Shown here: positions 1 through 64,000 of the stretch, piece after piece
Position numbering within the stretch: the first letter of the stretch is position 1
How the letters are laid out: each line of letters begins with the position of its first letter
DNA from: Tubulanus polymorphus
Taxonomy: Eukaryota > Nemertea > Palaeonemertea > Tubulaniformes > Tubulanidae
Length of the DNA: 64,000 nucleotides
Reading direction: 5' to 3'
NCBI RefSeq assembly: GCF_964204645.1
Contig: NC_134029.1
Span: forward strand, 6,714,001 to 6,778,000
The notes under the pieces: generated by a model
What the model was told of the DNA's origin: nothing
The model's input: only the letters and a program-made list of their open reading frames with translations
Database searches by the model: none
Position numbers and translations under genes: made by a program

Positions 1-160
1 ATTGTCTGTAATTTGCACTAGACTATTATACAAGTGCAATTTTTATCATTATCGGTAAAAATTTGCCAATTATGACGCTTATTATTATTGGGCCAAGTGT
101 ATTTATGCGGAAGGCGCTTTGAGAGAAAGTCATTTGCTGAGCAAATCGCAACCGGTCAAA

Positions 161-867
161 ATGGAAGCATTCATCGGAACCTGGGAATATCACCACGAAC
201 TGGCTGATGAAAATGAATACAAATTCTTGGATGAAATAAGTAAGTTTCCGAGAGAAAGATAGCAATAAACGAGATGACATGCAATATTCTGTAACGTTCA
301 TTGGCGATATCATAAACCACTTTATTAGAAATGGACAAGAAAATCGTCGAAACGCTGATCGCATCAAAACCACAAGTAGTCATCAAAAAGGCTGGTGCTA
401 ATCTCCATTGTCGCATGTTTTCCAAAGACGGTAAATTCGACGAAGAAATGACAATAAAACTCGACGGAACCAAATCAGATATTATTCTGCCCGATAGCCG
501 CAAAGCTAAGGTAAACCAGTTTTGATATTTGCTTGTTTTTTGCCTCAGCTATTGCAACATAATTAAAAAGTTTCGTTTTTCTTGTCGTTTTTAGGGAACA
601 TTTGTTCTAAAAAAGGGCGAATTGGCTTGTGAAGACATGGAACTGCTTGATCTTCCAGGAGTTATAGTTTCAGAAATACTCTCCGTTAAAGATGACGTCA
701 TGAAAGATGTAAGTATTAGAAATGCCAAATGAAGTGAAACGTTATTCTTTTCTCAATGCGATCGCATACGTTCATTCACGATTATATAACACATTCATCC
801 TGCTTTTCAGACGCTGGCTGTCGCTGCAAAGAACCTGAAAACCGTTATGACCTATAAGAAAATCTAA
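161..867 (+). CDS. FABP-like intracellular lipid-binding protein, tandem copy 1
   Basis: Exons read as 161-239, 329-510, 595-708 and 811-867, with GTAAGT-type donors and pyrimidine-AG acceptors, intron phases 1, 0, 0, giving 143 aa. The N-terminus has the family-type G-T-W (MEAFIGTWEYHH), exon 2 the KPQVVIKKAG strand, and the end reads VMTYKKI. Four exons of about 26, 60, 38 and 18 codons match the classic cytosolic FABP gene layout. Family members are ten-stranded beta barrels that carry fatty acids or other hydrophobic ligands in the cytosol; there is no signal peptide. The C-terminal Arg-x-Tyr that holds the ligand carboxylate in typical FABPs appears here as Met-Thr-Tyr, so the ligand may differ. 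It is the first of four copies in this window, and more may lie upstream. A likely poly(A) signal AATAAA is at 971-976. Family assignment is firm; ligand is unknown. Confidence 0.85.
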
Positions 868-2073
868 CATTCATCACTCGAATTTGACACTCGAGAGAGT
901 AAATATTTTCCCGGCAATCGGTTTACCATCCGAAATTAGGTTGTATTATTGGTGAAGCAATATTGATAGTAATAAAGATAATCGATGATTATTTGATGAA
1001 TTGAAACTTTGTATATATTCATTTCCTTTTGAAATGGTTAATGATCTGGTGGAGTTTATTGTGTATAAGATGGAGGGGCACGGGAGAAAGGTTAGTGATG
1101 GAATCGTTTTAGTGTCCATAGGCGTTTTAAAGAGCATCCGATTTTTGCGATCGATTTCACGATTTGCGGTTTTTACGAACACGCTTGGTGATTTAATTTC
1201 CAAGATGGCGGCGCCTTGATTAAGATACAATCTTTTATCTCCGTAGCACCATGTTTTTGTCATGTGATCAAGCTAAATAAGTGTTTACGCCTAAGAAATG
1301 TGAATATCGTACACGAAAACGATCGCAAAAATTGAGTGATATCTCGAAATTTGGAGTAATCATTGAACTCGAACGCAAGAACGTGTAGCTCGAAGATATT
1401 TTTCTTGCGTTGAGTCTTTACTGCGAGATTGTTTTCATCGATTACGAACTGTATGATCGGAATAAATTTTTGTTTGTATTTTTCTTAATTTCAAAAATTA
1501 TATGAATACGTTTCTAATAATGAAAACTTCCTAAAACTGATATCTGCTATGAAGCAAGTAGTAATTACGGCTACCAGAAAAAGGTTCGTTTGCGAAGTTC
1601 GAACATTGGGCAGTAATGTGTGATCTAAACTTGGAGGTCAAATTTAGATCACGTCTTTCTTTACATAACCCGCAGCAAGTAATCCAGGCTATGGGAGCTT
1701 TTCGCTGACTCTTTCGTACACACTGCGTTCTGTAGCACTTCAAAAATGGTTACATGCAAACCGTTACGAAACATTTTTTCAACATCATGAATTTGGAATT
1801 TCGCGTAAACGTGCTTGCGAACATGAAAAACAAAACTGATCAAATCATGAATCATCACATTCTAGGCCGTGCAATCGCCCTCATGTCTCGCTGTCTAGCG
1901 ATTACGTCTTATGTCTGATATGTACAAGGTCAAGGTCACATTGGTAGATTTCAGCCGATAATTTTTTTCTAAGCACCCGACGAATACATGTGAATAATTC
2001 ATATTATAAATATTTAAATTCGACACGTCACCTGTAGCGCGATCACTTGTAGAATAATCGTCGAACTGTAGAG
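868..2073. other. Spacer between FABP copies 1 and 2
   Basis: AT-rich spacer holding the copy 1 3' UTR with AATAAA at 971-976 and the presumed promoter and 5' UTR of copy 2. Short open frames on both strands show no recognisable protein or splice-supported exon. Confidence 0.6.
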
Positions 2074-3154
2074 ATGGACACTTTCGTTGGGACCTGGGAC
2101 TACCACCATGAACTTTCAGATGAAAACGAAAAAAAATTCATGAAAGATTTGAGTAAGTATCACCCAGTGGCTGTGGCGTAAACTCGTGAAATCGTTAGTA
2201 TAGAATTTATCAATTTACTTTCTCTTACTTTATAGAATTTGACGACAAATTAACCGATAAACTGATCGACTCGAAAACGCAAGTGGTGATAACGAAGGTC
2301 GGTGAAAATTTAAAATGTCGAACGATTTCGATGGATGGCGAATTCGACCAAGAAGATATCATCTATTTTGATGGGAATGACTCATCTATGCGGCTGCCTG
2401 ATGGCCGCGAAATAACGGTAACTATAATAGTAATTCGCCATGTCACAAATTTCTTACTTCATATCAGAAAAGTAAGGCGAGCGTAGAATAGCTACACCCA
2501 GAAAAGGATAATAGATTATATGATAAAAGTCCACGGTGCAAAAATACAAGGCTTATGTTATTTCCAGTAACGGAAAGGAATTTTATTTTTGAAAATTTTC
2601 AAAATTTAGACGTTGTAATTGTTTGTGGAAATAAATTGCTATTGATATATCATTGTTATTACCGTGAAAATTCAAAACGTCGTGTACTCTGTGTTTAATT
2701 TCTTTTTTTGAAGAATAGATTTTTCTTTTAGATTTGTACATAGTGGGTTTTTATGATATATTTTTTCAAATGGATCGCTCATTATCGTTTCTTTATTCAT
2801 TGGTCTCTAGGGTACGTACGCCTTTAAAGATGGAAAAATGTTCGCCGAAAACCTCAAAATAAAGGATCTTCCGAACGTTATTGTCAAACATTCAGTCGTT
2901 GTGAAAGATGGCTGGATGAAAGAAGTAAGTTAATTGGTGGATCCTAAAGTTCCAGAGATCAAGTTGAGTGGCCACTTGATTCTCCTCCCTAAACTATCAG
3001 ACATTAAAAGCTTCAAAACTATCGACGCCATGTACTACCATCTTTTCATCCGAAATCTGAAATCTACTGAACCTGTAGATAAAATCTCTTTTTGTAGACT
3101 TACGAGATTCCTGCTGAGAACTTGACCACAGTAACAAACTACAAGAAGGCTTAA
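2074..3154 (+). CDS. FABP-like intracellular lipid-binding protein, tandem copy 2
   Basis: Exons 2074-2152, 2236-2417, 2811-2924 and 3098-3154 have exactly the same four exon lengths (79, 182, 114, 57 nt) and phases as copy 1, giving 143 aa. The start is MDTFVGTWDYHHELSDENE, nearly identical to copy 1, so these two are the closest pair in the cluster. Exon 2 contains SKTQVVITKVGENLKC and ends LPDGREIT; exon 3 begins GTYAFKDGK. The C-terminus is TVTNYKKA, again lacking the canonical Arg of Arg-x-Tyr (Thr-Asn-Tyr). Intron 2 (2418-2810) is longer than in copy 1. AATAAA signals lie at 3217-3222 and 3234-3239, about 65-80 bases after the stop. A cytosolic lipid carrier is inferred from the family; the ligand is unknown. 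Confidence 0.85.
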
Positions 3155-3239
3155 ATAAAAAGTTGCGATTATGACTATCAATTAAGCATGTATATTTTCC
3201 GTCATTTTATTTCCAGAATAAAACGATATATGCAATAAA

Positions 3240-4405
3240 AATTATCATTTGTGTATTTCGAATGTAATTTCACGATGGGTCGACTGAGACTGTATAATTT
3301 GCCATTCATTTTATAAAAGTGACGCAGATTGTTGAGATTTACGCGTTCTGTCTGTGCTCAAATTTGTATTCATTTTTTCGTCGAAATAATCTCGGATAAA
3401 ATGAATGGTGTCGTCTGCTCTGCTTGTAAGTAGATCTACATATATATCAAAACGAACAATACGAACAGATGAAACATTCACGACAACTGAAACGTGGTAT
3501 TCATTTTCATATACATCCTGGTTGTTGATTTATTCATTAATTAATTCATTTTATCTACAGTACCGGTTGATATCAAAAAGTACAATTTTATGTTACAACA
3601 TATACAACATACACAAATGCATGGCGGACACAAAATATGAGGATGGTTTTAGGAAATTATATGTTATATACTCGTGTATTCACATCACTGTAGAAGTTAA
3701 ACTAGAGTTCAAATAATTCAAAATAGACTAATTTATTCAAACTTAACCGCCAACTTTGAGATTTGTGAGCGCACTGATGATGAGTCCTTTCCCCCCTGTG
3801 GCTATTTAAAATCTTGATATTTTTCGCATGTGAAAAATGAGCATCTTCGCAGAAAAATGTTCCTCCAAATTCAGATTCAGATTTAATTAGCTCCATATAA
3901 ATATCCATACATTTGAGCTCAGATAACAACATTTGTTACATCATTTTCTATTCACGTAATTCTAAAAAGAGTACGTCTTATAATATGATAGTTGTTTTAC
4001 ACTGCATTTACATACACGGGCACTATGACCATTTGGAACAACTTATCGCCTGAGCTACAGTACTGAAGAAGGAACTGGTTGAAACAAATGGTTGTTCCAT
4101 CTGTTTAAGATATGTTTTTTAACCTGAATGTTTTCTTTCGGGCGAATAGCTTACCTATCGAATCGATCGAATTCCAACGGCAAAAAAATATATAGAAAGA
4201 TGAGCGGTGAGACATGTAGATAAACCCGTGTAGAATATTTTCTAATTTAGTAGGATGTTTCCTCGAGAAACCCGAGATAATTCCGGTAGCGCATGTTTAG
4301 CGTAAGATATTTATTGTATTGTGCAAGTGTTTATCGTGTGTGAGGTATTTGACTACTGCTTAAGACTAGCGAACTTAGTCTGTTACAAACTAGACGGTTA
4401 CGAAG
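3240..4405. other. Spacer between FABP copies 2 and 3
   Basis: AT-rich sequence with no exon resembling the flanking FABP exons and no recognisable repeat. It presumably includes the promoter and 5' UTR of copy 3. Confidence 0.55.
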
Positions 4406-5645
4406 ATGGTCGAGAAGTTTATCGGTACCTGGTTATACAACCATGAGCTGGCGGACAACAACGAGGAAGTTTTCCTCCAGAATTTAGGTAAGTACGTGAG
4501 TTATTGCATCGCTGTGAGTTAAAGATGCTTATGATAAAGATATATAGATTAAGTGTTCCAACCAGTAAACTGTCAAATTTGGATTTTCGACTTTATATAT
4601 CAGTTTCGGTTTATATACATCAAAGTTGGGTTTGATTTGTGACCTAGTCAGTAAAAACCAAGTATCAATTATACGCATTTTAAGTATGCATTTGATTTTG
4701 AATAGATATGTCGGGAGACCTCCGACAGAAACTGATCGAATCCAAGCCGCGGATAATTTTCTCCGTTTCTGGCGATTACTTCACTTCTCGTATGGAAACT
4801 GGCGACGGCCAGATTCTCAATGAAAATAAATTCAAACTAGGTCAAGAATGTGACATCACTTTGCCAGGTGGGAGGAAGGCGAAGGTATAGCAAAAACGCT
4901 TTCAAAGTTTTTTTAATAACTACATCGACAATTGGCTAACAATAGATGATTTAACCGATCCAACATGCATGGATTAGATCCCCAGCGGCGGATAGGGAAA
5001 TTAGAAGGCTGGGGTCCAGAAGAAAAGGAAAGCCATTTCTCGGATAAAAACAGCCAAGTCTAAGGCCTCTGTTAGGGTTCCGCGTAGTTGAGCCCTTGGT
5101 TTTAGATATTTTTGAAGAAAAACGTCCGAAAAGTTGCACTTTCCGAGAGGATGAATGTCAATAAATGTCGATTGGCGAAAAGGGCCACCTCAATGGGAAG
5201 GCAGGGGTCTGGACCCCCGAGACCAGCCCCTAAATCCGCCCCTGATCGCTAAATTTAGTAGAATATTTTATGTAGGTATCGGTAGCAATTTATTCTGTAA
5301 CGACATAATCTAAAATTGTAAAACGCTTGAAATAGGAATGAAGTCCTTGCAAGGAGAAATGTATCTGGCATATTCTAATGAAATGTTCCAGGGTATGTAC
5401 AGTATTACGGATGGTAAGCTATGTGCAGAATTGAAGGCTGAAGATCTGAATGTTACGACAAAATATTCGTCGGAAGTCAACGGTGACAAAATGACTACTG
5501 TACGTCGAATGTATCATCTGCGTGTGGTATTGGTATAGTCAATATTGAATGTCGTAGAACTCATATCGTTAAAATTTGATTTCAGAAATTTGAAATACCG
5601 GAAACTGGTATGACCACTATTTACAACTACACAAAAATGCAATAA
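4406..5645 (+). CDS. FABP-like intracellular lipid-binding protein, tandem copy 3
   Basis: Exons 4406-4487, 4706-4884, 5392-5499 and 5586-5645, phases 1, 0, 0, giving 142 aa. This copy shows the FABP family most clearly: exon 2 reads SKPRIIFSVSGDYF, then NKFKLGQECDITLPGG, matching the KPxxIISVxGD and FKLGxE strands of cytosolic FABPs. The start is MVEKFIGTWLYNHELADNN. Exon 3 begins GMYSITDGKL at the acceptor TTCCAG; the ATG at 5338 just upstream is intronic, because the other copies start exon 3 at the equivalent Gly. The C-terminus ends IYNYTKMQ, with Tyr-Asn-Tyr replacing Arg-x-Tyr. An AATAAA overlaps the stop codon (5641-5646). Intron 2 carries a decayed hAT-like element (4983-5244). The next gene starts only about 265 bases downstream. 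Confidence 0.88.
4983..5244. mobile_element. Decayed hAT-like non-autonomous element in FABP copy 3 intron 2
   Basis: The left end reads CAGCGGCGGAT and the right end, read inward on the opposite strand, CAGGGGCGGAT, with G-rich sequence (GGCTGGGGTCC and the complement of GGACCCCCGAGACC) just inside both ends. CAGNGGCGGAT termini are common among animal hAT non-autonomous elements. About 262 bp with no transposase. No clear 8-bp target duplication is visible at the flanks, so it is old or its edges are approximate. Confidence 0.5.
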
Positions 5646-5910
5646 AAGAAACGTATGAAGGGCATTGGAAAATGAGAGCATATAACAGCTATAATACATA
5701 TCTGTAATTGTAACTAGAAATATATACGTATAATTAGTCCAAAAGCTGCTTTTATGAATACATAAACATGATTCTGTGTATACCCTATTTGTGGTTTTTC
5801 AATGAAATGCGGATTTTCCTGGATTTTCTATGCTGGTAAATGCATGCCACCGAACATTCGTATGTAACGGCGGTCGTAGCATATCTGTCTTTTTTGCGAT
5901 CGCGAATAAG

Positions 5911-6887
<977 letters not shown>

Positions 6888-9800
6888 AGAAGTCTCCGAT
6901 ACGAACGCGCGAACGCCTGTCGGTTTTTCGCGCATTATCACAATTTTGAATTAAAACTGCAGGCAAACTTTGTAAAGGTATATCTGTATATATGATTAAA
7001 AAAGACATATGAAATATATATATCATGTGGATCTTTGAGGCGTTGATTCTTTTTTAGTCCAGTGAATAATCAAAGTCTTTTATTTTCGCAAAGTAATGAA
7101 GTAGTTAGTCTAAGCAGTACGCGCTGACCCGTGTGATGATAGATTATGCGAGATCTGGATCCGGGGAGTGAACCGTTACACCTGTGTCAATGAAGCAGAC
7201 GCTTGGACAATCTTTCGCGGTACTTTTAACCTGTCGTTGCTTAGGTTACCGAAACAAGATGGATCGGAAATCGCTTATTAGAGTCAACATAGCACTTGTA
7301 TTAACCGAGATGCTTATATTCGGTATGACCGATCGGCCCGAGAGTGTATCAATAGACAGCAGGTGCCGAACTATCTCACAAAAATGACCAGGCGACAACA
7401 CTAAACAATGCTTAATCAGAATACGATGCAGATCTTCATTTCCTCAGGCAGAACGGAAAACATTGTCAACATTGATTCATGATAAGGAAAATGATCCAGA
7501 GCGAAATCGGCAAATGTAGAAATAGAATGAGCAATTTTTACGTTTAGAAATTATGACAAATTTGATAAAATTGTTCCATTTGCTTTGGTGAACAAACGCC
7601 TGGATTGACGTTCCACTGATGGTAAACTAGTCGTTCTGTCTTGGGCCCAACGCCCGTTTACGTATTCGATAATTGGGCTTTTCATCTTCGGATCCGTGTT
7701 CATTTTGAGACTTGGTTATTGGGCCAGACAGTCCCCGGGTATCGAATGGTCCTCGGGATGACATCACCACTGCTACTTTGACGAAGAAAAAGAGCCGACG
7801 TGATCGGGAGAAATAATAGAAAATATGGACAAAGTCGAGCATATTTCCATACGGGTAATTGACCTCCAAGGGTTTATAGTAATGTTTCTTTCGTGGGTTT
7901 CGTGTCTGCGATGCTAATGGGTAAGTGAATCCATCCACGAAGATATTAGAATTGCACATATATTTACACCGTCACTCGTGAGAACAAGTCCTAACGAACG
8001 TTGAATTTCGTTAGGACCTGTTCTCACGTGTGACGATTGTCTGATTCTACGCACAGTCGGGGGATTAATCTTCAAACAATTTTACGGAGTCAGTAACGGA
8101 AGATACGTATCATAAAAAGCGGTGACGAAATCCCGGTATGTTTCAACATGTGTATATGAAAAATGGAAATGTGTTAAATAAACCGATTTCTATTGCATAT
8201 TCGTTTTATGCCAGTTGAAGGCTTGAAGGGAAATAACATCGGTCCAATACAGTTTCATTTCATTGAGTGCTGTAGGGCTAATTTCATGTCCCTCTTGATG
8301 CAGATACGACCGTCCAGCTAATGGACAGCCCGGTGCACCTATGATCCCCACGGAGCCGTCACGGCCAAAATCAGGCTGGCAGATCATAACTGGTCATTCA
8401 TTATTAATCCGGAATATTCGAGTAAAGTGGATGGGCCTGTTTCCCTACCCATAACTCTATTTCACAGTCTCTATCTATATACAATAAAACCCAGGTAATG
8501 ACATTTGCCGTCAGGTGCATTATACAGTGTTTTGGTACATTCCGCCATGGGTTGATTCAAATTAAGTCAATGAAAAAACGAATGTGTCCAAAATATGCTG
8601 GGAATATCAACACGAGCTTATGAATATGTTGCGTGATATATTCCAGGTTAATCGAAGTTATTTCTGAGAGAACACATTTTCTTAATAGTGTGTTTTCCCT
8701 AACTTTCTATTCGCTGAATCAAATTCGTAAACGATTTCATTTGTAAACAAGTTGAATTCTTAATTGGTAAGACGACTCTCGGCCTCGCGTCGGCGGTGTA
8801 ACCTCGAAAATAAGGACAATATCGTCAGGGTTAGAAATGCGCCGAGTTGTTTGATGGCGGATTATCTCGTTTGAAACAAAAGAGCAACGGGCTAAATTGT
8901 AAGGTAATAAAAGCAGTATAAATTACAGTATAAGAGCCGGCTATGATCGGGGGACGTGGCAGGTGTTGTTCCCGACATGTCATTTGATAATCTAGACACC
9001 GCGCGCCTACAGTACACTGGTAATTGAGACAAGAGAAATGTGTAATTACTGCCTGGTTCATGATGACAACACCAGAATGCGACTGATTACTACTGACAAC
9101 CGCTATACTCTAGAGATCGCAAACTGATTTTTCTCTTATTATCAGTTTCTGGTTTTCTGGTCTCCTATATGAAATTACGCTATTTATCGTTAGGCTTTTG
9201 GTATAGCCAAGAATTGGTTAGAAAGCTTAGTGCGTGTTGCAGCTTTCAATTCGTCGGTGGTTTTTCGCTGACGTATCGACAAAAAATGTTTCAATACGGA
9301 AATTTATCGTCTGGATATCGACGTATAAGGGAAGCGGTCGTCCTATCTGGTCGAACTGGCGTCGTAATTCTCAATCGGCAATTTATGAATAAATAATGAT
9401 CGAATACGACTAAAATTAAAACACCGTCGAACCGTCACGCGAAACGATGAAAGTAATTATAGGATTAAGATTACCCAACCGGTGATTTTATTGCCTATAT
9501 CAGGTACCCTTGGGGCTACAGGGCAGTTCATCAAGATATCAGTCAGTCTTAAGTGTTGGTAATTACGCAAAATTAATTAATCGAAAGTAAGTAGAATTTC
9601 CACCAACAACGCCGGCTCTATTGATATCGCGTGTTTTGCTTTTCGACTGCCGGTAGCTGCCTCTGAAAGCTGCCTATGAACAATCTGCCCCCTGGTGACC
9701 ATTTCTCTTCGTTATGGTCGATAAATCCTCGTACTTAGAATCAATCTGTTTCTCATATTACTTCTACAAACCTTCGTCGTGAGTGTTTCCCCGTCGTTTT

Positions 9801-10175
9801 CACCAAGGAGTCGTTTATTACAAGATAATCAGTGCAAAAGAATAGCCACAATCGTTTGTGACGTCCTTGGCACTGATTTCAAGTTCAGTGATACATATTT
9901 TATGAATAGCAAATATCCGTTACTCGCTGAGAAACGCGAGGTATTTGCCCGATACATAATTGAGGGGCCCGTCCAGCGTCTCGTCTGCGCCGATGTTTCA
10001 TTCATACATTTTGCATTCTAGTTCGTCTGCTCCGGAAACAATCAACAACAAATACTACGCATGACGTCACGTCACGTACGTAGTCTCGTGACGTATTTTG
10101 CGAGCCAAACACTTCTTGGTGACGTAGAGCGCAAGGAAGTTTGGGGGCGAACGAAATATTCAAGAAATTACGATT
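6888..10175. other. Non-coding stretch after the FABP cluster
   Basis: Contains the copy 4 3' UTR (ATTAAA at 6950-6955) and a small inverted repeat at 7970-8035. I find no open frame with recognisable similarity and no convincing splice-linked exons. A 110-codon minus-strand frame near 7627-7959 resembles nothing I know and is of a length expected by chance. Confidence 0.5.
7970..8035. repeat. Short inverted repeat, about 30-bp arms
   Basis: The left arm (7970-7999) reads CGTCACTCGTGAGAACAAGT and onward; the right arm (about 8006-8035) is its reverse complement with roughly three mismatches. The loop is about 6 bases. It would form a strong hairpin in single strands. It may be a tiny MITE remnant; no target duplication was identified. 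Confidence 0.75.
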
Positions 10176-10189
10176 AGGCCTACGTCATG
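10176..10189 (+). repeat. Left target-site duplication of the foldback element
   Basis: AGGCCTACGTCATG, identical to 11182-11195 on the far side of the element. Confidence 0.8.
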
Positions 10190-11181
10190 AGGAGAGAATC
10201 CCACAATGATAATAAAAAGTCCGAAAATGAAACTTCGAGATAGTAGTTTATTTCAACGTTTCGACTATATCCTAATAGTCATCTTCAGGAATAATGAGAT
10301 ACTACAGAAATTATGAGATATATATACAATCCAGAGACAAAGAGACTAATTCAAGTAATCAGAGATGATACAAACTAAAGGAAAATTAACGTAGAAACAG
10401 TTACACGCTAAAATAGATTAAAGGGAAGCAAACTAAGGGGTGATTATAAACAACAATAGTGAGTATAAATATAAATGAAACTTAAAGTCTCTGACTTAAC
10501 TTGTATTCACCTTTGTTTTAATTTAAGTGCCCCCTAGTTTGTCTTTCTTTTTACTACTGACTTTAAGTTTCATTTATATTTATACTCACTATTGTTGTTT
10601 ATAATCACCCCTTAGTTTGCTTCCCTTTAATCTATTTTAGCGTGTAACTGTTTCTACGTTAATTTTCCTTTAGTTTGTATCATCTCTGATTACTTGAATT
10701 AGTCTCTTTGTCTCTGGATTGTATATATATCTCATAATTTCTGTAGTATCTCATTATTCTAATAATTCATTATTATAATAAAAACTGTCCGTTCTGTATG
10801 TACCTTTGTTTGAATCCTTCCACCAGTAACTTCACACTCACACAAATATCACACCACCCACATCCCCCTTAGTTCATCTCATAATAGTTCAACTCATATA
10901 CCTATATATATATATCATCATATCAAGCAAATAATCATGCACCTACGCGTCCTGAATGTAGGAGAGTGGCCACCACTCTCGAGCATTAAAAACGCGCTCC
11001 GCGCGTTTGTCTTTTTTATCTGCTGCTGCTGTATCTCATTATTCCTGAAGATGACTATTAGGATATAGTCGAAACGTTGAAATAAACTACTATCTCGAAG
11101 TTTCATTTTCGGACTTTTTATTATCATTGTGGGATTCTCTCCTCATCGCGTCAACACGGATATTGTGTTCTACCTATCGTG
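10190..11181 (+). mobile_element. Foldback retroelement-like insertion with 14-bp target duplication
   Basis: The left arm (10190-10489, about 300 bp) is the near-perfect reverse complement of a right arm made of 10559-10759 plus 11031-11146. A 271-bp segment (10760-11030), bounded by a repeated GTATCTCATTATTC, interrupts the right arm but not the left. The whole unit is flanked by the 14-bp direct repeat AGGCCTACGTCATG at 10176-10189 and 11182-11195, a clear target-site duplication. There is no open frame for a transposase or reverse transcriptase. The arm phrase CTGAAGATG...GTCGAAACG followed by an AATAAA-rich segment is, from memory, typical of Penelope-like element terminal repeats, which often insert with inverted partial copies. 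That family assignment is inference; the structure and duplication are seen directly. Confidence 0.75.
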
Positions 11182-11195
11182 AGGCCTACGTCATG
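11182..11195 (+). repeat. Right target-site duplication of the foldback element
   Basis: AGGCCTACGTCATG, identical to 10176-10189. The empty site would have read GATT-AGGCCTACGTCATG-CATGG. Confidence 0.8.
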
Positions 11196-14100
11196 CATGG
11201 AACATTTTGAAATTAATTTTCAGAACAATTATTTTCAGTCGTTTGGTTCTGAATGCGAATTTAAAAGACGCATTCATTGAGACGCAGGTTAGGGTGAATT
11301 CTAACATATGGTCACTCCAGTTTAAGGGCTTAAGAACCACTCATTGCACCTTGGATCGCCAGCTAAATGTGAATGGCTGATAGAGTTACCTTGCTCCCAT
11401 GGTTACCGTGGTTTGAAGGGCCGTATCGTTTTCCTGATATTGGTCCATTTGCACTGAAACTCAACATCTACACACACGTGTACCCCTTGCCAGTTTTTGT
11501 TAATTGATTATCAACGTTGGGAAGATCCATCAAAAATACTTAGCTAAACCGCTAAAATCTGCCCCCGTAGCCCTTGTTTTGAACTTTGTCGTACCCTTGC
11601 CATTATGATCAGATGTTTGCAGGCGTGGGCTACCAGCAGAAACGCGCAGCTGAGCCGACGAAAATTGTTGATTTATTTAAACAGGCGAAAGTTAGTTGGT
11701 CGGCCAGGCTTTTAGACATGAAATATTCAACTAACACGAAACAGCACTCGGCAAATGCCGAAAGCTAGGTTTGATATAAAGTTATGCCAGCGCTTTGAGT
11801 TAATTCCAACCATGTCTCCAGTTTTGTTTCACTGCCCATCATTTATTCATTACGTTTTCTGGTCGACTCCTTTTCAATTTTCGTCTGAATTCGAACGCTC
11901 TAAAAGTATACGCGAATCGAAGATGGTTTCGTTTACCACGGCGGCGTCAGGTTGCACATCTGATATATAGGCATTTTGATATTGAAGACATTTCAATTGA
12001 TTCTAAAGATCAACCATTTAAAGTATTGGGAAGGCTTTTATGCACTCGCGAATGACTCTTCGACTTTAGACAGCGCAGTTCCCCGTCCGTCGATGAAATG
12101 TTTGAATTATTCATTTGAAATCATATATCTGATTTTTCTGCATCCGCCAAAGTGCATGCCTCTCCTCGTCTATTGATAGAAAACCTTCCTTCTATTTGAC
12201 TTTCGTTCCAGACATTCTGACATTTCTGCTCTTCAAAAGAAAACAGTTTGCGTTACTTTCTGGAACAAATCCCAAAAAAATTAAAAAAACACGAATACGA
12301 ACTACAATAATCTGTATTTCATATCAAGGTCCTGATGCCTGCTTTATACCGGCATTTCCTCACCTTCTTCTGTGATAACTATCGGGCGTTGTGTATAGAG
12401 TATCATATTTTACTGATCAACGAATTTTCCATCAATACGCACACCATAATAGAAAGTACCACTGGCGACATGCGTAGGTTGACTGAACATTGGCGGGAAA
12501 CTTTGTGCGACAGGAATGGCAATAACCGCAAAATAATCTGAATGAAATTCGCTCAAATAGTTCATCAAACTTTCTGATATCATTCCTAGTATCAATTTAC
12601 ACGGGAACTGATATTATATTGCATAGTCGACCGTTGAAGTCTTTTCTTATCTGTCCTGAATATGCCTGCGCTCTTTACGATTAATTTATGGTACTACGTT
12701 TGCGATGAATTTGTTAGGGTCCCCTCTCAGTCTGATTCTACAGTATACCCTAACTCTCCCATTCGAAATTTCCCGGTTTAGTCACCCGTACCGACAATCT
12801 CATTTTTTCCCGATTGTGTGCGACGCATTTATACGTGAAGTCATCATAAGCTTTCTAACTTCTAAGAGTTCATAGCTACGCTGGTGGTTCTATATCAACA
12901 AATACCTATTCGGTAAATTTAAGCCCAATCCTCCAATGTGAGCGTTAACTTAAGGTTAGGGCATCGTTTGCACGACGTTTCAGGTGGTCCGCTTTGTTGT
13001 TTGGTATATATTATATTAGATTGATCACTTCATGTTCGTTATACATATTGTGCTTCGAAAGTAACGATGGATTGGAAAAAAATATGAAAATAGTCCATGC
13101 TTACATCGCTGTTCATCGCTGTTCGCGGTTGTTTTTGTTGGAAATTATAAGCAATTACCGAAGTATTGCGTCGGGCATTTTGATGGCCGCATAAGTCATG
13201 CGTTCGTGGCCATTTATACCTCAGCCTATTAGGGCTTTATGAGGGCTCAAGAGAAAAATAATTCGCGAATATAGCCGCGTGCACTCTATACTGTAAATCT
13301 GACCACTAGCCTCAGGTCGAGCTAATGGATATAAAATGCGATTGATGACCAGCGCACCTTATGACGAACAGTAATAAGACGAAAGTCGTTAATCCGACAC
13401 CAAAACCTGCTCAAAACACGAGATCGAAATTCTGATTCATTCTCATGTCAGAAAAACTGGTAAAACTGCATAGGTGAATTAACGATAGTTTTTGAGTCTC
13501 GGCAGTTTTGAATACAGCCATGTAAACAAGAGAATTAAGCCGATTTTAATTCGACGATAAACGGCGCACTGATACTGCTTTGCAGAGAAATGAAATAAGG
13601 CCTACTTGCAAGGGTGGATATAGTGGGTGACCTTCGAAATTCGAGTGTACCCTTCAAAAATCTGGAAAAATAATTTTTGCAAACAAGATTTTAAAAAGAC
13701 GAAATATAAAAATAAATGGGCCCTGATAAGAGCAGGGATAAGCCCCTTTTGCCCTAGATTTTTGTCGGAGGGCCACCAGAACTTCTACCCCTGTTTAGCC
13801 CTCGCATTGCAAAATCTGCCCTTTTCAAAGTAAGTGCCATTTCTCATTTTCAAGTTTTACTTCTTCAAAGAACTCTAGATCCACCATTCACTTGTGATAT
13901 TGCACGACCTTAACTGTTCAGTGCATTCAATGATGTATGCTTATCTCTAATTCAATCGGGTTCATTTCGAAAATTGGATTTGTATCACAACAGGAATTTC
14001 CTCCCGCAGAACGGTGCATTCAAAAACTATGACACGTGTATTGCGTTTCTGTTTGTTTTTAGGCGTGAAAACGTGCCCAAAAAGACAATATAGCAGGTTT

Positions 14101-16124
14101 TACTTGGCGATAAAATAAACATATTACGCTGAATCAAACGTGAAAAATAAACACTTATCAAAACATCCTTGCTGTACGAATCGTAATTCGACCAGCATTT
14201 GAAATTTAACCCATTTTTCAAAGGAGCGCCGATGAAATCGGGTAATCAATAGACATTCCACTTTTTAACCAGTAAAATTGATTATTTGCACCTAGGAATA
14301 TTGGCAATCCATATTCTAGTTCAACCTGCAGCATGTATATACATTCGTATGTTTGCTGAACATCGTTGAAACTTAAACGGAAACCTACATTTCAGGTAAT
14401 TATATGAATTGCTTTTATGAAGCGAAATTACTCATCAGGCCCGTACGCGAGCTATGACGATGATGATTCTCGACACCTGCAACATTTCCCGGCACTAGTT
14501 TCAATAATTGGTCATTGAACTCAATAATACAAATAATAGTTCATATTGATTAGTGTATTGTGAAATGAAATAAGGATGCGGATAGTGTTCACATCGTTAA
14601 ACCAGAAAGTCAGAGAAAATCGCGAGAGAAAATTTTAACGGGCTCTCAAAGTGGTGAAACAAGACTGACAGCTATAGGCTTAGATCCAGTTCCCTTCTTT
14701 ACATTGAATGGACGTTTTTGGAAATTTCGCACAGGAACCTTGTTTGCAAAATTTTGTCTAATAGGATTGAGTGAAAGGTTCTAAACAGTGTATGAATACA
14801 TCCTTGGAAACATCCACCCGCTCCGGGATTCGAACTCTCAATACTGTCGGGTTCGAATCCCTCAATTAACATTATTTTCTCCCAAAGCGCCCACACTAAG
14901 CACGGCATTACATATAGTTTCATGATTTTACCGAAGACAGTTCTGAAATATTACGTTAACTGTATGGAATTTTCAGTCAATTTCGTAGATAACAGTAACC
15001 AATCAGATACAGCAGCGTAAATGTTACTGATAACATCAATAATTTACTGGTTAATATTTCAGTATTCCAAATAAAGCTTGTGTAAAGTCAACGATGCTAT
15101 ATCACGCCTTCATTATTCAATTAATATTAGCAACTTAATAGATCTGCAACTTTATGGATATAGCGCAGGTGTTTGATTGATGAACTATAATACGCGGCCG
15201 CCGCCGAAAACAAGAGCAAGTGTGAGACGCAAATTTTCCAAGCTATTCGAATTCATTTCCGTTTGAAATACTGATGAAGTTGCTCGAATCAGACCGGTTA
15301 CAGTCACGTATTTATATTTCACGTATTCATATTCACGTATTCAAGTAACACGCGCTGTAGCAGACGTTTGTTGACAAACTAAGATTGATATTGCAGTAAA
15401 TGGTTTCATTTTTTAATCATTTCCACTATTCTATCTGTTGAACCGATAGTTCGTTATATCTAGTATGAAATTGTATGAATGGTCCTATTTGCGACGAAAT
15501 TCTAGGTTTTTCATAACCCATAAACCTTTATATTCTAAGTCGTTATAATGATGTTCCACTGTTACATTTTATTGCGAAATAAGCAAGGTTTACTTCTCTG
15601 TTTTCCGGAGCGATTGATCATCCCGAGGAACATTCGTATAGACAAAAAATATTAACAATTACGTTTTTAAATTTCAATAATAGCCATTTTCTCAATTAGG
15701 GCCCGATGTCGTGATTGTAGAATTAAAGGAGAGGTGTTCAGATCACCTGCTCAGCGTTTTAAACTGTCGTCATAATCGCTGATAAAGCTTCATCTAAAAC
15801 GCCTGTCACAATTTGTAACAAACAATTTCCTGTTTGAAAAGCAACGTTAACTCGCGTGGCGTGCAGCTTTGAAACACGAAAAAAATTGTGATAAGGAGGG
15901 CTTTCAAGGGATTCTTTTGTGGCCGCTGGAAAAACGCGGAAAATGCCTAAATCAATCCAATTCAATTACTACTTTATTGCGCCTTTATATACATACATAT
16001 AACAACAAAGCCAAATACAAATACAAACATACTCGGACGAGATACAAAATACATAATTTCAGAAGTTTTTTCTCAAATTCTCAACATTAGACAACTCATC
16101 TTAGACGAATCTGTTTCGAGGGAC
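11196..16124. other. Non-coding stretch
   Basis: AT-rich intergenic sequence. Only a short palindrome-like pair at 14825-14861 stands out. All open frames are short, unrecognised and without convincing splice partners. Confidence 0.5.
14825..14861. repeat. Inverted repeat of two B-box-like motifs
   Basis: GGGATTCGAAC (14825-14835) and GTTCGAATCCC (14851-14861) are perfect reverse complements with a 15-base loop. Each resembles a tRNA B box (GGTTCGANTCC), but neither flank folds into a tRNA. Confidence 0.7.
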
Positions 16125-16368
16125 CTAGGGGCAGATCCACGGGGTGCAAGGTGTGCGCACCCCCTAAAATGTCAATTGGCTTGAAATTTCATGGGAACTG
16201 AAAAAATATCAAACTGATACCTAAGAAAGTTAAAATTCATAAGCATGTTTTCTGGATTTTCAAAATGAATCAATGTTTCCCGATGAGCTTTCTTTCGGAG
16301 TGCCATTGTATGATATGCCCTACTTTGGGGTGCACCCTTCCCTGATTCAGACTCTAGATCTAGCCCTG
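16125..16368. mobile_element. Possible hAT-like non-autonomous element
   Basis: The left end is CTAGGGGCAGATCCA and the right end, on the opposite strand, CCAGGGCTAGATCTAGA, an imperfect terminal inverted repeat around CAGGG..GATC. Internally there are GGGGTGC and its complement near both ends. About 245 bp and non-coding. GGGACC occurs at both edges, but the exact ends and target duplication are not settled. Confidence 0.35.
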
Positions 16369-16585
16369 GGACCCTAACCATAGCCACCAAGTTTCCCTCC
16401 GAAAATGTTCTTGGTCGGACCCTTTACCCGTCGAGGTTTCAGTTACTGGGAATCGGAGTGCAGTCGACATAAGCTGGGCTACGATCGCGGTTGCTCTCAT
16501 CAGTTGTGTCGATAGGCGTCGCGTCGCTTGTCGACAAAAGCCAGCCTATTAACTATCGAAATGGTGTTGAACAACTCTAAAAATG

Positions 16586-16732
<147 letters not shown>

Positions 16733-16740
16733 CTTTCTAA

Positions 16741-19700
16741 CGCTGCGCCCGAATTCACAACTAACACAGCCATTCTCGCGTATTTCCCCAAGTTTTTTCT
16801 TGTAAACCTGACGATCCCATCTCATCGCTCCCGAGTATAGTATCGCCTGTCGTCAGCCAATTATCACTGATGACGACGTCGAGATCTGTTTCGTCAACAA
16901 ACGAAGACGACATGCCGCATTGTCATTAAACAATTACCGCTGTCACTGTCGCTGTACGAGTTAAACACGCCCGTAACACGAGTCTTTACTGCTGGATACT
17001 TGAGTTTAATTACTGTTCGGTACACCGGCACAGCGCAGAGGCTGATGCGAGGATCGATAGGAACCTTCCGTATCGGAAACTACTCAACTTTGAGCTCTTC
17101 CGATTCACTTCCGATACTCGTTTAAACTTCGTTTTGTCGATAAACGCTATAACAGATTACGTTTGCGAAGACAATTGCTGTCAATTCTCTCTATTGCTGA
17201 TACAACCTATACGCTAACCCAAACGAACAAGCTTTTTAGAGAAGATTTCTGTTGATAATTTGACGATTATATAAAGAAATTTTATGTTTTATCCACAATT
17301 TCAACCGAGTTAAAAATAATTGGACATAAGCACAAGCGTTTTGTATAGAACAAAGTGCATTCTCATTGACTAAGCGTTCGTATTACGAAATATTCGAAGC
17401 CATTTAATTTTCATGTAACAAATTTCTTTAGTTTTCTTGTGAATAAATACACAAAAAGACATTTGCAGAAAACTGACGGAAACTCTAATGGTCGACGTAG
17501 AAATAACCGACTAGCGGAAATAAGTTCGTTAATATCCACTGTTCTTTTCTTACAAACTGTTTTGCATTCAGCTTTCGATTATGTCGTTGAAATGGATTGT
17601 TGTAGCAGCGCTCGACCTTTTCCCATTAGCTATCGTAATGAGGCAGACGGCGAAATATGGCGTCGAATGAACCTTACTACGGCAATGTCGTCAAGCGTCG
17701 TAAAATGTGCTGTCGTCAATACGAGCGCTTCCAAATGAAATCTGACGTCGACTAACGATACTAAATTTTGGCAATCTGCGTTCCAATCAGGTACTATTTG
17801 TGCCTGTTAGCGACTAATGTCCCCTGACGGAACTTCGACACGCGAAATGCCATTGCCGCAGCGAACCGGGCGTAATAAACAGCATGTTTGCTTCGTTAGA
17901 AAATTTAATTGATTGAATTTGCTTTTATTTTAGCTTTAAACGAATAACAAATGACGTTATTTCGCCGGAATTTCCTTTGATTTTTTTTTTAAACAGACCA
18001 CGTTGAATGAATTGGCCAACCTTCATGAACTGTTTCAACTAAACTGCTACTTTCCGACGGGCCCTATTCGATTTATTTCTTATAATTTGTTGACCATTCA
18101 TAATAGATGCGAATTTTCGTGAACACATAGCGAATCTTTTCCGGTGCAATTACGCTTCAATTGTAATTCGAATGAGTGGCACTGCAACCGTTCAGATAGT
18201 TTAAAGTTGATATGAAGAAGTTGACGGTACATTTAAAAGCTATCGTTGGAGAGAGAATCGCAGTCAAGCGTGCACGGTATAAGCGGAAATGACGTCCGTA
18301 GCACCTGCTGTTAGGTTCCGGTGCTGTATCCAATATACGCGGCGCGCGCGCAGAGTGAACCATTGTCTTTGTATAGAGCATCGTGGATATGATTAAGTCG
18401 CCTACGAAGAAAATGTTATTGTTTTGCAGAATATAATATCTCGGTGTATGCAAAAGCCCATATTTTTATCGAAGTAACTCTGTTTGTCAGCTAGAATTAT
18501 AGACGGACATGTTTGCAAAGTTTTACTTCCGACTTTGTTGACATCAAATGGAAAATAAACTTCTAGAGGTCTTCTATACGTCAATAAATGTCGGGAAGTT
18601 TTTTTTAATACTTCGACAAAACTACAGACAACGATATATATGTATAATTCTTTGAAGAAGTCTCTCGTTACGAGTCTTTGGAATGCTTATTTTTTCAATG
18701 AGCCAACGTTGCGCTCGCGTTCGTTCGACGCGTTCGGTTGCAACTGCCGAGACATCTTTGATGTTGCTGATATGTAAAATGTGATACTATCAATAAATCA
18801 TTAAACCCGTTCAAAATACGAAGCTGTACAAAGTTAAGAAATCCAACCACTAGGTAGATTATGATATCACATAACTTGCATCCTGCTAAAATTCCACAGA
18901 ACCCGAAAAAGAACCACCGTTAAGTATAGAATCGCTTCCTAGAACTACTGAACTATATTTTCTAGAATAAGTATTCGATTTCTTTACTTTATTTACATAC
19001 GGTAGTCCTGTCGAAAACGGTCGACACTTGTTTAACATTTTGGGCAATAGAAAGATAGATAGATGGAACCAATGACATATCATAGAAACATATCTAGACC
19101 GCGCCACTGTCAGATATCTGTGCACAATGTAGCAGGTTCATTTCATAATTTCAATCGGGCATTTTCACATCAATTATTCAGCACTTGTTAGCTATACGTA
19201 AAATGTACAGCTTGTCGCTCTGTCGGAGCGAGAAAAATGCTCGGTCAGATTACTGAAATTAATCAAACAGAGTACGAAATATATAAACGTTAAATCGTAG
19301 GGGGCGTAATGAGTCATTCGTTTCCTATCTATCTATGTACGGTTATCCTCACTGAAAAAATTCGCTGAATAAGTCCCACAACACAGCAATGACTGATATC
19401 TAATCACAACGTTTTACTCAGTCAGGATGCGGTGGAAAGATGCCCTGCGGTGGAAAGATGCCCTGCTTTTACACAGCAAACATCCGAGTTGAACGGTTGT
19501 CCGAGTTGATCGGATCCAACTCGGGCGGTATCTACTGTAGAAGGTTTCTTTGTCGGAAAGTGTTCCCCGCAGTAGGTCGATTGACCCAAATAAAGGACAT
19601 TGGTTTACAATTTCTTTGTAATTATTTGAGTCCGAAGCCCGGGTCCGGCTTTCACTCATCACCCGTTATATATAGTCCATCAAGCGTATGTCACAGTTGA

Positions 19701-21117
19701 AGGCCAATGTGTGAACGAAGACGATTGACATTAAAACCTTTTATCCAAACCTCAAACATTGCGCACTTGCTTTTCCCTTTCACCAAATATAATTTAGGCC
19801 TTCGTATATTTTAAGAAATTTAGCGGAATTTTTTTTTCTTGATCAGCCAGATTTTGCCCCGCTCTGGCCTATGGATGTCATTATACCTTAACGTCTGAAC
19901 AGAACGCGTGGTTCAAATATTGGTTCAATTATTCGTGTACAGCCCGTGAAAACGTGTGCCGTGTTTACCGAATCCGGAAAATCAACATGACACAATAATA
20001 CAACACCACCGACTTTAGATCGTGATTCAAGACTTGACGGTATATCAGCAACGGCGACGGTTTTAGGTCGCCTTACGTCGCACCTGTCAGCCTCCCAGGC
20101 TCTCATTCTTTTTCGACAGGTATATTCGCTTTTGCGTTTATAGTACTGCTTACAACGGCGCGACATGAATCGGTTGTGTAATCGGTTAGTTTTGTCGAAC
20201 GTGGTTCGCGTCCGATACCCAAAAACACCCCGATACAAGTCGGTTTCTATTTTCAACACAATTACCAGTGGTTGAAAATGACTTGAATCGTTTAGAAAAC
20301 AACTATCACTATTAAATATATACATTTACTGTTCAGACGTACGAACGCTATTAAGTAGAGTACTACGTCTCGGTCCTTAGGAATATTTTATTTTACGGTT
20401 ACACAGATTGTATTTTTGGTACGGAAGGTACTGACAGTATGTGTCATGATATGATCTCATCCTGCTTTACCAAGATCAGCATCAATGAGCTAACAAAGAG
20501 AAGACGGATTCTTCAAAATGTTTTCCTATGGAAATTTGTCAGGGATTCTCGATTCGATCTATCTTAGTTCATAGCAAACCACAATTGAAAGCAACTACAG
20601 AGACAACTAATTATAGCAATACAAAACGACAGATTTCAGAGCATATGTGTCGAATTTTATGGACGGATATGTGCTACACGTGCCGGCACGCGATGGTGAA
20701 AGCCCGACTTCAACCAGGCGTAGTTTAACACGACCGCGTCAACAAAACGATACCCTCCGAAATTAGGTGGACGTAATTCACCGCATCTGGCAACTATCAT
20801 GTTCTATCATGCAACAGTTAACAGGTTCATTACACGTGACTTTGTTGAAGACCTAATTAATTCACCTTCGCCCGCTTCAGAATCGTCTAATAGGTCTCAT
20901 CTGCCATCGAAATTAACTGTTTTATGACGGCCAGAACAGATTTATCGCTTTGTCTATGGCGTGTGTATCTATACACCATCTGGTTGTCGCATCCAGTTTT
21001 CATTTGTCGATAGTCGTTTTATCGAGTGTCCATAGATAGCCCTAGGGCGCGAAAACGATGCGTACTCATTTTACCTGTACACTTACGCACCTCAGTGCAC
21101 GCGCCAGCTTTTACTTT
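16741..21117. other. Non-coding stretch
   Basis: No recognisable gene. An 18-bp unit starting GCGGTGGAAAGATGCCCT is present twice in tandem at 19429-19464. A 145-codon minus-strand frame at 19888-20325 is unrecognised and of a length expected by chance in this much sequence. Confidence 0.5.
19429..19464 (+). repeat. 18-bp direct tandem duplication
   Basis: Two consecutive identical copies of GCGGTGGAAAGATGCCCT. Confidence 0.9.
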
Positions 21118-21125
21118 GACACCGG

Positions 21126-21248
21126 CACAGGGGCCTGACACAAACAGTTTTTGACCCCAGTATCCTAGGTACTATATATAAAAAGACTTTTTATATGTAT
21201 AGTACCTAGGATACTGGGGCCAAAAACATTTTGTGTCAGGCCCCTGTG
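21126..21248. mobile_element. hAT-like MITE with 8-bp target duplication
   Basis: Almost the whole 123 bp is one inverted repeat: the ends read CACAGGGGCCTGACAC, and the arms meet in a TATATAAAAAG/CTTTTTATATG centre. The 8 bases on each side are gacaccgg (21118-21125) and ggcaccgg (21249-21256), seven of eight identical, as expected for a hAT target duplication. It is too short to code for anything, so it is a non-autonomous element. The family call rests on the CAGGGGC-type terminus plus the 8-bp duplication. Confidence 0.75.
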
Positions 21249-22573
21249 GGCACCGGGGTTAGTCTACGTATGAAGGTTAACTTTTTAACTACAAGTTTAT
21301 TCATTTCTTGATCAAATAAAAACAATACATGCATAGTTCACACAAAACTTTAATAAAACTATTAATCGTTAGAATCCGTGGGAATCTCTTGGGAACTTCA
21401 CACTTATTCCAGACGAGGAAGCGACTGCAGCAGATGTCTGGCCGGAATTGAGATTTGCATTAAGACCAGGGGACTCGGGTGCAAGGGATTTTTCTAGCAC
21501 GAAAAATTGAATGTTTTATCGCCGAAGAGTCGGTGTGTAGAACGATCTGCATTGAGAATATCTACTGAGAAATTGTCGAGTGGACGCGACTTGCTCGTGA
21601 CTAGTGTTTGCAGGAACAATTTATTGCTCTTGAGTTGTGACATAGGATAGATTTCAAAGCGCGTTATCGACTGTTAAGATTCAAGTCGTATTACCTGATG
21701 TTAGATATCCGTGAATGCGATATCATACGGAATCTCGTTTATCTTGAATTATCGTCGTAAATATGATTATAATCAAATACGTTTATATGTGGAGAAAATG
21801 ATTTTCTTTCGGGGAATTTTCCTAATACGTACATGTAAATAGTTTCTTCTTAATCAGGAAGATCACTAATCTTATTAATATCGAGACAAAAAAGCATTGA
21901 AAAACATATTCTAAAAACAGATTCGTTAAGCTTTTCATCATTTTGCTTCCATTCAGACTTTCGTGGTTTAATTAGATTATCGCGAGAGCGACGCTTCGTT
22001 TATGTGTGTAAAAATTCGATTCATCAATTCGCTGACATTTTACTAATGTTCGTCGCCTGGAAATGTCGGCCATACGCTGACCCGTGTCCCCGATCGCTAG
22101 GCGATTTACAGTCCACCTGTCTGTCTTCATAATGCACGCCGATATTTTCTAATATTAAGCCTATTAGTCACTTATCATCTACTGACGCATTACTGTCATC
22201 GGCCATTCAGCAGTTAAGTGGTAAAATGATGCTAAATCCGGCTGATGTCGAAAGTGCGAACTCGTAGCCGAGCCGACGATCGAATATCCTCGCTTCCGGT
22301 ATGTAGCGGATCGAATGATATGAAACCGGGATTTTCTATCGAATTTGAAGTGCGTAGTACCTGCGGGGTTAACGCAAATAAAGAATCGGGTTTCCTCGTA
22401 TGTCGAACCCCTTGTGTAAATTAATCGTCCGGTTCGAATACGTTATATCGAATAGGAAAACCGTGTCTGTAACTCTGGCCATCTTTCGCGGTCCAGCATG
22501 CATATACATTAACGCAGACGTTGTTTTGATTTAACCAGTGAATTAATTGAAATTTCATTTTTGCATGGACAAT

Positions 22574-22603
22574 CAGGGGCCTAAAAACGTTTTTAGGCCC
22601 CTG
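22574..22603. repeat. 30-bp perfect palindrome
   Basis: CAGGGGCCTAAAAAC meets its exact reverse complement with no spacer. The outer CAGGGGCCT equals the terminus of the MITE at 21126-21248, so this may be a minimal internally deleted relative. Confidence 0.85.
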
Positions 22604-22763
22604 TCTGAGAAATTGGCCTAAGGACCTTTCGAATATCATCGTATGCCATGCGCGTAAGCCGATTGTAGAAAAAATATGTCCCTTTACCGGGGCTTACAAA
22701 CTATCGTTGCACGTACATTGTGATAAGCTTCTTTTTAGGGTTGTCAGTGCACTCTCAATTTCA

Positions 22764-22892
22764 TTTACTCGAAGATCTACTCGAAGATTTACTCGAAGAG
22801 TCACGTTTGATGAAAGTATCGAGAAAAAGACCTGGAAGTATTTCCGTTTCAAGGTTCAACCAGGGAAGTGTAATCACTACACTTCCCTGGTT
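22764..22892 (+). repeat. 12-bp tandem repeat and nearby 15-bp hairpin
   Basis: The unit ACTCGAAGATYT occurs about three times in tandem around 22768-22800. At 22858-22892 AACCAGGGAAGTGTA and its exact reverse complement are separated by 5 bases, forming a perfect 15-bp hairpin. No gene context explains either. Confidence 0.75.
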
Positions 22893-27281
<4,389 letters not shown>

Positions 27282-27755
27282 TCGACAATTAAACGATTAT
27301 AGCCTTATAGAAATTATCAAACGTCTGCGCAATCGCTGGGGCGGTGCGCCTGCAAGTCACTTTCAAACGACAAAACGAAAAAAAGTTATTTAAGAAATCC
27401 ATGTAAAAAAGAAAGATTTCAACGCTCAATAGCGTTATTCGATATGCCGAAGCACTTTAAGTTAAGTTAGCTCTTAGCGAAATTCTTATTTTGTCATTTC
27501 CTGATTGTCTTCTTGTTTATCGATTAAGGACTTTAATAGCGAGCAGAAGGATTATTTCATTTTTCTTTCCGTGTTGAACGCGCAAAATTACTCATCGAAA
27601 ATATAGAATTCGGAATAGTCGTCCTTAGCTGGCAACGCGATTCGCGATGTCAACCGGCACCATAACAAGAACTCCGCTGTTCCTTAGCTAATTTTCTAAA
27701 CAAATTATATGCATTTGATGAAAATATTCACCGTGTGAATATATAAACGCGAAAT

Positions 27756-27762
<7 letters not shown>

Positions 27763-27808
<46 letters not shown>
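27763..27808. repeat. Short TA microsatellite
   Basis: About 46 bp of alternating TA followed by a few CA units. Confidence 0.9.
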
Positions 27809-27818
<10 letters not shown>

Positions 27819-29222
27819 TGGTCGCGAGTGTGAATAGAATATGCGGTTGCACTGAGAATCAGTAAGAATGGCGCTATCTCCGTAGAGAACATATGAAGAT
27901 GAATCCGATCGCATTTCTCTATATTATCAGCGTACGATTCCCAGTAGTGCTTTTGAATCAAGAACACTCCATGAATTTTTAATGCCAAGAAAGAGCGCTC
28001 CATCTTGTCGCGTATGTATAACGAGAGATACACAATAGTCTGTTATCGTTACAATATACACACATACATTTATATACCGATCTACTTATTTTCTGTCGGA
28101 TTACGTTTTTTTTGAAAATGAGTCAAGATTTCCTTAATAAACACCTTCGCATTTCCCTAAATGTGTGTATAAATATATATGCCGCATCATTAATTGGGTG
28201 TATCGGCTATACTCGTTCGAATAAATGATTAAATGCTATTCTCGTATTAATTCGATGAAAAATTCATACAGATCTTTGAGGGCGAATCAGGTGTTATTTT
28301 ATCGTGTCGAATATTTCGAATCTCTATAACGCAGTTGCAATTCTAAGTTGTAAGCTACGCTACGCGGCACAAGTGAATATCTACCTGTATTCTAAGCATT
28401 ACAGGGTACGTCACATTTTCTTGTGTTTTATGAGTATTAATTAAACCCCAGAGAATGCGGCGACTGCCATTAGAGCATCGTCTAAGCGTGGCTGCTTTCT
28501 CTCAAAGCCCGCATCTCGATATTAATAATGATTTGATTACGGATAAACCATATTATGTCCGAGACAAAACGACATTAAACGAGAGCTCGCAATAGTTGCC
28601 AGATACGATCAGGGCGCCCCCTGGGACACGACACGAACACCGGGTCTACTACAAAGGTTTAACTTTATCTCGCATGTCGACATATTACGAATATTTTTAT
28701 ATTGGACTTGATTTATCGACGCTGGCCGACACAAAATCTAACGCGTTGAAAATAAGTCAAATGTTCAAAGCCTATAGGATTTGATTCATGAAAATCGTGA
28801 AATATTTCGTATTGAGTGCTAATATTATGTATAGGAAAATAGAGATTTATATAATATATAGTATCTATGAAGAAAGGATAGATTTCTTATCATTACATTC
28901 GGAGGGTTTCGGAAATGAGGTATTCATGCGTTTTCGCTAATCTAAAATCGACGCTCAAAAAGACCGTCGTCGACACCGAACTAAAAAGGTACATATATAT
29001 ATATATATATAGAAAAAAACAATACTCGTGGTTACCGTATTTTTGCGCCCAGAGAGCAGCACAGTATTGCACTTGGTTCCCGGATACATAGTTCACAATA
29101 GTAAATGATATGTACAAAACAAAATCATACGTCTAGTTTTTTATAGAAAGTTATCTGCACTGCAAAATTGTTGTTTTAAATCTTCGTATTTACAAATTTC
29201 AGAATGGAATATTATCGAGTTG
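27809..29222. other. Region 3' of POU4
   Basis: Presumably includes the POU4 3' UTR on the minus strand. I did not find a convincing minus-strand AATAAA close to the stop, so the transcript end is not placed. No other gene is seen. Confidence 0.45.
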
Positions 29223-31559
29223 TCAAAGCATCCCGTGCCCGACTGCTGAGAATTTCATTCGCTTTTGTTTCTGTCTTTGATTACAGAACCACACGCGTAC
29301 AACGTTTTTCTTCAAGTCCAATTTCTCGGCGATTTGTGCAATTTTTTCTCCTGAGGGCCTCGGCTGGACTGCGAAATACGCCTCTAACGATCGTTTTTCG
29401 GGCGCCGCGATAGAAGTCCGTTTACGTTTTTTATCCATACCGTTCGCGTACACGTCTGGATTGTTCTTTTTCTCTCTAGCGACGCGTTCTGCCTCCTCCA
29501 ACCACGCTTGGAGAACGGGCTTCAACGCGATCATGTTATTATGACTGAGCGTAAGCGATTCGAATCTACAAATCGTGCTTTGGCTTAAAGAGCCGACGCC
29601 TGGCAGTTTCAATTTGCCCAGAGCCGAGCCCACATCCGCCTGTGTGACACCGAGTTTGATTCTACGCTGTTTGAATCGTTCCGCGAAGGCTTCAAGTTCT
29701 CTCGGGTCGCATTCTTGATCGTGCATGGTATGTGGATGCATATTATGATGACTAGGCGGCATTCCTGGATGTCCGTTCATGCCGTTGTGAGGATGTGAAT
29801 AGGTCGGAGTGTAACCCATTTGATGCGGAGGCGGACCGTGGTGATGGTGACCATTTGCCGGATGGTGGCCATTGTGATGATCAGTCATAGACGATAAAGG
29901 CATCGACGCGGCAGCGGACATTTGATCTAACATTGAATCGGTGGTGGTGAAGCCATGTAGTGGACCCATCTGATGCGGTCTCGAAACGGAAGGATTGATG
30001 TTATGATGCCCCATGTCAGTATGCCCGTAAATGCTATCGTGTTTCATCAGCGGAGGTGACGATGCTTTGGAATGGATGTCGGCTGCGGCAAGTGCCTCGG
30101 CTCGCGCTAGTAAACTGTCATCTAACCCTCCAAAGATGTTTCCCTACAATAGACAAGAGATTAAGCACGCATTAGACAATGATCAGAAATCCGAATTCCG
30201 ATGGGACTGATACCCCGTAATTATATCCTTAATATGAGCCGTTGTCTTCATTCTCGGTTGTATCGAAGCCGTGTGTGTCATCGACGATGGTTTCACTAAT
30301 ACCACCGTTGACTTCATAGTAACGAGGTGTAGAGGGTTGTAAAACAGCCCTAGACAAAATGATCGGACAGATGGCCGAACTCGGATGAAATATTCCACTC
30401 CGTGCAATTTCGCCACCTTCGTTATACATTTTGTTTTATGAAATTTACAACTTAAAGAATTAAGTTTCACGTCGACTGAAATAATTCAGCAACCGACGTA
30501 AGTTTCAAAATACTGCCCGAAAATTGAATCGACAAGTTGTCAACTTTACGGAATTCATTCAGATTGCAAAATCATGGCAAAATTTAGACGTATAGAAATC
30601 GGTTTTTAGTACTAGCAGTCACAGCAAATAAAATGAAACCAGATAGTCTAGAGAAATGAATACAAGTTAACTTTCTGGATACTCTTCCGATACTGCAGAA
30701 ACGTATACAGTCTGGAAAATACATTACTGTAATGTACTTGTTATATGTCGCTAAGTTAGAAAAAAATATCAGACGAAACAATAATACTCGAACGACTGCA
30801 TTTATTTTCGGGAGTCTGTTAACGGTAAAAGATACGTCTGATATGTTGTCGTGTTAAAGCAAGTTTATCAAATATTTATAGACATCGCCGTAACATAATA
30901 AATGAAATCGTTGTACAATTCGCGATTCGTACTTCGTTCGCAAAAACGTAGAAATTCGCCCTCTTTTACAACCAGCGGGTTTAGCGGAAAAAACCACTTA
31001 TATATATTCCACTCAAATCATAAGATTCAGATTCAGATTAAGAACAATCTCGAAATTCAAATAGATGTTGAAAAATATTTTCGTCAAGAAAAACCTTAAT
31101 TGATACCGAACTAACTTTATGGTATAAAAACATCGCTCTTAATATAGAAGAGTGAAATGGAAAATTTTTCTTAAATAATTTTTTCTTATTCAAATATCAG
31201 ACTTATTCATATATTAGAAAATATCACCTGAGACACATGCGAAAACTACAAACGATAGATTAAACTGTTTACCCGTTGCTTCACAAAAATTGATACATAA
31301 TTAAATTGTACATCGTCATTTCTATAAAAAATTACTAGAATACACGAGTGATTTTGATCCGTGAATTATTAACGAAAAGATACTCAGAAATGAAAATTAC
31401 AAAACATACCGAATGATGGTTGGACATCCTGCGAATTGGATCCGGTGGACGGTACGGCGGGGGTGAGTAACGCCCCTGAAGGCTCGGCGGCCCACCGTGA
31501 TGGTTCATATTGTGGTGCATGCCCAGGTGAGACTGCGGTTTTGGATTCATCATCATCAT
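29223..31559 (-). CDS. POU4: POU class 4 homeodomain transcription factor (Brn-3/unc-86/acj6)
   Basis: Two coding exons, 31559-31410 and 30143-29223, join in phase 0 (donor TCG|GTATGT, acceptor ATTGTAG|GGA), giving 356 aa. In order: a conserved start MMMMNPKPQ; a GRYSPPPYR..IRRM motif; the POU-IV box GNIFGGLDDSLLARAEALAA at about 51-70; a His/Pro/Gly-rich linker; the POU-specific domain at about 196-272; and the homeodomain at about 288-347 with WFCNQRQKQKR in helix 3. All recognition residues look intact. POU4 proteins are nuclear DNA-binding factors specifying sensory and other neurons. The single intron just before the POU-IV box matches POU4 genes in other animals. The vertebrate-like start and the arthropod-like GRYSP motif sit together in one exon. 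The class assignment is certain. Confidence 0.97.
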
Positions 31560-33558
31560 TATGAATTTATACTAATCCCAAAATCACAAGAAGAGAATGT
31601 TGTCCGGTGTTGTCAGAATGATAGCTAGTCGTTGACTGTGACTACTCCACAACTCACGCCGCGCTTTCATTTATTCTCGCACACCTGTTCTCTCTTTGAG
31701 CGAGTCACGTGACGGCGCCATAACTTAGTACCAACCAATCAGCGCGCTTAATTTTTAATGACAATCGACGACCAGCCTTTTCGAGCCGTAAGAGACGCAT
31801 AATAAGAAATACTCCGCTCAAGTGCGAGTATGGGAAAACGAAGCAGCGCAGAAGCTGCAAGTTCCGTCCGGGATATTTGTTTTGAAATTATATGATTTTT
31901 GATGACGAGCTGGCAACGCGTTTAGCAGCGTTTTGGCCTCGTGCACGGCCGAACGACATTACTGCAGTAAACATTGCACCTGAAACATGAAATCTATCCA
32001 GGTGGTGGCAACGCTGCACATCTATATTTTCCGAACTGGAATCCTCGCAGACGGCATTTGTCCCACCAGTAAAATATAAACAACTTTCTTTACATTTCAC
32101 TTTTTGTCGATTTCAGAATATCCCGTCGCCGAACAAAGCCCACATGTTCCATAACAATAGAACTACAATTGAACTCGAAGACCGGACAAACTTTCCGAGA
32201 GCTCTTTTCCTCCGGCTGGTGTTTGTTTTTAGAACGTATTTGACCAACAAATATGTTTCATTCACAGGGACTCGTGTTGACAAACTTAGCAAGTAGTTGT
32301 ATAAACTAAGTGAGCTTGACTTAAGGCAGAAATGCATCTGACGGGGACATGTAGATTATGTTATTGGCTTTATACTTATACACTTGATAATTCTCAGTCA
32401 ATAGAATGCAGCTACTTGACGGCGATCGGCATCCGATTTCAGAGAAGTTCGCTTCAGCTTTCAGGTACCTCCACCCGACCAGGTAAAAAGCACAAACGAC
32501 AGGATCAAATTCTTCATAAATATTTCAGATGCGATCGATTTGCGTTTGTCGCAATAGTCTTTTTTCTGCGCGCACCACAAGACGGCATCCGTCTTTTTTT
32601 CGTCGTGGAGAGACAAAAAACCCATTTCAAATAAAAATTTGAAGGAAACAAAGCGTGCTCCGATGATCGGTAAGATTATTTCGGTTCGTTAGTACAAATC
32701 GGGTAAACGTAAATATTTGTGCCAACAACTTAAATTACCCAAAATTTGTGATTGAAAAGATATTTTACGTCCATCTTAATAAATATGTACCATATTAACA
32801 TGGCATATGCTTTGCATTTTTGTTTACTTCATATATGATACTAGAGTAGCAGAAGATATTTCACGCGTGAATTTAAGATTTAAAGGTATTTGCAGTGTGC
32901 ATTTTCCATTTCGTTATACTACCGACCCGCGTTAATTAATAAAGATGGTGTTAGTAATATCACCTGCGCTCTTTTAACCATGACGTGCCGGTCATCTGGT
33001 TTCGTTGCGAACGTATTTCTATAACTAGAAACTGTAACAAGTTTCGGTGTGTATGTGGCCACGTATGGACGTGCTTAAATGAAGATAACCGTACACAAAA
33101 GATCTATAATTCATGTATCCGCAAACAGGGCATATTTTATTTATCATTTTCTCGCGCGCGAGAAACATCGCCGACATAGCGCTAAATCTAACTGATCTTG
33201 CTGTTTTATTCATGCATGTTTATCTATTGTATGCATTTTTAAGCTTTGCGCAATCCGGAGTCAATTATACCCTCGGCACTTTCGAGTTATGATTCCGATT
33301 CATTGGCATGCATCATCTTTGTATATATGCGCGTCGACAACAAAATACACACATTTTCATTACAACGTTTAAGTTAATTCGAGGCGACAACCAACAATCA
33401 AACCAACTATTTCTAAAACTTGATAAACCTATAACTTTTCATAAATTCTGTATCAACAGTACCATTAGTTCGATACGGTTAGAATAAGTGTATTTAAGAT
33501 ACGTGTTAGCATTTTTCGGTAAAAGGTCATCGAAAATTCTTAGAAACTATAATAATAA

Positions 33559-33694
33559 CAGTGGCGGATCACCATTATAGAAAATAGTGAAATTGTGAAC
33601 ATATTTCATTCCTAACTTCAACCAGGAAAGTGCTCAGACCCCCATGTATAAGTAGTGACCCAAGTAAGTAGTGTGACCCCTTTTTCCGCCCCTG
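33559..33694. mobile_element. hAT-like non-autonomous element, 136 bp
   Basis: The left end is CAGTGGCGGATC and the right end, on the opposite strand, CAGGGGCGGAAA. These are the CAGNGGCGGA termini also seen at 4983-5244. The interior is non-coding. The flanks are AT-rich and no clear 8-bp duplication can be read. Confidence 0.5.
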
Positions 33695-35127
33695 AAAATA
33701 ATTATTATATATCGTTGTTTTTTCTATGAAGAGATCCTTCTGGTTAATTGTTTGGATTTTATCATTTTTCAACTTAATGGATAGTAGTTTTTACCGACAG
33801 ATGACATAATGACTATCCTAATTCACAATACGGAGGATCACGTGAAATAATAGGAAGATAAATGGTAACGATTCTAATTGGCTTCGAACCAATCAATTTG
33901 CGGAATCATTTTCTACGATTAATTGCTTTTTCATCGGTCGAAATGACGATATCCGTGCGCATGGCAATCAAAGTTTGTTTATATATGAGTACGACAACAA
34001 AGTGCGGGTCACGTGCCTAAGAGCAGACATCAATGCGAAAAAATGGCCGATATTGTTACAACAGTCGTTACTCCTGCTCGTGCCGGTGATACCTAGGTGC
34101 TTTTTGATCGGTGCCGCGCGCGCTCACACCGTAATTCTATTTGTTTGTATTTCGGTTAATAAAAACCCGTTCTAATTGCGCCCCGTTTAATTTCAACACC
34201 AGTTCCGGCCCTGAAAAGCACCTCGATTTTCACACGATCAGCAAGCAATTGACAATGATACCGAAACCTTTAGAAATGAAAAATTAATTTCATTTTTTCT
34301 ATTCGTTCCTAAAACGTCGGAAAAATAGAATAAAAACATAAATTTTATCATAATTAAGATACATTGGTTGAGACTTTTTGCCATAAAATGTCAAGATTCC
34401 AGTGCAATTTGTGTAAATCTTTTTCGCAGATCATCTTTCCTACGATCATCAAATCTTTCAAGCATTACAAATCTTTTACTCTCGTAATGCCGATCTTAAT
34501 TTGTCGTCGATTGGCTCCCAGGTGACAACATTAGTTATCAACTTTTCGACTGAGCAACTCTGGCTAGGCCAAGCCGCGAATAACAAGCAGCCTGCAGTTA
34601 GTTTTCGCATCATTTTCTGCTCAGTCGATTTCGCGATGACGGCCACCGGTAAATTTCCGTCAGAAATGACTCACTAAATAGCCGTCGATGGCTCACTTGA
34701 AAGCCATAAAACAGACCATAAAATCAGAATGCAAGATAGAATTTTCACCACGTTATTCTGTCGTTCTCATTCGCGATGAAGTTTTTATCACCGGAGGACA
34801 AGTCTCAGATCAAATCAATTGTGTCCAAATAAATGTGTCGGATATCTAATAAAAGTCATCTGCTTTGCGGCCAAACAACAAAGAAATATGCGTAAAGTAC
34901 CGGCTGGGAATAACGTAATGATCACTGATTGTATTTATTAATATGAATATAGATAGAATTCCGAGACTAAATAAGAAATAAGTCAATATAAAAACCGGCA
35001 AGATGACTTAAATTCACGTTAGTTTTTTACGAGAAATTGAACGGACGCCATCGAGATTTTCAAGATGTATTTTCAAATTTTCTATCTTAAAATAGTGATT
35101 GACTATTGATTGCTATGTTTTAATTGG

Positions 35128-35228
35128 GAAGATTTCGTTTGATTTTGGTTTTGAAGTCCCTTACAAACCCATCTCACCTGCCCGGAGTGAAACAGGGGGT
35201 CCGATTTTGAAATCGGAAATCGAAGTAC
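35128..35228 (-). repeat. Dispersed ~100-bp repeat, copy A
   Basis: On the minus strand this reads TACTTCGATTTCCGATTTCA, then CAGGTGAGATGGGTTTGTAA, then TCAAACGAAATCT. It aligns along its length with copies at 41541-41645 and 44411-44500 on the other strand. No terminal inverted repeat or coding capacity is seen. Confidence 0.75.
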
Positions 35229-35633
35229 AGATAGTAATGTGATCGGTGATCGGTAATGTGATCGGGAATTATTTGTCTAAATCGAAATACAATCTAACGA
35301 AGTATAACATTACTTGAGCAACGCCTCCGCAGAAACTTAGTTTGTTCATGTTTGTTTTACGATGAAACATATGCTACTTCGGACACAGCCACCGCCCGCG
35401 GGATCAAAGCTAATATACCGACCACCCTCGCATGTAGTATATACTCGTGAATAAACACCAAATGTGAAACTGGACATGAAAATTAGTAGCGTCCGAATCG
35501 AACGGGAGACAAGCGTCGGCACCTTCGAGTCGCACTCTCACACCGCGCCAAGATCAAAGAACCTGTTTATGAATATTGTCCGCTGACCATGTCCTAGGAT
35601 CGGCGTAAATTAAAATTAATCAAAGGTCAACCT

Positions 35634-35634
<1 letters not shown>

Positions 35635-35668
<34 letters not shown>

Positions 35669-35897
35669 GAGAGAGAGAGAGAGAGAGGGGGAGAGAGGGA
35701 GAGAGGGAGAGAGGGAGAGAGGGAGAGAGGGAGAGAGGGAGAGAGGGAGAGAGGGAGAGAGGGAGAGAGGGAGAGAGGGAGAGAGGGAGAGAGGGAGAGA
35801 GGGAGAGAGGGAGAGAGGGAGAGAGGGAGAGAGGGAGAGAGGGAGAGAGGGAGAGAGGGAGAGAGGGAGAGAGGGAGAGAGGGAGAGAGAGAGAGAG
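35635..35897. repeat. GA microsatellite and GGGAGA hexanucleotide array
   Basis: A GA run (about 35635-35685) passes into about 35 copies of the hexamer GGGAGA on the plus strand, ending in a short GA run. The purine/pyrimidine strand asymmetry is complete. The open frames across it (REREG or LSLSPS) are repeat artefacts. Confidence 0.95.
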
Positions 35898-38800
35898 GTA
35901 TCATACGCAATTAATTTTTGATTGCAGTTGAAAATAATTTCGCAAAATATCAAAATAACAAGTAAAATTGGTTTTAGAGACTGCGTATGAATGAAAAACA
36001 TACGAGAGATGCAACAATAATTGAAGAAATAAATTTCGAGCAACATTTCGTCTAAAGACTATTAGCCATCATCAGGCGTACTGAAAAGCCAAGATATGTG
36101 TCATTTGCTTTAAGTTAGTTTTATGGAGTACACAAGTCAAAGTCGCTGGGGTTTTCAATGGTGCTAATCGATACGAAGTTTCGAAAACTAAGTTACTACG
36201 CGTTTCCAATACAATCAAACCATAATAAGCAGATCTACTTCCGTAGAATGCAATTGTTCGTGGCCGGACCCTGTCCGTGGAGTTTCGTGCTCCGCATTCA
36301 TCGAAACTAAGTCCGTTTCTATCGATCCGGCGAATGACATCAAAGCAACCGAGAACATGTCGCATATAGGCTATGAAAAGTTAATGAGTTTTGCTCTCCT
36401 GTTGGAACTATTGTTTCACTGGAATTGAACGATTCCGGTGGATCGTTCATGCGCACGAAGTACGATTTGTATGGTATGATATAAGTAAAGCCTGTGAAAA
36501 CTGCTGCGAGAATTTTACAGCAGCATTTCAGGTTAGGTTATCCCGTTGTTTTGAAGATTGGGGAGATAATCGGTTCCGAATGAAACTACATCTGGTTACC
36601 TGTACAGTTTGTTAATCAAAATGTTCCCCGTGACCAGAATCCCGAAGTTAAAAAGCTTAACGCGCACAGCAAGACATAAAACGTCCTAAAACACACGAAA
36701 TCGAAATGCTTTTCTGGCCTGTTTCATGGCTGCGTGCATTGCGCCGAAACAGTGTTTTGGTAAACCACCGTGTTTCGTGTTTCGGAGCAACGCACACGGT
36801 CATGCTACAAACCAGAAAGGAGTATCTGTATCGTGTTTGTGTCCCGCTGTGCGCGCTAGGCTTTGACATCAACATCAACCGTTTTCGACCTAAATGACCT
36901 AGAGAGCGTGTCATGTTTTGTGGATGATTATTTTTGAATCCACCGGTACGCCCGCAGTCTGGTGAGAAATGACTTTGAATACAACATGTGTTTTGAAACA
37001 ATATCACATTGACTTTACGATATTACAAGGTTATCAACAAAACAATCATTGCGTGTTACTTCCTGAAAAAGACTTGAACACTACATTATTCTTATTGATG
37101 GGAATAACTCTAATTCCAAAACTGCAAATGTGAATTCTTGAATGGCCCGACTCAGCTAAAAACGAAACACCAGATTAGATTATTTTGTTTCTATACTTAT
37201 CCAGCTAACTTTTTCCAGTCAGATGATTAGAACCACACCGCGTATTGACAAAATTGGCAGCAAACGTAATCGGCTGAGCGACCCATCTCAACAATGTTCC
37301 CAAACCTTTGTGTTCAAGCAATATTCACCTAAATGCATTGTTGTAGAGAATGATAGTGATCTAAGCGATTGTATTTGGAAGCAGAGATCGTTTTTTTTCA
37401 CTGAGTTAGATTCATTCAATCCCCTTATGGTTGTTAAAAGATAGTGGGCGACTGAATGAATGAATGGATTAGTTTTTGAAGAGGTTGATCTCGACTTTTC
37501 AAAAGAAACGCAAACAGAAGAAAGAAACCTAGAGCGGTAATTGACCGGAGGATCATTTTCCCTCAGAAATCTTTATGTTAAACGATTGCCCCAAATGGAT
37601 AACTTATGTCTGGATCTACGAGTGACATTCAATCTTGATATCGATGCGCGTGAAAATATTTCAGTGGTCCTCCTGGATCGATGTTAGCTAGCGCAACGAG
37701 CTGTAGGGTTCCGTTAAAGCAAAAGTGTAGTTTGTTTAATGGTTCCCTCTTAAAATGGCGTTTCAAAAAAGTGTTGGAAATTTTGCGATGCCGGCGTGGT
37801 TTTCCGATACTTATGGGGAAACGTTTATGGTCGTTGAGGATATTGGTTTTGTAAGTATTTGCGGATGGAGGGTCCACTTGTGCGCACTTATTAATTAGCC
37901 AGCGTTGAGAGGCCCCGTTGTTATCGAGTAAAGTGAAAATCGAGGAACATGAATTTAGCGACTAGATGTTGCCCACTCGAGGCTACATTTCTGTCAGTAT
38001 CTGGGAATTGATAGGCCAACCCGAGTACTGATGGATAAAGTGTATTTCCAGGTTTTTCCACTCTCTCGAATTCATCGCCATCATCAGAAACGAGAAACAA
38101 AAACTGAACAAAACGAAAATAAGACTTCGTATATCTTGGTTAAAAGCAAGTAGAACATGTGAAACTCGATGCTGGTCTAAAGATAATGACTGATATTCGA
38201 AAAACTGCAGTAGAAAAAAGAACAAATGTCCATCCACTCTATAAACGTTAAGAAGGAATACACGATCGCGTTCGGTCCCAGGAGGTAACAGATCAACATC
38301 GACGCTACGTGAAATGAAAAGTATAATACCGCATCGCAATAATTTTGGTGTTGAAAAACGTCCCTTGTAGTTTCTTATTATTGCCGTTGAACGCCCTTGG
38401 GAAATTTTCTTTTTCGACTCTGTTCTCCGGTTGAATACGATGCGGTTACGCAGCTCGAAAGGCGTCGTCAGATTTCACGGCGAATGATCGGATCTTTAAA
38501 AAGAGAAAATGCGCTAATCCTTTCAGCGGTGTGGACCGAATTTCTATTCGAGCAGTCGATTCTTTAAATTTGCCGAGCATTGCCGAGCGAAGTGAGCGTT
38601 ATTTTGCTGCCCGCGACGACAGAGGATACGTGTGTATTCGATACGGGTTTTGTTTCAAGTTCGGATTTGCGGTTTAGTGGTTGTGCCTCCACGCGAGCGT
38701 GTCAGCTTACTGGTAACCGGCTTTTTCGAGCCGCCTTCTACCGGAAACTTTGAAGCTGAAACCCTCGGCATCTTTTTTCATGTTTTGTCATCAATATGAA

Positions 38801-41540
38801 CGCCTGCTAGACATTCCCTTACTTTGCGTAATGAATTCATAATCACATTGTACAAAAAACTGCGTATGATAACTTTCCAGGCATTCACACGAGGTTTGGT
38901 ATTTTGCGTGATTGAACCGCTGCTTTTTCAAAAAACACAGAAATATGAAACTTTTTTCTTCACAATCTGTAAAAGTATGGCGTGTAATGCATAAAATATC
39001 GCCAACACTGATCGAACTATAGTTTTCTAATGTTTTCAGCGCCCGGGTATAGCTTTTTCAAAAGTTACACTTTTCATAGAGGAATCATGATGGACATTTA
39101 TCTAAAGTTTATTCGATAAAGTGCATCGCACTTCTATTACAGATTACAGTCGACACATACATCCATACTGTTTTAATACCTTCGATATCATCTATTATTC
39201 AATAACTCGGCTGAGTATCCGATGTTGAAGCACGTATATATCATTTTGTGGGTTTAATAAACAATTTTGGAGTCTAGTTTAAAGCTCAAATTAAAAAACG
39301 CTGTCGGGCTTAATCTTGTTGATGAAATTCCGCGGTGGTGGACTCGAAATTAAAAAAAAACAGCCGCTTTTGTAGGGTATATCATCATAATTTCAAATTA
39401 AAACTAGATTGAGCCAGAATTCTATTTGGCCGGTAAATTGTAACAAACTGGCTCGGATGATTTCGCTGCAATGAGCAAGTTCAGCATCAGCGCGGCAGGG
39501 AGACTAGTTGACATTCTGGTGTTTGCTTCGCCACCTCGTCAAGTCGTCTCCGTGCGGCTGGATGGGATAATTTCTAGATTCAGCAGCTGGGATATATTGA
39601 TCCTCCACCTGAATTGACACATTATAACTATTTCGACATCATTCAATAATCCAATGATTTCATAGTCGAGCTCTCACCTTCGTTACCATGGAAGCCAAAT
39701 TGTTTTATTTCTTGTTTTATGTATAATAAGCGGAACCCTGGTTTGATCAACGAGCCAAACGAAAAAAGCAAAAGATTGTTCGTCTTAATTTGACGTTAAA
39801 CTTTGCGAATCCTGACATTAAGATACTTCCGGTCACCATTACCATACCACCCTAAGCAAATGTATTTGGCCAAGACCACCATACACGGATGTTTTTTAAA
39901 GGCTATCTGCAAGTTTTTAGATAAACTAGTCTTACTATTGTAAGACTATTTTTTTTTAAATATTCTAGAATTTCGATTATCATCTTTATTCTTTGATATT
40001 ATCCTACATTTCGATATCCGTATTTGAAAATGTCGAACAAAACACAATTGTCTCGAAGAATTCACCTACATCGAAAAAAACATGTAGATCGCGTAAATTC
40101 AAAGTGCTTTGGCGGTTTTCATCAGTCGCTTAAATATCATCCTGGGAACGAACCAGCCTGAAATGCGGACGCCGTCGCGCGCCGTCTGAAAGAAAGTGAG
40201 AGCTCGCTTACGGTGCGCTCCGGATACGGACACGTGCGCTCTTTTGGTAACTAACCAGCCGTTAAATCCCGCGATTGTTCCCAACTTTGTTATGTAAATG
40301 TTAAAGACCAATTGTCGTGATGGGAGTCTATTTTGCATTATTATTACCTATTATAACCTATTATGATTTTCCGGACAAATGTTTATCCGATGTACAAGGT
40401 GACCGCAGCCCCCTGGCCGGCCGATAAAAACAAAAGGATGCGCCTTCTATGGCGTGTAAGGCACGCACGCGTTACTATGGACTTGTCCGCGGAACACGCG
40501 AAGCCACACGACATCTCACGGGAAAAATGCCTTCCTTCCACCCCAGGAACGAGCGCCGGACATTGTAAGACGCAGGTGCGGAAAGAATTTAACCCCGGAG
40601 CACGCGCCCGATCGGACAACAGGCGACTGAGGATTCCGTAACATAAAACTCAGCGGGAGATAAACTTTGAGATCGGAAAAGCTAAATTCCCCAAAAGCAG
40701 CGCTCGCGTTAACCACCTGCTCGTGCGACCAATTTCGAGTACAAATTTTAAGCCCCGCAAAGAGGACGTTTTAAGTTCTGAAAATTATGAGCAGGCATTT
40801 CTGCAACATTATCATTCACCCTTATATTCAAGATATCCTTATATTCGGAATTTTACCGAACCCTTTGTTCATAATCGCGTTCTTTATCAACTACCCGAAC
40901 ATCTCTGCTTCCTGAGAATTTACAATGATTGAGAAATCCGATCGTGAATAATAGGCTGTAAAGTTAGTATGATAGGACAGTAGAGTGTTTTTGCACGGAT
41001 GAACCCATGACTGAGCGGACAGAAGGCGAGTTTGCGATCACTAATGGGTAAGGTGTCAGCGAATCAGGCATTATTCTAGTCTCGGAGCCGTTTTCTTGGC
41101 GCTCCGTCATGGCCGGCTACCTATCACTCCCAGAGCAGTGGATACAAGCTTTTAATTACAGGCAGATCAATAGAAAACCTGGCGAAATCCGGGCCGATCT
41201 TGACGTAGTTGTTTCAGATTAAATCTTGTCACGACGTTGACATCGCATTAATGGTTAATGTCGGCGAACAGAAGCGCGAATAGAGGCAATTCAAGTCTCT
41301 TAAAAGAACGCCTTTTTGAAATGAGAAAAAAAGCACCGCTCAGGTGATAAAAATGTCGTGTGCAGAATTAAGAAAAACAGCCAAAACAAACGAAAAATCG
41401 CGAAATACGAACTGGAATAAAAATGAAACGGAATAAAGCGATAATCATTTGCATTCGAATTGAAGTAAAAACATTTGTTAAAACTTCGATTTAAACAAAA
41501 AAATTTGTAATTTCGACCGCCGATCACACAACTATATTTG

Positions 41541-41645
41541 TACTTCGATTTCCGATTTCCAAATCAAACCCACTGTTTCGTTCCCAGCAGGTGTGGTGGG
41601 TTTTTAAGGGACACCAAATCAGAAAAGTCAAACGAAATCTACCTA
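41541..41645 (+). repeat. Dispersed ~100-bp repeat, copy B
   Basis: TACTTCGATTTCCGATTTCC, then CAGGTGTGGTGGGTTTTTAA, ending TCAAACGAAATCT. It matches copy A (35128-35228, opposite strand) end to end and copy C (44411-44500). Confidence 0.75.
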
Positions 41646-44410
41646 TCAACTAGAAAACAGGGGCAATCCCTATATTAAGATCAAAAATAAGAAAAAAAGT
41701 TGCTTTACATGACGCGGAAGAAAGAAATTACTAGACTAGAACTGTAATATCCATGTGTATTTATCTGTCTGGTGGAGTAGGCTAATACCCTTACGCTTTC
41801 GCGCTTAACTACGGCGCCATAGCACGACAAATATTTGGTATGAATTTTACATGCGGGATAATCGTAAGTTGTGTACCAGTTTTTCATTATTCATACGCCA
41901 ACCATGTCGTTTCTCTACCGTGACTATTTACACAGAAAATCAACGCTTTTCCGCTAATTTACCGTTAATTCACTCCGCCGAAAATAACTACGCATCGCAT
42001 TCCGAAATATTCCTCGAATGAAAATTCAACTAATCGCACGAAATCATATAATTTACTAATCGAATACCCAATGAACGAATATGTTACTAAAATTTCTTTC
42101 GTGTATATACTACTTTTTACATCTGATATATTTTGAGAGCATCGTAATTCGAAAACCTCTGTCACCTTATTGCTGATATTGCAAAATGAGCCGGATACCT
42201 ATAGGCCTCGCCAGGCCATTTCGTACGTGATAATGAAGATGATGTTGAAAATATTTTCTTTTGTCGACTTGCCGCTCTCATTAAAACGGCAATCTACTTC
42301 TATCATTATTTCAGAAATTTAAGCTTTCTAATCGACAGAAGGCGTGCTATTAATCATAGAATTCATAATAGAAAAAAGCGCGATGATTTGAAATAAAAAT
42401 ATATCTATCGATTTAAAATGTTTTATATGGGTGCGTTGTTGAGCGGGCGGTGAATTGGGAAGTTAATCGCCGAGATATTGATGGCCGTCCTGTCGACGAC
42501 AAATGGAGTGTCGTCTGACGACTAAATAATGACCGCTTATTTAACGCGTTTCCACTTTTCGCCCATTTCAAGTGAGATACGATTACAATTGGTATTTCTT
42601 CGGCTTCATTTCGCTCGGATAATAGGCGGAAATTCATCATTTTCCGGCGGATTGACCCCGATTCTGTTAGAAAGCTTTCGCCTGAACGCGTCGCCGCGTG
42701 AAGCGCTAATTGTCAACGCTTAAAACAGCGTCCGACTCTCCGAAGGTTTCTAACCGAACCCATATCCGAACCGGTCTTAAATCATCATCGCGACATCGCA
42801 ACCAAAAGGCGTTAAAGGCACTCGATTAGAATAGACAGAGAGAAAGCGTTAATTAATCAAACGTAAGAAATGAATTGTAAGCCCGAAGCATCGTGGCGTG
42901 GGGTTTGTCGTCGAATTAACACATCATCGACAATGATTCATAAAATGTGTGTTTATTTCTCTCTAAAAGACAACCAGAAAGCAAAATATCATTTATCCCA
43001 ATTCAGGAATATGTTGGCTTTTTAATGTTGGAAAATCCATTTCGATAGGCACATTTCGTATGATGCAAAAATGTAACCAAATGAAGCATACATTGATAGT
43101 TTATTTGTTAGAAAATCAGTTGTATATACTACGATGAATATACTGAAAATGGATCTCTGGACCAGACGTGTGAAATGCCAGAAATATTGCTATGAGGGAT
43201 AGGAGAATACGTGAAATATACATATATAGAAAAATTAATGTAACGATATCAAGATGATATCTTTATTTGGCATATGGAATATTACGCCGGTCATGGACGT
43301 TTAATACGTCAATGCGCTAACGAAGCTGGGAACATGGCGTGTATACGATGTATTAATGTAAAGTTAATGCCACAATAGGATGAATCGCCGCCGATAAAAT
43401 ATTCATTATCATCATCATCAACCGAGCTGTCGGCGGTCGTCGGCTTTTCATTAAAAACCCTAAACAAAGAAACACCAGTCATCGGGGCTTCATTTCACAG
43501 AAAGCGGCGCCCAGGTTTTCCACAAGCCCGACTCGCAAATCTATAGAGTCCTAAGCGCCATGCCGCTGAGAATTGTACTTGTTTTTTTTCTTCGTCCGCT
43601 TTTGTTTTTTATTTACTCTTTTGTAAACAAGTCGACGATTTAATTTAGAAGATAAGATCGGAGCGGAGAATGAAATCAAATCATGGAACTTCCATTCATT
43701 CAGAACGTTTACACACGAGAGCGGCTTAGAAATTTGTGGGAAAATATCTACGTCGGCATATGTTTTTACCTGGTAGCCAATAGCTGCTTAAACAAAGGCT
43801 CGAAATTAGTACTTGACTTGCTATTGTGAAATAATAGATAATATTTTTCGGCTCGTGATTCAAGTGATTGGCGCGTATCCAACCGAGTTAGGCGTCGGTA
43901 GCGACCAATGTTTTGAGATGTCCGTTCACGTGCCCTGCGCGTGGTGGCACCACCTAGCGACGGATATGCATTTCGGGACATCTGTTTGTATTCTCATATC
44001 CATTGCGTGATTATGTTTCTTTTTAAGGCAAATCGGTAATTCTAATTTCGGTTGAGGCAAGAATCAATTTCATTTCAACGTCAAGTCTTATGTGTCGGTT
44101 TTACATATTGTATTTCTACAAACCCAATGCGAAGAGGAAAGTAATATGCATGTAAGCTTATGTGAGAAAGAATATAAAAAGGAAAGGATAGCAAATCTTT
44201 TTCGAATGATCAATGATCTTCCCTCCCTTATAGTTACTTCCGAATATCGATGTATTAAATCAGGTATCTACAAGATAAACACACGCCATTTGCTTACCAG
44301 TTCAGGCTGGATGGAAAGAAAATCGTTCACCTAAAACCGAAACCGAAATTTACAATAATGTACTTCGATTCAAATGAAATGCCGACCAACTATTCGTCTA
44401 TATCATTCTT

Positions 44411-44500
44411 TACTTTGATTTTCGATTTCAAAATCAAACCCCTTGCTTCGTTGGCGGTAGGTGTGGTGGGTTTGTTAGGGCCACACCAAATGCATTAGTA
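44411..44500 (+). repeat. Dispersed ~100-bp repeat, copy C
   Basis: TACTTTGATTTTCGATTTCA, then TAGGTGTGGTGGGTTTGTTA. It is shorter than copies A and B, lacking the terminal TCAAACGAAATCT. Confidence 0.7.
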
Positions 44501-47174
44501 TCCCTAATTCATCCCTACTTGAGGATTTAAAAAAAGATACGTTGGGTAGGTGATGCAGTTTGCATTGTGGTCGGACGTGCTTACACAGAACGAGCTGCCC
44601 TGTCTAATAGAAAAACACGCATTTCATTGTCGTAACAACAATAGTCAACCTGAAATGTTGATATTCCATAGTGTACGAGATAATTGAGCTAAACCGATGG
44701 AATACGCTAAATAAACGACGATTGTCTATGGGAAAAAATTTGAAAATGAATGCAGGCGTACGTTGAAAATGATTGTATATTGTAAGGATTACGGTAAAAA
44801 ATTTACGCATTGCAGAATTATTGACTCGGAAATCACTCAGGCGTATACACTTTTATTATCAATTGGTAACGGATGGAATTAAATTGTACTAATCAATGAA
44901 AAGCAATTTATTACAACGCTATACTAGAGATGGAAAAATTTTTCATTCAAACTGTTGCTGATTTATTTTGCAAAGAAACAATTCAACCAGGTTTATTCCC
45001 CGGCTTCCGCGTACATATAACCATAAGGGATGGGGGCTGGAACTCGTAAAATTGATGGCGATGTTGGAGACTGGCGTGCAGCTATTGGCGATCTAATTAG
45101 AAAGCTTGTTGTTCCACGATATTAAACAATTCCCGAGGGTGATAGCTTATACTTAAATTGTCACAACATCAACTCGCAACGAGCTAATGAAATCAATTCG
45201 ACGAGAAGGATGATTGGCTAACCCGCTATGGTTAATGCCACCTGTTCGCTAGAATTTCTCTATTTACACCGCGCGTGCGCCTTTTTACCGGGACCCGCGT
45301 CAAAATCGCCGCACCATATGCCCACGTGTAAATCTACCGTGTAACTCGAAACTATAATGATTTAAAAGAAAGTGAACATATTGCAATTTCATGGTGTCGA
45401 TTTGGTCGGATTTTCCGCGAACACAGTTTCTGACACCGCCTGCAGTCGGGGAACGAAACGCATTCAGGTAGAACGGAGTGAGAACGACAGGAATCGCGCA
45501 CCATAACGTCGCCATATGTTCACAAGGTAATACCCAGTCACGCCAAGTCACCGCCTGAGCACACGTGACTTGAAAATCAAATCTATCATATTCTCCCGAA
45601 CTCCTCGGACTAACCGAAAATTCGAAGTCTTCATGCGATTATACATCAATATCAATATCGCTATACGCAAGGCTGGCAATAGTTCACATTTCAAAGCGTA
45701 GGGAATGTAAACGATTTCGAAATTTCGAAATAGCTCAATAAAGATTTGCCGCATACAAGAGGCCAACCATTGAAGTACGGCCTCGATACATACATATAAT
45801 TAGTTTGTTTTAATGGTTTTCCGCGTAGTGGATATATCGCTATTATGATTATGCCGATGATTGTGGTCACTGTAGCGTTGACGAATAAGCGACGTCGATA
45901 TTTGGCCAAACACATTGATAGTCGCAATGGGATTCCGCGTGCAACGAAAATCGTTTGAATATTTTATAAACAATCCTTTCATTGTAAACGCAAATGTGAT
46001 ATGACTAGTGGTGTTTCTATAGAGTTGCGCGAGCATCCGTATACGAGTTGACAGCACTTCAATTTCCGTTAACGATAAAACTTATTTATTTCTATCACAT
46101 AGATAAAACCAAACGCGCTTTTCAAATATGTTGAAACGAAAGCGGGGTTTTCACGCCGTAAATTCATGAAGTCGCAGCCAAATCTATACATATATTTCAC
46201 ATATGATAGCATTCACATTTTTGTGTTTTTCGATTCCCCGACTGGATCACTTTCATCGACAAATCCCTGTGATTGAAAAACTGACATTTTTGAAAATATC
46301 AGAATAGTGAAAAAGAAACGTTTGAATGTTTTTTTTTAATTCCAAAAATCATTGTATTTTTCATTATGCCGCACTTTAATTTATATATATTCAAATTACG
46401 TGTTAATGTAATAATTCAGTCGAGAAAAGCTGGTTATTTGCAACATAGATAACTCATTTTATTCTAAACCCTCATCGGAAAGTTCAACAAATATCATACG
46501 TAGATGTCGTAAGTCCGGCTAAAAGAGGCTCTCCTGGTTAAATTTGACAACAAAAACTTCTATACCGATTGGATTCGCATTTTCGACTTGTGGGCTAAAC
46601 TTTCAGGTCTAATTCATTTATTTTATAGACATTTACCACAGACAGTTTTCCTTCGACCAGGAGTTGATTCATATTAGATTTACGTCAAGTATAGTCGCCA
46701 TTATCGCTCCGTATAACAAGTAGCAACCTCATTTATATATGCATTATGCGTTACGTAATTGAAAAACTAGGACCAATATCTTCCGACCGCTTTTTACAAG
46801 ACTTTTACACTTACCAATTTTTAGAATTAAACGAAAGGACGTCACCATCGTCGAGACGGTATCCAAATACAATCCCGTTCGAAAGCTAGATTTCTACTAA
46901 AATGGCCAGGAGAACCGTGCGCTAATTTATTGCGAATAATGTTCAAAAATTTAGTAAGCTCTTAACCGTGTTCGGCGTATGTCGTGTGTTGCCGTCGGGA
47001 CCCTAAATTATTTACCCAACGAACAACATCCAACGGATACGTGAATAAATAACAGGCCCATGAAAATTAAATGGCAATCGATGAAACCTGATATCAAGAG
47101 CGTAGCAAAATAATCCATTTTTTATACAAATATATATATATACACATCGATATGGAATATTTTGAAATTCTTAC

Positions 47175-47237
47175 CTGGTGCGGGTGATACAGCCCGTAGG
47201 AGGACATGTTCATATTTCGGCTCATACCGTGCATCAT
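47175..47237 (-). CDS. Probable distal alternative first coding exon of POU4
   Basis: On the minus strand, ATGATG opens 21 codons, MMHGMSRNMNMSSYGLYHPH plus Gln, ending CAG|GTAAGA, a strong donor in phase 0. The next POU4 exon downstream can accept it in phase 0 in two ways: at GNIFGG (30143), or at an AG inside exon 1 (CTTCAG|GGG, new exon start 31475), which would join it to GRYSPPPYR. Drosophila acj6 is known to place a short Met-rich leader before a GRYSP motif, which supports the second joint. The Met/Ser/Tyr/His-rich composition resembles POU4 N-termini. The intron would be about 15.7 kb. This is inference from splice phase and composition; no transcript was available. Confidence 0.5.
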
Positions 47238-50200
47238 TGTGACTGTTCGCGAAAGCACGTGCGCGCTTGATTTCCTCTCGAAGCAGACGAGAAGAGATGA
47301 GATGAGATGGTCTTTTTAACGCCGCGGCAACCGTGGAAAGGGGATAATTATTAACGCGGCACACAGTGGCTGCTTAAAAATTGAAGAAAGTATTTAGAAA
47401 CCGGTCTTAAAACTCGCCACGGTGGATAATAGTATAATAGGTCGTGGTATTATTACAATCGAAAATCGTGTTGCTATTGGATGGCGAGAAGACTGACACG
47501 AGGGATAACTGGTTTTCTAATTAGTAATTCGCTTCAGCTGATTCCACCAATAACAATCGTTCGCCGAACTGGTAAGAGGCGGCGAACAGAATTCCAGTGA
47601 TTGCCAGCCAATAATTTCGCTCTCTGAGGGGAGATTATCGAAACATAAACAAAATGTATAGTTGGCGGGTTTTTTAAGTTCTGTTCTGGATGTTATCAAG
47701 GTTCTGCATTGTTTTTTCCATCAAAGCTGCGTGGATGTGATCAAATTCATTACGCCGTAATAAAACATTGTAAAACTCATATCGAAGAAAACTTCTGTTC
47801 ATTCCAAAAATCCTTCCGTAATCCTCTGTATCCTCTGAAATATTTGCGTATCGATTTATAACGTTCGTGGCCATCCAAAGTGGAATACGCGTTCGATGCT
47901 CTGTTTAGAAAAAAAGCAACTGCATTTTACTATACAACTTCCACCAGAAGACACAAAACGCGTCACCAGAAAATCAGATGACAATCACATTCATGTGTCC
48001 CACTATGATTCTGGATTATTCGGGCCGTTCCTTGTGGGGTGCAGAGTGGTTCTGTTTAGGAAATTTTGAAATATTTTTAAGTGCCATTTTCGCAAATACT
48101 ATTTTACATAAGCAATAGAACTGCCCATTATCGGGATTCTCTGCACACCCCCCCCCCAAAAAAAAAGAAAAATTCAAATGATAGGCCCTGGATTGGATAG
48201 AAGTGCCTTATCATTTTGTTTCACTATGCGTTCGTTAAGTTTATACGTAACGTCTTAAATACGTACAAACACACAAATACACATTATATATTTCATCTAA
48301 TTAATGAGGTCTCTAGAATACTGTGGTTGGCCGTGTGAATACCGCGCATATTCAATGACGCTTCGCGGGATAGCGGATTATGAAAAAGAAAACAGCGACG
48401 CGTACGAATTCCATGAGGCTTTTCAAATATTCATTCGTCGGCTTTTATTGCTCAAATAAAGAGTTATTAAGCGATTGTTTTGCTTTCAGGCTCGTGCCGC
48501 GCGTCTCTTGACCATCATTAATACTTATCTCAAACCCGTAACAATCAACACGTTTCTTGACATTGTTCGCAAATGACGGAGTTGATGAATATATTAATGG
48601 CGTCGATTCGCCGCTCGACACCCTGTCACTATTGTCCGAAGACTTTCCATTTCGATCTTCCGTTGTTGTTGTTGTCCGCTTTTCAGACTGAACAGAATTT
48701 TATTCCCACAAAATCAAAAGGGAAAAGGGCAGACGGCAATCGAATTTCAGCTGAAGACTCTCCGTTTTATCTCAAGCATATAGTACAAACCGTGAACGCG
48801 ACTTTTTCGAATATCTGTCCAATTTCGCCATTAATATACGCCCATCTGCTGGTAAGGCTAAAAAATTAACAACCTGTAATTAATAACCTGGTTCTCATTT
48901 CTGCTCAACTTTAAGTCTACCCGGCGGCCGCCTATCCATACTATACATTACTTCATCAAAAACCATGATCAAGCTAACAATAACAGACCTGACAGCTATA
49001 GAAACTGATTTTAAAATGTATTGCATTTTACACAATGACCCGGCCGATCAGGAGAAACAAGGTATTATTTTTTTAACCTTACGTTATTTTTTTCAATCAT
49101 TCCATTCCTTCGGAAATGAATAGTAAATCGTAAAACCATTCGTTCGAGACACCAATTCAATACCCATGCAGATAAATGAATGAATGAATGCATGTAACAG
49201 GTGCACGAAGTATCAAAATATCTATTTCCGCTATCATTGTCGTCCAGTGATCACGTGACGTGTTAGCGATGTATTCACTGCGCAGCTTCTTTTTTGAGCG
49301 CGCGACTATTACTAAAATTGAATGTCTACAACGTCGATAAATAATTGATAGTGAAAACATCAACTTATTGCCACATATTATGATCGCCATATATTATTTA
49401 TTAATCTCTTTCGCAAAGAAAGAAAATCAGCCAATATTGTTATGCAGCATGAGTAACTTCTTTTGCAATGAACGTGTCCGTGTATAAACAATGCCGAAGA
49501 CAGTGGCATCGCATGATAAAAGCTAGTTTCTCGGAGTATTTCGTTAAATATTTATTTGGGAAAATATTTCGAAGCGTTTCCCAACCTGTTGCAAATATAT
49601 ACAATCAGATGTGCACGACGTTTGCTAACGACATCGGAAAAAGGCCGGTGCATGCGGAAAGAGGGTTCCGGTGCGGGCGCGTGCCCGGCACGAGTCCACG
49701 CGTGACCAACACGAATACCGGTAGGCCTACAATATGAGCCTAAAGAAAGAATGCACTATCGGATCTTCCGTCTTGCAGCTGGCTCGTCTCCTAGTGTACT
49801 AGATAGAAAAGTAGTCTAAAAAGAACCAATTTCTCCTGTGTAAAAATCAAATCACAACCAAACGCTTTCGAAGTGACCCATCCCTCGGTGGCTTTTGAGG
49901 AATGAACTGCCGGTTGCGTCAGGTGACCTCACGCTGGGAGTTTTTAGGGCTAATAACCACGGCTGCTCGGTTAGGGGGAGGGGTAATCGATCTGAGCTGA
50001 TCTCCGGTCGACATATTTCCATTATTTCGCGAGATTTTCCACAATCAATGTCGCAGATGAAATCTGGCGAAAGCAATTTATCTGCGGTGTTTTCGTCGAT
50101 GACAATCTGACGGTGAACGGGTATGAGCGATATATCTCAGGGATGTTGTTCAGATTATTCTTCGCCGTTTCAATTTATTACCGTCAGATCGTCCCGCACA

Positions 50201-53200
50201 GCAGCAGGGCATTAACTCACTTCATTTTTGGGAAACTATCAATTCTAGATTGATATTGATGGAAGACTGAATCGCCCGTTTGGGCATTGAAAGCCAGATG
50301 AATTGATGAATCTTCTCCATACAGTAATTTGCTATCAGAAATTAGGCCTGACATTAGCAAGTGATTTTCACTACACCGTGATGAGATAAGTCCCGCGAGG
50401 CCCAATCGCGCTATCAACCCTACCACGCGTCGCGCGCACCATCGGACCAGACGAATAATATACCTGTTATTGAGTAGCAAATTGCATTAGCGTCCTATTA
50501 ATTTAGTTAGATGCGTTTTTCTGCAGGCAATTACTATGGTAATAAATGAATCCCAATATCTATTGTCAATTACATAAAAGGTCAAAATTGTCCGCTGTTC
50601 ACTTCGACTGAAAAATCATAAAACACAAAATTTCATAAATATTGGAGAGTGGTTTATTATGGTATTTCAGAACGGGACAATGGAAATCCACTTGAAGGAA
50701 TGGCAGTTTTATATCCTAAGCGGAACCGTTGTTTTGCAATAGCCCGCATCATAATTACGTACCCCCAACGACTTTCAATTCATAAAAATGCCCCAGTTTC
50801 AGCCACCGTGCGTCGCTCGTAAAACTACTAAATTCGGTCTCCCGACTAGGTCGATATGTTTTATATCCTATTTTAGTCTAAAAATCAGATAAATGAATTG
50901 ATACGATTCTCGAACACGTATTTGCACACAATATTTCGAGACTAATTGTTCTATTAACGAAATTATAGTTTTTCGATTTCAAATTTAGTATCGCACCTGC
51001 GAAAACAGAACCGTCGAAACAATGGCGTTTTAATTTCGACAGAGTCGTAATGTGTTGCATATTCATCAACTTGACAAAATGCCATAGAAACGCAGGTATA
51101 GTGGGTTGAATAAGGGTTCTTCAATGAATGAGATTAAAAATTAAAATTCTTTTTCATTGTAAGTGTTCAGCGGAACCCGGTTATAATTGGTTGTGTATGG
51201 AGAAGTTGTCATTTTCAAATGTCTCGTCCGTCCGTAACGCCTCTCGACCCACGCGTATTAAAATATATCAAGGGCCACTTGAATCGGAGGATATCACGTC
51301 GAATATACCGATTTTCAAATCCTTTAAACCCCACACTTAAGCGTAACACATGCGCAAAACTCCGATAGGAACAACTTCAAAGTTTAGCGAATACGAGGGT
51401 GTTTATTACCATGAATTTAAAAAAAATCCCGGAAGCTTTTCGGATAAAAGTTGCCATCACTTGGTTTATCGGTTTGAATATTCTGTCCCTTTACGACTGG
51501 AACGAATCACGGCCTGATTTGGCACGGGTCAAAATACTCTTTTTATTCTTGGAGTTTTATGTATAACTTAGTGAAATATTCTGTGAGGTTTACATCGACT
51601 TATACACCATCACTCTGACCAGGAATTGATGTAAATATATACAAAACGTCTTGAAAAAAAATTAAACCATACATATTTCTTCAAATGTCAGAGATTAACT
51701 TCGGTGTCAGCGTGGTGTCACATCCCCAGACGACAATTAACAGCGATAATTCGGTCGATCATTTCTGAAGATTTATCACCAGTTAATCGTCGCAAAGAAA
51801 ACGTTTATCGCATTAAATCCATCCGAAAAACACTCGACTTCCTCATAATTGACTAAAAACCAAGACAAATATATGTACTGGGCGCTGCGCGGGACTCTCC
51901 GGGGAATCGTTTGGTCGTTCTAAGCCGGTGCTAAAGATCAAATCACGATAGAACGGATCGCACTGGAGACCGGTCTCATCGGACCTGAAACCGAGTAACG
52001 AGTTTAACTTGGATTAAAAATTAACACGCCAGGCGATTACGACGAGTTTCGTAATTCGATTTGGGCCAATTATTCGGAGAGCGTCGTGCCAGATCTGTCG
52101 TATTTTAATCTTATCATCGCCATCAGTTTTGATGAATTAGAATCAATGATTGCGTTATGCATCGAGTTAACGCAGACGGACCGGAGATGGACCATTATAC
52201 CAACAGACGATACCCTATCATTAACACTCATTATGTAAATTATACGACGATTTAAAAGGTTATTGTAAAGATTAGGTCCGATCACATATCTATATGTGAA
52301 CATAGCCAACGCAGGTTTGGTGAGATAAAATCAGAGAGGATCGGGAAATCTGGCGAACAATGAAGCCCAATATGGATATATTTTATCCAATCTGTAGTAG
52401 ACACGTCAACCGCTCTGTCGAGTCTGTATTGGTGGTGCTGTTTCCTCGGGATCACTGCTGTACTAACAGACTCAAGAATAACACGCAGTTAACATCCTTC
52501 TCATCGTTTCTTATTCCGCGTCTGGCTTGTCTTAGTGTATTTGTTCCAACTCTGTAACGATCTGATCCAAGCAAACCAGACTTGATATCTCGTAATCGTA
52601 GTTTTTACCAAAATGAGAGTAGTTTCCATTTGAAAAAAATAGTTCAGTAACCCTCGCCTTACCCGCACATGGTCAACTCGGACAAAAATGAAATAATTTT
52701 CTTAACTTTCGCGCGTATTCTCCTATCCTTCAAACTCGGCCTGAACTTAAATCGGACCTATTTTGCTGGTTCCAGTTTTCCGAGGTAGGCAAGGTTTACC
52801 GTAATCTAATTGAATGATTGAGAAGTTATTCTGAGTTTCAGATATTTTTTGGGAGTAGAAACTCGAATTGACCATTCCTATTTCAAGGACCGCTATGAAC
52901 TGTTTCTACTGATGGTTCAATTTGATTAGATGATGTTCCTTAGCAGTTTCTGAGCAATTCAAGTTGATAAATCCTTTTAAAGCAGTCAATACTAGAACCG
53001 AAGACCTTCATACCGGAAAATTCCATAAGAAACCAACAAAAAATTCTCCAATAAAAGGAAGAATGTTTATTTCAACAAAATGATCCTAACACAATACGTA
53101 CGTACACCCAGAATAAATATGTCAATAGAAACACGGCAATGTGTGGTTGAATACATTTTTAGTAAATCAGTTCTAATTACGTGTACATAAAATACAAATA

Positions 53201-53405
53201 TCTGAGTGTTTGTCTATATTTACTTGTATCCATCAAACTTTTAATTAGTTAGTTAGTATCATTCAAAAACAATGACTGCGCTTCTTCTACGTCAAACAAC
53301 GCCTCCTAAGAACACCTAGAATTAGAGAGAATATGGTATTTAGTCAATTGAATATTTATTAATTCCCCGTTTTGTAACTAGATGGCAGTAGCTTACAGAC
53401 CTATG
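47238..53405. other. Spacer between the distal POU4 exon and COX5A
   Basis: If the exon at 47175-47237 is real, its promoter lies just above 47238. The COX5A poly(A) signal (AATAAA on the minus strand) is at 53355-53360. Otherwise this is AT-rich DNA with no recognised gene. Confidence 0.5.
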
Positions 53406-56400
53406 TTAGTGCATGTCTAATACATCGGGCATGGCTAACTCTGGTTTGTCGTAACCTAATTGTTCGGGTGTGGAAATTCCGAGCTCTTCGAGGGTCGGAG
53501 TAATCTCCTGTAGAATGTATGGCCAGATGACTTTCTTTCGGTTTCCGCATTTGAACTGAAATGAGAAAGCGGTGACAAATTATCCAATCCATAAGACAAT
53601 ACGTACATCACATCTCAAATCAGATCTTATTCAGAGGTGGTTATGCAAAATGGCTCATAGAATTCATTTGATACGTCAGATAATCTATGTGGGTTTTTCA
53701 CTGACTACTTCACTTATTCAGGGTCCGTACAGATCAGTCATTCCTAGATATAGGGAGTTTTCCGAAAAGTTTCAAATTTTGAATAAGTGTCCGTAAACTC
53801 CGAATCGGCATCGGTCACCCGTAAACGATTTATCTCCGAAAATCGTTAATTTGGTGGTTTTGTATGCAGACTCTTAAGCCGCGATCACACAAGCATTTTC
53901 GGCCCGTGCCAAATTTGGCCCGGAACAACTGTTCACACGGGTGCCAAATGGGTCCGGGCCAAATTTTGCCCGACCAAAAACGTCGGACCTTATTATAGCA
54001 ACAGGCAAATGATTGCGTTTGAATTACAACTGGCACCGAAAATGATCCACTTCGCTTTGTTTGAGCATTGTTGAGTATCGAGTGAATGGTTTGCGTGTGA
54101 ACGCACTATCTAATTAGGCACGGGCCAAATCTTCTCCATGTGATCGCGACATTATCTTATACTGTACACTACTAAACTTGGTTTTTCATTGGTAAACCTG
54201 CTTCGGAGAAAAAATCCTGGTCACAACTGTACAAATTTTAATAGGCGTAGTCTAATGTACAACTACAAGCTAGACAAAAATTTCTAATGGCCTATTTCTC
54301 ATAATTGGAGGAATTTTGGGTATTTTGCTCAAATTAAAGGAGTTTCGGCACCTTTAAAAGCATATTCGGGTTAAGAAGGAGTTTTTAAGGAATTTAGGAG
54401 TCGTAGGGCACTTGTTAAACGGTCATCCGAGTTCATCTGATCCAAATTGAGCGAAGCCTGCTTCAATAGCGAAATTCCATAATCTAAGTTTGAACTCAGA
54501 AATCAAATTCATCAATGCGCCAATATTTTGCGAGTTGTTCAATGCCACTCATCAAATAGAATAGTGGCATACCCAAAAGTACAGTAGGCTTCATGCTCAA
54601 CGTCACTATATACAAGATAAAGAGCTGAAAATATAGTGAATTATCTGATAAGAATACATCAGAAATTATTTGATAATGTGTAGCTGGAAATAAAGTATAT
54701 TTGCACGATTAAAGTATATATAAATAGACGATATCAGTTTTGGCACGATTCAATATAGAAGAGATCACAAGATGGTATGTAGAACACGACATAGTGAAGG
54801 GTTTAAAAATCAGCAAACATTGTCAAAACCAACGACTTTAAACCAAAGCTTCTATTATCAATGTCAGGCTTTTTGATCTTGTTGCTAGTTTCAATTCAAG
54901 AACCTGCAGGACCCAGTTCCGCAGTTCCAGTTAAGATTTGACTTATGAGTTATAATGTGAACTGATTTTAACTCTGATTTATCTCTTAACTCACAACTGC
55001 GGAACCAAACCTTGGATCCTGCCTTAGAAGTTGGCTCGTTCCACAAAAACATGCGTAACCCAGGATATAATTACTATCGAAGAAAATTCATTAAAAGAAA
55101 TAAGCTCTATAGAATTTGAATCCAAATACAACATACCCATAACCAATTTCTGATAGGTCCCACAGTACCTACCCCCAACATATGTCAAGTATAAAAGAAA
55201 AACTTCGATAGATACCTGAACAGCTTCCAGATATCTGACAGCCAGTGAATGATCATTTATTCTACGACAAGCTTTTAATGCTGCAACAATAATTCGTGGC
55301 TCAGGAACCAAATCAAATCCCTACGAAAAAAGATAACAAAATGCAAATATTTTCATTTCAATTTTCAGCAACGCCACAAACAACCTAGTTTATGCTCGGA
55401 ATACTTCCAAAATCGAGCTCCGGCATACAGTTCATGTACCTGCAGTTCATTCATTCCTCTTCTGACGTCCCAGCCATCGATATTTGGATTACTAAAAAAC
55501 TGTTCATACCGGGCGTCGAATTCTTCGTCGGTTTCTACGCTATGTTTGGACATGTGGCGCACGCTGGTTACTGTAAAGAAAAAACAAATAAATCATATGA
55601 ATAATGAATGCGCATAACGTATAGGCTGATACCGGCTGATGCCTTAATATTTTCATCCTTTGAGTCGGATGCAAAACGTTCACACAACTAGGCCTACTAG
55701 AAAGACAGTTCCAAATGGGTCAGTACCGTACCTGGAACGTACCAAATTTGGAACGGACCAAATTAGTGTGCATTTACACACGCAAGATGTTGCTAGGAGT
55801 ATTCTTCCCCGGAAGTTATATCTATTGAATGATTTATGAGTGCCTGGGTGTTATTCATTTTAAAAATTTTGATGATGGCAGTGCATCATTACATCTGGAC
55901 ACATATCTCCTACAATAATGGTAAATTCAAGGACATTTTCAGAACAAATTAAAATGGCTACTCAGCGAGTAACACACGCGATAGACGGATGAATAATAAT
56001 CTGTTAGCCTTTATTTTTAGGCAATACAGAATTATATGAAATCTGAAAACTATATTAATCAGCTTGATGACGGAGGAGGAGCACTGCGCTACAAGTGACT
56101 AGAGCTAGAGGATGTTATCACTAAGGCCAAAAAAAAAATATATTCTGTTTCTGGCCCTTCTGCACAAAATGATGCAGTTTTTTTTCTACATTTGACTATC
56201 GAGTGTGATGGATTAGTCGACAGGAACAAGTCCGGACGGATGTATAGTAGCCGGCACTTTCAAAATTGACATCGATATCAACATGCTTTTGGTTTTCATT
56301 CATAATCAGACAATAGCAATGAATAGATAGATGGACTAAACTTTCGCGTTTTACGCCATAGGCGACTAGTTGGCGCTAGCGCATGGTGCGCGAATTTCGG

Positions 56401-58767
56401 AGTCGATTTTTATTTCAGAAAAACAATTTTGACACAGGGGTTCTTGATCGACGCGCGCGCTGACCAGAAACAGAATACATTTTTTGTTTGGCCTAACAAT
56501 TGAATTCATACTGCAGAGTATTCAGTTCTGTTCCAAAATTTTGGTATGGAACTGAATTGATCGTTTAAAATCAAACCAAATTGGAAAGATCTAAGATGGA
56601 ACTAACTTTTTGCTAGTGAGAACGCTTTCAGTTGTTATTAGGATAACACACCATTAATTGTAACCGTCATCTACTCAAGAGTCAATGCCTTATTTAAGGC
56701 GTTTTTTTAAAGCAACTTGTATAAAATCGCTTTGCTCCGTCGATTACCGTCACGTGATACAAATCGAATCGCCTTAAATAAATGACCCTACTCTCCACAA
56801 CCGGAACCTGAATTTTCTCCGATTGAAAAAGCCGCCATTTTGTTTTTGATCTATCACTGAACGCTCCACTGCCGTAGCAAATCGAATCAAAGCGCTTTGA
56901 TGAGCGATTTGGTCGCGTTGGGTACTCGCGTTGGCGATTTGGTTAAATGAATGGACGTTGTAGGCAAATCGTTGTAGGCGCATTGCTTCAATAAATCGGC
57001 GATTCGATCCGTGTTGATTCGAGTTGCTTAAATAATAAATACGTCACGCTAAAATCTGGCAGCCCATTAACTAAAATCCGGCAATTTATGAATCGGGTTA
57101 TTTCAGAATGTATTTATTTCGTGAAATTTCGAACAAGATTGGGTCGATGAATAGTTTAACAATGAACCGCGTTGATCGAACGAGTTCGAAAATAGCTGAA
57201 ATCCCCTTAGCAACGGGAGCGAATTCATGAAACAAACCACGCGCCGGCGCCCGGTTCAGCCATCGCAGGCTCGAATCCCGGAGAATTACGCTCTCGCGCG
57301 CGCGTGCGACAGTCAACTCCAGCCGCAGTGCTGAAATATATAATCATTTATCAAATTTAATGACCCTAAAACTGCGATGAGTCGCGTTGCCGTACGATTT
57401 GCTTAAAACTTCACGGCAGCGCGGCGGCCCGAGGATGGATCGGCACGGTCTCGCTCCGAGGAGCAGCGACATCGCGGTCGGCAAAAACATTAGTCTCCGC
57501 CCCTTCTTTCACCAAATAAGGAATTCGGTACCGCTGGCCACGTGCACTATTTATTTTGAACAGTAGATTCCCGGTACTCGACATTCCCCCGAGAATTAGA
57601 GACAAATAAATATTTATCGCGAGAGAAATCAATTTTTGTATTGACATTTGAATTTTGCTGCTGATGATTTATTCGATTTTTTTTCTGGCAGAAAAAAATT
57701 ATGCAATCGAAGCGTTTCAACGTGTCTTTCATTTTTTCGTGTCTTCCTTTACTTTTCAAATGGAGCTAATTTCTAAATTAACACCAGGTCAAATTCTTCA
57801 ATCTTGCAAACCGTCTCAGTTTCACCATAAATGTCGGTTTTTACATTTCGGGTTTTACAAAGTGGTTTATAAACCATTGAAAAATTCTTGATACAAATCG
57901 AAATAGTAATCTTTTTAGCAGTGGTAAACCGACCTACCCCGGGTAGCCAAACACCAGTTTATATTTAGTTAAGAAATGGGTCAAGTTTTTTTCATAGAAA
58001 ATTTGAATTTCATTATTTTTAATAACCAGAAATTAATCGAACCTTAAAGTTGAAGTTTCATGTTCTGTCCCCCACCACTTAACTATATGGCATTAGTTTT
58101 CATTTTTCCAAGCTTAAAAATAAGAATTGATTTAATTTCTTCAATAATTTAATGCTCGGGGCCCAAATCTACAGAACAATTTCAACATCGAAATAAAATT
58201 GATAGACTTTAAGAGTTATAGTAAGAGTTTCTTGGCAGTTTCATTGACTGACAACAATTAATTATCTCGGTATTCCTTTAGTCACTGACATCATTTTGAG
58301 TGTTTTTGTTACATACGTGAACGAGGTTGTTTTCGAATCGTTATGATTTCTTAATCTTAGTCGTAAAAATTAAATCAAGCTGCAGTGACGAAGCATCCGT
58401 CACTTAGATTTCATCTATTACATATTATTTCTAGTTTTCACCTGATGAAGAAACGCGATTGAGAATGTAAAACTGAAGATCAAGTTAATGTGAATCAAGC
58501 CTCTTCAGTTCCTGTAATCGATGACCGTGGGAACTGAACAAAGTCAAAATGACCCTTCGATGCTGCACTACGTGACCTCAGAAACATCGATCCCAAACGC
58601 GACCAGAACGCGGAAGTAAACGACCTTGGATTTAATTCCTCTTTTCTACCCCGAACCCTCGATCGTAGTGAAATCAATTCACACTCACCGGCAACACATC
58701 GTTGTACTGTAGTTTTAGTAACGCTTTGTAAGCCACTAGTGGCTCTCTGTGCTAACAATCGGAACAT
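53406..58767 (-). CDS. COX5A: Cytochrome c oxidase subunit 5A, mitochondrial precursor
   Basis: Four coding exons: 58767-58689, 55570-55440, 55320-55216 and 53555-53406, phases 1, 0, 0, giving 154 aa (human about 150). Exon 1 is a typical mitochondrial presequence, [20 protein letters not shown], basic and hydroxylated with no acids. The mature part contains [40 protein letters not shown], and [20 protein letters not shown], all hallmark COX5A segments. The protein is a nuclear-encoded, matrix-facing subunit of respiratory complex IV. The tail extends about 11 residues beyond the mammalian end ([11 protein letters not shown]). An in-frame ATG at 58866 would add 33 residues; the internal Met was preferred because it begins the targeting peptide directly. 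Minus-strand AATAAA is at 53355-53360. Introns 1 and 3 carry several mobile-element relics. Confidence 0.96.
53881..54148. mobile_element. MITE-like element in COX5A intron 3
   Basis: The left end GCGATCACACAAGCATTTTC followed by GGCCCGTGCC matches, as reverse complement, the right end GGCACGGGCC...CATGTGATCGC, giving imperfect terminal inverted repeats of about 32 bp. The interior repeats GCCAAAT motifs and has no coding potential. No clear target duplication. Confidence 0.6.
54904..55022. mobile_element. Inverted-repeat element in COX5A intron 3
   Basis: Left GCAGGACCCAGTTCCGCAGT and right, on the opposite strand, GCAGGATCCAAGG then GGTTCCGCAGTT form imperfect inverted arms, each followed inward by a GTTAAGA motif. 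About 119 bp, non-coding. A partial match to the left arm occurs near 24930. Confidence 0.55.
55571..58688. other. COX5A intron 1
   Basis: About 3.1 kb. It contains CCAAATTTGG-rich repeat-like segments around 55690-55790 and 56515-56640 that resemble the interior of the element at 53881-54148. No other exon is recognised. Confidence 0.6.
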
Positions 58768-59789
58768 CTTAAATCGCAAAGAACGCGAGCGCCGGTAACA
58801 GAAAAAAAACTTCCCAAAATGGCCGACAGCTGGTTGAAGATAGATGACGACCGGCACAGCTCGCAAAAGTTCAACACAGGCAAGTTCGAATCCCCTAAAT
58901 ATAGTTCAATTCAATTCGATTTTATTTTACATATCTTTGATATCGGCACGTGGATACGGTGACAATCCCATATATCCTTAGAGGTAATTTTTTCTATATA
59001 GAAAGAATATGAATAGAATAAAACTTTATTGGGTCCTTGGAATAAATGCAGTATACTAGCATATCCAATAGTAGGGACACGCAACCATCAGTAGGCCTAG
59101 CCCTACGACCCATTTTGACGCCCGTGGGGCTCATCCCCTGCTCATCGTCTAATTCAATTTCAGCATCACTGACCACTCGGAATATCAGATGGTATTTATT
59201 ACTCGCATGCCACGGTAGGAAATCCGATTATGTCAAATCGTGACCGTTTTATGCTGCTACTATACATGCGCTAAATATATGTGAATTAATTACTCCTCGC
59301 AAGCCAGGGTCTTTGAGTTGGGGGCAGTTCACCAACTTTGTGTCTGATGTACCACAGGGGTACACTAGGACGGAGATCACTGTGGAGACAGCCACACTAC
59401 AGGACTGGGGACAAGCTGCTTACCGAATATAAATAATACGATCACCGACCACTCAGGCGGCTGGCTGCTGGAACTACTCGGAGGTAACCTCTGGTAAATT
59501 CTTCAAACGGCACTGTCGGCACCGGTGGAATGTATATAAATATTAATGAATAACGGGTCTCCTTGCAGTGGTCATCATCAGTTTCTTCTTTGTTCGAAGC
59601 ATCTTGTGTCAAGACTTATTTTTCAGGAAGTTTACTACAAGACATTTAAGACTGAACAATTTCGCGCAGGAGAAGAAGTGAAATAAGAAATTTGACTACG
59701 AATATGTCATCATGTTTTTTTATTATTTCCCTGCAATCCGGGTCTAGTATATTCCATATGTTTATATATAACTGCGGTTAATTGGCAGA
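58768..59789. other. Spacer between COX5A and SLC22
   Basis: Contains the COX5A promoter and 5' UTR and the SLC22 3' UTR, with minus-strand AATAAA at 59719-59724, 66 bases past the stop. The 59000-59170 part, read on the minus strand, ends in AATAAAGTTTTATTCTATTC, reminiscent of a retroelement 3' end. Confidence 0.5.
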
Positions 59790-62700
59790 TCACATTGACA
59801 ATTCATCGTTTTCAACATTTGTCGAATCGTCTACGGGTGACCGATGCCAATTTTCGATATCTTCAATGGTTTGAGGCAGGGGTCGGTTTAGTGTCTCCGG
59901 TAAGATCAATGCTGCAAATCCGACAAATATACTGAGAGCGCCAAATAAGACCCCAGGAAACCAGGGCAAATATTTCACCTGTGAAAGAAATCAAAACTCA
60001 CTTTCAAAAGAGATAAATTTGCTTTTACAACTTAGGTTCACCAAAATGAATACCAAGAATATGGTCTAGAAACCTGATTAAATTTCGGGAAGGAAATGAT
60101 TCTGCGACCCGTCAAAAAGTATTATTTTCAATTATAAATTATGACACCATACTTGCCACATAAGTCGAAAAAGGCGCAAGGATATTGGCTATACGTCCAA
60201 ACAACGAAGAAACCCCTAGGCCTGAATTCCTGAAAGTACAGAAATGGTTTTCGCATTTCATAAGATATCGAACAGGAAAATTGGAAGGTTAGAATGTGAA
60301 AATAACTTCAGGATCACCTGAGATTTGTAGGGTAAATCTCTTGTGCGTAAAGAACTATCTCTGCGAATGAAAATGTTATTGCGTATTTAGCTATAAGCGC
60401 CAGTACCGTTATCAAAACCGATAAATCCGTCCCTGAATCTGGAGATAAGAAATAAACGAGAGGATGAGTGGAAAAGAAATACAAAATACACAATTCGATA
60501 TTTGCGAATCGTCTGATAAGAATAATGCACAAGGTCCAATTTCATGAATAGGTTTAAGCTTATAACGGTGAATTTTAAATTTTGGTCATCATTGAAAGCA
60601 TGTTTTCATAAGCAATTCGTGAAAATGGACCCTCTGAGCGATATACATATACGATACCCGTTTTCTTGGGGATGACGCTGGCTAATAATAACGCAACTCC
60701 TGTAATAATATGATGGACGACAAGAGGCCACCGTCGACCTAATCTGAAAGGTAACGACACGAATTCATGATTTCTAATTCGCTTATAATTTCAATCGCCT
60801 GCTATTTCGCTAACTTACTTTTGAAGACAGATGATACACAGAATGTAAGCCGGTATTTCTACGATTCCGCTCAGAAAGAAATTCAAGTAGATATTTCCAG
60901 CCAACTGCGTAGACAGTAACGTCAATCCGTGATATACTAGAGTATTGACGAACCTAATTTACGAAAGAAGACGTTATTTTACCCGGTTTGAATTCGTTCC
61001 GTAAACTGAGCATACAAAATTTCAACATATCTATAATGGAAATCGCGTTACCACAAAGAGCACATAATGGAAGCATTGATAAGCATTCTTTTTGATCTTA
61101 AAACGTCTAGAAATGTATATTTTCTTCCTTCTTCGTCTTTCCGTTGATTGGATCCCTTTCGGAAACAGTTCAACAGGTTCTTTTTAACTGTGCTGCTATT
61201 CGATGAAGCTCTGCTGCCGCTAAGATGATTGCTATGTAAGTTGTAACTATCGCTGTCGTGGTTAGATACGAGCGCTCGATCGGCGGTTATTTCGTCGACC
61301 GCGTTTAATTCGTCTGCTTCGTGTAAGTATTGCTCGAAGTTATCGTTATTTTCAGTGATGGCGGCTTTTCTAAAATGTTTACGCGCTTCTTCAGCCCTGC
61401 CGTTTGCCACTAGCCAAATAAGAGACTCGGGCACGTACCTTAATGAAAAGAAATCATGAAGTGAGAGTAAAAAAAATCCCAAATTTTCAAAATGTGTCGT
61501 TATTGTTTTTGTGACAGCGACTTTCATTGGCTTTACGACCTACCAATAAACAGCGATGGTCAATATACAAGGTAATGAAATTGCCAGTTGAAGATGACGC
61601 CAATCTCTGATACAATACGCCATGAGCGCCAAAATAAACCAAGCTGCCGACCAGAATAACTGTATACTTATTCCCGCCACACTACGGTGGCTTGCTTGCC
61701 AGAGTTCGCAACACAAAACGATGCCAGTCAAACCAGAACCCTGAAAACAGTATGACTCTGGTAGACTGATATAAATCTCAGTATTCAGAGTTAATGAAAA
61801 AACCCATAATTTATGACTTAATGATTTGTTCTAATCTAACAAGTTTCGGATTAACTCCATCGTCAGCGATAAACAAAAATCAGATCATTTTCGTTTCTCT
61901 AATGGTGGGGGTTAATCACGGGGTTAGTCAAAACTTCGAAACCGTCAGATAAGAATAAACCAGTCATCAACTGTGGGTTTTGCTCATTAATATATCATAT
62001 TGACATTTGAATTCACGCTCATATCATCGTTTGTAATCGATCTGAAGTTCACACATAGGGAATTCGAGTTTGTGTTTACGTTTAGTAGATTGAAATCCAA
62101 AAGTTAATAAACACCAACAGATTGTTTTGGCTCTAATACCTCTCGTAGTGCTCCGTTGAAGAATTTCAATGCGGCAAACGCCTCGAAATTGGGCACAACT
62201 GCGATTATCGTACCCACAACTACCATTGCCCACTGGCAACCGAAATGTACAGGTTTTCTTCCAACTCGGTCGGATAGCGCCGGAAAAACGAGGGCTCCTA
62301 ATAAAACCCCGGCAACGAACAACGACTGTGACGTCTCCACAAAGTAATTACGGTCACACACAAGATTCCACTTAAATAAAGATATATGTATATAGCACAT
62401 CGATATATAATTTACCGTGATGTTTACAAATGAAGAGAAATGTGTTAGGATCGAATGGAAAAATCATTTATCATCAAAAAATCAATATGGTTTATTGAGT
62501 CGTAAAAAATTTATACACGATTGAATGTTGCATCCGATCGCTGAATCATAATTTCTAACCTAGGGCTATTAATTCCTTAATTCCGAAACTTGTGTGTCCT
62601 TACTAGTAGACATATTTGCTTACCTCTGTAACGATAGTTGATCCAATAGTCGAATCGTAAGTCCATCCATCTGTACAGGATTCTGTCACATTCGTCTCGG

Positions 62701-63121
62701 ACGAATAATTCGTGTACATTTTGCATTGTGAACGTTCCATTTCTCCGTTACGATTTTCAAACGGGATAGCATCGTTAACCGTCACGTTGTCCGGAAGTTT
62801 ACAGTGATGTTCTGGTTCTGCTCCTTTTTTTTATGGTAAATGAAATACCTTTAATCTATTTTGAGCGTGTCGGACTGACGCATCAACATTTTTCGAATTA
62901 CGGTCTTAAACCAAGACATTGGATTTCATCACGCATGCATCAATGTAATCTTTCAAAGACTGTGTAGAACACAATAAAATGATATATTTACCTGTGAATA
63001 CTACGATCATCATATGCCAAGTCCCTGATAAGTTGAACGAGATGGAGTATATGACATACATGACCATTCTCCATCGGTTATAGACCCCCAACTTTGACAG
63101 TGCTTTATCCACGTCAAACAT
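59790..63121 (-). CDS. SLC22-family organic cation/carnitine-type transporter (MFS)
   Basis: Ten coding exons: 63121-62992, 62817-62624, 62370-62140, 61740-61544, 61438-61052, 60953-60819, 60743-60658, 60438-60318, 60229-60148 and 59978-59790, all phase-compatible, giving 583 aa. The first ATG (63121) gives [18 protein letters not shown], the usual SLC22 start. Then TM1, a glycosylatable Cys-rich extracellular loop (HHCKLP, several N-x-T/S), [20 protein letters not shown], the MFS motif [64 protein letters not shown], and [17 protein letters not shown]. Twelve membrane segments fit. Family members move organic cations, anions or carnitine across the plasma membrane; the substrate here cannot be told. 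The exon 9 donor ATG|GTGTCA is weaker but restores the frame; the usual PESPRWL appears as PESLIWL. Confidence 0.93.
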
Positions 63122-64000
63122 ATTCACATTCGATTACGTCCGTTAGAAAAACAAGTGGTTCATATCCTAAAGAAATAGAGCACTTATATATATTTATACA
63201 TATACACCGTTATACATATGTTAATCAATGAGAGGACTTTTAGAAAAAGAACACTGGATAAAAAGTGTTTTTGAATCAGGTTGTCCATTTCGTTTGAGCG
63301 CGAAGAAACCACATTCATTCATGTTGAAGCTTTCAAGTTAACTATCATTTTCGATGTCTCATTTTTCTAACATTCCCTTGGTAGTATATACGTATGAATA
63401 TTACTGTTACATAAGTAGACAATTTATGAGGTTTTATTTCATACTGTGCACTTACGAAAAATAAAGTAACATATAATGAATTCATTCGAAAATATACTGA
63501 TCCAAGAAAATCCAACTTCTCACAATTTTTAAGTATCCAACGTAATCCATGCAAGTAATTGTCATGAAAAGATCTACGCGTCGTTGTTCATTGCTTACGG
63601 TAAACTAAACAAGCCGTCGGTTTGAACATGGACTCTAAAACGAAGAAGAAAGAACCGACTAGAACAGAGATAAATGTCCTGTAAGATTTATGCTTTCTCA
63701 CATTCTATTCAATGTCGGGTTTGTTCGTGAAATTGCTATTTGTTAAGCGTTAAGAAGCCAAACAATAAAGACGCACCACCAGTCCGAGTGTGACTTCTTA
63801 TTCTGAAATGAAATGTACTTATTAGAAACACGAATTCTAGTAAAATGTTTTACTGTGATACGAAATCACGCCATAAAAACCGTTATAAACATTGACAACT
63901 ACTATGCTCCGGGGCTCTGTTTGAGTCGATGTGCACTACGTCATCAATATTGGCGTTTCAAAATAGAAATTTCAATTGAGAATTTAGGCGTTCATTTTGC
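63122..64000. other. Region upstream of SLC22
   Basis: Holds the SLC22 promoter and 5' UTR on the minus strand. A plus-strand ATG at 63628 opens 17 codons (MDSKTKKKEPTRTEINV) to a GTAAGA donor at 63681, possibly the first exon of a divergent gene leaving the window; no continuing exon is seen before the end. Confidence 0.4.

Follow-up and report, generated by a model that had tools for sequence, protein, structure and literature searches.

A probable second 5' coding exon, about 15.6 kb upstream of proximal exon 1, in a POU4 gene of the nemertean Tubulanus polymorphus

A 21-codon open frame lying ~15.6 kb upstream of proximal exon 1 of a POU4 gene, on the same strand, is probably a second, alternative 5' coding exon of that gene. 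In its sequence it offers an in-phase second coding start and a predicted donor, as an alternative first exon would. The explanation that we rate best as a whole, with roughly even confidence, is that the gene has two alternative 5' coding exons and that the distal leader would be joined to an in-phase site within proximal exon 1 (31475) and possibly also to exon 2. Positions below are those of the window, i.e., the whole 64-kb stretch of DNA that was analyzed, and the features discussed are as follows.

31410..31559, minus strand: POU4 proximal exon 1, coding part, MMMMNPKPQSHLGMHHNMNHHGGPPSLQ-GRYSPPPYRPPDPIRRMSNHHS (frame analysis).
29223..30143, minus strand: POU4 exon 2, with the rest of the POU-IV box, the POU-specific domain, the homeodomain, and the stop (Pfam PF00157 and PF00046).
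47175..47237, minus strand: probable distal coding exon of 21 codons, MMHGMSRNMNMSSYGLYHPHQ (phase 0, donor rank, coding score).
47169..47174, minus strand: distal exon donor, GTAAGA (99.9th percentile of 6999 GTs).
31410..31475, minus strand: GRYSP block of 66 nt, a putative internal exon should splicing occur at the internal acceptor (phase 0, acceptor percentile).
31476..47174, minus strand: putative intron of 15.7 kb (partial scans; no convincing exon or other gene).
55216-55320, minus strand: COX5A exon upstream of POU4 (PF02284, E 2.3e-14).
61048-62740, minus strand: MFS-type transporter gene, several exons (weak hits to MFS_1 and Sugar_tr that fall short of the curated cutoffs; SLC22-like by eye only).
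3871-3950, minus strand: match to the C/D snoRNA SNORD36 (34 bits, E 0.13; exceeds the gathering score).

Judged by its predicted protein, the gene belongs to POU4 (Brn3/acj6/unc-86) and is otherwise ordinary. Proximal exon 1 runs from an ATG at 31559 to a last base at 31410, ends in phase 0, and codes for MMMMNPKPQSHLGMHHNMNHHGGPPSLQGRYSPPPYRPPDPIRRMSNHHS; its GTATGT donor is at the 96.5th percentile under generic donor weights. Exon 2 begins in phase 0 at 30143, behind an acceptor with a score of 4.3 (98.8th percentile), and stays in a single open frame through to the stop (921 nt). The protein of the proximal form matches Pou (PF00157, E 2.3e-31) and Homeodomain (PF00046, E 2.8e-18) in Pfam and so contains a POU-specific domain and a homeodomain, as expected of POU class 4. 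At the start of exon 2 it contains LLARAEALAAADI, which we take to be the POU-IV box (motif LLARAEALAA..DI). When the genome was searched with the POU domain, six rows matched, spread over four contigs (C1, C5, C6, and C10), with the row on C5 being that of the window. When the first 137 of the 349 residues of the predicted distal isoform were compared with the whole genome, all three matches (E up to 10) were the three exons of the POU4 gene itself, and the gene therefore looks single copy. A further POU gene is found on contig C1 (L025 1018-2265, minus strand; 415-codon open frame) and is POU3-like by eye only.

The distal exon extends from an ATG at 47237 to a last base at 47175 (63 nt), and its phase-0 donor reads CACCAG/GTAAGAATTT. 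An earlier note on this DNA had given these boundaries and phase, as well as positions 31475 and 30143, and all were recovered exactly when the frames were derived anew. The note had also described the donor of the 21-codon exon as strong, in agreement with our scoring, in which CAG/GTAAGA falls in the top 0.1% of the 6999 GTs (generic weights). On the two strands of the 64 kb there are five ATG leaders of 10 to 60 codons with a phase-0 donor score of at least 5, and the distal exon ranks first among them by donor score. The second-ranked leader, 62740-62624, is located just upstream of the open reading frames (ORFs) with weak MFS-type matches and appears by eye to be the first exon of the transporter gene. 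The codon log-odds of the distal frame (15.3) exceeded those of all 770 control open 21-codon ATG ORFs, which partly overlap each other and reached a maximum of 8.7. Because the score was trained on POU4's own two exons, it captures POU4-like amino acid composition besides coding and is sensitive to Met and His; it therefore supports the distal frame as part of POU4 rather than as coding in general. Met or His accounts for 8 of the 21 distal residues, compared to a control maximum of 6 (n = 770), whereas the Met count on its own (5) was equaled or exceeded by 3 of the 770 controls. Genome-wide, a degenerate pattern built from the distal exon matched once.

Inside proximal exon 1, a CTTCAG/GGG acceptor with its first exon base at 31475 directly precedes GRYSP in phase 0, and frame analysis thus bears out the position at which the earlier note had placed it. 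Under generic splice weights, which were not fitted to this genome, the site scores 2.4 (96.7th percentile of 6104 AGs); its pyrimidine tract alone is mediocre (81.6th percentile), and a GAG ends 7 nt ahead of it. The GRYSP block that it would open has a coding log-odds of 12.3, the block itself being within the training set. An acceptor as good in a given phase was found in 255 of 3438 random 150-nt stretches (7.4%), and when exon 1 was recoded synonymously 5000 times, the 31475 site reappeared in 42% of the cases. Within the same exon, an out-of-phase AG at 31428 (minus strand, 47 nt downstream) outscores it, as do the genuine acceptors with the best support, those of POU4 exon 2 (4.3) and the COX5A exon (6.8). 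Exon 2, in its 921 nt, has no internal acceptor-like site as good as 31475. RNA structure over the internal acceptor gave no signal (z 0.32). The acceptor at 61740 in the transporter-like gene, which is probably genuine although the exon that holds it did not itself match Pfam, scores just 2.2, and use of 31475 is plausible for that reason. We regard 31475 as an in-phase, plausible, but ordinary acceptor that on its own constitutes weak evidence.

The phase of the distal donor suits not only 31475 but also the first base of exon 2 (30143), and the distal exon could accordingly be a real alternative POU4 exon that is joined straight to exon 2, skipping all of proximal exon 1. Such a transcript, which we consider possible but on the unlikely side, would be a simple case of an alternative first exon, and its product (MMHG...HPHQ-GNIFGG...) would have a shortened POU-IV box. 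It has phase 0 on either side of the junction, it uses an acceptor that is better in both total score and pyrimidine tract, and it dispenses with the intraexonic site, but it drops the GRYSP...IRR block, of which vertebrate and fly POU4 proteins both have a counterpart. Acceptor strength thus favors 30143, whereas retention of GRYSP...IRR favors 31475; we place more weight on 31475, and it is possible that the two junctions coexist. The splicing of leader to GRYSP that the earlier note had proposed is possible, is in phase, and keeps the whole POU-IV box region, but a direct join to 30143 is equally in frame and has the better acceptor. The 5' end of the proximal exon lacks a good acceptor (the 200 nt preceding the proximal ATG contain 14 AGs, the best of them at only the 82.8th percentile), and it is for this reason that we would pair the distal donor with 31475. 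An in-frame extension through an acceptor in the proximal 5' untranslated region (GATTAG/TATAAA at 31571; leader-YKFI-MMMM, open frame) was rejected, as the site is at only the 50th percentile.

Joining to 31475 is also compatible with the distal exon not being the first. The distal frame remains open for another 26 codons upstream of the ATG at 47237, so the choice of this ATG is itself tentative. Acceptor-like sites are found upstream at 47623 (98.6th percentile) and 47568 (98.8th percentile), and the minus strand interval 47260-47310 has a very strong pyrimidine tract (99.8th percentile) at 47276 but with a GAG ending, which could mark an acceptor or an initiator region. A TTAAAA precedes the distal ATG by 82 nt. 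The acceptor-like sites and the open frame suggest that there may be more exons, and a promoter ~16 kb upstream that drives the distal exon, as the earlier note had envisaged, is consequently not borne out. At least one further exon, coding or not, may lie upstream, with the promoter farther away, and both the sites at 47623, 47568, and 47276 and the 26 open codons are in line with this; however, a scan for phase-0 exons upstream of 47260 gave nothing convincing and acceptors of such percentiles are frequent by chance, and we hold this arrangement to be rather doubtful. The motif ATWATTWAT, described as the POU-IV motif in PMC8846589, occurs 9 times in the window, compared to a shuffle mean of 14.6, and the occurrence nearest to either start precedes the distal ATG by ~2.1 kb.

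A search for extra exons, restricted to phase-0 exons of 24 to 400 nt and whole-codon length, covered minus strand positions 47174-31620, 31409-30144, and 63990-47260 and gave 11 candidates above thresholds, none of them convincing. Ten ORFs of the intron interval (9 of the 69 minus-strand ORFs of at least 45 amino acids, simple-repeat ones being omitted, and one plus-strand ORF) were compared with Pfam, and 0 of 10 had a match at E 0.1. The distal ORF could still be a frame that is open by chance and happens to end in a good donor, or part of an undetected transcript, with POU4 starting at the proximal exon only, as its length of just 21 codons and the response of the POU4-trained score to Met and His would allow, but this is improbable because it is the first of the 5 leaders and scores above all 770 controls, and no other gene was seen in partial scans between the distal exon and POU4. 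Within the putative 15.7-kb intron is a tandem AGAGAGGG array of 33 copies (35636-35898). Over the whole window, the GC content is 38.7% and the CpG observed/expected ratio is 1.34, and this ratio argues against heavy CpG methylation in the genome. Elsewhere in the genome, COX1 found no match; of 20 small contigs retrieved in part, the 15.6-kb contig C77 (L004) showed no recognizable mitochondrial gene and no tRNA (ARAGORN, bacterial code) in its initial 10,000 bases, and Rfam gave no hit for 10 of the 20.

The earlier note had called the predicted isoform acj6-like. Leaders were compared by local alignment with shuffle P values, in six comparisons of low power with the acj6 and human POU4F1 sequences. 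The proximal leader resembled the human POU4F1 leader (score, 41; shuffle P = 0.0015), and the distal leader did not significantly resemble the acj6 leader (score, 20; shuffle P = 0.105), so that a likeness of the distal leader to that of acj6 is not supported. The remaining pairs were likewise null (proximal-fly, P = 0.70; distal-human, P = 0.21; distal-proximal, P = 0.59; fly-human, P = 0.60). Given the low power, homology of the distal leader to that of acj6 is unsupported rather than excluded. The likeness to the fly protein rests on GRYSP, which is also present in the proximal isoform, and the term "acj6-like" is therefore not justified by the leader. The fly-like feature could instead be the position of the junction, immediately before GRYSP.

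From the exon structure, phases, and statistics, we infer how the locus may be transcribed, where its promoters may lie, and which junctions may be chosen. A proximal transcript would start upstream of 31559 and give the MMMMN form, and a longer transcript carrying the distal leader would start upstream of 47237. The spliceosome would then pair the distal donor with the internal acceptor (31475), so that the POU-IV box keeps its GRYSP...IRR half, and might also splice this donor straight to exon 2. The outcome would be two separately controlled POU4 proteins with a common DNA-binding domain and differing front ends. POU4 factors act in sensory neurons as terminal selectors, and start exons ~15.6 kb apart would, if this model is correct, allow separate control of the two versions. 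The locus also bears on whether a single gene can combine front ends of the fly and vertebrate types. A far-reaching extension is that one gene here has both POU4 front ends (MMxMNxK...MH, a proximal leader of vertebrate type, and a distal one attached at GRYSP in the fly manner) and hence that an ancestral bilaterian POU4 gene had two alternative leader exons, of which vertebrates and insects each retained a different one; we offer this as a long shot and think it very unlikely. Among the titles and opening lines of abstracts of the matches listed, in a search whose scope left most subscription journals outside, none described an invertebrate POU4 gene with a distal leader exon.

The Drosophila acj6 (I-POU) protein has a 21-residue leader immediately before GRYSP. 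The isoform predicted here would similarly have a 21-residue leader joined directly to GRYSP, and it differs from acj6 in that the sequence similarity of the distal leader is not significant (P = 0.105). Caenorhabditis elegans unc-86 is likewise a POU4 orthologue with a possible alternative transcript: in the portion of PMC3685541 that deals with it, a form with or without an exon is listed as "possibly valid" on the basis of a single EST, and the annotated start was later revised. Unlike the arrangement proposed here, that entry concerns an alternative internal exon and not alternative promoters. In vertebrates, POU4F2/Brn-3b is described in PMC6694165 as a two-exon gene that produces long and short isoforms through alternative promoter use, the short form being encoded by exon 2 alone. 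The gene described here resembles POU4F2/Brn-3b in being a two-exon gene with N-terminally differing isoforms from alternative promoters, which here are predicted; unlike the Brn-3b short form, the isoform predicted here would gain a distal leader and could retain the whole POU-IV box region.
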